Source: an uncultured Latescibacterota bacterium
GTDB lineage: Bacteria > Latescibacterota > UBA2968
DNA: 64,000 bases
Direction: 5' to 3'
Assembly: GCA_958295785.1 (NCBI GenBank)
Contig: OY282377.1
Coordinates: forward strand, 510,394-574,393
Each line of letters begins with the position of its first letter. The first letter of the stretch is position 1. Position numbers and translations under genes: made by a program. Below, piece by piece: positions 1 to 64,000 of this stretch. The notes beneath the pieces were generated by a model that saw only the letters and a list, made by a program, of their open reading frames with translations, did no database searches and was not told the origin of the DNA.

Positions 1-1038
1 CGGCGACGAGGACATGGCCCAAACCCTCAATAGTCGCGCCCGCTTCAAACTGCCCCGTCGTCCGCACATCGGAAAGCGTCCACCCGGAGAGATGCACCGC
101 GTCTGGCGAACGGTTGTACAACTCGACCCACTCTGCGCCTTGGGCCATCACCTCGCCAATGACGGCCTGACCGGGGGCCATTCCGCCCATCACGGTCCAT
201 GTTGCCACGTTATTTGTCGTATCCTGATCGCCTGAGAATAGGAGCTCGGCATGAACAATGTTCTCGCCTGCGGGCGGTTTTGAAATGGGAATTGTGACCC
301 GCGTCGAGTCGCCGGCAGGGAGCATATTTCCCACGAGAGCCTCGGCGCCATCGACCGCGATTTCAAACGGTGCCGCGGTTTCTCGACCGATATTTGTCAC
401 GGTTAGGATCACCTCGGCCGATTCGCCCCAGGGGACGCGCACGGGCGATTGTGTGTTTCGCGTCAGCGTCAGATCCCGATCTTTGACGCTGATGCTGTTC
501 ACTGCGCCCGGCGTGCCTCCGATCCATTTTGCATCTGTCCAGTTGTCGGGCGCGTCGCCTTTGGTGGCATCGATCTTTTCTTCTGAAACCCCGAGGGCAT
601 TGCCGGGTTGATAGGTCGCAGCACCTACGGTATCGCCCGCGGCGGCGATCAGCAAAATGCGTTCGGGATGCACCTTGCTCAGGCCGCTGTGCCCCAGTGT
701 CGCGCTGTCAACCGTCAATTTGAGGGCCGCATCGGGCAGGGCAGGGGATCGTAATGCGTTGAGCGCGTGCCATAGCCCTCATCCATCACCAGGGCATACG
801 CGCCCGGGGCGAGCACCATCGCCTCGCCGACAAGCGCATTGGTCTCATCGTCGTCCCCGATGCGCCATCCCGTCAGATCGACCGCGCGATCACCCGCGTT
901 GAACAATTCGATGTATTCGTCGAAAAACTCGCTTCCCTGTGGCGCGAACATGATCTCGTTGATCACCACCTGTGCATCTGCGGCACCGCCCAGCAAGGAT
1001 ATACACCAAACCAAAGCACATCTAAATTTTATGCTCAT
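1..1038 (-). pseudogene. secreted lamin-tail-domain (LTD) protein, frameshifted and partial
   Basis: The N-terminal ORF (1038 down to 715) starts with a signal peptide (hydrophobic run ending near GGAADAQ) followed by a lamin-tail domain (VINEIMFAP, YIELFNAG, DLTGWRIGDDD). It stops at 715-717. From about 745 to the left edge another minus frame stays open and reads as the natural continuation: a CARDB-like segment, then a second LTD domain (GEVMAQGAEWVELYN, LSGWTLSD). The break lies near 735-750 in a C-rich stretch, so a one-base indel or sequencing error is likely. LTD proteins are usually exported and bind surfaces or polymers. The start ATGA overlaps the stop of the upstream VWA gene, so the two are probably co-transcribed. 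The 3' end lies outside the window. Confidence 0.75.
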
Positions 1039-3167
1039 ACCATTCCCAATCTTCGTCTAACGGCCCATTCAAACACCAGCAAACCCACCAGTACAACCAA
1101 CGGCCACTGTTGCCCCCACAACGCGATGCGGTGGTGCGTCACAACGGGCTCGGGTGTCAAAATGAGCGAGTCGAGGGCAGCCTTCAGGCCGCTCGGCCTC
1201 GCGTATTGCCCGCCGCTGCGCGTGGCGATATCCCCGAGCAATTCGGCGCGCATCCGCACGGTTTCGTATTCCAAGCTGTAGCGTCCCACGGTAAAATGGC
1301 CCGTTCCCGTTCCCAAATCGCCGTCATTGACCTGATATTCGTAATCGCCTTGGGGAAAACGCCCCAAATTGCCAGCGTAGCGTCCACCGCCCAAATCGCG
1401 CAACGCGACCTCGCGCACGCCCAAACTGTCGGGCACGCGCACTTGAACCCGCGCGCCTGAACGCGGTTGCAACAGGGCGTCAAAAACTTGCGCGTGTACA
1501 ACGACCGCCTCGCCGCTGCGATAGGCGGTCTTTTCGGTCATCAATTTCAGGCGGGACACATCGTCTCGCGTGACCAGCCAGCGCGTCATATTTTTCCAAA
1601 ATGCCCGCGCCGCGATATCGGTCTTGCCATCGCCCCACATCATCAGGCCGTGCCGCCAAAAGGTTTGGTAGGCCACCAGCGCGGCCTTGCCCGCTTCCAC
1701 GCGCCGAAGTGCCAGCATCGGCATGGGGTTGCCATCGGCGCGCTCGGTGGGGTGGTGCGCCAGCACGGTCGCGTTGGAAACCGCGGCGGCAACGCGATTG
1801 TAAGACAACAGCGGGGGCAGCGCATCCCATGCCTCGCGGTCGGCCAAGGGGTCGTCTGAAACGCGCAAAATGGGGTGGCGAGATTCGGGAAACGCGAGGG
1901 CAAACGCGCCGTCTTGAAAGGTGCTGGACGAGGCCAAAAATCGCACGGGCAAAACATCGGCCAATGCCGAGCGCGCGTACCCGCCCTCAAAAGCCGCATC
2001 GCCGCCAATGACCAACAGGCCGCCGCCCTGTTGCACAAAGGAGACGAGCCTTTGCTCGGGCAACCCGGCAAGCGCGGTATAAGGCGCGTTGAGCAGGACC
2101 ACGACATCGCGGCCATCTAAAGTATTCATCGCGCGTTGCACTTCCCGCGCCCATCCCTTTGATGATGCGCGCACCAGCACCTCGACTTCCATGTTGGCAT
2201 CGGCTTCCAACACGCGCCGCAAATAGCTCAAATCCGCACTCGGGCTGCCCGCAACCATTAAGATCCGCACGCGACTTTCGAGGACATCCGCCGAAACCAC
2301 CACGCGGTTGTTGGCCTCTGTGCGCTCGCCTGTCTGCGCGGCTATCGCCACTGAAAACGCATGCCGCCCGGCCCGCTCGGGCATGATCTCAAACTTGAGG
2401 GTTTGCTCGCCATCTGATAGGGCGATGGTTTTTGCGGCCACTTCCCCGCCCTGGAAAAGCACGCGCACCTGTTCGCGCACCCGGTCAAATCCAGAGGAAA
2501 ACACGCGCACCTGCACGACGAGGGGCTTGCCCACATAGCCCAAGGGGTCGATAATTGCCGATGCAATGCCCACGTCTTTGGGCGCGACCGGATCGCCTAT
2601 CCCGATGGCGATCACCGGCACCCCGATATCCGCGGCTGCGCGCTCGGGACGCCCGCCCAAATTTTGCCCGCCGTCTGAAATGAGCACCACAGCGGCGAGC
2701 CCTTCGCCCATGGTTTGGGCGCGCACGCCGTCTAACGCGCCGGCCAAATCGGTCGCCCGCCCGGCCCAAGTGGGTTCTTCGCCTTCGCGCATGGGCGCAA
2801 GGACATCGGAAAAGCGAAATTTTGATACCCGTGCGCGATCTCCCAACGCCTGAAGCGCCGGGTGATCCAAAACGGCACTGGCGATTTCAAAACGCGCGGC
2901 AGTGCCATCGGCGATTTGCATGCTCTCGCTGTCGTCGATGAGCAGGGCAATGAGCGGCAGCCGTTGCGTGTGCAGTGTCAAAGCGAGAATGGGTTGCATC
3001 AAAAGGCCGATCAGCAAAATGAGGGCGGCAGCGCGTATGCCCAACAAATAGCGGTTGATGCCCCGCAGGCGCGAGCGATACATCAGAAAAATGAGATACA
3101 TCCCCGCGACGCCGGCGCATGCCAGCAGCCAACCATCCGAGACGGAAACCCCAACATCGCGCAACAT
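1035..3167 (-). CDS. membrane-anchored VWA-domain protein with glutamine-amidotransferase-like region
   Basis: 710 aa. Two N-terminal membrane helices (about residues 13-30 and 44-64) and one at the C-terminus (about 688-706) flank a large extracytoplasmic part. A von Willebrand A domain begins with a MIDAS motif DxSxS at residues 78-82 and continues with VLISDGGQN. Further on, a GATase1-like Rossmann region (VVVLLNAPY, QQGGGLLVIGG) precedes a beta-sandwich domain. Large proteins of this type (VWA plus GATase-like plus terminal helices) recur in Planctomycetes, Poribacteria and relatives. Their function is not established, although extracellular binding or protein assembly is plausible. It lies 6 nt downstream of tsaD and overlaps the LTD gene by 4 nt, forming a tsaD-VWA-LTD operon. 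Confidence 0.85.
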   Translation of the reverse strand: MLRDVGVSVSDGWLLACAGVAGMYLIFLMYRSRLRGINRYLLGIRAAALILLIGLLMQPILALTLHTQRLPLIALLIDDSESMQIADGTAARFEIASAVLDHPALQALGDRARVSKFRFSDVLAPMREGEEPTWAGRATDLAGALDGVRAQTMGEGLAAVVLISDGGQNLGGRPERAAADIGVPVIAIGIGDPVAPKDVGIASAIIDPLGYVGKPLVVQVRVFSSGFDRVREQVRVLFQGGEVAAKTIALSDGEQTLKFEIMPERAGRHAFSVAIAAQTGERTEANNRVVVSADVLESRVRILMVAGSPSADLSYLRRVLEADANMEVEVLVRASSKGWAREVQRAMNTLDGRDVVVLLNAPYTALAGLPEQRLVSFVQQGGGLLVIGGDAAFEGGYARSALADVLPVRFLASSSTFQDGAFALAFPESRHPILRVSDDPLADREAWDALPPLLSYNRVAAAVSNATVLAHHPTERADGNPMPMLALRRVEAGKAALVAYQTFWRHGLMMWGDGKTDIAARAFWKNMTRWLVTRDDVSRLKLMTEKTAYRSGEAVVVHAQVFDALLQPRSGARVQVRVPDSLGVREVALRDLGGGRYAGNLGRFPQGDYEYQVNDGDLGTGTGHFTVGRYSLEYETVRMRAELLGDIATRSGGQYARPSGLKAALDSLILTPEPVVTHHRIALWGQQWPLVVLVGLLVFEWAVRRRLGMV

Positions 3168-3173
3168 AGCCCC

Positions 3174-4226
3174 TCACACCTGCCGGTCGCGCAGGCCGGG
3201 AAGCGGCAATCGAGGGGCCGCAGTTAAGTTGCCCCCGGCAACTTCGCCGCGCGCCAGCCGAAACGCGCCCGCGCCCGCGATCATGGCCGCATTGTCTGTA
3301 CACAAAAAAGCGGGCGGATAAAACGCGCCCATTCCCAGTTTGCCCGCGCCCGCATCGAGCCTTGCGCGCAACGCGCGATTGGCGGCCACCCCGCCGGAGA
3401 GCAACACCCGTTCCACCCCTGCCGCACGGGCAGCGCGCAGTGTTTTGTCCACGAGCACGTCTATCACTGCCGCCTGAAAACTCGCCGCAATATCGGCCCG
3501 CATCCCCGCGAGGGCTTGCTCGGCGAGGTCGCGGATGCGATAGAGCACAGAGGTTTTTAACCCGCTAAAACTGAAGTCAAACCCCGGATCGTTCATCAAC
3601 CCGCGCGGAAAATCAAACGCCTCGGGATCCCCCTTTTCCGCAAGGGCCGAGATGGGCGGGCCGCCCATGGTCACCTCGCCTTCGCGCAACACCCCCAGTA
3701 TTTTCGCCACCTTGTCAAAGGCTTCGCCGGCCGCGTCGTCTCGCGTGCGCCCCCAGCGTTCGTAATGGCCCCATGCCGAGACGCCAATCAACTCGGTATG
3801 CCCGCCGGAAACCACCAGCGCCATAAAAGGCGGCAGCAGATCGGGATGGGCCATCGCGCCCGCAAACAGATGGCCTTCAATGTGGTGTATGCCCACCAAG
3901 GGCAGGCCCGCGCCGAGAGCGAGCCCTTTGCCCACGGAAACGCCCACCAGCAAACAACCGATCAGCCCGGGGCCTTGGGTCACTGCGATGCCGCCCAAAT
4001 CGCGCAGTTCCACATTGGCTTCTGAAAGTGCCCGATCCACAACGGGCAACAGGGCGCGGATGTGATTGCGAGACGCCAGTTCGGGCACCACGCCGCCGTA
4101 GAGGCTGTGTTCTGTTTGGGAAAAGATCGCGTTGGAACAGATACGCCTATCGACCACCACCGCAGCGGCTGTTTCATCGCAGGAGGTTTCAATGCCCAAA
4201 ATGGGCTGATTGGCAATGCACGTCAT
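3174..4226 (-). CDS. tsaD: tRNA N6-adenosine threonylcarbamoyltransferase TsaD
   Basis: 350 aa, normal family length. TsaD transfers threonylcarbamoyl from TC-AMP to A37 of ANN-decoding tRNAs, working with TsaB and TsaE in the cytoplasm. The sequence shows the ASKHA N-terminus ILGIETSCDET, the metal-binding HxxxH (H115-IEG-H119), GVSVGKGLALG, and late nucleotide-binding GG/S motifs (LLSGGVAANRAL, TDNAAMIAGAG). I chose the ATG at 4226, which is immediately before the conserved ILGIETSCDE. A longer ORF back to 4283 would add 19 non-conserved residues overlapping the terminator of the upstream gene. First gene of a three-gene minus-strand operon. Confidence 0.96.
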   Translation of the reverse strand: MTCIANQPILGIETSCDETAAAVVVDRRICSNAIFSQTEHSLYGGVVPELASRNHIRALLPVVDRALSEANVELRDLGGIAVTQGPGLIGCLLVGVSVGKGLALGAGLPLVGIHHIEGHLFAGAMAHPDLLPPFMALVVSGGHTELIGVSAWGHYERWGRTRDDAAGEAFDKVAKILGVLREGEVTMGGPPISALAEKGDPEAFDFPRGLMNDPGFDFSFSGLKTSVLYRIRDLAEQALAGMRADIAASFQAAVIDVLVDKTLRAARAAGVERVLLSGGVAANRALRARLDAGAGKLGMGAFYPPAFLCTDNAAMIAGAGAFRLARGEVAGGNLTAAPRLPLPGLRDRQV

Positions 4227-4280
4227 TGGGAAAATAAAAAAAAGAAACCGGTGTTGGAAACGCGCAAACGACACACCGGT

Positions 4281-4322
4281 CAAAAAAATATTTCGGCGGA
4301 GGAATGGATTCCTCCGCCGAAA
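4281..4322 (-). terminator. rho-independent terminator of the zinc-ribbon gene
   Basis: A perfect 15-bp inverted repeat (4291-4305 with 4308-4322, core CGGCGGAGGAAT) has a minimal loop. On the minus strand it is followed by TATTTTTTTG. It begins 6 nt after the stop of the 62-aa zinc-ribbon gene and ends upstream of tsaD, so it separates the two units. Confidence 0.9.
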
Positions 4323-4328
4323 ACAGGG

Positions 4329-4517
4329 TTACTTGTAGGACTGCGCGATGTTCCGGCCCGTGCTGATTTCGCCGTTGTCAATCCGCAAATTAAACCCGCA
4401 ACTGGGGTTGCTACACACCCACGCCTTGTAATGGATGGGGGCCCCATCGCGTCCATAATCTGACAGCGGTAGCAACGTACCCTCGTCGCACTTTAAACAC
4501 TGTGGAAATTGTTCCAT
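4329..4517 (-). CDS. small zinc-ribbon-like protein
   Basis: 62 aa with two Cys pairs (CLKC near the N-terminus, CSNPSC in the middle) spaced as in a zinc ribbon, separated by a LSDYGRDGAPIHYKAWVC segment. Such small proteins resemble the nucleic-acid or protein-binding zinc ribbons of hypothetical proteins; no function can be assigned. It starts with ATG downstream of a GGAGGG-like ribosome site (4526-4531 on the minus strand) and ends in a strong terminator, which supports it as a real monocistronic gene. Confidence 0.75.
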   Translation of the reverse strand: MEQFPQCLKCDEGTLLPLSDYGRDGAPIHYKAWVCSNPSCGFNLRIDNGEISTGRNIAQSYK

Positions 4518-4950
4518 AAAAAAACCCTCCTATCCACCGGTTAGTTCCGCTATAACCTCAAAAAACCCTCCCGGCCATCTTGCGGGCCGATTGCGGCCAG
4601 GAGACAACTTTTGTGCAGATAATGTAACAAACTTATGCCCAAAGTCAAGGTGTAAGACGCAAGACGCAAGACGAGAATCCGTTCAAGCCCGAAGCAGTCA
4701 GGGGTCAGCCCACCCAACCCCACTGTCATACTGAATAAAAGCATACTGACTAACAGCATGTTAGCACATGCTCTAGAGAAAGCCTGAGTCCAGTGACTTT
4801 TTGGTTTTTGTGCCTGTTCCGCTGATTTATGGCAAACCACCACAACCTGCCTGAAGATACAAGACAGGAGAAGGCCATCTGTCCCTTGTCTGAATCAGGA
4901 TTGAAGACTAAGAGATTTTTCAGGATGAAAGGTAGCACTACACTCTACAT
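4518..4950. other. intergenic region without convincing gene
   Basis: Short minus-strand ORFs here (to 97 aa) have no recognisable domain, codon pattern or ribosome site. The stretch holds a GACGCAA tandem (near 4650-4668) and the 48-bp repeat annotated at 4789-4836. Confidence 0.5.
4789..4836 (+). repeat. 48-bp dispersed repeat, left copy
   Basis: About 42 of 48 positions match 40838-40885 in the same orientation, starting TCCAGTGACTTTTTGGTTTT and ending TGGCAAA. The two copies bracket the 36-kb stretch that contains the ISs, both oxidoreductases, the type I RM/TIR island and the DISARM-like operon. Confidence 0.7.
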
Positions 4951-6040
4951 AGGACTTACGCATGCTGAGTTAAAAAAGGGTGCAATTCCGTAAAATTTAT
5001 CACTTTGAGGAGGTGTCAATGCGCCACCCGACGCGTTTGGATGACTGTCAGTATCTGCTTAGCCGTCCCCTCAACGATACCCTGCCCCATTTCGCCGACC
5101 ATAGCGAAGGGTTCAGTCATGATATGATCAACCGCTATCTCGCCGGTGCGCGTATCCCCCCCCGCTTGGTGTGGGAACACGTCAAAGACCACATCGCGCT
5201 GACGCCTGAAGGCTATGTGATCTTTGATGACACGGTTTTAGACAAGCGACACGCGCGCAAGATCGCGTGAGTGCGTCGTCAAGAGAGCGGCACCGCCCAA
5301 GGCGTCATCAACGGCATCGGGGTGGTCACATGTGTCTATGTCAATCCGCAAGAGGATCGGTTCTGGCTGATTGACTATCGGATTTATGACCCGCAAGGCG
5401 ATGGCAAAACCAAATTGGATCCTCTCAAGGACATGCTCTCTGCGTGGGTCTATCAGAAGGGCCTCCCTTTTACCGGGGTCTTGATGGACAGTGGGTATGC
5501 GACCAAAACGGTCATGTTACACAGAGAGCAGATGCAAAAAACCTATTATTGTCCCCTCAAGACGAACCGGCGCGTGGACGATTCGGCAGGCACAATCCCC
5601 TACCAGCGCGTAGATAGCTTAACTTGGACTCAAGCGCAACGCAAACAAGGCAAGCCCATTAAAATCAGAGGGTTTCCCAAAGACCACAAAGTGAAATGAT
5701 TCCGGGTGGCGTCTTCTGATAGACGCACGGCGTATGTCGTGACCAACGACCATGCTCAAAACGATTCTTCAGGGGTACAACAGGTGTGTCACAGGCGATG
5801 GAAAATTGAGCCATTTCACCGCGAAGTCAAACAGGTGACCGGGCTTGAAAAATGTCAATGTCGGTTGGCACGCATGGTACGAAATCATATTGGGTGTGCG
5901 ATGTTCGTTTGGATTCGACTCGCGCAGGTGGCCTATCAAACAGGACAAACCATTTATCAAGTCAAATACCGGGGGGTGGCTGACTTCTTGAGACAACAAC
6001 TCAAAGCACCTCATATTCCAATGGAGATTGCGTAAGTCCT
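4951..6040 (+). mobile_element. IS701-type insertion sequence, copy 1
   Basis: 1090 bp bounded by 12-bp terminal inverted repeats AGGACTTACGCA / TGCGTAAGTCCT. The same element recurs at 57058-58154. No clear target duplication is visible (left flank CTCTACAT, right flank ACCTCAAT), so one flank may have been rearranged. On its right it truncates a small minus-strand gene. Confidence 0.9.
5019..6035 (+). pseudogene. IS701-family DDE transposase with two in-frame TGA codons
   Basis: Starting at the ATG 5019, behind GAGGAGGT, one reading frame of 339 codons spans the element. It matches the IS701-like DDE endonuclease layout (VIFDDTVLDKR, GVINGIGVVTCVYVN, DYRIYDPQGDGKTKLD, RWKIEPFHREVKQ, RNHIGCAMFVWIRL). 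TGA codons interrupt it at 5268-5270 and 5697-5699, both where I recall relatives carrying leucine. GTG follows directly after the first stop. The same two TGAs are present in copy 2 at 57.1 kb, so they predate the spread of the element. It is therefore either a trans-mobilised dead element, a split protein, or readthrough. Confidence 0.85.
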
Positions 6041-6185
6041 ACCTCAATAAGACGCTGTATCACAGACCGAGCAACCGCTAAGAATGCGCTCAGGAAATAG
6101 GTGAAATCGGGATCGCCTTGTGTTCTCTTCATATCATATATGCAAAGAAAAATTTTGCCTCAGCGAGTTTTTTTGCCTCCTGCAT
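6041..6185 (-). pseudogene. 5' remnant of a small gene truncated by IS701 copy 1
   Basis: On the minus strand an AGGAGG site precedes ATG 6185 and the reading MQEAKKLAEAKFFF. After a one-base frame change the coding continues as KRTQGDPDFTYFLSAFLAVA, then RSVIQRLIE, up to the IS boundary. The helical, alanine/lysine-rich start with this continuation looks like a HEPN/DUF-type helical protein, but I cannot name it. The rest of the gene is absent on the far side of the IS. Confidence 0.5.
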
Positions 6186-6411
6186 TGTGATCCTCCTATT
6201 TTCGTTAAACGGATACTCATGGAAGCATCCCTATGCTATTGAGTACAACGGTGTCTCAGCTTTAAGGCGGACAAAAAGTATCCCAAATAGTTGAGCCTTG
6301 ATAGCACATGGTCCAAACGTCGCCACTCTCGCTGTTTGCTATGATCACCCAATAGGCTTTGGTCATTGTTCTACCAAGCGTCCTCCATTGGATGGTCTAT
6401 AGCCCTGTAAA
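6186..6411. other. intergenic, no gene seen
   Basis: I see no ORF with coding character or structural RNA in this stretch between the remnant gene and IS1595 copy A. Confidence 0.5.
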
Positions 6412-7647
6412 GGGAATTATATACTTATCAACCCTAAGCTTTCTTGTTATATTTATCCAAGTTACAAGTTACGAATGAACAAGGGGGTGTATGATGGCAA
6501 AGCAGCTTAGTTTCGTCGCGTTCACACAGAAGTTTGCCACGCCTGAAGCGTGTATTTTGCACCTTGAAAAGATACGCTTTAAGGATGGCGAGTCTTGTCC
6601 GCATTGTGGTAGTATGGGAAAAATCTATCGTCGTTCTGATTTGGCGTATCGGTGCTCGGATTGTGGGCGTAATTTTCATATTATTTACGGAACGATGTTT
6701 GGCAAGTCTAAAATCAAGATGTTGCCTAAATGGTTCGCCGCAATATGGATTGAAACGAACCACTCAAAAGGTATTTCAAGCGTTCAGTTGGCAAAAATGA
6801 TCGGTACAACGCAAAAGACCGCTTGGTTTATGCTTCAAAGAATACGAAACGCTTTTGGCAACAAAGACGATGATGATTTTCTGTCTGGTATCGTTGAAAT
6901 TGATGAAACCTACATCGGTGGCAAAGAAAAGAACAAACATAAATCCAAAAAGTTGAATGCGGGTCGCGGAACAGTAGGTAAATCGGTTGCTTTTGGAATG
7001 CGGGAAAAAGGTGAAGATGGTGAGGCAATGGTGGTTCATGTACAGGACGCAAAAGGGGCAACATTACGCGATCAGATGTTGAACCAGGTCTTGGCGGGGG
7101 CAACTATTCATGCAGACGAGAACCGCGCATACGGCGCATTGAGGGATGATTACGAAGTGGAACAAATCAATCATTCTGCCGACGAATATGAACGCGATGG
7201 TGTCCATACAAACTCCATTGAGAGTTTGTGGGCACTGGTTAAGCGTGTCTATATGGGTATTCATCACCACTGGTCAGACAAACACATGCAAAAGTACCTG
7301 AATGCTTGCGTGTTTCGCATCAATCGAAAAAAGGTTGATACCTTAAGTCGTGTTGATGAGATGTTGAATATGGCGATGGGCGCACGGTTGACTTACAAGC
7401 AACTTATAGCCAGTGAGGCGGTTGCATGAACAACCTTTATGGCACAGGCGGGCGATATGGAAGTCAACGGGAAATGTTATCCACGCATGCAAATGTGATC
7501 CGTTCCTGAAAGACGCGAAGGAAAACGTTTTGAAACGCCAGATGTTAGGGGCAGGCATGCCCAAAATCAGAGGGCGCTTGCATTCAACACCAAAAACCCG
7601 TGATTACTTTAACAAGAAGATTGAGGGTTGGAAAGTATATAATTCCC
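6412..7647 (+). mobile_element. IS1595-family insertion sequence, copy A
   Basis: About 1236 bp, with ends GGGAATTATATACTT and the inverted equivalent at 7633-7647. The right flank (TTTTTTTG) is the reverse complement of the CAAAAAAA target duplicated around copy B, but the left flank (CCTGTAAA) does not match. Copy A thus sits in a MITE-like repeat whose other half has been lost. The ~215 nt downstream of the transposase are conserved between copies but show no convincing gene. Confidence 0.85.
6491..7429 (+). CDS. IS1595-family transposase
   Basis: 312 aa. The N-terminal zinc ribbon (CPHC...CSDC, about residues 37-58) is followed by the ISXO2-like DDE domain, with VEIDETYIGGKE (first Asp), IHADENRAYG (second Asp) and HTNSIESLWALVKR (Asn/Glu of the IS1595 DDEN signature). 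The start is the first ATG of a doublet behind GGGGGTGT. It appears intact and is nearly identical to the copy at 10379-11323, differing by two residues in the acidic NKDDDDF segment, so recent activity is likely. Confidence 0.93.
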   Translation: MMAKQLSFVAFTQKFATPEACILHLEKIRFKDGESCPHCGSMGKIYRRSDLAYRCSDCGRNFHIIYGTMFGKSKIKMLPKWFAAIWIETNHSKGISSVQLAKMIGTTQKTAWFMLQRIRNAFGNKDDDDFLSGIVEIDETYIGGKEKNKHKSKKLNAGRGTVGKSVAFGMREKGEDGEAMVVHVQDAKGATLRDQMLNQVLAGATIHADENRAYGALRDDYEVEQINHSADEYERDGVHTNSIESLWALVKRVYMGIHHHWSDKHMQKYLNACVFRINRKKVDTLSRVDEMLNMAMGARLTYKQLIASEAVA

Positions 7648-7845
7648 TTTTTTTGCTGTTAAAAAAAAGAAGTCGCCGCACGCCGTAGGCACAGGCGTAG
7701 CCAACGCATCGAAGGCAACAAACGATGCTGTAGGGCCAAATGCTTGAGACAAGCAACGCCCGATCTCTACGGAACGTCTGTCCCCAATTCCTCATTCCTC
7801 CCTGATGGGAGGCAGGATAAGGACAAATAAAAATCAAATTGGTAT
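7648..7845 (-). repeat. MITE-like repeat E1 (5' half, inverted)
   Basis: Read on the minus strand it begins ATACCAATTTG and passes through TGCCTCCCATCAGGGAGGA to a TTTTTTTTAACAGC tract, where IS1595 copy A interrupts it. It matches the left part of the full-length repeat at 62498-62959. The 3' half expected on the other side of the IS is missing. Confidence 0.8.
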
Positions 7846-7898
7846 AACGACGCAAAAAATTTGACCTTGCCAAAAAAAATTAAACTGTACACTTGAAT

Positions 7899-8064
7899 AT
7901 GCCTGCTGGAGAATACATCTTATTTGAGGGGGATCAATTCACCATTGAATGGTATTACAAATCAAATGGTAAAAGTCAAGCTCTAACATATTTTAGCTTG
8001 GATCGGACAAAAAAGATAAAATTTATCAGGCTTGTTGAGATAATGGGGACCATAGGCGTAATAA
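7899..8064 (+). pseudogene. RelE/HigB-type (Gp49-like) toxin, truncated by IS5
   Basis: Open from ATG 7899 (a TTG two codons earlier is also possible). The visible residues (FTIEWYYKSNGKSQA, RTKKIKFIRLVEIMGTIGVI) match the N-terminal two thirds of phage-Gp49/HigB-like RelE-superfamily toxins, which are ribosome-associated mRNA interferases. At 8065 the IS5 element replaces the C-terminal strand and catalytic tail, and the frame ends inside the IS after PNKKR. No antitoxin gene follows, because the sequence beyond the IS is an unrelated oxidoreductase. A non-functional relic. Confidence 0.65.
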
Positions 8065-8990
8065 GAAGCCCTAACAAAAAGCGTTGACATGGATTTGTGA
8101 GAGGCCGCTTTTCTTCTCAGCCCAACCCTTACAACGTACATGCCCGGCATCTTTACCGGGCGAGGAGGGACAAATGTCCAAACCATGGGTGAGCGATGAA
8201 CTCTGGGAAAAGGTCCACCCCCTTTTGCCGGTTCCCAAGCCGAGACGATTCCGCTTTCCCGGCCGTAAGCGCATTGACGACCGCAAGGCGTTGACCGGCA
8301 TTCTATTTGTCCTGAAGAGCGGCATCCCGTGGGAGAGGTTGCCCCAAGAGATGGGGTGGGGTTCCGGGATGACCTGCTGGCGTCGTCTGAAGGCATGGCA
8401 TGACGCCGGCGTGTGGGAGCGGCTTCATCATCTGCTGTTGTCCAAACTGCGAGCGGCCGATGGCCTGGCCGGGTCTCGTGCCTGCGTGGACAGCGCCTGC
8501 CTGCGTGCGGTAGGCGCTGGGGGGGAAACCCGGCCCCAATCCCACAGACCGCCGCAAGCTCGGGCGTAAGCATCATGGGATCACCGATGCCAACGGGCTG
8601 CCTCTGGCCGCGATTGTGCCCGGGGCGAACCGGCCAGATGTGACGCAATGGTTGCCCTTGGTGGACGCTGTGCCTGCGGTCAGAGGCAAACGCGGTCGTC
8701 CGCGCCGCAGACCCCAACGGCTGTATGCAGACCGTGCCTATGACTCGAGGGCACACCGGAAGGCCCTGCGTGCGCGCCACATCTGGCTGGTGATCGCCCG
8801 GCGGGGTACAGAGCATGGTAGCGGGTTGGGGGTGTACCGGTGGGTCGTTGAGCGGACGCTGGCCTGGCTCCGTCAGTTCAGCAGCCTGCGGGTGCGCGAC
8901 GAGCGCAGAGCGGACATCCATGAGGCGTTCCTCTCCATCGGCTGTTCACTCATCTGTTTCAGACGCTTGATTTCTTTATGTTAGGGCTTC
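8065..8990 (+). mobile_element. IS5-family (IS427-type) insertion sequence, copy 1
   Basis: Inverted ends GAAGCCCTAACA / TGTTAGGGCTTC delimit about 926 bp. A second copy lies at 62960-63886 and a deletion derivative at 30646-30754. The flanking bases (TAA left, TTA right) do not form a clean duplication. Both neighbours are truncated, consistent with an IS-mediated deletion between the toxin relic and the oxidoreductase gene. Confidence 0.9.
8174..8984 (+). CDS. IS5/IS427-type transposase, two frames joined by frameshift
   Basis: Frame 1 (8174-8569, ATG behind GAGGAGGG) encodes the helix-turn-helix part and first catalytic Asp (MSKPWVSDELWEKVHPLLP, RACVDSACLRAVGAG). Frame 2 carries the remainder (NPTDRRKLGRKHHGITDANG, YADRAYDSRAHRKALRARHI, YRWVVERTLAWLRQF) and ends at TAG 8984. 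The overlap sits on a G7AAA run (8519-8528), where a +1 shift joins the frames. The second copy has G6AAAA at the same place, so the shift site is conserved and probably programmed, as in other two-frame IS427 elements. Confidence 0.85.
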
Positions 8991-9973
8991 TTAGGATCGC
9001 ACAAATCGGCACGGACGGGCATCAGAATATGGTGCTCGACGGCATCGCACATATCCCAGACGCGCAATGGGTCGCGTGCGCGAAGGGATGCGAGGGCGAT
9101 ACCCTCAATGGCGTCAAAAAGCACGCGGCATTTGGCGCGCACACCCGCGTGTATGACGATTACTGCGAAATGCTCGACGCCGAAGAAATCGATTTGGTCA
9201 GCATTTGCCGGCCGCATTATCTCAATGCCGAAGCGTCGATAGCCGTTGCACAACGCGGGATCGACATCGTCAGCGAAAAACCCGTTGCGACCACGTTGGA
9301 AGATTTGGACGCGCTCGAAACCGCAGTGAAAAACAACGGCATTCGCCTCACCGCCATGTTTGGCACGCGCCTATCGCCCGCTTTTCGCGCTGCACACCGC
9401 GCGGTGCGAGACGGGCTGATCGGCGAACCCATTTTGGCAACCGCCCAAAAATCCTATCGCTTTGGCACGCGCGCTGACTTTTTCAAACAGCGAGAAAATT
9501 ACGGCGGAACAATCCCCTGGGTCGCCATTCACGCGGTGGATTACACGCGCTGGACAAGCGGGCAAGAATACACACAAGTCGCCGCATTGCACGGCAACCT
9601 CGCGCATCCGGACTATCCCGGTTGCGAAGATCACGGGGGGATTCTCTTTCGCTTTGCCAATGGCGGCACGGCCGCGATCCACTTCGATTATTTGCGTCCA
9701 TCCACAGCCCCCACCCACGGCGATGACCGCCTCCGCATTGCCGGCTCAGAAGGCGTTGTCGAAGTGATCGACAACCGCACACACTTGATCCGCTCGGGCC
9801 AAGCCCCCCGCGATTTGCCCTTGGGGATCGAAGAGAACTTTCTCGTCAACCTCTACGGCGAACGCACGGGCCAAGCCCCGCACATCATTGGCCCAAACGA
9901 AGCCATCAAAGTGACGCGCATCAGCCTATACGCCCGCGAAGCCGCGGATACAGGGAGGGTGATTGGGCTTTGA
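8978..9973 (+). CDS. Gfo/Idh/MocA-family oxidoreductase with IS-derived start
   Basis: 331 aa. It has an N-terminal Rossmann NAD(P) fold (RIAQIGTDGHQ), the family dihydropyridine-site motif SEKPVATT (the EKP lysine around residue 98), and a C-terminal alpha/beta domain with IPWVAIHAVDYTRW. Members oxidise or reduce sugars, inositols or related polyols; the substrate cannot be told. The first codons (ATG TTA GGG CTT CTT) are the right terminal repeat of the IS5 element, and the start overlaps the transposase stop. The native start and leader are therefore gone. The body is intact, so the gene may be expressed by coupling to the IS. Confidence 0.85.
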   Translation: MLGLLRIAQIGTDGHQNMVLDGIAHIPDAQWVACAKGCEGDTLNGVKKHAAFGAHTRVYDDYCEMLDAEEIDLVSICRPHYLNAEASIAVAQRGIDIVSEKPVATTLEDLDALETAVKNNGIRLTAMFGTRLSPAFRAAHRAVRDGLIGEPILATAQKSYRFGTRADFFKQRENYGGTIPWVAIHAVDYTRWTSGQEYTQVAALHGNLAHPDYPGCEDHGGILFRFANGGTAAIHFDYLRPSTAPTHGDDRLRIAGSEGVVEVIDNRTHLIRSGQAPRDLPLGIEENFLVNLYGERTGQAPHIIGPNEAIKVTRISLYAREAADTGRVIGL

Positions 9974-10018
9974 TCCGTTGGCTTTTCTTTGTGTTTTTGC
10001 TTATCAAAATTCTGCGTA

Positions 10019-10161
10019 ATACCAATTTGCTTTCAAGTTGTCCGTATCCTGCCTCCCATCAGGGAGGAATGAGGAATGAGGAACAGACGTTCCGTTGATG
10101 CCTTCGGCGTCAAACGCTCAAATTATTCGCGTTTTCATACTTTTTTTTAACAGCAAAAAAA
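10019..10161 (+). repeat. MITE-like repeat E2, 5' part
   Basis: Begins ATACCAATTTG, contains GCCTCCCATCAGGGAGGAAT and GAGGAACAGACGTTCCG, and ends in TTTTTTTTAACAG plus CAAAAAAA (10154-10161), the target duplicated by IS1595 copy B. Continues at 11404-11670. Confidence 0.8.
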
Positions 10162-11395
10162 GGGAATTATATACTTGACAACCTAAATCTTCTTGTTAAA
10201 GTAATCCCGGGTTTTTGGTGTTGAATGCAAGCGCCCTCTGATTTTCGGCACGCCTGCCCCTAACATCTGGCGTTTCAAAACGTTTTCCTTCGCGTCTTTC
10301 AGGAACGGATAACATTTGCATGCGTGGATAAGATTTCCCGTTGACTTCCATATCGCCCGCCTGTGCCATAAAGGTTGTTCATGCAACCCCCTCACTGGCT
10401 ATAAGTTGCTTGTAAGTCAACCGGGCGCCCATCGCCCTATTCAACATCTCATCAACACGACTTAAGGTATCACCCTTTTTTCGATTGATGCGAAACACGC
10501 AAGCATTCAGGTACTTTTGCATGTGTTTGTCTGACCAATGGTGATGAATACCCATATAGACACGCTTAACCAATGCCCACAAACTTTCAATGGAGTTTGT
10601 ATGGACACCATCGCGTTCATATTCGTCGGCAGAATGATTGATTTGTTCCACTTCGTAATCATCCCTCAATGCGCCGTATGCGCGGTTCTCGTCTGCATGA
10701 ATAGTTGCGCCCGTCAATACCCGGTTCAACATCTTCTCGTGTAATGTTGCCCCTTTTGCGTCCTGTACATGAACCGCCATTGCCTCACCATCTTCGCCTT
10801 TTTCCCGCATTCCGAAAGCAACCGATTGACCTACTGTTCCGCGACCCGCATTCAACTTTTTGGATTTATGTTTGTTCTTTTCTTTCCCACCGATGTAGGT
10901 TTCATCAATTTCAACGATACCAGACAGAAAATCATCATCATCACCGTCTTTGTTGCCAAAAGCGTTTCGTATTCTTTGAAGCATAAACCAAGCGGTCTTT
11001 TGCGTTGTACCGATCATTTTAGCCAACTGAACGCTTGAAATACCTTTTGAGTGGTTCGTTTCAATCCATATTGCCGCGAACCATTTAGGCAACATCTTGA
11101 TTTTAGACTTGCCAAACATCGTTCCATAAATAATATGAAAATTACGCCCACAATCCGAGCACCGATACGCCAAATCAGAACGACGATAGATTTTTCCCAT
11201 ACTACCACAATGCGGACAAGACTCGCCATCCTTAAAGCGGATCTTTTCAAGGTGCAAAATACACGCTTCAGGCGTGGCAAACTTCTGTGTGAACGCGACG
11301 AAACTAAGCTGCTTTGCCATCATACACCCCCTTGTTAATTCGTAACTTCTATAAATATAACAAGAAAGGTTAGGGTTGGCAAATATATAATTCCC
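10162..11395 (-). mobile_element. IS1595-family insertion sequence, copy B
   Basis: 1234 bp with GGGAATTATATA inverted ends, flanked by a perfect 8-bp target duplication CAAAAAAA (10154-10161 and 11396-11403). It is inserted into the A-tract of MITE-like repeat E2, splitting it. Confidence 0.93.
10379..11323 (-). CDS. IS1595-family transposase (copy B)
   Basis: 314 aa, nearly identical to the transposase at 6491-7429, with zinc ribbon and DDEN motifs complete (VEIDETYIGG, IHADENRAYG, HTNSIESLW). The ATG at 11323 corresponds to the copy-A start. An in-frame extension back to 11476 reads through the terminal repeat and target and is not part of the gene. The perfect target duplication argues for recent, functional transposition. 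Confidence 0.93.
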   Translation of the reverse strand: MMAKQLSFVAFTQKFATPEACILHLEKIRFKDGESCPHCGSMGKIYRRSDLAYRCSDCGRNFHIIYGTMFGKSKIKMLPKWFAAIWIETNHSKGISSVQLAKMIGTTQKTAWFMLQRIRNAFGNKDGDDDDFLSGIVEIDETYIGGKEKNKHKSKKLNAGRGTVGQSVAFGMREKGEDGEAMAVHVQDAKGATLHEKMLNRVLTGATIHADENRAYGALRDDYEVEQINHSADEYERDGVHTNSIESLWALVKRVYMGIHHHWSDKHMQKYLNACVFRINRKKGDTLSRVDEMLNRAMGARLTYKQLIASEGVA

Positions 11396-11403
11396 CAAAA
11401 AAA

Positions 11404-11670
11404 GGAAGCAAAAAATGCCGCTCTCATGCGCCGAGAGGCTTGCACAGCGCAAAGCGCTTTTGTAACAGAACGACATGCGCCGGCCTGCAAAGAGAGTTGC
11501 AAGAGGGAGGTTGGTTGCGAGATGGCCTTGCGCGCTGTGCGCGATGGCTTTATCGGAGGGTCTTTGGGGATGGCATTTTGCCAGGGCTTATTTGACGTAC
11601 TGCGTAACGGCAAGAGAATCATTTGCGGGTCGCATATCGCATCACATCAGGTCAACAGAAAATCAATTTA
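11404..11670 (+). repeat. MITE-like repeat E2, 3' part
   Basis: Continues the repeat after the IS1595 insertion (GGAAGCAAAAAATGCCGCTC, AGAGGGAGGTTGGTTGCGAG) and ends GAAAATCAATTTA, which is the imperfect inverted match of the ATACCAATTTG start. Short ORFs within it are not conserved as protein. Confidence 0.75.
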
Positions 11671-11772
11671 TATGACATCAGTTTCTCAGCAACTGATCGC
11701 CGCGGTTACTCGCCACAGGGTTCAAAGTTGCCACAGCGCGTTCATAGATGCCGCGCAAAATTTCTTGGGGAT

Positions 11773-12412
11773 TCATTCAAAGAGTCCCATTTGTTTTTTT
11801 GGATCATAATTGGTCCAAAGCACTTCCTGTCGCGTGCCTTTGGTCGAGTGAATGGTTTTGCGATGCCCCAAAGTTTCGTGCCATTTTTTTCGCTTAAACA
11901 GCGTATCCATGAGTGGATGGGCATAGCCAGAAACCGCGACCCTGCCTTTGCACGCATTGACACACGCCGCAAATTCCCGGTGCTGATCCTCATCCATCTC
12001 AAATCTGTAAGCCTTCACATCGCCGTGCGTCGCATGCAAATACGGGGGATCGCAGTAAAACAAGGTCTGCGGACTGTCGTAAAGGCGGATCACATCCATC
12101 CGCCGAGCCAACGAGAGACCGCCCCCGACATGCCGGCGCGGCTCGTGTTTTTGCAATTTGCCCAACGGCCAAGCGACGCGGTTTGGGCAAGTCCCGTTCT
12201 GGTCTGTCGCGCTTTGATATAAAAGCGTCTGGCACGCTCAACGGCGTCAATGCCATTTTGGGGGGAAGCAGCCAGTCCAAATGCGAAAACTTGCCCCCAT
12301 ACCATCCAAACACAATCCGCCGCCGATGGCTTCGGGCATAAATGACATGGGCACTTTCTTCTGACATGTCATCCAAAAATATCGGCGATGTACCTTTGGC
12401 TTTGCTGGACAT
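11773..12412 (-). pseudogene. D12-class (Dam-like) adenine-N6 DNA methyltransferase, degenerate
   Basis: The N-terminal part, from 12412, carries the AdoMet-binding motif FGWYGGKFSHLDWLLP, then falls out of frame. The coding sense resumes in another frame at about 12165 with the DPPY catalytic motif (LFYCDPPYLH) and a normal C-terminus ending QMGLFE at 11773. The middle of the family (target recognition) is largely missing, so there is an internal deletion plus a frameshift. D12 methylases modify adenine in DNA, for example in phage or restriction contexts. No restriction partner is adjacent. Confidence 0.8.
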
Positions 12413-12425
12413 TTTTTACCTTCTT

Positions 12426-13120
12426 GCCTTTTCGGGCGGGCACAGGGGCCGCGCCCCTACAATATCTTTGGGCGAGCACGGGGGCATCGCCCCTACGTTT
12501 CTATCCTCGCCTCTTGCCTTTGCCTTTCACCTACGTTCATCTACGTTCATCTGGGTTTGCTTTTCGCCTTTCATCCGCGTAATCCGCGCAATCTGCTTAA
12601 TCCGCGATCCGCCTTGTATCTTGTCTCTTCGGGCGAGCACGGGGGCATCGCCCCTACGTTTCTATCCTCGCCTCTTGCCTTTGCCTTTGCCTTTCACCTA
12701 CGTTCATCTACGTTTATCTGGGTTTGCTTTTCGCCTTTCATCCGTGTAATCCGCGCAATCCGCGTAATCCGCGATCCGCCTTGTATCTTGCCTTTTCGGG
12801 CGGGCACAGGGGCCGCGCCCTTACAATATCTTCGGGCGAGCACGGGGCACCGCCCCTACGTTTCTATCCTCGCCTCTTGCCTTTGCCTTTGCCTTTCACC
12901 TACGTTCATCTACGTTTATCTGGGTTTGCTTTTCGCCTTTCATCCGTGTAATCCGCGCGCGCAATCCGCGTAATCCGCGATCCGCCTTGTATCTTGCCTT
13001 TTCGGGCGAGCACGGGGGCATCGCCCCTACGTTTCTATTCGCGCCTCTTACCTTTCGCCTTTCCTCCGCGCAATCCGCGCAATCCGTGTAATCCGCGATC
13101 CGCTTTTGGGCGGCTGTGCG
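12426..13120. repeat. minisatellite of four imperfect ~120-210 bp units
   Basis: Unit starts lie near 12426, 12627, 12793 and 13001. Each contains a GGGCGAGCACGGGGGCATCG/CCCCTACG block that can fold back (GGGGGCATCGCCCC), a pyrimidine-rich TTGCCTTTGCCTTT block, TACGTTCATCTACGTT, and a run of 8-mers AATCCGCG. The ORFs on both strands (NPRNPRNPR-type repeats) are artefacts of the repeats. Single blocks of the same kind occur elsewhere in this window (42.9, 48.6, 50.0, 51.0, 61.2 kb). Confidence 0.85.
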
Positions 13121-13149
13121 GGGACTGACCACCGACCACTGATCACTGA

Positions 13150-14273
13150 TCACTGCTTCAAGACCATCGGGTAATCCGTCAGATTTTGCACCCCGTTTTC
13201 CGTCACCAGAAACGTATTTTCCAACCGAATGCCGCCGTTGAGGGCTTGGCTGTACGCGCCCGGTTCGCAGGAAAAGACCGTGCCGATTTCAAAAATGCCT
13301 TCTCGATCTCGATTGAGGTCGGGCGGTTCGTGGGCGCGAATCCCAACGCCGTGCCCCGCGTGGTGAATCAGGCCGATGTCGGACAGATGGGGATGTTCGC
13401 GGATGCGCGCATCAATGGCCTGCCACAGCGCGGTTCCGCGTCCGCCGGGTTTGACCAGATTGGAAACATCCTCCAAAATCGCTTTGAGGTGATCGTACAC
13501 CGATGCCTGCAAATCCGTGGGGTCGCCCACGGCAAAGGTTCGGCACAGGTCTGACCAATAGCCGCGGTACGTGGTCTGCGCGTCGATGATGTACAATTCC
13601 CCATCCTGGATGGCGCGATCTCGGGCAGGCCCGCCCAGTTGCCCGCACTGGTAATCGCCGCCGTGGTGGATCACCTCACCGGCGGACCGCAGCGCGACCT
13701 GTTGTCCAGCGGTCAGCACATCCAACTCATTCGCGCCCGGCGCAATGGCGGTTTGCACGCGGTCATAGGCACACAGGTTGATGTCGATGGCCTTTTGCAA
13801 GAGCGCGACTTCATCCGCGTCCTTTTTGATTTGTTGCGCCATTAGGAGATCGTCTATGCCGATCCACGCGCTGTCCAAAACATCGGCCACAGTATCGGCG
13901 AGCAATTTGGGCATGGCTTCCTGTTGCCAGCCCAAACGCGAAATGCCCCGGCAGCCGCGCAATTTTTGGGCCACAACCGCGTTGAGCAATCGCATGGGAT
14001 CGGGGTTCATCGTGTAGAGCACATGCGAGGGATAGACCACGCGCTCATCCACAACCGCGTCGCCTTCGTCTGTCGTTGCCGCCAGCCACGATCTCCCATC
14101 GGTTTCCAAATAGAGGAGCGATGGAAAATAAAATGCCGGATAGGCCGACAACAACAAGCCGGTCAAATAGTAGATGTCCCGATGGTCTGCGATGATGACC
14201 GCGTCAATCCCCTCTGCCGAGAGGGATTCCCGAAAACGCTACTGCCTGCCCGACAGCCTTCCATGGTGAGCAT
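13150..14273 (-). pseudogene. M24-family peptidase (Xaa-Pro aminopeptidase type), 5' end disrupted
   Basis: From about 14238 to 13150 the frame is intact and shows a creatinase-like N-domain and a pita-bread domain with metal ligands (IIDAQTTYRGYWSDLCRTF, HHAGHGVGIRAHEPP, VFSCEPGAY, GGIRLENTF). The plausible start ATG 14273 (MLTMEGCRA) is in a different frame, and the main frame has a TAG at 14239-14241. At least one frameshift and one stop therefore separate start and body. A TTG at 14166 could give an N-truncated product. Xaa-Pro aminopeptidases and dipeptidases of this family release N-terminal residues next to proline. Confidence 0.7.
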
Positions 14274-14624
14274 AAGATATGTCCTTTCCCAAAGTACACG
14301 ACAAAACGCACATCTGCGAATCTGCGAATAGGCAAATCAACGAACCTACCGAACGGGGTACAACGGGTCGCTTTCAGGCCAGTTCATCTGGAAGCACGTC
14401 GGGTTTTGGGGTTGTTGGGCGGGGAACTGACCACTGGCGGTCAGGTTGGGCGGGATTACTTGTTGCGCCGCGTTGTAGGCTACGCCTGTGCGTCTATTCG
14501 TCTATTCGTCTCGCGCTTTTGTCGCGAGTCCGTTCCGCAAAATTCTGTTGGTGATGCGCCGCGTTTTGTGCATGATAGGGCGTGCGTTTTTGTCGTCAAG
14601 TACATTCAACAATAGGAGTGCATC
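14274..14624. other. intergenic region with dispersed repeat text
   Basis: Contains the repeated phrases GAACGGGGTACAACGGGTCG and ACGTCGGGTTTTGGG, also seen near 54.14-54.19 kb. No gene is seen. A GGAG ribosome site for the next gene lies at 14613-14616. Confidence 0.55.
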
Positions 14625-15668
14625 ATGTCAGAAAAAAAGGTGCGTGCGTGTGTTGTGGGAATGGGCATTGGCAAGCCCAATGGCCGCGCCCTTGCCGCAA
14701 ATGCGCGGTGCGAGGTCGTCGCGCTGTGCGATTTGGTGACAGAGAGAATGGAAGACTTTGCCCGCGAATTGCCGGGCGAACAGAAATTTTACACCGATTA
14801 CAAAGCCATGTGCAAAGACCCGGATATCGACGCGGTTTTTGTGGGCACGCCCAACCAATGGCATGTGCCGGTTGCCCTCGAGGTCGTCAAAAATGACAAG
14901 CATGTGATGGTGACCAAGCCCTTGGCGGATTCCGAGCACGCGGCCAAACAACTCGTGGAAGTTGCCGAAGCGTCTGGCGTGGTCAACATGATGTCGCTTT
15001 CGACCCGGTTTTCCGGCCCGTGCCAGTACTTGGGCGACCTCGCGCGCAAGGGCTATTTCGGCGATCTCTACTACGCCCGGGCGCGCAGTGTGCGCCGCAG
15101 CGGCATTCCCGCGTGGAACCTCGGCTTTATCCAAAAAGGGGGCGGCGCGTTCCGCGATATGGGCGTGCATGTGCTCGACGCGGTGTGGTACTTGCTCGGC
15201 ATGCCCAAACCCGCCACAGTCACAGGGGTGTGCGGCGCGAAATTCGGCCCGCGCGGTCGCGGCTATTGGGGCTTTCGGGAAGTCCCACAAAGCACGTACG
15301 AACAATACGCCTCAGACGATTACGCCGGCGGGTTTATCCGCTTTGAAAATGGCGCGGGTCTTCAGGTCGAGAGCTTTTGGGCATCGCACCAGCCCAACGA
15401 GTTGCAGATCGAACTGTTCGGCGACGAGGCCGGCGCGCAGTTCCGCCCGCTCAAACTGTTCAAAACACAAGACGGCGTGCCGCACGATATCAATGTGGAT
15501 ATTCCGCGCCCAACCAAATCGTGGGATCGCATTGCCGGGCACTTTATCGACTGCATCCTCGACAGCGCGCCCTGCGAAGCCCCCCTGCGCCATGGATTTC
15601 AAGTGCAACAAATGATGGAAGCCCTGCTCAAAAGCGGCGAAACCGGGCGGGAAATCCACATTGCGTAA
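14625..15668 (+). CDS. Gfo/Idh/MocA-family oxidoreductase
   Basis: 347 aa, full length. Rossmann start VRACVVGMGIGKPNG (a variant GxGxxG), conserved TKPLADS in place of the usual EKP, and a C-terminal domain with FRDMGVHVLDAVWYLLG, the family histidine region. This is an NAD(P)-dependent sugar or polyol dehydrogenase of unknown substrate. The start is well supported by AGGAG eight bases upstream. It stands alone between the repeat-rich gap and hsdS1. It resembles the many secreted-free MocA paralogues found in carbohydrate-scavenging uncultured bacteria. Confidence 0.92.
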   Translation: MSEKKVRACVVGMGIGKPNGRALAANARCEVVALCDLVTERMEDFARELPGEQKFYTDYKAMCKDPDIDAVFVGTPNQWHVPVALEVVKNDKHVMVTKPLADSEHAAKQLVEVAEASGVVNMMSLSTRFSGPCQYLGDLARKGYFGDLYYARARSVRRSGIPAWNLGFIQKGGGAFRDMGVHVLDAVWYLLGMPKPATVTGVCGAKFGPRGRGYWGFREVPQSTYEQYASDDYAGGFIRFENGAGLQVESFWASHQPNELQIELFGDEAGAQFRPLKLFKTQDGVPHDINVDIPRPTKSWDRIAGHFIDCILDSAPCEAPLRHGFQVQQMMEALLKSGETGREIHIA

Positions 15669-15859
15669 CAAGGCAAAAAACAACTCCCGATAAACAGAGA
15701 TAAATCAGATAGGGCATAGGAGGCCATCCCCTATGCCCTCAAGAGCACCTGCAAACGGCGAGGTCGGAGGCGGCGATGTGGACTGGCTGTCCCGACCAGA
15801 TTGCTGAAGCATTGCTCGAATTTCCTGCGTCATTACCCCAAGACTCGTTTCGTAAAGAC

Positions 15860-17218
15860 ATGACCTCCAATCTGAAACCCTACCCCTCCTACAAGCCCTC
15901 CAGCGTCGCGTGGCTCGGCGATGTGCCAGCGCATTGGGAGGTGCGGCGGTTGAAGTGGGTCGCATCGTTGAACCCGAGCAAGACCGAAGCGCGTACATTC
16001 CTTACAGCAGATACGCCGGTGACGTTTCTCCCCATGGAACGGGTAGGGACAGATGGGGAAATAGATGAGGAAATGGTCTCTGCCTCTGGCGTTTGGAATG
16101 GCTTTACTTATTTTCGCCGAGACGATGTTCTTGTTGCCAAAATCACCCCGTGCTTTGAGAATGGCAAGGGCGCGTGTCTCGACGCCTTATCTACGGAAAT
16201 CGGTTTCGGTTCAACGGAATTTCACGTCCTGCGAGCGGGCTCTTCCATCTCCCCACAGTTTCTGTACCGCCTGACCACCCTTGCACAATTTCGACATTCT
16301 GGTGCTGAAGAAATGACGGGGGCGGCCGGTCAACAACGCGTACCGAAGGCATTCGTGGCCAACTACCCACTCCCGATTCCACCCCCCGCCGAGCAAGCCG
16401 CCATCGTCCGCTACCTCAACCACACCGACGGGCGCATCGTCCGCTACCTTCGCAGCCGGGAGCGGCTCATCGAGTTGCTCAAGGAGTATCGCCAAGCTGT
16501 CATCCACGAATCGGTCACGCGCGGGCTTGACCCGGACGTGCCCCTCAAGCCCTCTGGCGTCGAGTGGCTCGGCGATGTGCCCGCGCATTGGGAAGTGCGG
16601 CGGTTGCGACACGCTGTCAATATGCGAGTGAGTAACGTTGATAAACATAGCAAAGACGACGAACTTCCCGTCCGACTTTGCAATTATGTTGACGTATACA
16701 AAAACGACCGCATTACCGAGAGTGTGCCGTTTATGCGGGCTACTGCTAAGGCGAACGAAATTGATCGCTTTCGGTTAGAACCCGGCGACGTTCTGATTAC
16801 CAAAGATTCGGAAGTATGGAACGACATCGGGGTGCCTGCCTTCGTTGAGTATTCGGCCAAAGACTTGGTTTGCGGGTACCATTTGGCCTTGCTTCGTCCC
16901 TTGAGAACGGTGCTCAAGGGTGCGTATCTTTTTTATTCTTTACAGAGTTCGGCGATTGCTTATCAGTTCCACATAGCGGCCAACGGGGTAACTCGTTATG
17001 GATTGTCTCATCATGCAATCAAATCCGCGCTTTTGCCCATCCCACCCCTCGCCGAGCAAGCCGCTATCGCCGCGTATTTGGACAAACAGACCGCCGCCAT
17101 TGACGCCGCCATGGCTCGTGCCCGGCGGGAAATCGAATTGTTGAGCGAATACCGCACTCGCCTGATCGCCGATGTGGTCACAGGCCAAGTGGATATTAGG
17201 GAGGAACTCCATGCCTAG
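15860..17218 (+). CDS. hsdS: type I restriction-modification specificity subunit HsdS1
   Basis: 452 aa with two target-recognition domains and two coiled-coil spacers. TRD1 follows GDVPAHWEVRRLKW; the central repeat VEWLGDVPAHWEVRRL precedes TRD2; the conserved arms are PLPIPPPAEQAAIVRYL and LPIPPLAEQAAIAAYLDKQTAAIDAA. HsdS sets the bipartite DNA sequence recognised by the HsdMS methylase and HsdRMS nuclease. I start it at ATG 15860 (MTSNLKPYP) because hsdS2 and the relic start the same way. TRD1 is almost identical to hsdS2 (29060-30394) but TRD2 is unrelated, which points to domain exchange. Its 3' end overlaps the TIR gene by 8 nt. Confidence 0.93.
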   Translation: MTSNLKPYPSYKPSSVAWLGDVPAHWEVRRLKWVASLNPSKTEARTFLTADTPVTFLPMERVGTDGEIDEEMVSASGVWNGFTYFRRDDVLVAKITPCFENGKGACLDALSTEIGFGSTEFHVLRAGSSISPQFLYRLTTLAQFRHSGAEEMTGAAGQQRVPKAFVANYPLPIPPPAEQAAIVRYLNHTDGRIVRYLRSRERLIELLKEYRQAVIHESVTRGLDPDVPLKPSGVEWLGDVPAHWEVRRLRHAVNMRVSNVDKHSKDDELPVRLCNYVDVYKNDRITESVPFMRATAKANEIDRFRLEPGDVLITKDSEVWNDIGVPAFVEYSAKDLVCGYHLALLRPLRTVLKGAYLFYSLQSSAIAYQFHIAANGVTRYGLSHHAIKSALLPIPPLAEQAAIAAYLDKQTAAIDAAMARARREIELLSEYRTRLIADVVTGQVDIREELHA

Positions 17219-17951
17219 AAAGTTTGAAGGAACAATTGACGAGTTGAAAGACAAGGTGCAACAAGCTAAAATTTTGGGAAGCTGGAAGGATGACGACAAT
17301 GGGCAGTATACGTTTCGTAGCGACAAAAAAGGCGTACTGAACTGGTGGGCCTCAACGGGTACTATCAATTTTCAAGGACCATCAGATGCCAAAGCGAGAC
17401 TTGAAGCTGTGTTTGAGGATTCAGCAGTGGAGAAATCTTCCCCAGTCAAACCGGCTACCCAAGCATCCGAGGATAGCCAAAAACAGATTTTTATCGTCCA
17501 CGGTCACGACAAAGAAGCCCGAGACCAACTCGAGCTTGCGTTACGCCGTCTCGGACTTGAACCTTTTATCCTGATGAATACCAGTGGCGGCGGAAAGACG
17601 ATCATTGAGGCACTGGAAGGACAAATTGGGCGTGATTACACATCGGATTTCGGGATAGTCTTGATGACCCCGGACGATTACGGGTACTCCCAAAAGGATG
17701 GGGAGCAAAAAGGCGAACCTCGGGCGCGACAGAATGTAATTCTGGAAACTGGGATGCTTCTTTCTTCGCTCACCCGGGAGCGGATGGCTATCATCGTAAA
17801 GGGACATCTGGAAATACCTTCGGATATCTCAGGGTTTATTCACTTTTCCTATAACCAATACGTAAAGGAGATTGTTCCCAAACTGTGTCAGAGGCTGAAG
17901 GATGCAGGATTTGATATAGATTCGAATCGGATAGCCGATGCGACTCAATAA
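17211..17951 (+). CDS. TIR-like nucleotide-binding effector (PF10137/Cap12-type)
   Basis: 246 aa. An N-terminal ~75-residue domain (GTIDELKDKV, SWKDDDNGQYTFRSD, LNWWASTGTINFQGP) is joined by a linker to a C-terminal TIR-like domain (IFIVHGHDKEARDQLELAL, GIVLMTPDDYGYS, RARQNVILETGMLLSSL). Domains of this family in CBASS/Pycsar effectors (Cap12/PycTIR) hydrolyse NAD+ when a cyclic nucleotide or other ligand is sensed. The glutamate of NVILETG is the likely catalytic residue. It starts with ATG behind GGGAGGAA, overlapping hsdS1, so it is translated with the RM locus. No cyclase is adjacent, so the trigger is unknown. Confidence 0.85.
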   Translation: MPRKFEGTIDELKDKVQQAKILGSWKDDDNGQYTFRSDKKGVLNWWASTGTINFQGPSDAKARLEAVFEDSAVEKSSPVKPATQASEDSQKQIFIVHGHDKEARDQLELALRRLGLEPFILMNTSGGGKTIIEALEGQIGRDYTSDFGIVLMTPDDYGYSQKDGEQKGEPRARQNVILETGMLLSSLTRERMAIIVKGHLEIPSDISGFIHFSYNQYVKEIVPKLCQRLKDAGFDIDSNRIADATQ

Positions 17952-18034
17952 CGAGAGATTCTGGTACTTGTCTAGAGCATTCGGTGTGTTGTTTTCGGAA
18001 CTTTCAATACAACCGCACGCACCTTACGCCGTTG

Positions 18035-18224
18035 TTGACGGGTACTTGACTGGCAATCTATGAGGTGAGCCCATATTTCTCCTAACTTACTGAAGATACT
18101 ACGTTTATTCTACTTGACGGGTACTTGACGGGTACTTGACTGGCAATCTATGAGGCGAGCCCATATTTCTCCTAACTTATTGAAGATACTACATTTATTC
18201 TACTTGACGGGTACTTGACTGGCG
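18035..18224 (+). repeat. two ~90-bp direct repeats plus GACGGGTACTT short repeats
   Basis: The unit starting TTGACGGGTACTTGACTGGC and continuing ATCTATGAGGYGAGCCCATA occurs at about 18035-18124 and 18125-18214 with a few substitutions. Each ends in TTTATTCTACTTGACGGG, and a third partial start follows at about 18205. The repeat lies directly upstream of the winged-helix remnant and hsdR. Confidence 0.8.
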
Positions 18225-18233
18225 TTGTCCGTA

Positions 18234-18602
18234 ATGACCGAAATAACTTTCAAAGGTAGCCGCGACATGAACACCACACGCATTGACCAGTTGCGCGGTC
18301 AGCCGACGGAGACAGGCGACGCCGGTCGCCACATCCGCGAGCGCGGGTTCGACAAGCAGTACTACTTGGATCTGATCATAGCTTTGGTACGCGAGCATGG
18401 GCCGGTCAGCCGCAAAGAGATCGATCAGGTCCTGATACCCAAGTTGCCCGACCGACTGACGGACGCGCAGAAGCGGTCAAGGGTCAGCAATCTCATACAG
18501 GCATTGCGTTGCTCCAATCTGATTGTCAACCGAGGCACCCGCGCTCAACCCGCTTGGGAACTCACAGACGCGTACCTAAAGAATAATAGTAAAGAAAATT
18601 AA
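18234..18602 (+). CDS. winged-helix protein, probable C-terminal remnant of an AlbA_2/RecG-like regulator
   Basis: About 122 aa. The region IRERGFDKQYYLDLIIALVR, then VSRKEIDQVLIPKLPDRLTD and IVNRGTRAQPAW, is the C-terminal winged-helix module usually carried by AlbA_2/'divergent AAA' proteins encoded inside type I RM loci, between hsdS and hsdR. The N-terminal domain is missing and the upstream DNA is the direct-repeat array, so it may be a 5'-deleted gene. It may also be a free-standing DNA-binding regulator; ATG at 18234 or 18267 could start it. Placement just before hsdR suggests a role in control of the RM locus. Confidence 0.55.
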   Translation: MTEITFKGSRDMNTTRIDQLRGQPTETGDAGRHIRERGFDKQYYLDLIIALVREHGPVSRKEIDQVLIPKLPDRLTDAQKRSRVSNLIQALRCSNLIVNRGTRAQPAWELTDAYLKNNSKEN

Positions 18603-18753
18603 ACGGAAAAGGATGACGCATATCTACGTAACCTTTTGTTTTTCCTGTATTTTTTCTTTACTTAATTTCAAGATTTATTGAAATTTTAGTAAAGGATTTA
18701 GTAAAGGATTTAATCAATCTGCATCAATTATGCTGGTTGACTGGAGTTAACCC

Positions 18754-21735
18754 ATGACCACCGACACCACTGAACGCGGCATGGAGGAGCGCGTCTGCGC
18801 GATGCTGACCCACAGGGCCGACCCGCCGGACGACGCTGATGTGCGGGAACGCCCGGCCGCTTATGAAGCCGGCTGGCTCAACGGCGGCCCCGCCGATTAC
18901 GACCGCGAGCACTGCGTGGATTTGGCGCAATTGACCGCCTTCCTCAAGGCGACGCAACCGCACCTCGCCGCCGCGCTGTCTTTGGACGCGGACGGCCCGG
19001 TGCGCCGCAAGTTCCTCGCCCGCCTGAAAAACGAAGTCGGCAAGCGCGGCATTGTCGAAGTTCTCCGCAACGGCGTCAATCATGGGCCGCACGCCATCGC
19101 GCTCTTGTACGGCACCCCCTCGCCGGGCAACCCGCAGGCGGCAGCCCGCTACAAGCAGAACCGCTTTTCGGTCACGCGCCAGTTGCCGTACAGCAACGCC
19201 AACACGCGGCTGACCCTCGACCTCGCGCTGTTCATCAACGGCCTGCCGGTGGCGACCTTTGAGTTGAAAAACAGCCTCACCAAACAGACCGCCGCCGATG
19301 CCGTCGAGCAATACAAACGCGACCGCGACCCGAAAGAGGAGCTCTTCCGCCTCGGCCGCTGCATGGCCCATTTTGCCGTGGATGACCTCGAGGCACTGTT
19401 CTGCACCCACCTCAAAGGCAAGGCGTCTTGGTTCCTGCCGTTCAACAAGGGCTGGAACGACGGCGCAGGCAACCCGCCCAACCCCAACGGCATCAAGACC
19501 GATTACTTGTGGCGCGACGTGTTGACCCGGCGGAGCCTGACCGACATTGTGGAAAACTACGCCCTGCTGATAGAATCCACCGCCCCCGAGACCGGGCGCA
19601 AGACCAAGACGCAGATCTGGCCGCGCTATCACCAGTTGGACGTGGTTCGGAAACTGTTGGCCGCTGTCGCCGAGCACGGCGTTGGGCAACGCTATCTCAT
19701 CCAGCACTCGGCCGGCAGCGGCAAGTCCAACTCTATCGCGTGGTTGGCGCACCGGCTCATCGGCTTGGAAAAGGGCGGCAGGCCGGTCTTTGACTCCATC
19801 ATCGTCGTCACCGACCGCCTCATCTTGGACCGGCAGATCAACGACACCATCCGGCAGTTCGCGCAAGTGGGGGCGACCGTGGGCCACGCCGAAAATGCCG
19901 GCGATTTGCGCCGCTTTATCGGCGCGGGCAAAAAAATCATCATCTCCACCGTACAAAAGTTCCCGTTCATCTTGGACGAAATCGACAAAGACCATCAAAG
20001 CCGCCGCTTTGCCATCCTCATCGACGAAGCCCACTCCAGCCAAGGCGGGCGCACGGCCTCGGCCATGGCCCGCGTCTTGGGCGACCCCGCCGCGGCTGCG
20101 GACGATATGTTTGAGGATCAAATCAACCGCATCATCGAACAGCGGCATCTGCTGCCCAACGCCAGTTATTTCGCCTTCACTGCCACGCCCAAGAACAAGA
20201 CGCTGGAGTTGTTCGGCACGCCCGAGCCGCAACCCGACGGCGCGATCCAGCATCGGCCCTTCCACAGCTATGCGATGAAACAGGCCATCCAAGAGGGGTT
20301 CATCTTGGACGTGCTCGGCCACTACACGCCGGTAACGAGCTACTATCGCCTCGCCAAGACCACAGCCGACGACCCGGAGTTCGACGCCAACAAGGCGCGC
20401 AAAAAGCTCATCCGCTATGTGGAAACCCACAACCGGGCCATCCGCCTCAAAGCCGAGATCATCGTCGATCACTTCCACGAGCAGGTGCTGGCCCCGCGCA
20501 AAATCGGCGGACAGGCGCGGGCCATGGTCGTCACCGGCGGCATTGAGATGGCGATAGCCTACTATCGCGCCATCCGCGACTATCTCGCCGAGCGCGGCAG
20601 CCCGCACAAGGCCATCGTGGCCTTTTCCGGCGAGGTCGAGTCCGGCGGCGAGCGGGTGAGCGATGCGCGGTTGAACGGGTTTCCGCAGAAGCAGATCGAG
20701 CACAAAATCAAGCAAGACCCCTATCGGTTCCTCGTCTGTGCGGACATGTTCCAGACCGGCTACGACGAGCCGCTGTTGCACACCATGTACGTCGATAAGG
20801 TCCTGTCAGGCATCCGGGCGGTGCAGACCCTTTCGCGCCTCAACCGCGCCCACCCGGCCAAGCGCGATACGTTTGTGCTCGATTTCCACAACGACGCCGA
20901 CGCCATAAAAGACGCCTTTGCCGCGTACTACCGCACCACCATCTTGGCGGACGAAACCGACCCGGACAAACTTCACGACCTCAAGGCCGCCTTAGACGAC
21001 CCGCAGGTCTATTCCGCAGAGCAAGTCCACGCGCTGGTGGCGGCGTATTTGAACGGCGACGACCGCGCGGCCCTCGACCCCATCTTGGACGACTGCGTGA
21101 ACACCTATCGCCGCGACCTCGACGAAGACGGGCAGGTCGATTTCAAGGGCAATGCCAAAGCCTTCACCCGCGCCTACAACTTCCTGTCGCAGGTGTTGCC
21201 ATACAGGAATGCCGATTGGGAAAAGCTGTCCATTTTTCTGACCTTGCTCATTCCCAAGCTGCCGACGCCCGCGGGCGAGGATATGTCTCTCGGCATTGAG
21301 AACACCATCGACATGGACAGCTATCGCGCCGAGAAACAGGCGACCATGCACATCCTCCTGCCCGACGAGGACGCCGAAATTGGGCCGGTGCCCGCGAGCG
21401 GCGGCGGGTACCAACCCGAGCCTGAAATGGATCGGCTCTCCAACATTCTGCGGGAATTTAACGACCTGTTCGGCGACATTTCGTGGACCAATGAGGACCG
21501 CATCCGCCGGATGATCACCGAGGATGTGCCGCAACTGGTCGAGGCGGACAGTGCCTATCGCAACGCCCGGCAACACGCGGACGCGCAGAACACCCGCATC
21601 GAGCACGACCGGGCCTTGGAGAAAGTGATCACCGCCCTGCTCGCCGACGACACCGAACTCTACAAGCAATACTCGGACAACGCAACGTTCAGACGCTGGT
21701 TGGGCAATCGCGTGTTTGAACTGACCTACCGGTAG
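18754..21735 (+). CDS. hsdR: type I restriction-modification motor/nuclease subunit HsdR
   Basis: 993 aa. The N-terminal PD-(D/E)xK nuclease contains LPVATFELKN (E-x-K near residue 169). Two RecA-like motor domains follow, with Walker A HSAGSGKSNS (about 317-325), DEAH box LIDEAHSSQ (about 421) and motif III TATPKN, then motif VI QTLSRLNRAHP, and a helical C-terminus that docks on HsdM. HsdR translocates DNA with ATP and cuts it when the HsdMS core meets unmethylated sites. Intact, with ATG following CTGGAG, and 18 nt before hsdM. Large antisense ORFs opposite it are codon-bias shadows. Confidence 0.96.
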   Translation: MTTDTTERGMEERVCAMLTHRADPPDDADVRERPAAYEAGWLNGGPADYDREHCVDLAQLTAFLKATQPHLAAALSLDADGPVRRKFLARLKNEVGKRGIVEVLRNGVNHGPHAIALLYGTPSPGNPQAAARYKQNRFSVTRQLPYSNANTRLTLDLALFINGLPVATFELKNSLTKQTAADAVEQYKRDRDPKEELFRLGRCMAHFAVDDLEALFCTHLKGKASWFLPFNKGWNDGAGNPPNPNGIKTDYLWRDVLTRRSLTDIVENYALLIESTAPETGRKTKTQIWPRYHQLDVVRKLLAAVAEHGVGQRYLIQHSAGSGKSNSIAWLAHRLIGLEKGGRPVFDSIIVVTDRLILDRQINDTIRQFAQVGATVGHAENAGDLRRFIGAGKKIIISTVQKFPFILDEIDKDHQSRRFAILIDEAHSSQGGRTASAMARVLGDPAAAADDMFEDQINRIIEQRHLLPNASYFAFTATPKNKTLELFGTPEPQPDGAIQHRPFHSYAMKQAIQEGFILDVLGHYTPVTSYYRLAKTTADDPEFDANKARKKLIRYVETHNRAIRLKAEIIVDHFHEQVLAPRKIGGQARAMVVTGGIEMAIAYYRAIRDYLAERGSPHKAIVAFSGEVESGGERVSDARLNGFPQKQIEHKIKQDPYRFLVCADMFQTGYDEPLLHTMYVDKVLSGIRAVQTLSRLNRAHPAKRDTFVLDFHNDADAIKDAFAAYYRTTILADETDPDKLHDLKAALDDPQVYSAEQVHALVAAYLNGDDRAALDPILDDCVNTYRRDLDEDGQVDFKGNAKAFTRAYNFLSQVLPYRNADWEKLSIFLTLLIPKLPTPAGEDMSLGIENTIDMDSYRAEKQATMHILLPDEDAEIGPVPASGGGYQPEPEMDRLSNILREFNDLFGDISWTNEDRIRRMITEDVPQLVEADSAYRNARQHADAQNTRIEHDRALEKVITALLADDTELYKQYSDNATFRRWLGNRVFELTYR

Positions 21736-21753
21736 CACCCACACGAGGACACG

Positions 21754-23859
21754 ATGCAAGACAACCCACTCAATCGCATTCCCAACTTTATCTGGGGCAT
21801 TGCCGACGATGTGCTGCGCGACCTCTATGTGCGCGGCAAGTACCGCGACATCATTTTGCCCATGACGGTGATTCGGCGGCTGGACGCGGTGCTCGAGCCG
21901 ACCAAGCGCGCCGTTCTCGCCATGCAGACCCGGCTCAACGAGCAGGGCATTGTCGAACAGGAAGCGGCCCTCAAGCAGGCCGCTGGGCACGCCTTTTACA
22001 ATGCCTCGCGCTTCACCTTGCGCGACCTCCGCGCCCGCGCCAACCGGCAACAACTCCGCGCCGACTTCGAGACCTACTTGGACGGGTTTTCGTCCAATGT
22101 GCAGGACATTTTGAAGAACTTCGAGTTTCGCAATCAGATTCCGCGCTTGTCCGACGCCGACGTGCTCGGCGCGCTCCTCGAGAAATTCCTGTCGCCGGAA
22201 ATCAACCTCAGCCCCTACCCGGTCGAGAACGGCGCGCTCCGGCATCCCGGCTTGGACAACCACGCCATGGGCACCATCTTCGAGGAACTGGTGCGGCGGT
22301 TCAACGAGGAGAACAACGAGGAGGCCGGCGAACACTGGACCCCGCGCGACGCGGTCAAGCTGATGGCCAATCTCATCTTCCTGCCGGTGGCCGACGCCAT
22401 TGAGTCGAGCACCTACCTGCTCTACGACGGCGCGCTCGGCACCGGCGGCATGCTGACCGTGGCCGAGGAAACCCTGCAAGAACTCGCCCGAGCACGCGGC
22501 AAGAACGTATCCACGCATCTCTACGGCCAAGAGATCAACGCCGAGACCTACGCGATATGCAAGGCCGATTTGTTGCTCAAGGGCGAGGGCAGCGCGGCGG
22601 ACAACATCGTCGGCGGGCCGGAACACTCGACCCTCGCCAACGACGCTTTCCCGGCCCACAAGTTCGACTTCATGCTCAGCAATCCGCCCTACGGCAAGAG
22701 TTGGAAGAACGACCTCGACCGCTTGGGCGGCAAGCGCGACATAACCGACCCGCGCTTCATCATCGCGCACGATGGCGATCCGGCGTATTCCCTGCTCACC
22801 CGCTCCAGCGACGGACAGATGCTGTTCCTCGCCAACATGATCGCCAAGATGAAGCGCGATACCGCGTTGGGCAGCCGCATTGCCGAGGTGCATAACGGCA
22901 GTTCCCTGTTCACCGGCGACGCCGGGCAGGGCGAGAGCAACATCCGCCGCTGGATCATCGAAAACGACTATTTGGAGGCCATTGTCGCCCTGCCGCTCAA
23001 CATGTTCTACAACACCGGCATCGCCACCTATATCTGGGTGCTGACCAACCGCAAGCCCGCGCATCGGCAGGGCAAGGTGCAACTCATCGACGCCACCGAG
23101 TGGTTCAGTCCCTTGCGTAAGAATCTCGGCAATAAGAACTGCGCCTTGTCCGAGGCCGACATCCGCCGCGTCTGCGATGCGTTTCTCGCCTTTGAGGAAA
23201 GCGGTCACGCGAAGATTTTTCCCAATCGGGCCTTCGGCTACTCTCGCGTAACAATTGAGCGACCCCTGCGCCTCGCTGTCGAACTGTCGCCGGAGCATCT
23301 CGAACGGTTCCGCGCTGCCTGTGCGGATGTGGGCGAAGAACCGCTCGCCGAGGCCGTTGAGCGGGCAGCGGTCACCCTCGGCGACGGGCCGCACCGCGAC
23401 TTCAACCGGTTCGCAGAGGCCGTCGGGCGCGGCATCAACCTGACAGCCAAGCGAAAGAAACTGCTGCAAACGGCGCTGGCGTTCCGCGACGAAGCCGCCG
23501 AGCCGGTCGTGAAAAAGACCCACCGACCGGGCAAGACGGAGCCGGATCCGCTTCGCGGCTTGGTCGAACGGCCGGGATGCGTGGTTGAATACGAGCCGGA
23601 CAGGGCGTTGCGCGATACCGAACAGGTGCCACTGCTCGCCGAGGGCGGCGTCGAGGGCTTCCTGCGCCGCGAGGTGTTGCCCTACGCGCCGGACGCTTGG
23701 TACGATCCGAAAAGCGTCAAGGTCGGCTACGAGATCAGCTTCACCCGGCATTTCTACAAGCCGCAACCGCTGCGCTCCCGAAGCGCGATCCGCGCCGACC
23801 TCATGGCGTTGGAGCGCGAGAATGAAGCGGTGCTCGCAACGATCGTCGGGGGCCGATAG
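21754..23859 (+). CDS. hsdM: type I restriction-modification methyltransferase subunit HsdM
   Basis: 701 aa, longer than the ~500-aa norm because of a C-terminal extension after about residue 500. An HsdM_N helical domain (IWGIADDVLRDLYVRGKYRD) precedes the AdoMet motif (YDGALGTGGMLT, about 225-236), and NPPYGKSW (about 309) is the adenine-N6 catalytic motif. It forms M2S with HsdS and M2S1R2 with HsdR. The natural downstream partner hsdS is reduced to a 29-codon relic 3 nt later, so the complex must use hsdS1 or hsdS2 made elsewhere in the island. Confidence 0.96.
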   Translation: MQDNPLNRIPNFIWGIADDVLRDLYVRGKYRDIILPMTVIRRLDAVLEPTKRAVLAMQTRLNEQGIVEQEAALKQAAGHAFYNASRFTLRDLRARANRQQLRADFETYLDGFSSNVQDILKNFEFRNQIPRLSDADVLGALLEKFLSPEINLSPYPVENGALRHPGLDNHAMGTIFEELVRRFNEENNEEAGEHWTPRDAVKLMANLIFLPVADAIESSTYLLYDGALGTGGMLTVAEETLQELARARGKNVSTHLYGQEINAETYAICKADLLLKGEGSAADNIVGGPEHSTLANDAFPAHKFDFMLSNPPYGKSWKNDLDRLGGKRDITDPRFIIAHDGDPAYSLLTRSSDGQMLFLANMIAKMKRDTALGSRIAEVHNGSSLFTGDAGQGESNIRRWIIENDYLEAIVALPLNMFYNTGIATYIWVLTNRKPAHRQGKVQLIDATEWFSPLRKNLGNKNCALSEADIRRVCDAFLAFEESGHAKIFPNRAFGYSRVTIERPLRLAVELSPEHLERFRAACADVGEEPLAEAVERAAVTLGDGPHRDFNRFAEAVGRGINLTAKRKKLLQTALAFRDEAAEPVVKKTHRPGKTEPDPLRGLVERPGCVVEYEPDRALRDTEQVPLLAEGGVEGFLRREVLPYAPDAWYDPKSVKVGYEISFTRHFYKPQPLRSRSAIRADLMALERENEAVLATIVGGR

Positions 23860-23862
23860 CAA

Positions 23863-23949
23863 ATGACCTGTGCCCTGAAACCCTACCCTGCCTACAAGCC
23901 CTCCGGCGTCGCGTGGCTCGGCACCCACGAGCGCACGGGCAAACGGTGA
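23863..23949 (+). pseudogene. hsdS: hsdS relic directly after hsdM
   Basis: 29 codons reading MTCALKPYPAYKPSGVAWLG then THERTGKR and TGA. The first 20 residues match the starts of hsdS1 and hsdS2, and the rest of the specificity gene is gone. This is the standard position for hsdS, so the TIR cluster that follows was inserted into, or replaced, the original gene. Confidence 0.85.
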
Positions 23950-24022
23950 GATCGGCTGTTCGCATATAGCCAGCATCTCGCCATTCTCAGAGAAGGAACC
24001 GAGGTGAACTGATGCCGAGGGG

Positions 24023-24051
24023 TTGACTTTTTTTTAGACACTCCCTAACTT
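24023..24051 (+). promoter_or_regulatory. candidate sigma70 promoter of the TIR cluster
   Basis: TTGACT (24023-24028) and TAACTT (24046-24051) are separated by 17 bp, about 95 nt upstream of the first gene of the cluster. Assigned by consensus only. Confidence 0.4.
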
Positions 24052-24146
24052 CTAGAGGCCGTAGCAGATGGAGACGATGGCGTTGACGCGGGCAACGAGG
24101 GGTTGTTGGTGGGACTTAAAAAAAGGAGACTGAAAAGGAGAAAAAA

Positions 24147-24689
24147 ATGGATTTGAAGGGGTTGTTCAGCAGATTTCATTTAGAAAAAATCCAGATAGGC
24201 CCAAGATGGGCCAAGGCGGAGATCAACTTCGAAAATGATGACCGAGACGCCGCTTGGGAACTGTACGTCGAGATGCTGACCAGAATCGTTACTCAGCCGT
24301 TGCCATCTGAAGTGGGGGATGAACAGACGGCTCTGGACAGCGTTTATTCGCTTTTTGAGACCACCCGCGAAATTCTGCGTCGGCGTGGGCGGAATACTAT
24401 TCAATTCAGCGTGGTTGCCATACCTGTGTTGAATCAAGTGGTGCGGCCTTTTACAGCGAAATGGCATAGAGAATCCTCCTCATGTGCTTTCGAGGACACT
24501 GGAAAATGCGAGGAATTTCGCAAAGAATTGGCAACACTACAAAAGAAGTTACGCAACTACAATCGCATGCTGGCAGAGATCGCCCGCGTAGAGGATTTAA
24601 CCGACTTGGAACCGTTAGGAGAGGAGGAGAATAATGTCGTACCCACCCCAACCCCCAAGACACAAAGTGTTCGTCAGTTTTCACCATGA
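24147..24689 (+). CDS. unknown protein, first gene of TIR operon
   Basis: 180 aa, not recognised. It begins MDLKGLFSRFHLEKIQIGPR and has an alpha-rich middle (AAWELYVEMLTRIV, SVYSLFETTREILRRRG). A polar helix follows (KCEEFRKELATLQKKLRNYN) that may form a coiled coil, then a Pro/Thr tail. Strong AGGAG ribosome sites precede ATG 24147. It overlaps the following TIR gene by 56 nt in another frame, which indicates tight translational coupling. In that position it may be a sensor or regulator for the TIR enzyme; this is inference from context only. Confidence 0.7.
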   Translation: MDLKGLFSRFHLEKIQIGPRWAKAEINFENDDRDAAWELYVEMLTRIVTQPLPSEVGDEQTALDSVYSLFETTREILRRRGRNTIQFSVVAIPVLNQVVRPFTAKWHRESSSCAFEDTGKCEEFRKELATLQKKLRNYNRMLAEIARVEDLTDLEPLGEEENNVVPTPTPKTQSVRQFSP

Positions 24690-25206
24690 CGATCAGAAAT
24701 ACAAGGACTGGTTTGTCACAGTGATGAAAGGCGATATTGTAGATAAATCGGTCGAAGATGGAGACATTGATGACCGCAATCTCAAAGTCGAAACGATTAG
24801 TCAGAAGATCCGCGACGACTTCATTGCCGACGCAACCGTTACTATCGTGCTGATCGGCCCCTGCACTTGGCAACGAAAGCATGTGGACTGGGAAATTGGT
24901 TCCAGTTTGAGGGCGACCAAGAGGAACTCCAGATGCGGTTTGTTGGGTATCCGGCTCCCTAATCATCCAGATTTTGGGAGACAAAAATATAAGCCGAGCC
25001 TGATACCGCAGAGGCTGGCGGATAATTGCGAAGGGGATGACCCCTACGCATGTATCTACGATTGGCCCGGCCAGCAGGCGACGGATCAGATTCGCCAGTG
25101 GATTCACAAGGCATTCCAAAGAAGAAATGGAACGCCGCCCAACAACAGACGGATACAATTTGGACGCAATAGAAGCGGTAATTGTTTAGATGGCTGGAAG
25201 GATTAA
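24634..25206 (+). CDS. ThsB-like TIR protein (MTH538/DUF1863 family)
   Basis: 190 aa. The MTH538-type TIR fold is seen as HKVFVSFHHDDQKYKDWF, DKSVEDGDI, IRDDFIADATVTIVLIGPCTW and RKHVDWEIGSS, with E87 in DWEI the likely catalytic glutamate. Members of this family in Thoeris (ThsB) make ADP-ribose-derived signals from NAD+ on phage infection and activate a SLOG-containing effector. Strongly similar over its whole length to the C-terminal domain of the SLOG-TIR protein at 26476-27855 (shared CTW.RKHVDWEIG, DDPYACIYDWPGQQATD), so the two are recent paralogues. Confidence 0.85.
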   Translation: MSYPPQPPRHKVFVSFHHDDQKYKDWFVTVMKGDIVDKSVEDGDIDDRNLKVETISQKIRDDFIADATVTIVLIGPCTWQRKHVDWEIGSSLRATKRNSRCGLLGIRLPNHPDFGRQKYKPSLIPQRLADNCEGDDPYACIYDWPGQQATDQIRQWIHKAFQRRNGTPPNNRRIQFGRNRSGNCLDGWKD

Positions 25207-25252
25207 AACGATTTGCAAGATTCTGAGATGTACAATCTCATGAGGTTTAATA

Positions 25253-26473
25253 ATGACTGACTCGACTCGTACGATTTTGGCGGTCTATGTCGTCTGGCAT
25301 CCCAACTATTCTGAGGGTTCGAAAATTGCCGAGTTGGTATATGAGCACTTCCGCAACGAGCGACACAAAAACGTCTTGGGGAATGTGGAACTGAGAGTCG
25401 TTTTTCGCAGTAGCCCCGCGCCCAATGCGGCACTGCCTCCTGCTATCGACTTGGATGAGGCGGAGACGACAGCGATCATCGTGCTGGCGGAGTCCAAACT
25501 TGTAGGAGACTCAGAATGGGTGGATTACATTCACAATCTCGCCGGACGCATCAAAAGCAGAGGACTTGGCTCGTGGTTGTTCCCGGTGACGCTGAAAAAA
25601 AAGGGCCTCAATATAAAAATTGACGAACAAGCCCTGCGCTGGGATCGCTGGAAAGTAACCGACGCAGAACGCGACCAACGCCTCATCAGAGAACTCGTAT
25701 ATGCGTTCAGCCTGATGCTCAGGCATTATCTCGAGCACCTCAGACATCCGGAAGAAGACGACAATGACCTTGAGCGTTACTTGAAGAAAGTGCAGATTTT
25801 TCTCAGTCATTCAAAACACGACAGCTATGGAGAACGCATCGCCGAGAAGATTCGAGATTGGTTGCACAAGAACAGCGAACTGTTGAGTTTTTTCGACAGG
25901 ATAGATATTCCCGCAGGAGTACGCTCTCAGAATGTCCTAAACCACCAAGTTAAGGCGAGCGCGGTCATGGCTGTACATACTGATTCCTACTCGTCGCGCG
26001 AATGGTGTCGGCGCGAGATCATCGAAGCGAAACACCAGAATGTTCCGATGATTGTGGTCAATTGTATGACAGATATTGACGAGCGCGGCTTTCCGTATAT
26101 GGGCAACGTACCCATCGTGCGGATGGATCCGAAGGCGACAGATCGCATCGAGGTGGTCATTGGTCGTTTGCTCGACGAAGTGTTCAAAGATTTTCTATGG
26201 CAATGCCGCGTCGAACTCGCGGGGCGATCCAACTCGGATACCTTGTTCATGCCGAGACCTCCAGAGTTAATCTCTCTTGCGAACCCGGCGTTAATCTCTT
26301 TTGCGAACGCAGAGTTGATTTCTTCTCAGGCCCTGCCGGCTGACACGGAGGTAGCGGCGCCCACGATCGTATATCCCGATCCTCCGTTGGGGGCTGAGGA
26401 AGAACAGTTGTTTGAGAAAATTGCGCCGCATGTTCGGTTACTAACCTTGAGCCAGTGGCTCGCGGAGGTGTAG
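25253..26473 (+). CDS. double TIR-domain protein
   Basis: 406 aa. Residues 8-160 look like a divergent TIR/SEFIR-like domain (ILAVYVVWHPNYSEGSKIAE, TTAIIVLAESKLVGDSEWVD). Residues 179-325 form a canonical TIR domain (VQIFLSHSKHDSYGERIAEK, FFDRIDIPAG, SSREWCRREIIEAKHQNVPM), with E255 in WCRREI as the candidate NADase glutamate. The tail ends in the LTLSQWLAEV segment often seen in proteins next to SLOG partners. The following SLOG-TIR gene starts 3 nt after its stop, so they are translationally coupled. This may be the main NADase effector of the cluster. Confidence 0.8.
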   Translation: MTDSTRTILAVYVVWHPNYSEGSKIAELVYEHFRNERHKNVLGNVELRVVFRSSPAPNAALPPAIDLDEAETTAIIVLAESKLVGDSEWVDYIHNLAGRIKSRGLGSWLFPVTLKKKGLNIKIDEQALRWDRWKVTDAERDQRLIRELVYAFSLMLRHYLEHLRHPEEDDNDLERYLKKVQIFLSHSKHDSYGERIAEKIRDWLHKNSELLSFFDRIDIPAGVRSQNVLNHQVKASAVMAVHTDSYSSREWCRREIIEAKHQNVPMIVVNCMTDIDERGFPYMGNVPIVRMDPKATDRIEVVIGRLLDEVFKDFLWQCRVELAGRSNSDTLFMPRPPELISLANPALISFANAELISSQALPADTEVAAPTIVYPDPPLGAEEEQLFEKIAPHVRLLTLSQWLAEV

Positions 26474-26475
26474 CA

Positions 26476-27855
26476 ATGGCCTATATGCCAACGATTGCTG
26501 GCAACACAGTGGCAATCTCGATATCGGAAAGCCCAGACATGTCGGTATTTGGGCTAAGCGACGCGCATCTGCGCGACGCCATGGATAGACTCGCGCTGCA
26601 TTTGCTCTCGTCCGGTGCTCGCCTCGCCTACGGTGGCGATCTGCGGGCGAACGGATTTACGGAATGGTTGTTTGAACTGGTGAGTCGCTATCGGCGCGAG
26701 ACGAGTGAAACCCAAATTGGCGTGACCAATTACCTCGCATGGCCACTCCACATAAGTATGGCCACAGACGAACTCAAGGAGATCTCCGACAGTCTTACCG
26801 ACACCGGAGATTTGGTCTGCCTAGCGCAGAATGGTCGCCGTTTGGACCCGACGACATGGCACAAACGTGCGTTGCATCAGCCAAGCGAGGGGGAATGGGC
26901 CACCGGATTGACCGCCATGCGGCGCGTCATGCGTGAGGCGACCCAAGAGAGAGTCGTATTAGGTGGGCGCGTCGCCGGTTACAAAGGCACTATGCCCGGC
27001 ATTGCGGAGGAAGCCCTGCTGTCGCTCCAGAAACGTCAGCCGCTGTTCCTGTTGGGCGGCTTCGGCGGTTGTACCCGGGATATTGCCGAGACCCTTGGAC
27101 TGGCCGAGCGTTGGGCAGGCTCCCGCCCGGATTGGCCGGGCCGCCAAAAATTTGCGGCGTTCTCATCCGATTTGAGCAATGGGCTTTCGGAGGATGAAAA
27201 CGCCACCCTCGCCCGCACACCGCACATAGATCAAGCAACCATATTGGTCATGCGGGGGCTACACCGCCTTGGACTGAGAAAGGAAAAGGAGATGAATCGA
27301 GCTAACAGGCACAAAGTATTCGTCAGTTTTCACCACAAGGATCAAGCGTACAAGGACCTGTTCGTCCGCATGATGGGAGACGATATGGTAGATAAATCGG
27401 TCGAAGATGGCGATATAGGTGACCTCAATATCAAAACGGAAACTCTTCGCCAGAAAATCCGCGACGAATTCATCGCCGACGCAACCGTTACTATCGTGTT
27501 GATTGGCCCTTGCACGTGGCGACGAAAGCATGTGGATTGGGAGATCGGGGCCAGCTTGAGGAAAACGGATAAGAACCCCCGCTGCGGTCTGTTGGGGATT
27601 CTGTTGCCCAATCACCCGGATTTTGGGACGGGAAAGTACCATCCTCACCTGATACCGCCGAGACTGGCGGATAACGGCGGAAGAGATGACCCCTACGCCT
27701 GCATTTACGATTGGCCCGGCCAGCAGGCGACGGATCGGATTCGCCAATGGATTCACAAGGCATTCCAAAGAAGAGAAGGAACGCCGCCGAATAACAACCG
27801 GGTTCAGTTTGGAAACAACAGGAGCGGTGATTGTTCGGCTGGCTGGAAGGATTAG
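26476..27855 (+). CDS. SLOG (LSDCAR-like)-TIR fusion protein
   Basis: 459 aa. Residues 10-265 are a SLOG-superfamily Rossmann domain (NTVAISISESPDMSVFGLSD, AYGGDLRANGFTEWLF with the GGDLR loop at 53-57, and FLLGGFGGCTRDIAE late). Residues 273-459 are an MTH538/ThsB-type TIR domain (HKVFVSFHHKDQAYKDLF, RKHVDWEIGAS). SLOG domains bind NAD- or ADPR-derived ligands, as in ThsA; TIR domains make them. At the junction an AAGGA site is followed by ATG 27292, in frame, so a free TIR protein could also be translated. The domain boundary coincides with the start of the paralogous gene at 24634, suggesting fusion of two neighbouring genes. Confidence 0.85.
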   Translation: MAYMPTIAGNTVAISISESPDMSVFGLSDAHLRDAMDRLALHLLSSGARLAYGGDLRANGFTEWLFELVSRYRRETSETQIGVTNYLAWPLHISMATDELKEISDSLTDTGDLVCLAQNGRRLDPTTWHKRALHQPSEGEWATGLTAMRRVMREATQERVVLGGRVAGYKGTMPGIAEEALLSLQKRQPLFLLGGFGGCTRDIAETLGLAERWAGSRPDWPGRQKFAAFSSDLSNGLSEDENATLARTPHIDQATILVMRGLHRLGLRKEKEMNRANRHKVFVSFHHKDQAYKDLFVRMMGDDMVDKSVEDGDIGDLNIKTETLRQKIRDEFIADATVTIVLIGPCTWRRKHVDWEIGASLRKTDKNPRCGLLGILLPNHPDFGTGKYHPHLIPPRLADNGGRDDPYACIYDWPGQQATDRIRQWIHKAFQRREGTPPNNNRVQFGNNRSGDCSAGWKD

Positions 27856-27965
27856 CAGCGCGTGAGGCGTTGAACAATAAATGCAAGAACTCGTTGTGAC
27901 CGCAGGCTTCAAGAGAATGTGATCATTTGACCAACTTGGAACGGACAGAGAAGGAAAAATAAACA

Positions 27966-28442
27966 ATGAATGAACAAATCAGAAACATCTTCATACCCCA
28001 CAAGCACGCGGACGACGGGGGACTGAAGGACCTTAAAAGTTTAGTCGAACGACACGGTATGACATGGCGCGATTATTCCATCACAGCGGATAACCCTAAC
28101 AACGCGCACAACGAAGATTACATAAAAGGGCAGATACTCGCTCCGCGGATACGGCAATCAGGTTGCTTAGTCGTTTATGTGTCAGAGAAAACAAAAAACA
28201 GCGACTGGGTAGAATGGGAGATAGAGTACGCGCACAAGCAAGGCAAACGGATTGTCGGAGTATGGGAGCGTGGAGCGCGAGACTGCGAATTGCCCAAAGC
28301 TCTTGAACGTTATGGTGATGCAGTCGTCGGATGGCATGGGGAAAGTATCATAGACGCAATCAATGGCAAATCCAACACTTGGTACAAGCAAGATGGATCA
28401 AACCAGGGCTACCGTAGTATTGAGCGATATTCCTGCCGATGA
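27966..28442 (+). CDS. small TIR-like protein
   Basis: 158 aa, TIR fold of the MTH538/ThsB-like kind: NIFIPHKHADDGGLKDLKSL, GCLVVYVSEKTKNSDWVEWE and IEYAHKQGKRIVGVW, with E85 of WEI as the candidate catalytic residue. It differs from the other TIR proteins here, so the cluster encodes at least four distinct TIR polypeptides. It lies 110 nt after the SLOG-TIR gene and 12 nt before the Nmad2 gene. Multiple TIR sensors feeding one effector are known in Thoeris; here it would supply another recognition specificity (inference). Confidence 0.8.
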   Translation: MNEQIRNIFIPHKHADDGGLKDLKSLVERHGMTWRDYSITADNPNNAHNEDYIKGQILAPRIRQSGCLVVYVSEKTKNSDWVEWEIEYAHKQGKRIVGVWERGARDCELPKALERYGDAVVGWHGESIIDAINGKSNTWYKQDGSNQGYRSIERYSCR

Positions 28443-28454
28443 AGAGGTGAACAG

Positions 28455-29051
28455 ATGCCAACGCTATATTCGTATGTGGTGGCGAGAGACTTCGGCTTTG
28501 CCCCGAATCCGTTTTATGGTTTCTGTACGCTAGCTACTTGCAAACCAAGAATACGAAAGGCCGCTCAAGTCGGTGACTGGATAATTGGGACCGGGTCAAA
28601 GTCAAAAGGACGAAAACGGCATATCGTCTATGCTATGTGCGTGAACGAAGTAATGTCGTTCAACGAGTACTGGCAAGACCCTCGCTTTCACGAAAAGCGT
28701 CCCGATATGTGCGCCAGTATCCGCAAAGCCTTTGGAGACAATATTTACTATCGAGACAATACTTCAAACGAATGGATCCAAATAGATTCTCACCACAGTT
28801 ATGAATGTGGAAAGCCAAATCTTAAAAACCTGTGTCACGACACAAAGATAGACCGGGTTCTCATCAGCGACGATTTTATCTATTGGGGTGGTAGCGGTCC
28901 CCAAATCCCCACATTCTCTGAAATTGATATTTGTAAACGCGGCCCAAGTCACAAGTGTGAGTTTCCCAAAAAAGTAATTGAAGATTGCATCGCATGGTTG
29001 CGTCGTTTCAATGAGACGGGCTACTGTGGTACTCCGCTGGAATGGACATAA
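28455..29051 (+). CDS. nucleotide modification associated domain 2 (Nmad2) protein
   Basis: 198 aa. The start LYSYVVARDFGFAPNPFYGF, then CTLATCKPRIRKAAQVGDWI and IGTGSKSKGRKRHIVYAM, is characteristic of Nmad2. That domain was defined by association with enzymes of modified-nucleotide metabolism and with phage or defence loci; its biochemical activity is not established. It follows the small TIR gene closely and ends 8 nt before hsdS2. It may recognise modified DNA or a modified nucleotide made during infection (inference from family context). Confidence 0.8.
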   Translation: MPTLYSYVVARDFGFAPNPFYGFCTLATCKPRIRKAAQVGDWIIGTGSKSKGRKRHIVYAMCVNEVMSFNEYWQDPRFHEKRPDMCASIRKAFGDNIYYRDNTSNEWIQIDSHHSYECGKPNLKNLCHDTKIDRVLISDDFIYWGGSGPQIPTFSEIDICKRGPSHKCEFPKKVIEDCIAWLRRFNETGYCGTPLEWT

Positions 29052-29059
29052 AGCCTACT

Positions 29060-30394
29060 ATGCCCTCCAATCTGAAACCCTACCCCACCTACAAGCCCTC
29101 CGGCGTCGAGTGGCTCGGCGATGTGCCGGCGCATTGGGAGGTGCGGCGGTTGAAGTGGGTCGCATCGTTGAACCCGAGTAAGACCGAAGCGCGTACATTC
29201 CTTACAGCAGATACGCCGGTGACGTTTCTCCCCATGGAACGAGTAGGAACAGATGGGGAAATAGATGAGAAAGTGGTCTCTGCCTCTGGCGTTTGGAATG
29301 GCTTTACTTATTTTCGACGAGACGATGTTCTTGTTGCCAAAATCACGCCGTGCTTTGAGAATGGCAAGGGCGCGTGTCTCGATGCCCTATCTACAGAAAT
29401 CGGTTTCGGTTCAACGGAATTTCACGTCCTGCGAGCGGGCTCTTCCATCTCCCCACAGTTTCTGTACCGCCTGACCACCCTTGCACAATTTCGACATTCT
29501 GGTGCTGAGGAGATGACGGGTGCGGCCGGTCAACAACGCGTACCACAGGCATTCGTGGCCAACTACCCACTCCCGATTCCACCCCTCGCCGAACAAGCCG
29601 CCATCGTCCGCTACCTCGATCACACCGACGGGCGCATCCGCCGCTACCTTCGCAGCCGGGAGCGGCTCATCGAGTTGCTGAAAGAGTATCGGCAGGCCGT
29701 TATCCACGAGGCGGTCATGCGCGGGCTTGACCCGGACGTGCCCCTCAAGCCCTCTGGCGTCGAGTGGCTCGGCGATGTGCCGGCGCAGTGGGAAGTGCGG
29801 CGGTTGAAGCACTGGGTCGGAATAAATGAGGCGGTGCTACCCGAAACAACAGATCCCGACTTTGATTTTCGTTATCTGGAAATCGGCGCAGTAGGCACTG
29901 GTGTACTCGTAGAGGAACCTTCCACCATTCGTTTCGCTCATGCGCCATCGAGGGCTAGGCGCATCGTCAAAAGCGGAGATACCATCATCTCCACAGTGAG
30001 GACGTACTTGAAAGCGGTTTGGTTTGCCGAAGAAGTGAACGACGCCTTGATCTGCTCAACGGGCTTTGCTGTTCTTACTCCGCGCCGTGCAACTGCGCCC
30101 AAATTCGTGAGTTATGTGGTCCAGAATAACGCATTTACCGACCGCGTAACAGCGGAATCGGTTGGCATTGCGTATCCGGCCATTGCTGAAAGTCGCTTTC
30201 GTTCATTTCATGTATGCGTTCCACCCCTCGCCGAGCAAGCCGCTATCGCCGCGTATTTGGACAAACAGACCGCCGCCATCGACGCTGCCATTACTCGTGC
30301 CCGTCGGGAAATTGACTTGTTGAGCGAATACCGCACTCGCCTGATCGCCGACGTGGTCACCGGCCAAGTGGATGTGCGCGAGGTGGCTGACTGA
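29060..30394 (+). CDS. hsdS: type I restriction-modification specificity subunit HsdS2
   Basis: 444 aa with the same two-TRD design as hsdS1. Residues 1 to about 250 (TRD1 and first spacer) are nearly identical to hsdS1 at protein and DNA level. After WEVRRLK, TRD2 is unrelated (HWVGINEAVLPETTDPDFDF). The final spacer and tail (LAEQAAIAAYLDKQTAAIDA, LIADVVTGQVDVRE) are again shared. The complex built with HsdS2 should keep one half-site and change the other. I prefer ATG 29060 (MPSNLKPYP) over 29042, because the latter overlaps the Nmad2 gene and is not conserved. Confidence 0.93.
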   Translation: MPSNLKPYPTYKPSGVEWLGDVPAHWEVRRLKWVASLNPSKTEARTFLTADTPVTFLPMERVGTDGEIDEKVVSASGVWNGFTYFRRDDVLVAKITPCFENGKGACLDALSTEIGFGSTEFHVLRAGSSISPQFLYRLTTLAQFRHSGAEEMTGAAGQQRVPQAFVANYPLPIPPLAEQAAIVRYLDHTDGRIRRYLRSRERLIELLKEYRQAVIHEAVMRGLDPDVPLKPSGVEWLGDVPAQWEVRRLKHWVGINEAVLPETTDPDFDFRYLEIGAVGTGVLVEEPSTIRFAHAPSRARRIVKSGDTIISTVRTYLKAVWFAEEVNDALICSTGFAVLTPRRATAPKFVSYVVQNNAFTDRVTAESVGIAYPAIAESRFRSFHVCVPPLAEQAAIAAYLDKQTAAIDAAITRARREIDLLSEYRTRLIADVVTGQVDVREVAD

Positions 30395-30403
30395 GATCTG
30401 ACT

Positions 30404-30646
30404 ATGCTAGTGCCCCCTCAGCCAAAGATATACCATATTGTTCATCTGGATCGGCTCAAATCCATTATTGCAGACAACTATCTCTGGTGCGACGCGGAGA
30501 TACTAAAACGCCAACTTCCCGGCACCCCGATTGGCATGAACAACATCAAGCAACGCCGCCTCACGACTCATTTGAGAAGTCATTCAGACCTGTGCGTGGG
30601 CGACTGTGTGCCATTCTACTTCTGTCCGCGTTCTGTTATGCTCTAA
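30404..30646 (+). pseudogene. darT: darT (DUF4433) DNA ADP-ribosyltransferase, truncated
   Basis: 80 aa of the DarT N-terminus: KIYHIVHLDRLKSIIADNYL, the ADP-ribosylating-turn region, IGMNNIKQRRL, and VGDCVPFYFCPRSVML. DarT attaches ADP-ribose to thymidine in single-stranded DNA and is neutralised by DarG. The frame stops exactly where the ~109-bp IS5 derivative starts (30646), so the C-terminal half with the catalytic glutamate is lost. No darG macrodomain gene is present. It lies 9 nt after hsdS2. An inactivated toxin-antitoxin/defence gene. Confidence 0.85.
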
Positions 30647-30754
30647 GAGTCCCTAACAAAAAGCGTTGACATGGATTTGTGAGAGGCCGACTTTGAGGCA
30701 TTCCTGCGGATGTTCACTCATCTGTTTCAGACGCTTGATTTCTTTATGTTAGTC
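30646..30754 (+). mobile_element. MITE-like deletion derivative of the IS5/IS427 element
   Basis: About 40 bp of the left end of the IS5 copies (CCCTAACAAAAAGCGTTGAC, ATGGATTTGTGAGAGGCCG) is joined through a short unique segment to about 40 bp of the right end (TTCACTCATCTGTTTCAGAC, GCTTGATTTCTTTATGTTAG). The transposase is absent. It interrupts darT. Confidence 0.88.
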
Positions 30755-30836
30755 TAAGTTGGTGAAGAAAGTTTAGCACACTTGGCGTACTCGGCGGTTG
30801 GCTGGCTGAAAGCATCCATTATTGATTGGAAGTATT

Positions 30837-32717
30837 ATGGGATCAAGTAGCAATGACTCAATTTCCAACGCAAAGGTAATAAGCATAAGTTGGAAAAATC
30901 GGGGTTCACCGTGTAAATTCATTTATTTTCAACGGGATTCTGATTCAAAAGAGGTGCTTCAAGTTCCCCGTTCGGCGTGTGTAACGACGGGGGATATACT
31001 CGAATTTGCTGATAATGCTGTTTATGTCCGTTGCGAAAATGGAAAAGCGCGAGTATCTCCGATTTATTCAAAGCCAGATGTGATACAACTCGGTGGATTA
31101 ACATTACCTGTCCATGTCAAAGAAATTACCGAACCCGAAGAATACCAAGCGTATCGCCATTTGACATTGGAACACTATCGCGGCAAGTCATTATTTGGAC
31201 GACACGCGCCTCTAGTGATGTGTGCTTTTCATCCGCTTCTTCCGTCTGTCGTCGGCTATATTGAATTGGCGACCGCTTTTTTTGCTTGTAAACCACGTCG
31301 CAATCTCTTTGATGTGGCTTGTCAACTCAATGGCGTCAGTTGGCAGCAATGGAATCTCAACATCGCTCGGAATTACATTTCGCTGTTCGTTAGGATTGCC
31401 CGTTGTGTAGTTCATCCTGAACTTCGCAGTACAGGGGTTGGACAACTGCTCGTCAAACACGCTGCCGAATTTGCGAAGACGCATTGGCAGAGCGGCGGAT
31501 GGCAACCTTATGTGCTTGAAATTTCCGCGGATATGCTTCGATATGTCCCTTTCGCCGAAAACGCCGGAATGACTTATATCGGAGAAACAGAAGGAAATAT
31601 ACATCGCATTACCAACGACATCGGTTACCTAATCAAAAACAGGGATAGACTAAAGAATGGAGAAATTTTTTCTGGAGATTGTTGTGGGATTGTTGATGCC
31701 AAACTCTCGCAATTTCAGGCATTGCTCAACTCGTATCAGATAGATACAGATATAACAGTTGAACAGGCATTGGCGGACATAAAACGGCAAGCGCAACGCG
31801 CAACGCTCAAAGGTCTGTCAAAGCTGAAAGATGTATTGGTCTTTCCAAAGCCAGTCTATGTAAAAGGGTTGCATCCGGACGCATCTAAGTTTATTAAGCG
31901 ACGTATTTCCGAACTCAATGTCGAGTCCGTTTTTGCATCTGAAAAAAAAATGATGATTCATCACAAGCAAACTCCTAAGCCTATCGAGACATCCATTCAA
32001 CTCGACAGCGTGGGGGTAGAATTTACCAACCGTGTGCGCCGTACCCAACTCACTCATAAAGTGGAAGATGCGTTTGGTATCTCATTAGATACCCTGACAG
32101 AACCGATTTTCAAAGACTTAACCGTTTCCATTGCCCCCGGAACCTTATGGCTCGTCACAGGCGTGTCCGGTACAGGCAAGAGTACATTCCTCACGTTGTT
32201 AAACGGAGAACTGTCGCCTAAAACCGGGCACCTTCGTATGCCCCAAAATGCACACATTAGAACGCTTGAACCAATACGTTCTACGAAAGCCCTCATTGAG
32301 GTGTTCGGCAAAGGCGATGTTGGTCGGGGGCTTGAGTTGATGAATACTGTCGGTTTGTCTTCAGCATTTCTTTACGTGAAGCCCTTTCAACAGTTGAGCG
32401 AAGGACAAAAGTATCGAGCCATGTTAGCTACTCTCTTGGCAGCGGAGAGTAACCTTTGGCTCATTGATGCGTTTTGCGAAAATTTAGACCTGATTGCTAC
32501 AAATCTTATTGCAAAAAAATTATCTATTTTAGCGCGTGACCGAAGCGCGACTGTCATCGTCACAGCTTCGGACTATACCCGCTTTTTGGAGGCACTTCAA
32601 CCAGACAACATTCTATTATTTCAAGGGGCAACACAACACAGAATTTTTACATTTGCTGAGTTTCAAACATGGATAAAAAAAACAAACGAAGTCAAAATAC
32701 GGCTCAAGGAAAGGTAG
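30837..32717 (+). CDS. GNAT acetyltransferase-ABC ATPase fusion, first gene of DISARM-like operon
   Basis: 626 aa. After about 75 unrelated residues comes a GNAT domain (ARCVVHPELRSTGVGQLLVK, motif A, near residue 190-208). A linker leads to a C-terminal ABC ATPase with Walker A GVSGTGKST (about 441), signature QLSEGQKYRAML (about 518) and Walker B LWLIDAFCENLD (about 541). The usual glutamate after the Walker B aspartate is alanine, and the H-loop histidine is not evident. ATG 30837 is chosen for its GGAAG site. The next gene starts 9 nt later. No characterised DISARM system that I know has this subunit. Confidence 0.82.
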   Translation: MGSSSNDSISNAKVISISWKNRGSPCKFIYFQRDSDSKEVLQVPRSACVTTGDILEFADNAVYVRCENGKARVSPIYSKPDVIQLGGLTLPVHVKEITEPEEYQAYRHLTLEHYRGKSLFGRHAPLVMCAFHPLLPSVVGYIELATAFFACKPRRNLFDVACQLNGVSWQQWNLNIARNYISLFVRIARCVVHPELRSTGVGQLLVKHAAEFAKTHWQSGGWQPYVLEISADMLRYVPFAENAGMTYIGETEGNIHRITNDIGYLIKNRDRLKNGEIFSGDCCGIVDAKLSQFQALLNSYQIDTDITVEQALADIKRQAQRATLKGLSKLKDVLVFPKPVYVKGLHPDASKFIKRRISELNVESVFASEKKMMIHHKQTPKPIETSIQLDSVGVEFTNRVRRTQLTHKVEDAFGISLDTLTEPIFKDLTVSIAPGTLWLVTGVSGTGKSTFLTLLNGELSPKTGHLRMPQNAHIRTLEPIRSTKALIEVFGKGDVGRGLELMNTVGLSSAFLYVKPFQQLSEGQKYRAMLATLLAAESNLWLIDAFCENLDLIATNLIAKKLSILARDRSATVIVTASDYTRFLEALQPDNILLFQGATQHRIFTFAEFQTWIKKTNEVKIRLKER

Positions 32718-32726
32718 GGAAGCAAA

Positions 32727-35216
32727 GTGTTTGAAAGCGAATATTGGCGACAAATATACGCCAACCTTGATCGGATGTCTTCCAGCCGGGACAACTTTTT
32801 TCGAGCAATTTGGGAGAAAGAACGCTTGTGCTTTAAGGGTGGAAAAAACTCAGTAGATGAGGTAGATAGACATAGCGCGCAGTTAATTTGTGCTACTCAA
32901 ATCCAGCGACAATCACTGCTCATTGTTCTGCCTGATGAAGCACCACATCGCATTCCATTAGTATTTGCAACCGCCTTGTTGAAGCAGGCTTTCGATCATA
33001 TAAATATTCAGTCTCATCCCGTCGTTTATTTTGGTGCAACAGCAAGTATTCGGGACTCTTTGTCCCAAACGTATTGTGGAAATTTTTGCCTCAAGGAGCT
33101 TTTTACCCAAACAGACCTAAAGAGAAATACCAACACTAACTTACCGACCCCTGACCTTCAAAACCGTTTGCCTCATATTATTTTTTCTAATACGCCGACA
33201 AATCCCGATCAAATCGTTGCTTCTTATCGACCTGCTTGGTGTTTCGTAGATCTCGGCAACGGTGAACGGTTGAAGTGGTTCCCGTCCTGTTTGGAAGCAC
33301 TTCAGCAAGCCCATGTTCCGGTTATTGCTTGCATTCAAAATCCACTTTCAGATGCGATCCAGCAGTGTCAAGAGGCTGGCTGGCAAATTTTTCGATGGCC
33401 ATACCCAACATATAGCCAGACAGACAAAAAAAGCACTATCGTTCACCCGGTGGTGATAGAAGGCGAAACGGTTGACGGGTACACTGAGCAGTATTTACAG
33501 GTCTATCGCTCTCTTTTTGACCTATCAAAAAAAATAAAAGACAAATTTGCCTCTGACGCGCTGCGAGTCATTCGGCAGTACGCGCAAAATTTGGAACAGT
33601 TGAACACGCCCTACGATTTTTACGAAGCGGAGAGTTCGCAGTTTTGGGGAGTCTATTCGCTTTTGGATTCTCAAAAAACAGCTTCATGTTTTGTCGAAAA
33701 TCTTCAAAGCGAACGACCATCGTTGGGTCAATCTTTGTATGATGCATGTGAAAAGTTAGATCGGCTTCACCAAAGATTCCAATCAGGGGAAGAACCGCCT
33801 TTGTGGGATACACTGTGCAACCTTTGCGTTTCTAAACTCAAAAAGAACTGTGTCCGTCTTCTTGTGTTTCCAAGTGAAGCCCGTAAAACCCTGTTTGCCC
33901 TTGCCCTACTTGCATACCACGATATTTCGCCAGATGATCTTGCTTCCATCAACGTTTGGCTAATCAGCCTCAAGCAATTTAACCAGTGGCAACGTATGCG
34001 TGAACACTATGAACATGGCAAAGCGTATATTGATGACGCTCCTAAAGCTCTCGTTGACAAACTTTGGACCCCGCTTTTGGTCGGTGTCCCTTATCACTCT
34101 GCAAGGTATGCCCCTCTGCTGCGTTGTGAGAAGTTGGACGCTTTACTCCACCCGCATCAAGTTAGATTATTCTCATTCTGCATCGATAAATGTAACCAAT
34201 CGCTCCATACCGAACACCCTGACAATCTACAAGTTTTGTCAGTGCTTGCCCAACAACCTGTCGTAAAGAACTGCAACCCCACATCCTCGCGTGTTGAGGT
34301 GGCACCCCATAAAAAAATTAAAGTTGAAAAAATAAAAAAAGGGGCATCCCCAAAAGTACCAGAGATATTCCATGTCCCAAAACGTGTTGATGAAATGGCT
34401 TGGCTGATGAAAACGAACGATGATTTTGTTGATGAATCCGTTTTGATAGATGAACCAACTACGGAGATAAAAACAAAAGTAATCAAAGAAACGATAAGTG
34501 TTGAAAGGGTGATTCGCGTGACATTTTGCGAAGGGTTGCAGGTGTTGCTTCCTTTGAACGCGACAATACAAGTCGTTTTACAAACGACCCAAAAACGAAA
34601 ACTGGATGAACGTAGCATTCGCTCACTCCGCGTCGGTGATACAGTTCTGTTCATACAAGGGCAACAGCGGCAGAACCTTTATGAACTCATCGTATCGCGT
34701 GTTCACGCCCACCCTTCCTTTGCCCTGTATCTGAACTTGATTCAGAAATGGCAGGATGAAGTGGTTCAGGGTGCGAAGATGTCCGGGTTGACACCAGAAG
34801 AAATCTTGAGTCGGATGAGACAACGCGGAAGTCAACTTCAGACACAGCAAGCCATTCGGCTTTGGCTCAACAGAGGTGTTATGGGCCCCAGCGACCCAAA
34901 AGACCTTGGGCGAATTGCCGACGTACTTGACCTGTCCTTTGTGAAACAATATCAAAGTCAAATCGTGCGTGCTGCCTCTCGTTTGCGCGGCATCCACAGA
35001 GGACTTGCACGCAAGTTGAACAGTTGGCTTCAGCGAGGAGCAGTGGAAGCAACGCCTGAACAGATGAACGAACTTATCGACCCGGATTTAGGCATTGCGT
35101 TCAACGACTTTCAAGATGCCTTGCGTCTGCTAACGGTCAAAGAAATCGAACAGGTAGAGGGGCTTTTCTTGACTTCAGACTTAGGGCAGTTATCAGAGGA
35201 GATGAACTATGGATAA
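32727..35216 (+). CDS. DrmE-like DISARM-associated protein
   Basis: 829 aa, no catalytic motif recognised. The N-terminal half has alpha/beta features of a degenerate nucleotide-binding fold (SLLIVLPDEAPHRIPLVFAT, HPVVYFGATASIRDSL). A basic Lys-rich linker lies near residues 530-545 (KKIKVEKIKKGASPK). The C-terminal part (RSLRVGDTVLFIQG, TPEEILSRMRQRGSQLQTQQ, LNRGVMGPSDPKDLGRIADV) resembles DrmE of class 2 DISARM, which also precedes drmA. Assigned by partial similarity, length and position. It overlaps drmA by 8 nt. Confidence 0.6.
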   Translation: MFESEYWRQIYANLDRMSSSRDNFFRAIWEKERLCFKGGKNSVDEVDRHSAQLICATQIQRQSLLIVLPDEAPHRIPLVFATALLKQAFDHINIQSHPVVYFGATASIRDSLSQTYCGNFCLKELFTQTDLKRNTNTNLPTPDLQNRLPHIIFSNTPTNPDQIVASYRPAWCFVDLGNGERLKWFPSCLEALQQAHVPVIACIQNPLSDAIQQCQEAGWQIFRWPYPTYSQTDKKSTIVHPVVIEGETVDGYTEQYLQVYRSLFDLSKKIKDKFASDALRVIRQYAQNLEQLNTPYDFYEAESSQFWGVYSLLDSQKTASCFVENLQSERPSLGQSLYDACEKLDRLHQRFQSGEEPPLWDTLCNLCVSKLKKNCVRLLVFPSEARKTLFALALLAYHDISPDDLASINVWLISLKQFNQWQRMREHYEHGKAYIDDAPKALVDKLWTPLLVGVPYHSARYAPLLRCEKLDALLHPHQVRLFSFCIDKCNQSLHTEHPDNLQVLSVLAQQPVVKNCNPTSSRVEVAPHKKIKVEKIKKGASPKVPEIFHVPKRVDEMAWLMKTNDDFVDESVLIDEPTTEIKTKVIKETISVERVIRVTFCEGLQVLLPLNATIQVVLQTTQKRKLDERSIRSLRVGDTVLFIQGQQRQNLYELIVSRVHAHPSFALYLNLIQKWQDEVVQGAKMSGLTPEEILSRMRQRGSQLQTQQAIRLWLNRGVMGPSDPKDLGRIADVLDLSFVKQYQSQIVRAASRLRGIHRGLARKLNSWLQRGAVEATPEQMNELIDPDLGIAFNDFQDALRLLTVKEIEQVEGLFLTSDLGQLSEEMNYG

Positions 35217-38200
35217 TGGAAATTGGACACCGCGAGAAGAAGCACAAGAAGAGGAAAAATTGGCAACCCATATTGCAGAGCACGTTATAGGTCAGGCTTC
35301 GGGTAGGTTAAAAAATGAATGTCTTTTTAACTTGCCACGCGATTGCTACTTTGTCGGAAATCTGCGTTCGGCAGCAGGCGAAAACGATAAAAATGAAAAT
35401 CGCTCGACACGCGACTGGCGAAACAAATTGGCACCTGTTTCCTTCGGGGCTGAATTTATGGCCTGCCCTCAAGATGATGAATTGGCAATAGGGGTAACCG
35501 TTAAATGGTCCTGTTACTATCGCGTATTCCCAACCTACCAACAACAACGTGATTTCCAAATACCTGACGCGGAAACCGACCAACAACCCGCTACTGAACG
35601 GATAGCGCAGAAAGACGACGCAAAAAATGTTGAACCTGAAGATGATGCGGAAAGGGCAGCACGATGGGAACTGGAACGCGACCGTCAAGAGGCACAAGCG
35701 GAACGCCGCCAGCAACGAGAAAAACGGGATGCGCTTTGCCCACGCTTCAGAAAAATATCGTGTCAAGCGGTAGGGAATGTCCTTTTCCGAAAAGGAACGG
35801 ATGGCGCATTGGCAATTGACAAATCCAAACTGGAACAGGCATTAGATGCAGAAGTTCAGCGAGCGCGACAGGTTGTCTTGGAAGACCCCGAGCGATTGCG
35901 ACATATCAGCGGTGATATGGATGGGCAGGTCAATATCCCGGAAACAGCATTGACCTCAGAAATCGAATACAACCGTTTCAAAGAACAACCTGGAAACGAA
36001 ATTCCGCTTTCATGGGCGTGGGAGGTACAAGGCAACTGTGAAAGCCAGTCAAATGCCGGTGAATCGGGCAACCTGTTTATATCCATCAACTTTACAAACG
36101 CTTCTCCCATGCCTGATCGTTCATCAACCCGCGAAAACTTTTTATTCGATACGGCGGTTGAGCTTCGGTTCACAAATGGTCAGATTATCCCCTTTACATT
36201 AGAACTCGCTCCTGATGGCTTTCGATATGACCGAAACCTTTGGGGCCGTGGGTTTAACTGCGCCGTTGAAAAGATTTCCGAAACCGAATATCACACGACG
36301 CACACACCGCACTATCGCCAGATGCGCTACTTGACAAGCACTGAGCCGGAAGCTCGATTTGAAGCGTTGGCAAATGATCCGATTCCTGTTCTCGAATCAA
36401 TTCGATCCGCCATGTATGCAAGTCTGAAGCAATGGGATAGTAGTGAAGCGGAATATCGACAACATTTTAGTAGCCAATGGGAGGCTGAATTTAAGAATGA
36501 GTTTGATCAGGATAAGGCCCGGTTTAGGGATGAAATTCAGTGCTTTGAACGAGGATTGGAACTTGTTCGCAACAATACCGATATTCGACTTGCATTCCAA
36601 CTGACCAATGAAGTCTTTAGACGCGCCGGTGAGCATCCATCACCCAATAAAAGTAAGCAAGCGTGGCGACTCTTTCAGATTGTCTTTCTCGTCAACCAAA
36701 TCTCCGGTATCGCCTCTCTTGTTCAACCTAATAGTTCCGACGCTTTAGAACGTGAAAGGGTGGACATCATTCATTTTTCCACCGGTGGGGGTAAGACGGA
36801 AGCCTACTTGGGTGTTCTGGTTTTTCACTGTTTCTTTGATCGGTTGCGTGGAAAATGCGCTGGTGTGACCGCGTGGACACGATTTCCGTTGCGCCTACTC
36901 ACGCTTCAACAGACGCAGCGGATGGCAGACATCATCGGCACAGCCGAATTGGTGCGTCTTGGACATACAGACCCACGTCTGATCGGAAAAGGCGTCACGG
37001 GATTCTCTGTCGGCTATTTTGTCGGTAAGGAAGGAACACCGAATGAGTTGGTAAACGTCAGTCAAGTGCAAAGACCTAAAGGTGAGGAAAGAGTCAACTG
37101 GAGTAAGGCACAAGATGAAAAAGAGCGTCAGCGATGGAAGCGCGTTGTCACTTGTCCGTCCTGCCGCACAAATACAGTTCAAGTTGATCTGGATGAACAA
37201 AAGGTACGTATCCGTCATCGCTGTAGAAATAAAAACTGTGCGTTTCCCAATGGGTTTCTTCCCATATATGTCATTGACAACGAGATCTATCGTTACTTGC
37301 CCTCTGTCATTGTTGGAACGATTGATAAGCTCGCAGGGTTAGGCAATCAGCGTAAATTTTCGCTCATCTTTGGACAGGTGACAGGTTATTGTACCATACA
37401 TGGGTACTACAAAGGTGCTAAGTGCTGTCAGAAAGATTGCGACAATAGACATCTAAAGGAAAAGGTGCCTAGAGGACTTTCAGGACCGACGCTATTTATT
37501 CAGGATGAGTTACATTTGTTGCGCGAAGGGCTCGGTACGTTCAATGCCCATTATGAAACCTTTACACAAGAACTTCTAAGACAGTTTGGACAGACAGAGC
37601 CGCTAAAGGTAATCGCATCCTCTGCCACAATTGAAGCCTTTGATAGACAGGTCGAACACCTCTATGGACGAACCAAAGCACAAGCTCGAGTTTTTCCAGC
37701 TCCTGGGCCAACTCTTGGAAGTTCTTTTTATGCTCAAACACAGGATTACCCACAACGACTCTTTTTGGGTATTCTCCCACATAATAAGACCATCTTCAAC
37801 GCGACGCTGGAAATTTTGCAATACTATCATGAAACCCTGCAAACATTGCAGAAACTGCCGAGTGGTGCCCCCAATCCATACAAGGGTCGCGTTCAACCGG
37901 GAAGTTCTGCTTGGCAGAAATTGATTGACAATTATGTGACTTCGCTGGCCTATTTCCTTGCGGGGCGTGACCTGAGTTCAATTCACACCGATTTAGAAAA
38001 CGCTGTCAATACAGGATTGCAACGACAGGGCTATCGACTGCTGGAAATCGCAGAAATGACGGGTAGTACTTCGACTTCAGAAGTGACGCGCATTCTCGAA
38101 AAGGTCGAAACTCCGCATCCACCTCCAGGTGAGGCCCCCGACACAATTTTAGCCACGAGTATGATCAGTCACGGCGTAGATGTAAACCGATTTAATGGAA

Positions 38201-38769
38201 TGCTATTTTACGGCATGCCGCGCCAAAACGCCGGATACATTCAGGCTTCCAGCCGTATCGGCCGCCAACACGTTGGCGTGGTGCTAATGTGCCTGCATCC
38301 AACGAGAGAACGCGACCAGAGCCACTACGCCTACTTCACAAAATTCCATGAGTTTTTGGGGCAACTCATAGAACCTGTAGCAATTAACCGCTGGTCAAAA
38401 TTTAGTGTTCAGCGAACCTTGCCTGGATTGTTTATGGGCGTACTGCTACAATATATTGCCAATCGTTCAAGTGAGAACAATCCCAACAAATTTTATATGC
38501 TCGATTTTGTCAAAAAGCAAATCATTAGCGACCAATTGTCTGAAAGTGACTTTGTTCCATTACTTGAAGCGGCTTATGGCGTCACGCACCCCAACAATCC
38601 GGCAGAAGAAGGGTTTCGATCAGAAATTCGTCGGTACGTTAGACTTTTCTTAGACCAGATCGGCAGTGCCGGAAGCCATGAGTTGTTTGTATCAAACACC
38701 TTAATTCCACGTCCCATGCTGAGTCTCCGAGATGTGGATGAAGCCATCGAGATTGAATTGGACGATTGA
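35209..38769 (+). CDS. drmA: DrmA-like superfamily 2 helicase
   Basis: 1186 aa. Walker A HFSTGGGKTEAYLG (about 521-534), a zinc-binding insert (CPSC...CRNKNC, about 647-680, and a second Cys cluster near 725-745), DExH box FIQDELHLL (about 763) and motif III ASSATIEA. The C-terminal helicase domain has ATSMISHGVDVNRFN and YIQASSRIGRQHVG. In DISARM, DrmA forms with DrmB the core complex that loads on incoming DNA, favouring 5' overhangs. The first 500 residues are an acidic, coiled, lineage-specific part. Intact and more AT-rich than the flanking hsd genes. Confidence 0.85.
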   Translation: MDNGNWTPREEAQEEEKLATHIAEHVIGQASGRLKNECLFNLPRDCYFVGNLRSAAGENDKNENRSTRDWRNKLAPVSFGAEFMACPQDDELAIGVTVKWSCYYRVFPTYQQQRDFQIPDAETDQQPATERIAQKDDAKNVEPEDDAERAARWELERDRQEAQAERRQQREKRDALCPRFRKISCQAVGNVLFRKGTDGALAIDKSKLEQALDAEVQRARQVVLEDPERLRHISGDMDGQVNIPETALTSEIEYNRFKEQPGNEIPLSWAWEVQGNCESQSNAGESGNLFISINFTNASPMPDRSSTRENFLFDTAVELRFTNGQIIPFTLELAPDGFRYDRNLWGRGFNCAVEKISETEYHTTHTPHYRQMRYLTSTEPEARFEALANDPIPVLESIRSAMYASLKQWDSSEAEYRQHFSSQWEAEFKNEFDQDKARFRDEIQCFERGLELVRNNTDIRLAFQLTNEVFRRAGEHPSPNKSKQAWRLFQIVFLVNQISGIASLVQPNSSDALERERVDIIHFSTGGGKTEAYLGVLVFHCFFDRLRGKCAGVTAWTRFPLRLLTLQQTQRMADIIGTAELVRLGHTDPRLIGKGVTGFSVGYFVGKEGTPNELVNVSQVQRPKGEERVNWSKAQDEKERQRWKRVVTCPSCRTNTVQVDLDEQKVRIRHRCRNKNCAFPNGFLPIYVIDNEIYRYLPSVIVGTIDKLAGLGNQRKFSLIFGQVTGYCTIHGYYKGAKCCQKDCDNRHLKEKVPRGLSGPTLFIQDELHLLREGLGTFNAHYETFTQELLRQFGQTEPLKVIASSATIEAFDRQVEHLYGRTKAQARVFPAPGPTLGSSFYAQTQDYPQRLFLGILPHNKTIFNATLEILQYYHETLQTLQKLPSGAPNPYKGRVQPGSSAWQKLIDNYVTSLAYFLAGRDLSSIHTDLENAVNTGLQRQGYRLLEIAEMTGSTSTSEVTRILEKVETPHPPPGEAPDTILATSMISHGVDVNRFNGMLFYGMPRQNAGYIQASSRIGRQHVGVVLMCLHPTRERDQSHYAYFTKFHEFLGQLIEPVAINRWSKFSVQRTLPGLFMGVLLQYIANRSSENNPNKFYMLDFVKKQIISDQLSESDFVPLLEAAYGVTHPNNPAEEGFRSEIRRYVRLFLDQIGSAGSHELFVSNTLIPRPMLSLRDVDEAIEIELDD

Positions 38770-38824
38770 ATCAGAATCGTTTAGGGTGCTTTACTCTGTA
38801 AAGCGAAAAAAAGAGGAATTTGAT

Positions 38825-40720
38825 ATGAAAATGACGCGCGGGAAACAGCAAATTCTGTTCAATTATTTGCCCGGCAAAACTTTCGATTTTGATAAATCAA
38901 ATCGCCTGGCCCAAATTACGTCAATTCGGGGAATGCAGAAGACCGACCTCAATGTGGATTTGGTGTTGCAGGCAGTTAAACGGTATGCCTCTGCATGGCA
39001 GGAAAATTTAGCAAGGATTTTCCACCGTCTGCATCCAGATCAAGTTGTGTTGCTGGAACCTCAAAAAGTCTATTCGCAGACTTATCCCAAAGTGCTGTGG
39101 TGTCAGGAAAAATCGTGTGGCTGTGTTTTCGACTCTTATGCCCAAGTTCAGCTTGATGGTGCCTGTCCAAATTGTAAGAAGAAACGACTGATTCAATTAC
39201 GTTGGATTAAGGTACATCGTTGTGGACATATCGAACCGCTGACCCCTCCCTATCACTGCCCAAATTGCAATGGTATCAGTGGTCGATTCAGGCTTGATAC
39301 ACGCGGGAGTGAACGTATCAGTGGGTTTCGTTGGATATGCCGCAAATGCAAGAAACCGACACCTCTATTTGGTGGTTATTGTAGCGGATGCAACTGGAAA
39401 GAAATGACTGGAGAAACCGAAAAACGCTTACGCCAAATGAATATCGAAGTGCATCGTGCCGGACGTACATACTACCCGCATTACGTTGAACTGCTCAATC
39501 AACCTGGATCAGAAATGAATGCGTTTTTGGAAACGGACGATTGGCAGTTGGTCACGGCTGCCTATTTTTTGGAATTGCCTCAGACTCAAGGACAGTCGCT
39601 GATGGGCTTTGTCAAACAACGAAGCCAGAGTAATCAAGCACAATTTGAGCTTTCCGAAGCAGAAGAGTCACAACTTCGCGCAATGGGTTACACGGATGAA
39701 CAAATTGAGCAATATCGGCAGATGCAAGAGAGCTTAAAAGGTAACTGGCAAACAAGCCCTCAGAATCAATCAACAGCGGACATTGGGCAAACCTTAGTTG
39801 AGCAAACGGGAGTTTCTGGAGAGATTTGGCGCAACGCTGGACAGGAGATGCTCGAAGCTGTCTTGCCCGCCGAAACGGGGCATAGTACACAAGAATTATT
39901 TGGCTTAGACAATCCATCGCCAAATCAACAAACCGCCGGTCAAATCGCTCGGCACATGGGAATTGAACGCCTGACTTTAACCACTGATTTTCCGATGACA
40001 TTGGCAACATTCGGGTTTAGTCGCGTCGCTTATGAGCCAGACGAATGCAGATTGAACGCCTTCCCTGCCGACGGTGACCATCAAGGCAAATTTCCGATTT
40101 TTGTAGATGTTGTACAAGCTGACGCTATCATTGTTCGTTTAGATGCCGAGCGGGTGTGGGGGTGGTTGAAGACCAATGACTTTTCGCCCACGTTACCAAA
40201 TGCCACAAATCCCGCCGTAGCACGCCAAGCGTATTTTGTCCAGATGTTCAATAACATTCCATTGCGCCAGCGTCTGACGAACGATGAAGCTGAAGCTCGT
40301 ATGGTTTTCGGACTTTTACATACCATGAGTCACTTATTCGTCCGCCGTGCTTCGCTACTGTGTGGACTCGATAAAACGAGTCTTGCTGAGTATGTGCTTC
40401 CGCGTGCCTTGACCTTTGCGATCTACTGCAACCATCGCCATGGAGCGACCATCGGCGCATTGGCATCTCTTTTTGAACAGTCGCTGGCAGAATGGTTAAG
40501 TCAGGTCCAGAACGATACCCGCCGTTGCGTCTATGACCCTGTTTGCCATCAGCAACACGGTGGAAATTGCCACGCTTGCACGCATCTCGCTGAAACCAGT
40601 TGTCGATTTTTCAATTTGAACTTGGGAAGATGTTTCCTCTTTGGTGGACTGGACGAAGAATTGGGGGACATTAAAGGTTACTTTGACTCCAGCCTGAATG
40701 TGAAAGTAAATCAGGGATGA
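38825..40720 (+). CDS. drmB: DrmB-like DUF1998 protein
   Basis: 631 aa. The N-terminal half has several zinc-binding pairs (WCQEKSCGC, CPNCKKKR, CPNCNG, CRKCKK, CSGC, about residues 95-205). The C-terminal DUF1998 domain has the conserved TMSHLFVRRASLLCGLD, CNHRHGATIGALASLFEQSL, and the Cys cluster CVYDPVCHQQHGGNCHAC. DrmB partners DrmA in the DISARM core. I start it at ATG 38825 behind AGAGGAA; an upstream in-frame ATG at 38732 lies inside drmA. Last gene of the operon, followed by a terminator. Confidence 0.85.
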   Translation: MKMTRGKQQILFNYLPGKTFDFDKSNRLAQITSIRGMQKTDLNVDLVLQAVKRYASAWQENLARIFHRLHPDQVVLLEPQKVYSQTYPKVLWCQEKSCGCVFDSYAQVQLDGACPNCKKKRLIQLRWIKVHRCGHIEPLTPPYHCPNCNGISGRFRLDTRGSERISGFRWICRKCKKPTPLFGGYCSGCNWKEMTGETEKRLRQMNIEVHRAGRTYYPHYVELLNQPGSEMNAFLETDDWQLVTAAYFLELPQTQGQSLMGFVKQRSQSNQAQFELSEAEESQLRAMGYTDEQIEQYRQMQESLKGNWQTSPQNQSTADIGQTLVEQTGVSGEIWRNAGQEMLEAVLPAETGHSTQELFGLDNPSPNQQTAGQIARHMGIERLTLTTDFPMTLATFGFSRVAYEPDECRLNAFPADGDHQGKFPIFVDVVQADAIIVRLDAERVWGWLKTNDFSPTLPNATNPAVARQAYFVQMFNNIPLRQRLTNDEAEARMVFGLLHTMSHLFVRRASLLCGLDKTSLAEYVLPRALTFAIYCNHRHGATIGALASLFEQSLAEWLSQVQNDTRRCVYDPVCHQQHGGNCHACTHLAETSCRFFNLNLGRCFLFGGLDEELGDIKGYFDSSLNVKVNQG

Positions 40721-40783
40721 TTCGATTGGATTTGCATTTCAAACTGGCTATGAGATGTTAGTCGCTTTGTAATCTAAAAAAAT

Positions 40784-40816
40784 AAAATCCCGCTCGGCAT
40801 GACCCAGCGGGATTTT
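40784..40816 (+). terminator. terminator after the DISARM-like operon
   Basis: An 11-bp perfect stem AAAATCCCGCT/AGCGGGATTTT with an 11-nt loop, T-rich on both sides, 63 nt after the drmB stop. Confidence 0.85.
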
Positions 40817-40837
40817 GTTTGGCTATATGTAGGGGAA

Positions 40838-40885
40838 TCCAGTGACTTTTTGGTTTTTATGTCCGTTCCGATGATTCGTGGCAAA
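40838..40885 (+). repeat. 48-bp dispersed repeat, right copy
   Basis: Partner of 4789-4836, same orientation, six differences. It lies just beyond the terminator of the DISARM-like operon. Confidence 0.7.
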
Positions 40886-40991
40886 ACGTCAAAACGCGCT
40901 TGAACCATTGCAATTGACAGCCGCATTTTATTGGCCTATCTTAACGCGCATTCGCACCGTGTTTTTACACCCCTATTTGTGGAGGGATCGC

Positions 40992-42716
40992 ATGTCCAAA
41001 GGTATTCGCAATTTCGTCATCTTTGCCATCGCCATGGCTGTCTCATGGCTGGTCGGCGCGAGCGTGCCGCCAACGTGGACTGTGGAACAGATCGCCTTGG
41101 ATGTTCACACAGACGACGCCGGCAAATTGTATTACATTTACCGGGAAAAGCCCGCGTACTTTGACGCTGTTTCTTTGGCTAAGGCCCAACTTCATCCAGA
41201 CAAAATACACGGATCGAGCGAAACGCCGCCGATCAAAGAAGAATTTGTCAAGGAAATGCGCGATGGACAAACCATGTATTCCAAGTTCATCGCCAAACAC
41301 CACTGGGGCTATTGGTCCCTGTTGCCGGCCGCGGTTGCCGTGATTTTGTGCTGGCTGACCCGCGAACCGGTCACGGCCCTGTTGGGCGGCATTGTGGCTG
41401 GCGCGCTCATTTTGACGCGATACGATTTCACGGGCGAGGTGTTGATCCCTTCGTTGTCAACCACGAATGCGGCGACCATCTTGGTGCTCTACTTGTGGCT
41501 TTTGGGCGGGTTGATGGGAATTTGGGCGCGCACGGGTGCGGCGCAGGCGTTTGCCGAGTTTATGACCGTGCATTTTGTTCGCGGGCCCAAAAGTGCCAAA
41601 CTCGTCGCGTGGATGCTCGGCGTCATTTTCTTTCAGGGCGGCACCGTGAGCACGGTGCTGGTCGGCACGACGGTCAAACCCCTTGCGGACAAGGAAAACA
41701 TCAGCCACGAGGAATTGGCCTACATCGTCGATTCCACGGCTTCGCCCATTGCGTCTCAACTCGCGTTCAATGCCTGGCCCGGCTATGTGCAGGCGTTTAT
41801 CTTTGTGTCGGGCGTCAGTTTCTTAGCCACCGAAGCCGACCGTCTGATCTTCTTTTTTAAAAGCGTGCCGTTCTGTTTTTACGCCATCTTTGCGGTGCTG
41901 GGTACGTTTTTACTCAGCATTGAAAAACCCCTGTTTTTGGGCAAGCAACTCAAAGCTGCCGTCAAACGCTCGCGGGAAACCGGGCAACTCGATGCAGACG
42001 GCGCCGATCCCTTGAGCGCGAAGGAATTGCAGGGCAGCAATGTGCCCGAGGGCTACAAACCGCACGTCCTCGAATTTTTCTTGCCCTTGGGCGCGCTCAT
42101 CGCCATTGCCATCGGGACGTTTATTGTCAACGGATCGCCCAACGTGCTGTGGGCGTTTGGCATCGCGCTCCTGTTGGCCGCGGGCATGGCCCTTGCCAAG
42201 GGCATGTCGCTCAAAGACATTGTCGCGGGTTTTCAAGATGGCCTCAAAGGCGTGGTGCTCGGCTCGGTGATTCTCTTGCTCGCCATCACCATTGGCGGCA
42301 TCAGCAAAGAAACCGGCGGGGGCACGTTTTTGGTCGAGCAACTCGGCAGCAGCATTCCCTACTTCCTCCTCCCGGTCTTGCTCCAACTGTTGACCATGAT
42401 CATCGCCTTTTCCACGGGCACGAGTTGGGGGACGTACGCGGTGGCGTTCCCGCTGGCAATGCCACTGGCTTGGGCCGTTGCCACGGCAAATGGCCTGTCG
42501 CATCCCGAGTTGTTTATGACCCTGTGCTTTGCCACGGTCATCGACGGCAGCGTTTACGGCGACCAGTGCTCGCCCATCTCAGATACCACCGTGCTCAGTT
42601 CCATGTGTACGGGCTGTGACCTGATGGACCACGTCAAAACGCAAATCCCTCAAGCCTCTATCGCGGCTGGCCTCGCCGCTATATGCTGGACTGTCATCGC
42701 TGTTTTCACGGCTTAA
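40992..42716 (+). CDS. NhaC-family Na+/H+ antiporter-like membrane protein
   Basis: 574 aa with about a dozen hydrophobic segments. After one helix ([20 protein letters not shown]) there is a ~75-residue external stretch. The ion-transporter core follows: [60 protein letters not shown] and [20 protein letters not shown]. These are typical of NhaC/MleN-like antiporters that exchange sodium for protons or organic acids across the inner membrane. GTG/ATG starts further upstream are possible, but ATG 40992 follows GGAGGGAT. Monocistronic. Confidence 0.88.
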
Positions 42717-43025
42717 GACGGTTAGCCACAAAAGGCACAGAAGGCAAAAAAGCAACCACCGATGAACGCAGATGGTAGGCCCCCGTGCCCGCCTGTCAGC
42801 AATCAGCGGTTAGCGGTCGGCAAAAGGCGCGAGACGCGAGATGTGAGACGCAAGAACGTAGGGGCGTGGCCCAACCGCATCTCGCTTTTGCCCCATCCAT
42901 TTTGGGCGAGCACGGGGGCATCGCCCTTACACATACTGCGGGCGGGCACAGGGGCACCGCCCCTACGTTTCTATCCTCGCGTCTTTCATGTCAAGCGCTT
43001 TCACCCATTCACAACCCGAAGGCTT
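42717..43025. repeat. intergenic region with dispersed GGGC..GGGGC repeats
   Basis: Contains two blocks of the minisatellite type (GGGCGAGCACGGGGGCATCG at about 42904 and GGGCGGGCACAGGGGCACCG at about 42940), with CTACGTTTCTATCCTCGCG following. No gene seen. Confidence 0.65.
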
Positions 43026-43340
43026 ATGACTCAACAAAAGATTGATCCCGTACAAAAATTTGCCCGCCAAATCCAGCAGGCAGAAGATGATCCCGATGTG
43101 CCCAAAATTTATTTTAATGGATTTTTGAGTGCCATGGGCGCAGGTGATGTTGCGGTTACGCTAAAACGCGGTGAAACGCCCGTTGCCGTGCTCAACATGT
43201 CGTACACGGTCGCCAAAACACTTGCCGAAAAACTGCGAGAATTGATCGGCAATTTGGAGCGGATCACAGACCACAACATCATGACCACCGATGAAACAAC
43301 TGCCAAAATGAGTCAATACAATGCCGACCACAACCCATAG
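43026..43340 (+). CDS. conserved small protein of unknown function (DUF3467-like?)
   Basis: 104 aa. The centre, IYFNGFLSAMGAGDVAVTLK and VAVLNMSYTVAKTLAEKLRE, has the beta-then-helix pattern of DUF3467-like proteins that sense or bind via an 'SxxxAK L' helix. The match is weak and the function unknown. ATG 43026 is 3 nt after a 19-bp sequence (CCCATTCACAACCCGAAGG) that also precedes the micro-protein gene at 45256. It overlaps the next gene by 20 nt; first of three coupled genes. Confidence 0.7.
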   Translation: MTQQKIDPVQKFARQIQQAEDDPDVPKIYFNGFLSAMGAGDVAVTLKRGETPVAVLNMSYTVAKTLAEKLRELIGNLERITDHNIMTTDETTAKMSQYNADHNP

Positions 43341-43677
43341 ACCTGCACGCGAAAAAATTTTGGATTTCAGCCGCTATTCCAAAGGCTGGGATTACGGGGA
43401 AGGAAAACCTTTCTCACCGGAAACCATTCGCCGCGCACTTTTGATAAATCGCGTGATCATTGCCAAATGCACGCCGGAAACCGATGCTTTTCCGGGGCCT
43501 GATGGGGACATTATGGTTACGGCCTATTGCGATCAATGGTATTGGGAATTTCTCATCAACGCCTCTGGGAGGGTCACTTATGTCGCTGAAAAGGATGATC
43601 GTGTCATAGATGAACGCGCGGACCTTTCTTATGACGAGGCACTACATCTCGCCAGGAGGTTGACCAAACAGACATGA
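43321..43677 (+). CDS. unknown protein, middle gene of a three-gene unit
   Basis: 118 aa, not recognised. Visible: ILDFSRYSKGWDYGEGKPF, ALLINRVIIAKCTPETDAFP and DGDIMVTAYCDQWYWEFLIN, an alpha-then-beta small domain. It starts inside gene 1 and its stop overlaps gene 3 by ATGA, so the three are translated together. The conserved coupling suggests a small complex or a toxin-antitoxin-like module, which is inference only. Confidence 0.7.
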   Translation: MPTTTHRPAREKILDFSRYSKGWDYGEGKPFSPETIRRALLINRVIIAKCTPETDAFPGPDGDIMVTAYCDQWYWEFLINASGRVTYVAEKDDRVIDERADLSYDEALHLARRLTKQT

Positions 43678-43997
43678 AAGTTATACGCATCCTCAACGCC
43701 CTCAGATACGACCGCAGAAAACAGCGATTCAACAGCTTGGCCTTCAAGCCCTTTGGAAAACCGCCCGGAATCTCGGTCATCGACACCGCCTGCATTCAAG
43801 ACATGGGCAATGCACCATGTTCACATATACGACAGTACTATGACCGAATTGCCGGTGACCCTCCTATCTTTTGGCAGTTCCACACCGCTATATTGCCAGA
43901 CCAGTGCGTAATAGAACAAGAAGACAGTCTCACGGGCGACGTATGTCATTACAACATTCACGGCCTTAACGAGAAACAGGCACGGGAATTTTTTTGA
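43674..43997 (+). CDS. unknown protein, last gene of a three-gene unit
   Basis: 107 aa, not recognised. The basic start MKVIRILNALRYDRRKQRF is followed by NSLAFKPFGKPPGISVIDTA and FHTAILPDQCVIEQEDSLTG. Overlaps the preceding gene by 4 nt. A HIRQYYDRI segment and conserved Cys/His residues are visible but do not form a known motif. Confidence 0.7.
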   Translation: MKVIRILNALRYDRRKQRFNSLAFKPFGKPPGISVIDTACIQDMGNAPCSHIRQYYDRIAGDPPIFWQFHTAILPDQCVIEQEDSLTGDVCHYNIHGLNEKQAREFF

Positions 43998-44112
43998 AAT
44001 ACGCAAGCCAACTCCATCGCTTTCAGATTTGTGACCCCACAGGACAAAGACCGCTCAGGCAGAACGACTTCGCATAGCTCTCGCTTTTGCCCATCCATCT
44101 TTTTCGATTGAC

Positions 44113-45108
44113 ATGGATGAAGTGTGGGCAGAATATACCGCTGATGTTGGCACAAAAAAGGGCGAGAAGGTTGATTACGCCATTTTCAAAGATGGCTCCC
44201 CTGCGATTTTGTTTGAATGTAAGACCGCAGGTGTTGATCTTGTTAGCAGTCACGCCAATCAGCTTCATCGATATTTTCAGAATGTTCATGCGGCTCGGTT
44301 CGGTGTGCTCACCAATGGTATCGCGTATCGCTTTTTTTGTGATATTGAGAAGCCAAATATAATGGACAGCAAACCGTTCCTTGAGTTTGATCTGTTAGAT
44401 ATTCAAGAACCACTCGTTGAGGAACTGGAGAAATTTACCAAAGCCAAATTTGATGATACCATCTTGGTGAGCGAACTCAAATACACGCGGGAAATCAAAC
44501 ACCTCTTGGCTGCGGAATACGAATCTCCTAAGAAAGAATTTGTGTGTTTCTTCCTCGATAATGTTATTTTTCGCTCAAAAACTAAAAAAGCGATTGAACA
44601 ATTTACACCCATTACCAAACGGGCCTTCCACGAGTTTGTAAACGAAGCTAAACCCGATAATCCAATAGGCGAAGCTAAATATCAGCCTACCAAAGAAACG
44701 ACCGTTCAACCACCGCCGCCCGTTATAGATGAACAGGGATGGCAACCACTTTCAGCGTTAAATCCCCCAAAAGACGGCTCAAGGCCAATTAGCATTTCGT
44801 TCCCCGACAATTCAACTGTCTCTATCAAATATTGGAGAGACATAATGATAGAGGTTGTGCGTTGGCTTATAGACAACAACATCCTAAACACAAGCCACAG
44901 TCCTATTCGGCCAACAAGCCGTGGCCCGCGCTATTCGGTATCTACCAAGCCAATACACTCGAATAACAAAAGCTTTACTGCTCCTTACACAATAGGAACT
45001 TTCTATCTTGAGACACATGAGAGTGGCCTAATAATCGTCTCGAAAGTTGAGCACATCATCCAACACTTCGGCCAAGACCCCGCCCAATTCAAAGTTCGAT
45101 TTCCCTGA
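44113..45108 (+). pseudogene. HsdR_N-type PD-(D/E)xK protein, 5'-truncated
   Basis: 331 aa open from ATG 44113. ADVGTKKGEKVDYAIFKDGS then PAILFECKTAG is the type I restriction HsdR N-terminal nuclease fold (D ... ExK: D in VDYAI, E-C-K). SSHANQLHRYFQNVHAARFG and VLTNGIAYRFFCD follow. Relatives carry about 50-60 more N-terminal residues before 'ADVGTKKGEKVDY', including the first helices; here the upstream DNA does not encode them. The C-terminal 120 residues form a small unassigned domain. It could be a stand-alone nuclease with a late start, but truncation is more likely. Confidence 0.6.
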
Positions 45109-45255
45109 TGCCATTTCTCATTCGACGCAGATTAAAAAGCAAAGCTGTACAAAATTGATTCATGAAGGGCAAGCTATACGCGCTGATCCCGTTCCCAACG
45201 CCCAGTTGACCCACGCACGCAATACCCCATTCACAACCCGAAGGGAGGCAATCAA

Positions 45256-45348
45256 ATGCCGATTGGAATGATGCTGTTTTTGACATTTTTGGTGATCCTG
45301 TTCATCCTTGGTTTCATCGTCATCGCTTCGGAGCACAAATCGGAATGA
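45256..45348 (+). CDS. 30-aa single-pass membrane micro-protein
   Basis: MPIGMMLFLTFLVILFILGF plus IVIASEHKSE: one hydrophobic helix with a short charged tail. A GGGAGG site lies 7 nt upstream of ATG 45256, and the 19-bp leader CCCATTCACAACCCGAAGG directly precedes that site. It resembles small subunits of transporters or oxidases (for example MetS-like), but no partner is adjacent. Confidence 0.6.
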   Translation: MPIGMMLFLTFLVILFILGFIVIASEHKSE

Positions 45349-45455
45349 ACCGCCAGCGATGAATCGCCTTTCCGCGCAGAACGCGACTTGCCCATTCGCG
45401 GCAACGGTCAGCGCGTTATCCGTCTATCGCAACATCGCCATCCCGCGCAACAAAA

Positions 45456-45492
45456 AACCGCAGGACGTGCTCACGTCCTGCGGTTCGCGTTT
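45456..45492. terminator. bidirectional terminator
   Basis: A 14-bp perfect stem AACCGCAGGACGTG/CACGTCCTGCGGTT is followed by CGCGTTTTTTT on the plus strand, with AAAAAA ahead of it serving the minus strand. It lies between the micro-protein gene and the convergent restriction enzyme gene. Confidence 0.9.
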
Positions 45493-45515
45493 TTTTGCCC
45501 TTTTCAATTATCCCA

Positions 45516-46253
45516 TTATCCCATCGCCATAGCGGCAATCCTTCCTGCCAATATCGACATAAAACTCCGCATGCCTGTCAACTGACTGCGACTCTGATAC
45601 GCTCCTGTACCCATTGCTGAACGTTGTGTAAGAACAAGCGCGACTGCATCATATAATCTTTCTTGAATCAATTTGCGACAAAAAATTTCGTACCGTGCGG
45701 CATAGCTGGTATTCTCAAATTCTGGCAGGACTGCGAAATGAGGCGAGTAAAAGCGAACCGGAGTCATTGATGCTCGACATTCTTCCAAAACAAAAAAGTA
45801 GCCCACAAAAGGCTTCTGTGACTCCGCAAATGCACCTTCCCGAAAAGCTGTGTTCAAGTCCGTAGCATTGCCCAATGCCTCTTCTATCCGATTATTAAAG
45901 TTGTTGCCAAAAGAAGGGCCAACTTGTGACTTGAGTTCAATTGCTGCCAGAAGCCGATTTTTACTCATGACCAGCATATCCCAGTTTTTCGTTGGTCGAT
46001 AAAACCCAGGAAGCGTCCGTTCTCTTCTGCCATCAGTATAGACCATCACCTCATTGATGCCATTATCAACGATCAGTTGCCTTATCATCGCTGTGAAACC
46101 ATCGAGGTTTTTACCGGCAGTCACACTGGCTCTATTCCCTCTGTCCTTTACTCCGCGTTTCCTTTGGCTTTCAACAGCCCGAAAACGAGATTTCCAAAAA
46201 TGTTTTACCGCATCGGACATCAGATTCTCGTAGGCATTGATATCGACTGACAT
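45516..46253 (-). CDS. XhoI/PaeR7I-family type II restriction endonuclease
   Basis: 245 aa, the normal length. It shows the family pattern AGKNLDGFTAMIRQLI, LPGFYRPTKNWDMLVMSKNR (D92), LLAAIELKSQVGPSFGNNFN (E106-x-K108), ALGNATDLNTAFREGAF, and TSYAARYEIFCRKLIQERLY. XhoI and PaeR7I cut CTCGAG, so that specificity is plausible but not proven. ATG 46253 with GAAGAG upstream gives MSVDINAYENLMSDAVKHFW. Upstream in-frame codons lie inside the methylase gene. Co-transcribed with the methylase, 10 nt downstream of it. Confidence 0.88.
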   Translation of the reverse strand: MSVDINAYENLMSDAVKHFWKSRFRAVESQRKRGVKDRGNRASVTAGKNLDGFTAMIRQLIVDNGINEVMVYTDGRRERTLPGFYRPTKNWDMLVMSKNRLLAAIELKSQVGPSFGNNFNNRIEEALGNATDLNTAFREGAFAESQKPFVGYFFVLEECRASMTPVRFYSPHFAVLPEFENTSYAARYEIFCRKLIQERLYDAVALVLTQRSAMGTGAYQSRSQLTGMRSFMSILAGRIAAMAMG

Positions 46254-46263
46254 TTTACACTCT

Positions 46264-47265
46264 TCAAGAGAAAATTTCTCGCTGATGATTGCTGATAAGT
46301 GTGTGCGTCTCCTTATCAAAACGTTTCAGTGCCTTCTGAAAATAATCTTCATCTATTTCCGTTGTAATGCTATTGCGTCCCGATTGCCAAGCGGCTAAAG
46401 CTGTTGTCCCGGACCCGTGAAATGGGTCGAGAACTGTATCCCCTACAAAGCTAAACATCCGAATCAATCTTTTTGCAAGTTCGAGAGGATACGGCGCAGG
46501 GTGAGATTTTGTTGAAGCACCTGTTACATCTGTCCAGATTTGATTGAACCACGCTTTGTGATTGATGTCGGAGATGACGCTGAATGCCCTTTCAATAAAA
46601 ACAGGGCTTCTATATCCTCCGGGTTTGCGCTCCATGAGAATGAACTCAATGTCATTTTTAATGACTGAGTTCGGCTCATAGGGCTTCCCTAAAAAACCCG
46701 AACTTTGAGATGATTCAAATTTGGCATTTGAAATTTTGTGCCAAATGATGGGGGCCAAATTGTCAAAACCAATTTTACGACATTGTTCCTGAATAGACGC
46801 ATGAAGCGGGACAACCGTGTGCCGTCCCTTGTTTTGCCTGCGGGAGATACAGACATCCCCCACGACACATACGAGCCGTCCCCCTGGAACGAGGGCTTCA
46901 TAACATTGCGTCCAGATTTTGTTTAACTCTTCTAAAAAAATCTCATAATTTTTTGTGCCGCCCAATTGCCCTTTTCGATCAGTATACTTTTTTAAGGTCC
47001 AATAAGGTGGAGAGGTTACAACAAGGTGGACACTTTGAGGCTCCACAAAAGACATATCTCTTGCATCTGCGCGATGAAAATGATGAAATGTTGGCAAATT
47101 GGGCAAAATGAAATCTATTTGGCGCAATAACGCATCCTGCTTGGCGAGCTTTGGAATTGCAGTCTGCTCGTTCTCAAGTTCTCTCAAAGCATCAGGCGCG
47201 AATTTTGTAAGAATATCCTCTTTGGAAAAATTGAGAAATGTTTTCTCTTGAACGATAGTATCCAT
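46264..47265 (-). CDS. site-specific DNA methyltransferase (beta-class) of the XhoI-like system
   Basis: 333 aa from ATG 47265. Catalytic motif VVTSPPYWTLKKYTDRKGQL (TSPPYW at 84-89) precedes the target region, and the AdoMet motif DPFHGSGTTALAAWQSGRNS is near the C-terminus: the order of beta-class N4-cytosine/N6-adenine enzymes. It protects host DNA from the adjacent endonuclease. The open frame extends to 47409 (49 more residues), but the conserved part and a GGGGGAT site favour the later start. It is not the M.PaeR7I type, so methylase and nuclease may have been re-paired. Confidence 0.85.
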   Translation of the reverse strand: MDTIVQEKTFLNFSKEDILTKFAPDALRELENEQTAIPKLAKQDALLRQIDFILPNLPTFHHFHRADARDMSFVEPQSVHLVVTSPPYWTLKKYTDRKGQLGGTKNYEIFLEELNKIWTQCYEALVPGGRLVCVVGDVCISRRQNKGRHTVVPLHASIQEQCRKIGFDNLAPIIWHKISNAKFESSQSSGFLGKPYEPNSVIKNDIEFILMERKPGGYRSPVFIERAFSVISDINHKAWFNQIWTDVTGASTKSHPAPYPLELAKRLIRMFSFVGDTVLDPFHGSGTTALAAWQSGRNSITTEIDEDYFQKALKRFDKETHTLISNHQREIFS

Positions 47266-47470
47266 TGTAACCAAATCCCCCGTTCTTGCACCGAGTTTGG
47301 TGCTATTGACCGCTCTTGCATAAACTCCTGCTGCCGAGCAGTCGTCTATGGCTGTTTTGAAAGTGCTCGTTTTGAAGCGTGGAATAGACCTTTCCTCGGG
47401 GCTTGTCAATCAAGTTGTTGTCCTTGATATTCCTCTGCAAATCCACATCATTATACGGGCATCGATGGCC

Positions 47471-48085
47471 CTAGTAGAGCCGTTCCCGGTTGGCCTCGTC
47501 CTCGGAGTCGTCGATCTCTTTGGCGTCGGCACCTGCTATCTGGTCTGCTAGCACCTGGCCATAAGTGGGATAGGCCGCACGGTCTATCTGGCCTTCTGGA
47601 TCCCAAAGACGCGAGCGGATGAGGGCGCGACCGCAGTGCAGGAAGGCTTCCGCCACTGTCACTCGCAACCCGGAAACGGATACGCGATGCCCCCACTTCA
47701 TCGGCTCCAAGATCTCCGCATCGGTGACTATCTCCGCCTTTCCCTTTACCCGCAGCGTCTCGTTTATCCCCGGCACGAAGAAGATCAACCCCACGCCGGG
47801 GTTCTGCACGATGTTCTGGAGCGAGTCCACCTGATTGTTGCCCGGGCGGTCGGGAAGCAGCGTCTTGTCGTCCATGACCTGAACGAACCCGGGCTGGTCG
47901 CCTCGAGGCGAGGCGTCGGCCTGCCCCTTGGCGTTGGTCGTGCTCAGAATGCAGAAGGGCGAAAGGGCGATGAAGTTCTGGCAATGCCCGTCCAGATGAT
48001 CCAACACCTTTTGTGCGGCCCGCGGTGCCGGTGGTTTATAGACGGTCCTCAATTCCGAATGGTTGTTAACGCTCAGGTTGCACAT
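47471..48085 (-). CDS. PPOX-type FMN-dependent flavoprotein (MSMEG_1061-like)
   Basis: 204 aa split-barrel flavoprotein of the pyridoxamine-phosphate oxidase superfamily: FIALSPFCILSTTNAKGQAD, ASPRGDQPGFV, LLPDRPGNNQVDSLQNIVQN, VGLIFFVPGINETLRVKGKA. These motifs match the MSMEG_1061 family, which binds FMN or F420 and reduces or oxidises unknown small substrates. No partner gene indicates the substrate. Higher GC and independent of the RM genes. Confidence 0.85.
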   Translation of the reverse strand: MCNLSVNNHSELRTVYKPPAPRAAQKVLDHLDGHCQNFIALSPFCILSTTNAKGQADASPRGDQPGFVQVMDDKTLLPDRPGNNQVDSLQNIVQNPGVGLIFFVPGINETLRVKGKAEIVTDAEILEPMKWGHRVSVSGLRVTVAEAFLHCGRALIRSRLWDPEGQIDRAAYPTYGQVLADQIAGADAKEIDDSEDEANRERLY

Positions 48086-48097
48086 TCCTCGTTGATG

Positions 48098-48556
48098 TCA
48101 AATGTCTCTATCGCGCGATGTTCCCGGCGCAGATGGGTCGCCTTCAATCCAGGCTTCGCCTCCATCGGTCCACACCTCTTTTTTCCAGATCGGCACGGTT
48201 TGTTTCAAGCGGTCAATCGCGTAGTGACACGCTTCCAATGACGCTTTGCGATGGGGCGAAGAAACCGCGATCAACACGCTGATCTCTCCAATTTCCAACC
48301 GCCCTATGCGGTGCAACATGCCCACGCGATCCACGTCCCACTTGTCTTTGATCTCATCCCCAATTTCGCGCATCTTTTTTTTGGCCATCTCGTTATACGC
48401 ATCGTAAATGAGATAAGACGTTCCGCGGCCTTTTGTGTTGTCGCGCACCACGCCGGCAAATGTCGTTACGGCGCCGTCCGAATCTGCCAGCACCGCATCG
48501 TACAGCGCGTCCGGTTTTATCTCTGCGTTTTGAATTTTATACACGTCATCAGCCAT
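48098..48556 (-). CDS. moaE: molybdopterin synthase catalytic subunit MoaE
   Basis: 152 aa. Gives TTFAGVVRDNTKGRGTSYLI, then AYNEMAKKKMREIGDEI, GRLEIGEISVLIAVSSPHRK, and the catalytic lysine region RLKQTVPIWKKEVWTDGGEA. MoaE converts cPMP to molybdopterin using sulfur carried by MoaD. Other moa genes are not in this window. It lies 108 nt downstream of moaD. Confidence 0.95.
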   Translation of the reverse strand: MADDVYKIQNAEIKPDALYDAVLADSDGAVTTFAGVVRDNTKGRGTSYLIYDAYNEMAKKKMREIGDEIKDKWDVDRVGMLHRIGRLEIGEISVLIAVSSPHRKASLEACHYAIDRLKQTVPIWKKEVWTDGGEAWIEGDPSAPGTSRDRDI

Positions 48557-48664
48557 ATCAAATTCCTATGTAGCGGTCAGCGGTCAGTCCACCCCGCCGC
48601 GTGTGTTTCCTTTGTTTCTGCGAGCACGGGGCCGCACCTGTATTTCATCTGCGTTGATCAGGGG

Positions 48665-48910
48665 TTAGCCTCCGCTCACGGGGGGGATGAACGCGACCTC
48701 GTCTCCCACTCGAAGTTGCACATTGCGATTGACATACACTTGGTTGACCGACACCATCAAACTCGGCGCGAGGTCTGCAAATCGCGCTTGCTCTGATGCG
48801 AGGGTGGAGATCAAGTCTGCCACAGTCGCGCCAGGGGCCAGCGTCATTCTTCGATCACTGACCCCCATCAAATCGCGGCAAGACGCGAAAAAGAGTACGG
48901 TTATGGTCAC
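48665..48910 (-). CDS. moaD: molybdopterin synthase sulfur-carrier subunit MoaD
   Basis: 81 aa ubiquitin-like protein: MTITVLFFASCRDLMGV, VSVNQVYVNRNVQLRVGDEV, ending AFIPPVSGG, with the C-terminal Gly-Gly that becomes a thiocarboxylate. The start overlaps the stop of the NAPRTase-like gene by ATGA. Confidence 0.95.
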   Translation of the reverse strand: MTITVLFFASCRDLMGVSDRRMTLAPGATVADLISTLASEQARFADLAPSLMVSVNQVYVNRNVQLRVGDEVAFIPPVSGG

Positions 48911-49905
48911 GGTGTCACCCCAAATACTTGTCGCAGCCTCGGATTGTCCTGAATGCCCGGCTTGCGCCCGCGTTTGGCAATGGGTTTGCCATTGACCTCT
49001 TTCAGGTCCGCAGTAAAATCAATTGGCGACGCGTTGCTGATCGCGTTGCCCACGCCAAAACCCGCAATTGGACATTGCAACCGCACAAATTCTGAAATCC
49101 GCTCGGGCGTTAAGCCCCCGCTCACAAAAATGCCCACGTTGTCAAAGCCCGCCCGATCCAGTGCCTCGCGCACGCGGCAGACCAACGCGGGCGTCACCCC
49201 GCCCAACTCAGAGGGCGTGTCCAAGCGCACGCCCCACAATCGCCCGGACAGGGCACGCGCCACGCGCACGCTTTCTTCGGCTTCGTCGAGAAACGTATCC
49301 ACCAGCACAATGCGCCGCACGGAATCGGGCATGTGGGCATCAAACGCTCGGGCAGCAGCGATGGTGTCGCCGTAAATCAACATCAAGGCGTGAGGCATCG
49401 TGCCCGATGCCTTCTGCCCGCACAAAGCAGCCCCTGCCGGCGTTGCAAAGCCAGCGCATCCCCCAATGCCCGCGGCGTATTCCATGCGGTCTGACACGGC
49501 GGGATGGACGTGCCGCGCGCCAAAGCTGATGATGGGAATCTCGCCCGCGGCTTCCACGCAGGCGCGGGCTGCCGTGGCCCAACCGCTGCCGTGCGCGAGC
49601 GTGCCCAACAAAGCCGTTTCAAGCGCGCCAATGGCGCGATAATCCGCATTTAGGCGCAACACCACTTCCTTGCACGTCATCGCTACGCCATCATCCAGTG
49701 CCCAAACCCGTGCATCTTTGGGCAATATTTCGCGCAAAATGTCCAACACCTCGCGGATGCCACACAACAGGCCGTGGGCATTGGGAAATACCTCCATCAC
49801 CACAGAGGGATTGCGACCTTCGGCTTTGAGCACCGCAAGGGTATTCAAAAAATACTGATCAGCGCGAGCAGGGTCGAGAAATGGGATGGGTTGTTTGGCG
49901 TCCAT
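48907..49905 (-). CDS. nicotinate phosphoribosyltransferase-like protein
   Basis: 332 aa, short archaeal-like NAPRTase/QAPRTase fold. Visible: AADQ-like start, VVMEVFPNAHGLLCG, LGTLAHGSGWATAARACVEA, IISFGARHVHPAVSDRMEYA, WGVRLDTPSELGGVTPALVC, GIFVSGGLTPERISEF. These fit type II PRTases that make nicotinate mononucleotide from nicotinate, PRPP and ATP, although the substrate of this short form is uncertain. Operon with moaD and moaE, with an overlap of 4 nt. Confidence 0.85.
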   Translation of the reverse strand: MDAKQPIPFLDPARADQYFLNTLAVLKAEGRNPSVVMEVFPNAHGLLCGIREVLDILREILPKDARVWALDDGVAMTCKEVVLRLNADYRAIGALETALLGTLAHGSGWATAARACVEAAGEIPIISFGARHVHPAVSDRMEYAAGIGGCAGFATPAGAALCGQKASGTMPHALMLIYGDTIAAARAFDAHMPDSVRRIVLVDTFLDEAEESVRVARALSGRLWGVRLDTPSELGGVTPALVCRVREALDRAGFDNVGIFVSGGLTPERISEFVRLQCPIAGFGVGNAISNASPIDFTADLKEVNGKPIAKRGRKPGIQDNPRLRQVFGVTP

Positions 49906-49920
49906 GGCGAATCTGCGAAT

Positions 49921-49990
49921 CTGTGGAACGGGGCGCGACTGCGTAGCAGTTCATTGACAGATATAATTTATTCGGGCGGGCACGGGGCAC
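49921..49990 (+). repeat. 70-bp leader repeat, copy upstream of the NAPRTase-like gene
   Basis: GTGGAACGGGG, ACTGCGTAGCAGTTCATTGA and CAGATATAATTTATTCGGGC are repeated nearly identically at 50907-50970. AACTGC/GCAGTT forms a small hairpin. Both copies lie just upstream of minus-strand start codons. Confidence 0.7.
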
Positions 49991-50019
49991 CGCACCTACA
50001 TTTACGTCCCCCTCCGCGT

Positions 50020-50862
50020 TCATCGGTGGTTGCTTTTCGCATCCTTCATCGCATCCAAAAATGCGGAGGGCACAGGCACGGTTCCAAGCACGGGGTTGCC
50101 CCTGCTGTCGCCGTGGCAATCCGATCCGCCGGTGGGGAGCAGGCCATAGTGTTTTGCCATGGCTGAATAGCGACGCACAGCCGCGGTGTCGTGTTTGGTA
50201 TGCAGCACTTCTATGCCGTCCAATCCCTGTCCGATCAGATCGGGGATCAGCGCGTCGCGCCGATACAAAATTGGATGGGCCAGGCTGCCTAACCCACCCG
50301 CTGCATGAATAATTTCGACCGCCTCGCCGGGCGTCAGTGTGAACTTGGGTTGATACGCGGGTCGGCCATACCCCAAATACTTTTGAAATGCCTGATCGTG
50401 TGAAAACACAATGCCTTCTTCAACCAGCACATCGGCGACATGGGGCCGGCCAATCGCGGCATTGCCCGCCCGATGCAGCACTTGGGACATGGTGATTCGC
50501 ACGCCCAAGCGATTGAGCTTCTCCACGATCTTTTCCGCACGCTTGAACCGCGCCTCCTGAAATTGCTGCAACCACGCGAGCAAATCCGAATGATCGGGAT
50601 CGACAAAATAGCCCAAGATGTGGACGTCTGTACGCGCTTCTTGCGTGCTCAATTCAATGCCGGGGATCACCTCGACGCCGACCTCTCGCCCCGCGTTTTG
50701 GGCCTCTCGCACGCCGGCAACCGAATCGTGATCGGTCAGGCTGATGGCCGACAACCCCACCTCGGCGGCGCGCTGAACAACCTGTGTCGGCGAAAAAGAC
50801 CCGTCCGATTTTGTGGAATGCAGGTGTAAGTCGATGTATGTGTTGGCGCGATGTGCTGGCAT
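50020..50862 (-). CDS. PHP-domain phosphoesterase (RNase AM/YciV-like)
   Basis: 280 aa. Metal-binding PHP motifs: YIDLHLHSTKSDGSFSP (D11, H13, H15), LTDHDSVAGV (about 42-49), VIPGIELSTQ, LAHPILY (late His) and GGSDCHGDSRGNP. Members hydrolyse phosphoesters such as 3',5'-nucleotide bisphosphates or the 5' ends of rRNA precursors (RNase AM). Monocistronic between two copies of the 70-bp leader repeat. Confidence 0.9.
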   Translation of the reverse strand: MPAHRANTYIDLHLHSTKSDGSFSPTQVVQRAAEVGLSAISLTDHDSVAGVREAQNAGREVGVEVIPGIELSTQEARTDVHILGYFVDPDHSDLLAWLQQFQEARFKRAEKIVEKLNRLGVRITMSQVLHRAGNAAIGRPHVADVLVEEGIVFSHDQAFQKYLGYGRPAYQPKFTLTPGEAVEIIHAAGGLGSLAHPILYRRDALIPDLIGQGLDGIEVLHTKHDTAAVRRYSAMAKHYGLLPTGGSDCHGDSRGNPVLGTVPVPSAFLDAMKDAKSNHR

Positions 50863-50906
50863 ATTGAGTTGATAGGTGGGGTTAAATATACGAAATACGA
50901 ATCAGT

Positions 50907-50975
50907 GGAACGGGGTGCAACTGCGTAGCAGTTCATTGACAGATATAATTTATTCGGGCGGGCACAGGGGCCACG
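50907..50975 (+). repeat. 70-bp leader repeat, copy upstream of the PHP gene
   Basis: Same sequence as 49921-49990, here continuing into the GGGCGGGCACAGGGGCCACG block. The rest of the 50863-51064 gap contains no gene. Confidence 0.7.
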
Positions 50976-51064
50976 CCCCTACGGGTGATGGGGGATGAGA
51001 TTCGCCGATTCATCCATTCGTTGATGAATTGGGCCTGAAAAACGGTCAGTTGTACCCTGTCCGT

Positions 51065-51601
51065 CTATTTGTAGGTCAACCCCAGTGCCTGTCGTTTGCC
51101 TTCGCGCTGCAATTTTCGCAACTGACCGCGCACCAAATTGCGCTTGATCGCGTTGAAGTGTTCCACGATCAGCACCCCGTTGAGATGGTCGATTTCGTGC
51201 TGAAGGGCTTTGGCGACAATGCCATCCAGATCCATTTCAAATTCCCGTCCGTTCCCGTCGAGCGCGCGCACGCCAATCTGCGCGGGACGCCTGACGTCGC
51301 CCACAATGCCCGGCAGGCTCAAACACCCTTCTTCGCCGATACACTCGCCTTCTGTCCACAGAATTTCCGGGTTGATAAAGGCCAGCGGTTCGGACAGGGG
51401 ATCGCGTGGTCGCACATCCAGCACGAGAAGCCGCTCGGTAAACCCCACCTGTTGCGCCGCGAGGCCAACGCCTTCGGCTGCGTACATGGTTGCAAACATA
51501 TCTTCGATGAGTTGCTGCACCTCATCGGTTATATCGCAAATGAGAGTCGCCTTTTGCCGCAGCACGGGGCAACCAAATTTTTTGATTTCGAGTAAGGCCA
51601 T
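51065..51601 (-). CDS. def: peptide deformylase
   Basis: 178 aa. All three motifs are present: EGVGLAAQQVGF (about 43-54), EGCLSLPG (about 90-97, metal Cys) and QHEIDHLNG (about 134-142, HExxH variant). It removes the N-terminal formyl group from nascent proteins. Single gene, ATG start, preceded by MITE-like repeat E3. Confidence 0.97.
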   Translation of the reverse strand: MALLEIKKFGCPVLRQKATLICDITDEVQQLIEDMFATMYAAEGVGLAAQQVGFTERLLVLDVRPRDPLSEPLAFINPEILWTEGECIGEEGCLSLPGIVGDVRRPAQIGVRALDGNGREFEMDLDGIVAKALQHEIDHLNGVLIVEHFNAIKRNLVRGQLRKLQREGKRQALGLTYK

Positions 51602-51631
51602 ACCTGATTGTTCGAGTTAAGGGTCAGTGTT

Positions 51632-51749
51632 ATACCAATTTGCTTTTAAGTTGTCCGTATCCCGCCTCCCATCAGGGAGGAATGAGGAATGGGGAACAGA
51701 CTTACGTACGAATCATGCGTTGCTCGTCTCAAGCTGAAAATCAATTTAT
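51632..51749 (+). repeat. MITE-like repeat E3 (internally deleted)
   Basis: 118 bp that joins the 5' end of the 462-bp repeat (ATACCAATTTGCTTTTAAGT, GCCTCCCATCAGGGAGGAAT) directly to its 3' end (GAAAATCAATTTAT), so about 340 bp of the interior are deleted. Confidence 0.8.
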
Positions 51750-51794
51750 ATTCCCATTTGCCAGCCATCCCTTTGCACCAATCGGATGGCATCT

Positions 51795-52643
51795 CTAACC
51801 TTTGGCATGATCAATTCCCAACAACACCTCGTTCAAACTGCCCGTGCGATAGCCCTGAAGATCGAGCGTGACATAGCGATACCCGATGTTTTTGAGCGCG
51901 TGGGCAACGGCCTCGTTTGTTCCGCTGTCAAAAAAGCGCGCCAAATCTTCGGGCGGAACCTCGATGCGGGCGATATCCTCGTGGTGGCGAACGCGCACCT
52001 GAGCAAAGCCACGCGCTTTCAAAAATTGCTCGGCGCGGTCGATCATCTGCAAGGCTTCGGGCGTTACGGTTGTGCCGTAGGGAATCCGCGATGACAAACA
52101 CGCTGACGCGGGCATATCCCATGTGGGCAAATGCCATTGTTTTGACAGGGTTCGGACGTCGTCTTTGGTAAATCCCAACTCGACCATTGGGGCGCGAATC
52201 CCGCGCGATTCAGCGGCGGCCATGCCCGGGCGATAATCGCCTATGTCGTCTGCGATAGCGCCGTAGAGCAAATACTCGAACTTCCCCGCGCAGTGCGCGA
52301 TCACCTCGTCCAACTTGTCGGCCAGCGCGCTCTTGCAGTGAAAACACCGATCCGGATCGTTTTTCACGTAATCGGGATTCTCCATCTCTTGCGTATAGAC
52401 CACCTCGAGTTGAATGCCGATTTGATCGGCCAATGCCCGCGCCTTGTCGAGTTCGCCCATCGCATAACTCGCCGAGACCGCGGTCACAGCCAGCGCGCGG
52501 TTGCCCAACACCCGACGCGTTGCTGCCGCGAGAAAGGTGCTGTCAACCCCACCAGAGAATGCCACCACCGCGCTGCCCATGTCTTTGAGCAGGGTGTTGA
52601 GCCGCGTCAGTTTTTCATTGGGAGTCGCGTTTACTGTGTCCAT
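51795..52643 (-). CDS. larE: LarE-like ATP-dependent sulfur transferase
   Basis: 282 aa. The PP-loop VVAFSGGVDSTFLAAA (about 27-42) activates the substrate carboxylate. C100 and C103 (DRCFHCK) and C182 (PASACLSSRIPYG) are the three cysteines; C182 aligns with the sacrificial sulfur donor or cluster ligand of LarE. LarE makes the thiocarboxylates of the nickel-pincer cofactor of lactate racemase-like enzymes. LarB, LarC and LarA are not in this window. ATG 52643 has GAGGTG upstream and lies 2 nt after the ATP-grasp-like gene. Confidence 0.9.
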   Translation of the reverse strand: MDTVNATPNEKLTRLNTLLKDMGSAVVAFSGGVDSTFLAAATRRVLGNRALAVTAVSASYAMGELDKARALADQIGIQLEVVYTQEMENPDYVKNDPDRCFHCKSALADKLDEVIAHCAGKFEYLLYGAIADDIGDYRPGMAAAESRGIRAPMVELGFTKDDVRTLSKQWHLPTWDMPASACLSSRIPYGTTVTPEALQMIDRAEQFLKARGFAQVRVRHHEDIARIEVPPEDLARFFDSGTNEAVAHALKNIGYRYVTLDLQGYRTGSLNEVLLGIDHAKG

Positions 52644-52645
52644 TT

Positions 52646-54091
52646 TCACCTCGCTTTCACTGCGCCGGGAACGACTACGGCATCCACCATCCCGTGCAAT
52701 ACCTTTTTGTCTGCCGGACAAATTGTGGCCTGCAAGCCCGAAAGCACGGCCTCGTTGTCGATTACAAAATAATACGGCTGCAACCGCACCCGACCTTTCA
52801 GGGTTTTGATTTGATCGGTTTCATAGTCGTAATAAGGCGCGGAAAATGTCGCGCCATTGTGAAATTCCTGCACGACATGGGGCGTTTGTTCAAACGCACT
52901 GAGGGCGTCGCGGATCACGCCTTGCCAATCGCGCTCGGCCATATCGTGCCCAATGGCTACGCCGCGGCTGCCCCAGGCCAGTTCTGAATAGCCCGAAGGC
53001 TTGATGACCAGTTGTCGGTGTTTTTGCCCCAAGCGGCCCAAGGCGTGCCAATCGGAAAAGCACTGCCCGGCAATTTCCAACCCGGCAATAACGCCGTGCG
53101 GCGGAACCGGCGCAGGGTCTATAATCCAGGTTTTGGGAAAGGTCTGCTGCAAAAAAGCCACGGAATTTTTCCCCAAGTGCTGTTGCCAAAACCCCGAGAG
53201 CAGGGGATGGTGAAACAGGGCCATCATCATTTTTTCTTCGCAATACGCCTTCAAAGGCGGCGTGATTTTGACCAGTCCTTTGCGGACCGCGTACAAGATC
53301 AAATCGATTTGGGGCAAGTTTCGCAAATCGAACAACTCGAAAAATCTGTAAATCACATCCAACCGCCGCCGACCACGCGGCCCATTGACAAACAGGCCAT
53401 CTTCCACAAAAACCACGTCTTCGGGGGCGATGACGTGCGTCTCTAAACCCGCGGCATTCAGGCGACTGCCCAAATGCGCCATCTCGGGCCGATAGGCCGA
53501 TGCCTCTTCCGAGACCACCACGCCCAAAACCGGCGCGTCTGTGCCGGCAAGGCCCCGGATCATCCGCGCAAACCCGGTGACCATGCCATCTGCCCCGCCG
53601 ACCATGCGACCGCCGAGTTTGGCATAGCGCGCATTCAGGCTCGCGGTAAATCCAATCCCCCCGGGCACGGAGTCCAATTCCGTGGCGATCATCCCCTGTC
53701 GCGTGGGAATCACATCGGGCCGAATCAACAAGGGCACATGGCTTTTGAATCGGCTCATTTGCCCAAACTTGATCACCTCTTCGGATTTGCCCTGGTCCAA
53801 ATACCGCGCGACCCATGCGGGTTGAATGCCGCGGATGCTCTGCGAATACAAGAGATTGAGTGCCCGGTAAAACCGATAGAGATGCCCGCCCAATGCCTCC
53901 AAATGTGCCAAAACCGGCGGCGGCAGCCACCACGGCTCGGGCGACACGCGCCACGAACTGTTCGACTGCGGATGCACGGCGCGCTGTACTTCTGTGTACA
54001 ATCCGCCCTTGGGCGTTAAGGCGTCAATATAGCGTGCCCGTTCCCGGGCGTCCATCTCGTCAACGGATTTCTCCGCTTCACATAAGCTCAT
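52646..54091 (-). CDS. probable circularly permuted ATP-grasp protein
   Basis: 481 aa, not firmly recognised. Features: RPDVIPTRQGMIATELDSVP then GGIGFTASLNARY, VLGVVVSEEASAYRPEMAHL, DVIYRFFELFDLRNLPQIDL, RQLVIKPSGYSELAWGSRGV, HVVQEFHNGATFSAPYYDYE. The 'VIKPSG.SE.AWGSRGV' and 'QEF' segments look like the ATP- and Mg-binding half of ATP-grasp folds in permuted order. Adjacent to larE and translationally coupled, so it may act on the same cofactor or a carboxylate substrate (inference). Confidence 0.6.
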   Translation of the reverse strand: MSLCEAEKSVDEMDARERARYIDALTPKGGLYTEVQRAVHPQSNSSWRVSPEPWWLPPPVLAHLEALGGHLYRFYRALNLLYSQSIRGIQPAWVARYLDQGKSEEVIKFGQMSRFKSHVPLLIRPDVIPTRQGMIATELDSVPGGIGFTASLNARYAKLGGRMVGGADGMVTGFARMIRGLAGTDAPVLGVVVSEEASAYRPEMAHLGSRLNAAGLETHVIAPEDVVFVEDGLFVNGPRGRRRLDVIYRFFELFDLRNLPQIDLILYAVRKGLVKITPPLKAYCEEKMMMALFHHPLLSGFWQQHLGKNSVAFLQQTFPKTWIIDPAPVPPHGVIAGLEIAGQCFSDWHALGRLGQKHRQLVIKPSGYSELAWGSRGVAIGHDMAERDWQGVIRDALSAFEQTPHVVQEFHNGATFSAPYYDYETDQIKTLKGRVRLQPYYFVIDNEAVLSGLQATICPADKKVLHGMVDAVVVPGAVKAR

Positions 54092-54226
54092 AACAATTCC
54101 TTTGTGCGAATCAACGGAATGGCGAATCTACGGAACGCAAAACGGGGTACAACTGCGATAGCAGGTCATCGAAGGGCGTCGGGTTTTGGGTGGTTGAGCG
54201 GGGACTGATTGTTGCCTTTTGCCTCC

Positions 54227-54274
54227 CCAAAATACAAAGAACAGGGAGTCATGCAAGATGCGAATTCCCTGTTC
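54227..54274 (-). terminator. rho-independent terminator
   Basis: A 9-bp stem GAACAGGGA/TCCCTGTTC (54239-54247 with 54266-54274) is followed on the minus strand by TTTGTATTTT, 30 nt after the stop of the acidic coiled-coil gene. Confidence 0.75.
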
Positions 54275-54303
54275 CGGTTCATAGTGATCGCTGATGTGGG
54301 CAC

Positions 54304-54783
54304 TTAGCCTTTGCGCTTTGATCGCAGATGCTCGCCGATGAGCGTGCGCTCGGCTTCGGAAAGCGCGGAATCATCGTCTGTTGAACCCGCGTTTTCGTCG
54401 GATGCAGATGCGCGGTCAATGGGCAATGGGGCTGTTTTGTCGCGTGCTTCGAGGCTTTGCTGAATCGAGGCCAATTCATCTTGGGCCTCATTGTTCGCCG
54501 CGGGTTCTGCCTGCGGTTCGGGTTCTTCGGACAATGCCGCGGGTTCTTCGGACAACGGCATATCGGGCATGCCATCTCGGTGGGCTTCTTCGGCCAGTTC
54601 ATCTTCCAAATTCAATCGCGCGGCAACAGCCTCATAAACCGATTTGGCGGCCTCTACGCGCTCTTCCAAGCGGCGGAGGGCTTGGCGCAACTCGTCCATT
54701 TCAGCCGACGCCTCTTCAATTTCTCGCCGCGCAAAATCGAGAACTCGTTCGTAAACAATATCTTTGGAAGTACCATCTGGCAT
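54304..54783 (-). CDS. acidic coiled-coil protein of unknown function
   Basis: 159 aa. Residues 10-60 form a long amphipathic helix (VLDFARREIEEASAEMDELR, QALRRLEERVEAAKSVYEAV). The rest is Glu/Pro/Asp-rich and disordered, with a final short helix (LSEAERTLIGEHLRSKRKG). No known domain. A real gene by start context (ATG), codon use and terminator. Confidence 0.75.
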   Translation of the reverse strand: MPDGTSKDIVYERVLDFARREIEEASAEMDELRQALRRLEERVEAAKSVYEAVAARLNLEDELAEEAHRDGMPDMPLSEEPAALSEEPEPQAEPAANNEAQDELASIQQSLEARDKTAPLPIDRASASDENAGSTDDDSALSEAERTLIGEHLRSKRKG

Positions 54784-54829
54784 AACATCTGTCCTTGCAA
54801 ATTTGTGAAAGCGTGAACAACATCAGGCA

Positions 54830-55008
54830 TTAGAGAGCGAGCAGTTTGGAGGGGTTTTCACTTTCTGCCTGCCTATTGATGCGGGGATAGGGCGACTGCC
54901 CCTTTTGTTGCGGGACCTCTTTAACTGAAATGCTCTCTGCGAATTGACGAATGACCTCCTGCCTTTGCAGGTCCTTTCCTCGAGCGTCATTAAGGGATTT
55001 TTTTTCAT
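54830..55008 (-). pseudogene. 59-aa protein whose frame needs a slip at an A8 tract
   Basis: GGAGGAA lies 5 nt ahead of ATG 55008, which is followed by eight A's. The direct frame gives a non-descript 61-aa peptide. If one extra A is read, the frame becomes MKKKSLNDARGKDLQRQEVI then RQFAESISVKEVPQQKGQSP and ends ...NPSKLLAL at 54830, which has a normal helix-rich composition. So this is a one-base deletion, a sequencing error, or slippage on poly-A. No family recognised. Confidence 0.5.
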
Positions 55009-55009
55009 A

Positions 55010-55162
55010 TCAGTTTCCTCCATCTCGCGGGACTGAATACGCGCCTACTTGGTACTCCCGTTTGGAGACAAAACGGAAGCCATCGCTCTTTGTGACAATG
55101 GCAAGATTAATTTCTCCGCCTACGGTTGGCAAGGCACTGCTAAATTGCTGGGCCTTGCACAT
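55010..55162 (-). CDS. small unknown protein upstream of the A8 gene
   Basis: Open from 55237 to the TGA at 55010-55012; the first ATG is 55162. The open stretch reads DWGNFSEQNAIECVHWLVEI, MCKAQQFSSALPTVGGEINL, AIVTKSDGFRFVSKREYQVG, AYSVPRDGGN. Its stop lies 1 nt before the next gene's ATG. A consensus promoter is upstream. No family recognised, and the true start may be lost. The opposite strand also has an ORF, so coding on the minus strand is an inference. Confidence 0.4.
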   Translation of the reverse strand: MCKAQQFSSALPTVGGEINLAIVTKSDGFRFVSKREYQVGAYSVPRDGGN

Positions 55163-55268
55163 AATCTCAACCAACCAATGCACACATTCAATGGCATTTT
55201 GTTCGGAAAAATTTCCCCAATCAGCAGGAAAATAAAGTTAATGCTGGCTCGTATTTGGAAAGCGGTCA

Positions 55269-55297
55269 AATATAGACTGTCCCTCTGGGCATGTCAA
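55269..55297 (-). promoter_or_regulatory. near-consensus sigma70 promoter
   Basis: On the minus strand TTGACA (55297-55292), 17 bp, then TATATT (55274-55269). It points into the two small genes at 55162-54830. Confidence 0.6.
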
Positions 55298-55350
55298 GGC
55301 CGAACCACAGTCAGTAATTGGCACCACAGAAATACCTGTTTAGCGAAATC

Positions 55351-56502
55351 TCAAACGTAATTCACGCCGTACCAGACCCCTGGAATCGGCAGGCATTTTC
55401 GCAAGACCTCGCCTGCGCGGCCTCCGGCATTTCGCATCGCGTCTTCGGATCCGTCCCATGTGCCAAAAATCAGGTGCGCCGCTGCGCCGCGGCTTTCGGC
55501 CACGATGCGGTCGCCGCCGTAGTGGATGTGATACTCGTCTCCCACTTCCCGAAACACCAACCCACGGGCAGCGTGTTCACCGATCCGCTCGACAAAATAG
55601 GGGCGCATTTTTTCGAGCAACCGCGCAAAGTGAACGATCAGGGTCGTGCCGGGCAGGCTGGCGCGTTCAGGGGTCAAACCGCGCGCTTCGAGCATGTTGT
55701 GCAATACCGCGTCGAACCCCTTGACGTGCAGGGAGAGGCGTTTCAAATTCTGCGCCCGAATCCATTTGCCCAACGCGCCGACAAGGGCGGATCGCTCGCC
55801 TGCATAATCGAGCATAAGCACCTGCCCGTCATCCCGGTCGCGCGCCTGTTGCACCACCCCAAACCCTACGGGGTGATCCCCTTGCCGAATCAGATATGTT
55901 TTGGCCGGGCGGTTCTGCACCCATCCATCGATGCCAAACGCGATGTCTGAAGGCGGGCGCAGCCAGCGCACGGGTTCGCGCCGATAAAGGTGTCCAATGG
56001 CGTCAACATCTGCCTCAGACGCCGGGGCTATCGCCCAGGCCGCGTCGTCAAAATCGCCCGCACGGTCGCTTGGGACGTGAAACATCCAATCGCGGCCCAC
56101 GTATCGGCAACCGTACCGGTGGTACATATTGCGATACCCGGATACCATGATATAATCCACGCCGTCTTTGCGGCAATCGCGCAGGGTGTCTCGCAAAAGC
56201 GCGGTGGCATATCCCTTGCCCCGGTGCGATTCGAGCGTTGCCACGCCCCCCAATGACGCCACGCGCAGGGTACACCCGAAAATGGATACTTCCCGCCGAA
56301 TGGTGCCAATGTGCGATACCACCTCGCCGTTTTCCACCACCACGCGCAAATTGCTCGCGTTGTCATCGTTGAATGCGTGCGGCTGAATATCCGCAAGCCC
56401 TTCAAAAAACACGTCGCCGAGCAAGGCGCGCAAACGCCCCATCTCGCCTCGGCGCACGCTGCGAATCCCATTTTCCCATGCCGCTTCTGGTTCTCTGGGC
56501 AT
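55351..56502 (-). CDS. GNAT-family N-acetyltransferase (Eis-like, two GNAT units plus sterol-carrier-like tail)
   Basis: 383 aa. N-terminal GNAT core with the acetyl-CoA loop VATLESHRGKGYATALLRDT (RxxGxG/A). Then a second degenerate GNAT region (LIRQGDHPVGFGVVQQARDR) and a C-terminal SCP2-like domain (VFREVGDEYHIHYGGDRIVA). This three-part layout resembles Eis-type acetyltransferases; the substrate is unknown. ATG 56502 follows GGAG and lies 14 nt after the DUF2283 stop. A near-identical 5' fragment of this gene is found at 58156-58512. Confidence 0.85.
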   Translation of the reverse strand: MPREPEAAWENGIRSVRRGEMGRLRALLGDVFFEGLADIQPHAFNDDNASNLRVVVENGEVVSHIGTIRREVSIFGCTLRVASLGGVATLESHRGKGYATALLRDTLRDCRKDGVDYIMVSGYRNMYHRYGCRYVGRDWMFHVPSDRAGDFDDAAWAIAPASEADVDAIGHLYRREPVRWLRPPSDIAFGIDGWVQNRPAKTYLIRQGDHPVGFGVVQQARDRDDGQVLMLDYAGERSALVGALGKWIRAQNLKRLSLHVKGFDAVLHNMLEARGLTPERASLPGTTLIVHFARLLEKMRPYFVERIGEHAARGLVFREVGDEYHIHYGGDRIVAESRGAAAHLIFGTWDGSEDAMRNAGGRAGEVLRKCLPIPGVWYGVNYV

Positions 56503-56516
56503 AAGCACTCCAAGAG

Positions 56517-56777
56517 TTAAACAGAGTGACGTTGCAATGTCGGGCACCCGCGTCCGACAACGATATGACGCTCGTCCAATGCGATGCGGGACAGATCGGC
56601 GCGCAGGCTGGCCCTTTCGATGGTGATATTTGTGATCCGCCCCTCGTCATCGATAGAAAACAAAATATCCTCATCCTCGCCATCTATGCCCGCATTCATC
56701 GCCCCACCTGTTGCAGGCTCGTCGGACAGGTCAATGGAAAGGGTATCGGTTTCGGGGAAATATTGAAAATGCGACAT
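56517..56777 (-). CDS. DUF2283 protein
   Basis: 86 aa. FQYFPETDTLSIDLSDEPAT, IDGEDEDILFSIDDEGRITN and ITIERAS give the beta-rich DUF2283 pattern. DUF2283 proteins are commonly encoded next to DUF4258 or other small toxin-like proteins and may act as antitoxins. Its ATG overlaps the TAA of the upstream 83-aa gene at 56777. Confidence 0.85.
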   Translation of the reverse strand: MSHFQYFPETDTLSIDLSDEPATGGAMNAGIDGEDEDILFSIDDEGRITNITIERASLRADLSRIALDERHIVVGRGCPTLQRHSV

Positions 56778-57028
56778 TATTTTCTCCTTTGCTTTCGCGT
56801 GTAATTGCTGTCAAAAAAAGCATTGTGAACCGTTTGCCCATCTGGAAGAACCACAACGCGCAGATACAACTCGCGCTCGGCGACATAAATATACCGCCGG
56901 GTATTTCCATTAGGCTCTGTGTGGATGGACTCGTATTCTGTCAGGGCTTCTTCAACATACGTGCGATAGGTTACGGATTCGGGATGGCTTTTCGCAACAG
57001 CAGTTTCAAAGTAGGAGGTTGTTTTCAT
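56777..57028 (-). CDS. small partner of DUF2283, possible toxin
   Basis: 83 aa. YRTYVEEALTEYESIHTEPN, then RRYIYVAERELYLRVVVLPD and GQTVHNAFFDSNYTRKQRR: a compact beta fold with a basic tail, the size and position of DUF4258/RelE-like partners of DUF2283. The family is not certain. It shares one nucleotide with the DUF2283 gene, so they are coupled. Confidence 0.65.
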   Translation of the reverse strand: MKTTSYFETAVAKSHPESVTYRTYVEEALTEYESIHTEPNGNTRRYIYVAERELYLRVVVLPDGQTVHNAFFDSNYTRKQRRK

Positions 57029-57057
57029 AGCATGGCGCGCTCATTTTATCTATCTTT

Positions 57058-58154
57058 AGGACTTACGCATGCTGAGTTAAAAAAGGGTGCAATTCCGTAA
57101 AATTTATCACTTTGAGGAGGTGTCAATGCGCCACCCGACGCGTTTGGATTCCTGTCAGTATCTGCTTAGCCGTCCCCTCAACGATACCCTGCCCCCTTTC
57201 GCCGACCATAGCGAAGGGTTCAGTCATGATATGATCAACCGCTATCTCGCCGGTGAGCGTATCCCATATCCCCCCCCGCTTGGTGTGGGAACACGTCAAA
57301 GCCCCCATCGCGTTGACGCCCAAAGGCGATGTGATCTTTGATGACCTGGTTTTAGACAAGCGACACGCGCGCAAGATCGCGTGAGTGCGTCGTCAAGAGA
57401 GCGGCAACGCCCAAGGCGTCATCAATGGCATTGGGGTGGTCACATGTGTCTATGTCCATCCGCAAGAGGATCGGTTCTGGCTGATTGACGATCGGATTTA
57501 TGACCCGCAAGGCGATGGCAAAACCAAATTGGATCATCTCAAGGACATGCGCTCTGTGTGGGTCTATCAGAAGGGCCTCCCTTTTACCGGGGTCTTGATG
57601 GACAGTGGGTATGCGACAAAAACGGTCATGTTACACAGAGAGCAGATGCAAAAAACCTATTCTTGTCCCCTCAAGACGAACCGGCGCGTGGACGATTCGG
57701 CAGGCACAACCCCCTACCAGCGCGTAGATAGCTTAACTTGGACTCAAGCGGAGCGCAAACAAGGCAAGCCCATTAAAATCAGAGGGTTTCCCAAAGACCA
57801 CAAAGTGAAATGATTCCGGGGGGCGTCTTCTGATAGACGCACGGCGTATGTCGTGACTAACGACCATGCTCAAAACGATTCTTCAGGGGTACAACAGGTG
57901 TGTCACCGACGATGGAAAATTGAGCCATTTCACCGCGAAGTCAAACAAGTGACAGGGCTTAAAAAATGTCAATGTCGGTTGGCACGCATGGTACGAAATC
58001 ATATTGGGTGTGCGATGTTCGTTTGGATTCGACTCGAGCAGGTGGCCTATCAAACAGGACAAACCATTTATCAAGTCAAATACCGGGGGATGGCTGACTT
58101 CTTGAGACAACAACTCAAAGCACCTCATATTCCAATGGAGATTGCGTAAGTCCT
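57058..58154 (+). mobile_element. IS701-type insertion sequence, copy 2
   Basis: 1097 bp with the same 12-bp ends as copy 1. It differs by a 7-bp insertion (CCCATAT-type, near 57261-57270) and scattered substitutions. Its right end abuts a duplicated piece of the GNAT gene; no target duplication is visible. Confidence 0.9.
57126..58149 (+). pseudogene. IS701-family transposase, copy 2: two TGAs and a frameshift
   Basis: Same ORF plan as copy 1 with TGA at 57382-57384 and 57811-57813. In addition, a 7-nt insertion in the C8 region knocks the N-terminal part out of frame after RYLAGERIP. Inactive unless complemented in trans. The conserved stops in a copy with independent substitutions show they were present before the two insertions separated. 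Confidence 0.85.
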
Positions 58155-58155
58155 A

Positions 58156-58512
58156 CATGATATAATCCACGCCATCTTTGCGGCAATCGCGCAGGGTGTC
58201 TCGCAAAAGCGCGGTGGCATATCCCTTGCCCCGGTGCGATTCGAGCGTTGCCACGCCCCCCAATGACGCCACGCGCAGGGTACACCCGAAAATGGATACT
58301 TCCCGCCGAATGGTGCCAATGTGCGATACCACCTCGCCGTTTTCCACCACCACGCGCAAATTGCTCGCGTTGTCATCGTTGAATGCGTGCGGCTGAATAT
58401 CCGCAAGCCCTTCAAAAAACACGTCGCCGAGCAAGGCGCGCAAACGCCCCATCTCGCCTCGGCGCACGCTGCGAATCCCATTTTCCCATGCCGCTTCTGG
58501 TTCTCTGGGCAT
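58156..58512 (-). pseudogene. 5' fragment of the GNAT gene (duplicate)
   Basis: The first ~119 codons of the GNAT gene (MPREPEAAWENGIRSVRRGE ... GVDYIM) are repeated here. Over 58156-58523 I found a single difference from 56146-56513. It ends at the IS701 copy 2 boundary. It starts 16 nt after brnA, as the complete gene starts 14 nt after the DUF2283 gene. Confidence 0.9.
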
Positions 58513-58528
58513 AAGCACTCCAAAGTCG

Positions 58529-58876
58529 TTATTTCTGCATTGCGCCTTCTCGTTTTCGCGCTTCCATATACGCCCGCAGAACCGCATTCATTTGGGTTTG
58601 ATACCCTTTGCCGAGTGATTGAAACCAATCGACAACATCGTCGTCCATTCGGAGCGAGATTTGTTTCTTCTTAGTCGGGGGGACGACCCGGAGTTGCGTC
58701 AGGTCGCAATCCTCTAAGCAAAGCGTGTTCGGGTCTTCGCGGGCATTGCGCTCAATTTCTTCTTCGGGCATTGCGTGCAATCGGTCCCAATCGGTTTCAT
58801 CTTCCCCGCTACCCACCGGCACGCCTTGAAACACAGTGATTATACCGTCCGTTTTCTCGTTTTTGACCTTGTCCAT
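58529..58876 (-). CDS. brnA: BrnA-like antitoxin
   Basis: 115 aa. The C-terminal ribbon-helix-helix has KKKQISLRMDDDVVDWFQSL then GKGYQTQMNAVLRAYMEARK, the BrnA signature. BrnA dimers bind BrnT and repress the operon. The N-terminal 65 residues are an acidic extension (VGSGEDETDWDRLHAMPEEE). It lies 9 nt after brnT. Confidence 0.9.
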   Translation of the reverse strand: MDKVKNEKTDGIITVFQGVPVGSGEDETDWDRLHAMPEEEIERNAREDPNTLCLEDCDLTQLRVVPPTKKKQISLRMDDDVVDWFQSLGKGYQTQMNAVLRAYMEARKREGAMQK

Positions 58877-58885
58877 TTCGCCTCC

Positions 58886-59149
58886 TTATGTGTTTGATTC
58901 AAACAGTCTTCGTTCTTTTTTGTTCGCCCTGCACACGGAAATGATCCGCCGGGCATGACCGCGCCATGTATAAACAACGGCGATTACATAATTGCCGAGC
59001 CTTCCCAGTGCGAGTATCCGGTCTTCGCCGTGTCGCCTGTGGGGCACCTCTACAACTGCTTCCTCAAAGATATTTACAGCGACCCGAAAGTCGTAGCCGT
59101 GTTTCTCAATGTTGGCAAGTCGCTTATTATCGTCCCATTCAAATTCCAT
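58886..59149 (-). CDS. brnT: BrnT-like toxin
   Basis: 87 aa RelE-fold toxin: MEFEWDDNKRLANIEKHGYD, FRVAVNIFEEAVVEVPHRRH, GEDRILALGRLGNYVIAVVY, TWRGHARRIISVCRANKKER. BrnT is a ribonuclease that halts translation under stress. Intact and paired with brnA in the usual toxin-first order. Confidence 0.92.
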   Translation of the reverse strand: MEFEWDDNKRLANIEKHGYDFRVAVNIFEEAVVEVPHRRHGEDRILALGRLGNYVIAVVYTWRGHARRIISVCRANKKERRLFESNT

Positions 59150-59263
59150 ACATGTGCTGAACTTGATTCAGTAAAAACAAGGTACAAAAAATGGACTCAA
59201 AACGCTATTGGTTGTGTATATTGATGCCGAACGACATGTCCACTTTCACAGGAGCATGCATTT

Positions 59264-59749
59264 ATGAAACGGCTCTATCTCGTGCGGCACGCCAAGTCGG
59301 ATTGGCGTTTTTTCGGGCTGGATGATCTCGATCGGCCCTTGAACAAGCGCGGAAAAAAGGACGCACCGCGCATGGGCAAACATCTGAAACGGGTCTGGCA
59401 GGTCAAGCCGGATTGCGTGTTGTGCAGCACGGCCAAGCGCGCGCGATCCACGGTCAAGCGATTGCGTAAAGCACTCGATATTTCCAAAAAACAGATCGCA
59501 TGGCACGACAGCATTTATTCGGGGCAGAAAAACGAGGTGTTGGATCTGATTCGACAAACCGACAACTGCCATCGGGATGTCATGGTCATTGGACACAACC
59601 CAACGATGACCGACTTGGTCAATCAACTCACCGGATCTTTTATTTTTTTTCCGACCTGCGGCGTCGCGGGGATTGATCTGCCCATTGACGATTGGGCAGA
59701 TGCGAAGTCAGGGACTCTGGTGTTTTTTGAAGTTCCCAAGTCGATTTGA
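59264..59749 (+). CDS. sixA: phosphohistidine phosphatase SixA-like protein
   Basis: 161 aa histidine phosphatase: RLYLVRHAKSDW (RHA catalytic motif, His8-9 region), LNKRGKKDAPRMGKHLK, CSTAKRARSTVKRL, and VIGHNPTMTDLVNQLTG with the second His. SixA dephosphorylates phosphohistidine proteins such as NPr or HPt domains. ATG follows AGGAG. Monocistronic and divergent from brnT. Confidence 0.9.
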   Translation: MKRLYLVRHAKSDWRFFGLDDLDRPLNKRGKKDAPRMGKHLKRVWQVKPDCVLCSTAKRARSTVKRLRKALDISKKQIAWHDSIYSGQKNEVLDLIRQTDNCHRDVMVIGHNPTMTDLVNQLTGSFIFFPTCGVAGIDLPIDDWADAKSGTLVFFEVPKSI

Positions 59750-59821
59750 CGTGTCTGTCGCGGGTTTGAAACCCGATTGTCACCCAATGGGCGTATCTCG
59801 TAGGCCAGTCAGCTTCCGCGT

Positions 59822-59851
59822 GGGGGTCGGTTCTTTCGAGAATCGGCCCCC
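59822..59851 (+). terminator. 13-bp hairpin with UUCG loop after sixA
   Basis: GGGGGTCGGTTCT-TTCG-AGAATCGGCCCCC pairs throughout as plus-strand RNA (two G-U pairs); the minus transcript would have mismatches at those sites. No U-tract follows directly, so it may be a stability element or a weak terminator. Confidence 0.45.
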
Positions 59852-59928
59852 GCCACCATTGCGAACTTGTTTTGCTGACTGCTTGGGGGCGGGGCCCCTC
59901 TCACTTCTTGCGTCTTACTTTTTTTTTC

Positions 59929-61089
59929 TCAATACGTATCCGACACGTCGAGCACAGTGCTGTCGTCTGCACTTTTGGTCGTATTGGAATTTTTGATCTT
60001 TTCTTGGAGTTTGTCATAAAAGATATCGGCGTCCACCGGAATATCGACCCAGCTATCCGTCCAGGCGGACAGGAGCATGGCGTTTGCCAGTTCCACGCCT
60101 TTGATGCCCTCAACGCCCGGCGCGAGGAGGGAGTTGCCCGTGCGAATCGCATCGACCCAGTTTTGCGTGATGCCGCGATGGGATTCGCCGCTTTTGCCCG
60201 TGGGAATCTCGCATTTCCAGACTTCGGGACTGCCAAAGCCGCCTTTGTACGTTTTGCAAAATGTGCTGACGGATTGGCGGGTGCGCCAAAAAGTGATTTT
60301 TCTATCTTCCATGACGACTTTGCCCCGATCACCGGCGATTTCGAGGCGGTTGCTGCCGGGGGCTTCGCCCGTCGTGGTGATGAACACGCCGGTCGCGCCA
60401 TTTTCGTATGCCACATACGCGGTGACTTCGTCGTCGACTTCGATGTCGTGGTATTTGCCAAATCCGACAAATGCGCGGCACCGCACCGGCATCCCGCAAA
60501 TCCATTGCCACAGGTCGAGGTTGTGCGGGCACTGGTTCATCAACACGCCGCCGCCTTCGCCTGCCCATGTGGCGCGCCAACCGCCGGAATCGTAATAACT
60601 CTGCGAGCGAAACCAGGTGGTGATGATGTAGTTGGTGCGCTGAATCTCGCCCAACTCGCCCGATGCGATCAGGTCTTTGAGTTTTTGGTGCGCGCCAATG
60701 GTGCGCTGGTTGAACATCAGGCCAAACACGCGGTCGCTTTGTTCGGCAACGGCGTTCATTTCTCGGACTTGTTTGGTATAAACGCCCGCGGGTTTTTCAA
60801 TGAGCACATGCAACCCGCTGTTCATCGCCTGAATGGCCAAGGGCGGATGGAGATAGTGCGGCGTGGCGACAATGACGGCATCTACGGCGCCCGAAGCCAT
60901 CAGATCGTCCGCGCGGTCAAAGGTGCGGACGTTTTCGCCCAGGGTTTCGCGCGCCCAGTTGATGCGGTCGGGATGAATGTCGCAGACAGCGGTCAGTTCG
61001 GCATTTGCAATCTGCCCCGGGTGCAAATAGCGACAATGCCCACTGCCCATGTTGCCAATGCCGATAATGCCGATGCGTACTGTGTCCAT
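59929..61089 (-). CDS. Gfo/Idh/MocA-family oxidoreductase
   Basis: 386 aa. VRIGIIGIGNMGSGHCRYL is a classic GxGxxG NAD(P) site, VLIEKPAGVYTKQ holds the EKP motif (about residue 96), and the C-terminal domain has WAGEGGGVLMNQCPHNLDLW with the conserved GG...H.D region. Substrate probably a sugar or inositol derivative. ATG 61089 with GGAG upstream; longer in-frame starts run into repeat DNA. It is the neighbour of the enolase-superfamily gene on the same strand (about 211 nt gap with repeat blocks), and both suggest uronate or sugar-acid catabolism. Confidence 0.92.
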   Translation of the reverse strand: MDTVRIGIIGIGNMGSGHCRYLHPGQIANAELTAVCDIHPDRINWARETLGENVRTFDRADDLMASGAVDAVIVATPHYLHPPLAIQAMNSGLHVLIEKPAGVYTKQVREMNAVAEQSDRVFGLMFNQRTIGAHQKLKDLIASGELGEIQRTNYIITTWFRSQSYYDSGGWRATWAGEGGGVLMNQCPHNLDLWQWICGMPVRCRAFVGFGKYHDIEVDDEVTAYVAYENGATGVFITTTGEAPGSNRLEIAGDRGKVVMEDRKITFWRTRQSVSTFCKTYKGGFGSPEVWKCEIPTGKSGESHRGITQNWVDAIRTGNSLLAPGVEGIKGVELANAMLLSAWTDSWVDIPVDADIFYDKLQEKIKNSNTTKSADDSTVLDVSDTY

Positions 61090-61300
61090 AGTATTTCTCC
61101 CAAATGGTGTGAAGGTCGCTTTTTGTCGGGCGTCAAGATACAGCGTTGCCATGTGTTCAGCAACAAAAAATCCCGCGATTTTGGGCGGGCAGGGGGGCCA
61201 CATCCCTACGGTGAACCAGCCTGAAAAACGGCCAGTTGTACCTCGTCCGTCCATTCGTTGAGAAGGGCGGGCACGGGGGCCACGCCCCTGCGATAGCCTT

Positions 61301-62443
61301 TCATCCGCGATCAATTTTGTTTTTTTCGATATAATCCCAGTTGATATTCATGCCCAATCCCGGGCTTTGGGGAATGTGGACGTATCCCTTGTCGTCCATG
61401 GGTTCGCCGTGTTCGCGCAGCCACGGGGCGGGTTCGTCAAAGTCGATGAAGGGATGGAGGAGGCCGCGTTCGTAAAATTCGCCGTTGGACATGGCGCACA
61501 AGGCGTGCAAGTTGCCGGGGCCGCCCCCGTGGATTTCGCAGCGCACGCCAAAGGATTCGCACAGGTGAACGGTTTTCATCAGGGGCGTCAGACCGCCCAC
61601 ATCGCCCACGCCGCAGCGGGAAATGTCGCACGCGCCGGCTTTGATCCATTCGGCGCGCACATACATTTTGCCCTCGCAGGTTTCCGGGCCGCAGATCGGC
61701 AGATGCGTTTGTTCGCAGAGCCACACATAAGACGACATGCTGTGTTCGTCCATGGGTTCTTCCATCCAGTAATAGTTGAGTTTTTCAAGCCCTTTGGCCA
61801 AGGCGAGCGCGGCTTCGCGGTCGTAGTAGTGATAGGGGTCGAGCATGAGCGGCACATCCGGGCCAACGGCTTCGCGCACCGCAGTGCAGGCTTCGAGATC
61901 GCGTTTGACACTCGGCGCGCCTTTGTATGGCGGCTGCCAGGTGTGGAGTTTGAACGCGGGATAGCCGCGCTTCACGCACCATTCGGCAAAACGGGCATAA
62001 TCCTCGGGCGTGCCCAAACCGCCTTCGAGGTCGTCGCCGCACATGGTCGAGGCATACGCGGGCACTTTGTCGCGGTACCCGCCGAGCAATTTGTAAACCG
62101 GCTGATTGAGCGCACGCCCGGCCAAGTCCCACAGGGCGAGGTCAACGGACATGATCACTTTGTCGGACAGCGTGCCCAGGTTGAGACGTTGCCGATGGTT
62201 GAGGTCGCGCCAGATTTTTTCGCGCATAAAAGGGTCCTCGCCGATCAGCGCGGGTTTGACCACGCCGCGGATCACCTCGGCATTGGTGCCAAACCAGTAC
62301 CCGCACACATCCGCGTCGGTTGAAATTTTGAGCAGGGTTTGCGCGGCTTCGCGTTTTGGCCCCGGATGCCCGTGTCCGTCGCTGTCGCGCTCGGTGTTGG
62401 AAATGTAGGTGAAGCGAATGGTCTCGACATCGGTGATTTTCAA
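61301..62443 (-). CDS. mandelate racemase/muconate lactonizing enzyme family (enolase superfamily) protein
   Basis: 380 aa. N-terminal capping domain (KITDVETIRFTYISNTERDS), then a TIM barrel with SVDLALWDLAGRALNQPVYK, KLHTWQPPYKG, LMLDPYHYYDREAALALAKG (metal Asp), WMEEPMDE (metal Glu), PICGPETCEG, GVGDVGGLTPLMKTVHLCES and IHGGGPGNLHALCA. Family members dehydrate or racemise acid sugars after abstracting the alpha proton. I use a TTG start at 62443, seven bases after AAAGGAG, because no ATG fits near the conserved start. Exact sugar acid unknown. Confidence 0.88.
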   Translation of the reverse strand: MKITDVETIRFTYISNTERDSDGHGHPGPKREAAQTLLKISTDADVCGYWFGTNAEVIRGVVKPALIGEDPFMREKIWRDLNHRQRLNLGTLSDKVIMSVDLALWDLAGRALNQPVYKLLGGYRDKVPAYASTMCGDDLEGGLGTPEDYARFAEWCVKRGYPAFKLHTWQPPYKGAPSVKRDLEACTAVREAVGPDVPLMLDPYHYYDREAALALAKGLEKLNYYWMEEPMDEHSMSSYVWLCEQTHLPICGPETCEGKMYVRAEWIKAGACDISRCGVGDVGGLTPLMKTVHLCESFGVRCEIHGGGPGNLHALCAMSNGEFYERGLLHPFIDFDEPAPWLREHGEPMDDKGYVHIPQSPGLGMNINWDYIEKNKIDRG

Positions 62444-62497
62444 GGGAAACTCCTTTCGGGGTAAGACGGGAGACGGAGAGGCAAAAGCAACCATATA

Positions 62498-62959
62498 ATA
62501 CCAATTTGATTTTTATTTTTCCGTATCTTGCCTCCCATTAGGGATGGAATTGGGAACAGACGTTCTGTACGGAATCAGGGGTTGCTTGTCTCAAGCATTT
62601 GGCCTTACAGCATCGTTTGTTGCCTTCGATGCGTTGGCTACGCCTGTGCCTACGGCGTGCGGCGACTTCCTTTTTTTCAACAGGAAAAAAAGGAAGCAAA
62701 AAATGCCGCTCTCAAACGCCGAGAGGCTTGCACAGCGCAAATCGCTTCGTTGCACACACGACATGCGTTGGCCTGCGAAGCAAGTTGCAAGAGGGAGGTT
62801 GGTTGCGAGATGGCCTTGCGCGCTGTGCGTGATGGCTTTATCCGATGGTCTTTTGGGATGGCCTTGTTGCAATGGCTTCTCTGAATGACTGCGTAAGGTC
62901 AAGGGGATCGCTTGCTGGCAACATAGCGCATCACATGAGGCCAACTGAAAATCAATTTA
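62498..62959 (+). repeat. MITE-like repeat E4, full length
   Basis: 462 bp from ATACCAATTTGATTTTTATT to GAAAATCAATTTA, with imperfect inverted ends (CAATTTGATTTT against AAATTGATTTT). The middle has a long imperfect palindrome (CTTCCTTTTTTTCAACAGGA/AAAAAAGGAAG), the site hit by IS1595 in E2. No conserved protein. Confidence 0.82.
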
Positions 62960-63886
62960 GAAGCCCTAACAAAAAGCGTTGCCATGGATTTGTGAGAGGC
63001 CGCTTTTCTTCTCAGCCCAACCCTTACAACGTCCTTGCCCGGCATCTGCAACCGGGCAAGGAGGGACAAATGTCCAAACCATGGGTGAGCGATGCACTCT
63101 GGGAAAAGGGCCACCCCCTTTTGCCGGTTCCCAAGCCTGGACGGTTCCGCTTTCCCGGACGTAAGCGCATTGACGACCGCAAGGCGTTGACCGGCATTCT
63201 ATTCGTCCTGAAGAGCGGCATCCCGTGGGAGCAGTTGCCCCAAGAGATGGGGTGTGGTTCCGGGATGACCTGCTGGCGTCGTCTGAAGGCATGGCATGAC
63301 GCCGGCGTGTGGGAGCGGCTTCATCATCTGCTGTTGTCCAAACTGCGAGCGGCCGATGGCCTGGCCGGGTCTCGCGCCTGCGTGGACAGCGCCTCCCTGC
63401 GTGCGGTAGGCGCTGGGGGGAAAACCCGGCCCCAATCCCACAGACCGCCGCAAGCCCGGGCGTAAGCATCATGGGATCACCGATGCCAACGGGCTGCCTC
63501 TGGCCGCGATTGTGCCCGGGGCGAACCGGCCAGATGTGACGCAATGGTTGCCATGGGTGGACGCTGTGCCTGCGGTCAGAGGCAAACGCGGTCGTCCGCG
63601 CCGCAGACCCCAACGGCTGTATGCAGACCGTGCCTATGACTTGAGGGCACACCGGAAGGCCCTGCGTGCGCGCCACATCTGGCCGGTGATCGCCCGGCGG
63701 GGTACAGAGCATGGCAGCGGGTTGGGGGTGTACCGGTGGGTCGTTGAGCGGACGCTGGCCTGGCTCCGGCAGTTTGGCAGCCTGCGGGTGCGCAACGAAC
63801 GCAGAGCGGACATCCATGAGGCGTCCCTCTCTATCGGCTGTTCTCTCATCTGTTTCAGATGCTTGATTTCTTTATGTTAGGGCTTC
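62960..63886 (+). mobile_element. IS5-family (IS427-type) insertion sequence, copy 2
   Basis: GAAGCCCTAACA / TGTTAGGGCTTC ends, about 927 bp, flanked by TTA on both sides (62957-62959 and 63887-63889), a plausible 3-bp target duplication. It is inserted between repeat E4 and a HsdS gene, which it truncates or abuts. Confidence 0.92.
63070..63880 (+). CDS. IS5/IS427-type transposase, frameshift product (copy 2)
   Basis: Same two-frame structure as copy 1: first frame 63070-63465, second frame ending at TAG 63880. The shift point is a G6AAAA run (63415-63424) where copy 1 has G7AAA. Motifs RACVDSASLRAVGAG, LYADRAYDLRAHRKALRARH and YRWVVERTLAWLRQF are all preserved. Confidence 0.85.
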
Positions 63887-63889
63887 TTA

Positions 63890-64000
63890 GACAAAGTGAA
63901 CGTTCAATCGAGAGTTCCGGGCTTAAATCGAAACGACGCTTACCGAAAAATGATGGCACTTCCGGCTCTATCTATTCAACAAAAAATCGTCGCAGAGATT
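63890..64000 (+). pseudogene. 3' part of another HsdS-like specificity gene, cut by IS5 at its left
   Basis: The frame from 63890 reads KVNVQSRVPGLNRNDAYRKM then MALPALSIQQKIVAEI, the conserved end of a TRD and start of the coiled-coil spacer in HsdS proteins ('PGLNRNDAY', 'P.LS.QQ.IV.EI'). It has no start on this side because the IS5 element precedes it directly, and it runs off the window. It belongs to a different HsdS type from hsdS1 and hsdS2. Confidence 0.75.

Follow-up and report, generated by a model that had tools for sequence, protein, structure and literature searches.

We found that a methylase-free, DISARM-like operon headed by a fusion of a GNAT acetyltransferase and an ABC ATPase (GNAT-ABC) is shared by at least eight bacterial phyla, and the loci compared support its being a conserved, horizontally moving unit, as had been proposed for the single copy. 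That copy lies in a 64,000-nt stretch of DNA (the window) from an uncultured Latescibacterota bacterium (GCA_958295785.1, OY282377.1, positions 510,394-574,393, forward strand). We think it rather probable that the window operon is a class-2-like variant of DISARM without the methylase, in which GNAT-ABC would be the self-marking enzyme, acting by ATP-driven acyl modification of a base.

Organization of the operon

Reading frames in the window were checked and agreed with an earlier note on this DNA in the four genes, their order and their spacing (Table 1). All four frames, GNAT-ABC, DrmE, DrmA and DrmB, are open, with a 9-nt gap between the first two, an 8-nt overlap between DrmE and DrmA and +55 nt between DrmA and DrmB. 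The last spacing holds because the longer DrmB frame, beginning at 38732, is matched by homologues only from its residue 32-33 onward, which favours 38825 as the start. The terminator reported to close the operon was also located, as a hairpin with a T-rich tail. Operon GC is 0.445-0.472 (GC3 0.42-0.46), whereas hsdR/hsdM lie at 0.62-0.63 and hsdS at 0.57; the operon is indeed more AT-rich than the hsd genes. A truncated DarT fragment neighbours the operon at 30404-30646.

Table 1. Features of the GNAT-ABC-headed operon, in window coordinates
Feature	Coordinates	Strand	Support
GNAT-ABC fusion, 626 aa	30837..32717	+	Pfam ABC_tran and Acetyltransf_1
GNAT acyl-CoA loop RSTGVGQ, aa 197-203	31425..31445	+	R197 in 26/27, G200 in 27/27 homologues
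ABC Walker A GVSGTGKST, aa 442-450	32160..32186	+	G442, S444, G445, G447, K448 invariant
ABC signature LSEGQ, aa 520-524	32394..32408	+	L, S, G, Q invariant in 27 homologues
Ala codon GCG (A545), position of the Walker-B catalytic Glu	32469..32471	+	Glu in 23/27 homologues
DrmE-like protein, 829 aa	32727..35216	+	Pfam DrmE_C, NCBIfam DrmE_fam
DrmA-like YprA-family helicase, 1186 aa	35209..38769	+	PADLOC DrmA 2.6e-155
DrmB-like protein	38825..40720	+	PADLOC DrmB 1.7e-49
Terminator-like hairpin, operon end	~40780..40820	+	about -21 kcal/mol, then T-rich stretch

The profile search for DISARM families that the earlier note had called for gave matches to PADLOC DrmA and DrmB, Pfam DrmE_C (4.7e-46) and NCBIfam DrmE_fam (89 bits, cut-off 80), with the DISARM_DrmE equivalog under its cut-off. 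DISARM_DrmAS scored 444.6 bits against an equivalog cut-off of 950 and DrmB_fam 74 bits against 240 (both NCBIfam). The operon thus contains the DrmA helicase, its DUF1998-type partner DrmB and the class 2 protein DrmE, and lacks the DrmC PLD nuclease and an in-operon DNA methylase. Both helicase motifs described for the DrmA-like protein, STGGGKT (aa 524) and DELH (aa 766), were found, and the only match to it in the genome at E 1e-5 was the protein itself. A model of the DrmE-like protein (pLDDT 77.7) contained two RecA-like domains without Walker motifs in addition to DrmE_C and gave Foldseek matches to SF2 helicases at low TM-score; this DrmE is probably ATPase-dead.

In agreement with the earlier note, the operon has neither a methylase nor a PLD gene as its neighbour. 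The methylases nearest to it in the window are HsdM (21754-23859) and, on the other strand and 5.5 kb away, the M gene (46264-47409) of an XhoI-type system. No PLD frame follows drmB, leaving empty the slot that drmC occupies in relatives. The earlier note had allowed for a methylase or PLD gene in trans completing a normal DISARM. A genome search with DrmC of this family detected none (best E 0.097), which favours that note on the nuclease part; outside the operon the genome has 15 C5-methylase matches, so that a methylase may act in trans. Ordinary DISARM often lacks DrmC and is reported to do without it (PMC9142583), and its absence here therefore needs no new principle.

The GNAT-ABC protein

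GNAT-ABC comprises an N-terminal beta domain (aa ~10-85), a GNAT domain (~88-273), a helical linker (~285-376) and an ABC ATPase (~387-605), and its AlphaFold2 model is a high-confidence fusion (pLDDT 88.2, pTM 0.86). Pfam recognized ABC_tran at 3.1e-13 and Acetyltransf_1 at 5.2e-4, the latter barely at gathering score. The acyl-CoA loop of the GNAT domain is intact, with R197 and G200 conserved, and H113, Y114, R189, G200, W217 and E228 are invariant in 27 homologues. The Walker B motif carries a substitution that the earlier note had missed, reading LIDAFC in the window protein versus LIDEFC in most homologues; the Glu is also missing from L041, L042 and L044, and is kept in the family alignment by the GNAT-ABC of L024.

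Searches for a specific GNAT family returned generic acetyltransferase families only in Pfam and weak generic GNAT matches only in the PDB (profile A2), so the substrate of the GNAT domain is not fixed by homology. Foldseek with the GNAT-ABC model offered no lead to it either, since ABC proteins swamped both libraries. Identity with MADS was considered and rejected, the likeness to mad3/mad8 being restricted to the ATPase.

GNAT-ABC-headed DISARM loci in other genomes

The association of GNAT-ABC with drmA/drmB in other genomes, which the earlier note had wanted surveyed, proved strong. In 15 loci (the window, L017 (G008), L024-L029, L031-L034, L036, L038 and L147) drmE-drmA-drmB is preceded by GNAT-ABC, which is the first gene of the operon in every one (15/15). 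The GNAT-linked DrmA proteins (n=14) form one clade with an SH-aLRT of 100, and pairwise distances of GNAT-ABC correlate with those of DrmE (r 0.79) and of DrmA (r 0.61), p 2e-4. A search that began from DrmA and was blind to GNAT-ABC, run on 400 genomes of another phylum, returned two DrmA at 57% identity to the window DrmA, both downstream of GNAT-ABC; the next DrmA, at 41% identity, has a C5 methylase, a small ORF and drmE ahead of it. Taken together, the 15 loci and this search rule out chance juxtaposition of GNAT-ABC with DISARM genes.

In the nearest sampled DISARM relatives without GNAT-ABC, the slot of that gene is taken by a C5 cytosine methylase or a DUF1156-type methylase. A Rubrobacter locus has a DUF1156-type methylase, a drmE-sized gene, drmA, drmB and a PLD gene, and a Halobacterium locus has drmE-drmA-drmB-PLD with a C5 methylase alongside. 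Methylase-like frames were picked up within 5 kb of 3/13 GNAT-linked loci by a crude motif screen (L028, L029 and L031); they are of differing kinds and two lie on the opposite strand. The gene list of L151 gave no methylase support despite its methylase-associated label in the DrmA tree, and the GNAT clade is unaffected.

Downstream, drmC is present in 10 of the 13 loci with a readable 3' end and is missing from the KSB1 and Aridibacter loci as well as from the window. The earlier note had supposed that the acetyltransferase-ATPase replaces methylation or DrmC. The slot exchange among sampled relatives speaks for the first of these, and the co-occurrence of GNAT-ABC and drmC rules out the second.

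HerA operons and ASCH domains

Nine HerA-type operons are also headed by GNAT-ABC of this family, two of them falling inside the DISARM-type group; since the family heads these besides the DISARM loci, it behaves as a portable module. Spread by viruses or plasmids was considered and rejected: an IMG/VR scan restricted to six peptide patterns confirmed no relative, phage matches (E < 1e-12) involved the ABC half alone with the GNAT half unmatched, and one distant plasmid relative was found, in T. roseum.

In several relatives a YqfB-like ASCH domain is fused or adjacent to GNAT-ABC. The best PDB match of the ASCH profile (A6) was YqfB, at E 4.1e-8, an N4-acetylcytidine amidohydrolase that cleaves N4-acyl-cytosines including N4-acetyl-2'-deoxycytidine (PMC6972931). 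The A6 domains keep its catalytic residues K21, T24, R26 and Y89, the Lys, Thr and Arg being invariant in 5/5 ASCH domains of relatives; they differ from YqfB in having Asp for E74 and in being linked to a putative writer. Other relatives have at the same place a C-terminal region without the K/T/R motif that Pfam does not recognize, and T. roseum has an ASCH domain of another subtype. ASCH is absent from the window copy, and none was detectable in its genome.

Discussion

DISARM class 2 consists of drmE-drmA-drmB-drmC with a C5 methylase (drmMII), and in descriptions of DISARM it is methylation that spares self. The GNAT-ABC operons resemble class 2 in the order of DrmE, DrmA and DrmB, in the drmC of most relatives and in the C5 methylase of the nearest sampled non-GNAT relative. 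The window operon differs in having GNAT-ABC at its head and neither methylase gene nor drmC, and in DrmA and DrmB that fall below NCBI curated cut-offs.

In the working that we propose, the ABC domain would dimerise with ATP on DNA and place the N-terminal and GNAT domains, and the latter would move an acyl group, probably acetyl, from CoA onto an exocyclic base amine, for which cytosine N4 (giving N4-acylcytosine) is the leading candidate. The mark would turn host DNA into a poor substrate for DrmAB; helped by DrmE, DrmAB would load on unmarked invader DNA, translocate and block replication, and the invader DNA may be degraded by DrmC where present or by another nuclease. The ATPase of DrmAB is lowered by methylated DNA (PMC9142583), and acyl modification of a DNA base is what Aravind and colleagues, as cited in PMC7824862, predicted for a GNAT that works with an ABC ATPase. 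Observations on the window that point against self-marking are the ABC domain without its Walker-B Glu, the lack of ASCH and the 15 C5-methylase matches in the genome. The generic homology of the GNAT domain, the relatives whose C-terminal region lacks the K/T/R motif and the different ASCH subtype of T. roseum count against it as well. A bolder version, which we regard as tentative and on balance doubtful, is that DISARM-type systems and a second, HerA/PLD-type system both tell self by N4-acylation (acetylation) of DNA cytosine, with GNAT-ABC as ATP-driven writer and YqfB-like ASCH domains as readers or erasers. In either version, an amidohydrolase beside the writer would erase the mark, unless it is a reader, a free-nucleotide enzyme or a corrector.

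GNAT toxins are well known, and GNAT-ABC might instead be an effector or switch whose acetylation, once activated, is aimed at the host (a protein, charged tRNA or some other target), with DrmABE sensing the invader by DNA structure alone. The generic Pfam assignment of the GNAT domain would suit such a role, as would reports that DrmAB responds to DNA structure and that DISARM can work without its methylation motif (PMC9142583). We nevertheless judge it unlikely, given that the gene sits in the methylase slot of sampled relatives, partners DrmABE and HerA-PLD machines alike and is linked to YqfB-type ASCH domains, and that the conserved unit has no recurring antitoxin-like partner. An ordinary class-2 DISARM served by a methylase in trans, with GNAT-ABC as an accessory such as a DNA-bound ATPase clamp recruiting the helicase, could draw on the C5-methylase matches in the genome or on the nearby XhoI-type enzyme. 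The invariable position of GNAT-ABC at the operon head and the lack of a methylase recurring beside the GNAT-linked DrmA clade in the motif screen leave this improbable.

A separate question, compatible with any of these explanations, is whether the window copy, as distinct from the family, is a decaying remnant. A545 in place of the Walker-B Glu, a drmC missing in cis and undetected in trans, and the adjoining DarT fragment would fit decay. Against this, none of the four long frames is interrupted, the motifs of GNAT, Walker A, signature and helicase are all kept, the same Glu is missing from three other loci, and drmC is dispensable elsewhere and missing from further GNAT-ABC loci; on this evidence we doubt that the copy is a remnant.

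Several described systems share elements with the preferred reading, in which GNAT-ABC marks self. The base-modification system of PMC7824862 likewise combines GNAT and ABC ATPase and is predicted to produce an acyl DNA base; the passage concerned places it in phages and names neither DISARM nor HerA. ARMADA, BRIGADE, TALON and Druantia (PMC12458937) have a YprA/DrmA-family helicase core with modification or nuclease partners, but these partners are a PglX-like methylase with BrxHII, 7-deazaguanine genes, a NERD nuclease or DruH, and the main text of that preprint mentions neither acetyltransferase nor ABC nor DrmE. In BRC (BREX-related capture; HerA, GNAT, TGT) a GNAT is proposed as self-marker beside the HerA translocase (PMC12839542); unlike the GNAT-ABC operons BRC has PglZ, DUF6079, DUF4007 and a STAND NTPase, and the passages concerned do not present its GNAT as an ABC fusion and involve no DISARM genes. 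A partial literature search found no mention of a GNAT-ABC fusion or of COG2401.

The recurrence of the swap in at least eight phyla suggests acylation, in place of methylation, as the way in which some bacteria mark self DNA. If a methylase can be traded recurrently for an acetyltransferase-ATPase, the chemistry of the mark would not matter to the restriction core, and if the N4-acyl reading is true, restriction would here rest on an acyl group and not on a methyl group. For the predicted family of GNAT-ABC modification enzymes there would be a testable role common to two DNA translocase systems, and the variant would indicate the operons and hosts where an acylated DNA base may be sought in bacteria.

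The window operon

The earlier note was right on all four open reading frames, on how they are spaced and on the hairpin that closes the operon, and its statement that no methylase or PLD gene adjoins the operon was borne out. The first gene product (626 aa) contains a GNAT and an ABC domain (Pfam), the second is DrmE-like (DrmE_C, 4.7e-46, Pfam), and the third and fourth were matched by the PADLOC models for DrmA (2.6e-155) and DrmB (1.7e-49). The AlphaFold2 model of the GNAT-ABC protein, built with 27 homologues as input, was of good quality (pLDDT 88.2, pTM 0.86) and had a secondary structure which fits an N-terminal beta domain, a GNAT domain, a helical linker and an ABC ATPase. The Walker-B Glu is replaced by Ala in the window copy and is also absent in three other members (L041, L042 and L044; A, N and D); judged from these residues, the window copy may work slowly, be under regulation or be in decay.

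GC and GC3 of the operon were far below the values for hsdR and hsdM and a high-similarity GNAT-ABC gene was present in only two of the 11 genomes searched within the genus, which is consistent with the proposed acquisition of the operon as a unit. Both DISARM with its core proteins and the concept of a GNAT-ABC modifier were previously known. As the window operon has neither a methylase nor DrmC, it is not classed here as a full DISARM member.

Features of the window and of loci in other genomes
Source	Position	Strand	Feature
Window	15776-17951		Second HsdS-like gene, then CAP12/Pycsar-type TIR effector gene
Window	18754-30394		Type I R-M hsdR and hsdM; between these and hsdS, a cassette encoding TIR/ThsB-like proteins (including an SLOG-TIR fusion) and Nmad2 (nucleotide modification associated)
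Window	30404-30646		Truncated DarT ADP-ribosyltransferase, N-terminal third, lying between hsdS and the DISARM-like operon; Pfam DarT 7.8e-23 over profile positions 1-71 of 201
Window	32469-32471	+	Ala codon at the Walker-B Glu position of GNAT-ABC
Window	45516-47409	-	XhoI-type restriction endonuclease and N6/N4 methylase, AT-richness equal to that of the DISARM-like operon
L039	4620-5915		GNAT half fused in frame to C-terminal part of DrmB; drmC still downstream
L022, Thermomicrobium roseum plasmid	13981-16262		GNAT-ABC with Cys-rich insert, adjoining an ASCH gene of another subtype
L148	2767-6450		1227-aa protein beside drmB
L152	12126-15809		1227-aa protein beside drmB, same N-terminal sequence as in L148

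Distribution and exchange of the methylase

The N-terminal/GNAT portions of four homologues served as queries against bacterial and archaeal genomes and the loci were read gene by gene, with L147 and the locus of the same-genus genome G008 (L017) added. GNAT-ABC preceded drmE-drmA-drmB in 15 loci, the window counted, assigned by their record titles to Poribacteria, KSB1, Chloroflexota, Acidobacteriota, Pseudomonadota, Gemmatimonadota, Latescibacterota and Planctomycetota; at L026 and L027 a small ASCH gene sits between GNAT-ABC and drmE. The window layout is recurrent and not a one-off, and the neighbourhood survey proposed in the earlier note ties GNAT-ABC to drmA/drmB in other genomes. The window and G008 copies of GNAT-ABC, from one genus, are 39% identical and of different lineages, and the G008 copy is closest to an Acidobacteriota copy (67%), so the genes of the cassette travel together. 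The distances among the GNAT-ABC, DrmE and DrmA proteins are likewise correlated between matrices (r 0.61-0.85).

The L039 fusion is apparently the scar of a deletion which removed ABC, drmE and drmA. No DISARM or HerA genes were found near L022. The 1227-aa protein of L148 and L152 (two genomes of the same phylum) is possibly caspase-like, a candidate picked by eye. Many archaeal, Thermus and Chloroflexota loci (L050-L102) gave weak matches over a short GNAT stretch (E ~1e-7 to 1e-10).

With DrmA and not GNAT-ABC as the starting point, 400 genomes from another phylum yielded two DrmA at 57% identity, each downstream of GNAT-ABC; after a gap in identity, the next (41%) lies in the order C5 methylase, small ORF, drmE, drmA, drmB. 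Two more loci have a C5 methylase followed by drmA-drmB-PLD, one with a drmE-like gene in between. On a Rubrobacter plasmid a DUF1156-type methylase is followed by a drmE-sized gene, drmA, drmB and PLD, and in Halobacterium a C5 methylase adjoins drmE-drmA-drmB-PLD. The suggestion that GNAT-ABC stands in place of the methylase agrees with this small sample of relatives, where a C5 or DUF1156-type methylase takes the slot when GNAT-ABC is absent. The 14 GNAT-linked DrmA formed one clade in a 24-row tree (SH-aLRT 100, quick method, no bootstrap). No recurrent methylase-free GNAT-ABC DISARM clade, nor any connection of GNAT-ABC with YqfB-like ASCH domains and with HerA systems, was found in the partial set of literature searched.

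A small PLD protein continues the operon in 10 of the 13 loci counted (L017 and L025 stop before the drmC position); both examples scanned with PADLOC matched DrmC, and the one scanned with NCBIfam matched its DrmC model. The window, L026 and L028 have no PLD continuation, and searching these three genomes for the drmC family in trans gave at most a weak partial match, in one of them. Losing drmC is thus nothing unusual, which agrees with the reported dispensability of DrmC (PMC9142583).

The putative mark and its reading

The acyl-CoA loop of the GNAT domain is intact (R197, G200). No specific acetyltransferase family was matched in Pfam or PDB, and homology therefore does not indicate the substrate. 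Three separate hints point toward a base as the substrate, possibly cytosine. Aravind and colleagues, as cited in PMC7824862, predicted that a GNAT working together with an ABC ATPase carries out acyl modification of a base. Of the relatives sampled, the closest has a C5 cytosine methylase in the exchanged slot, which we count as a hint toward cytosine. An ASCH domain is fused to GNAT-ABC in L017, L028 and L030 and is a separate neighbouring gene in L026 and L027; the best PDB match of these domains is YqfB (4.1e-8), an enzyme which hydrolyses N4-acyl-cytosines, deoxy forms too (PMC6972931). They retain YqfB K21, T24 and R26, essential by mutation (PMC6972931), plus Y89, with Asp replacing Glu74. 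The K/T/R motif was not found in the C-terminal region of other relatives, nor an ASCH domain in the window. A predicted eraser beside a putative writer would be an odd arrangement, and counts as caution.

DrmAB ATPase activity is weaker on methylated DNA (PMC9142583), and by analogy DrmAB would stay away from host DNA that carries an acyl mark. The DrmE model for this clade contained two RecA-like regions with Foldseek matches to SF2 helicases at low TM-scores (0.2-0.4), and inspection of 15 homologues showed no GKT or DExH motif where these would be expected. With modest confidence, DrmE is taken to be an inactive helicase scaffold.

HerA-type operons

GNAT-ABC was followed by a HerA-type ATPase in nine loci (L030, L035, L040-L043, L045-L047); in the eight with enough contig, the next genes are a conserved one of unknown function and one for a BrxD/mad8-like AAA ATPase, and a PLD gene was seen in seven. 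The PLD proteins of L043, L045 and L046 are extended by a long N-terminal region which by eye looks RelE-like, a candidate assignment. In the GNAT-ABC tree, L030 and L035 fall inside an otherwise DISARM-type group (branch support 86/96, not starred). Since it heads both DISARM-type and HerA-type operons, the GNAT-ABC family is a portable module serving two different DNA-translocase machines, as would be expected of a modification unit.
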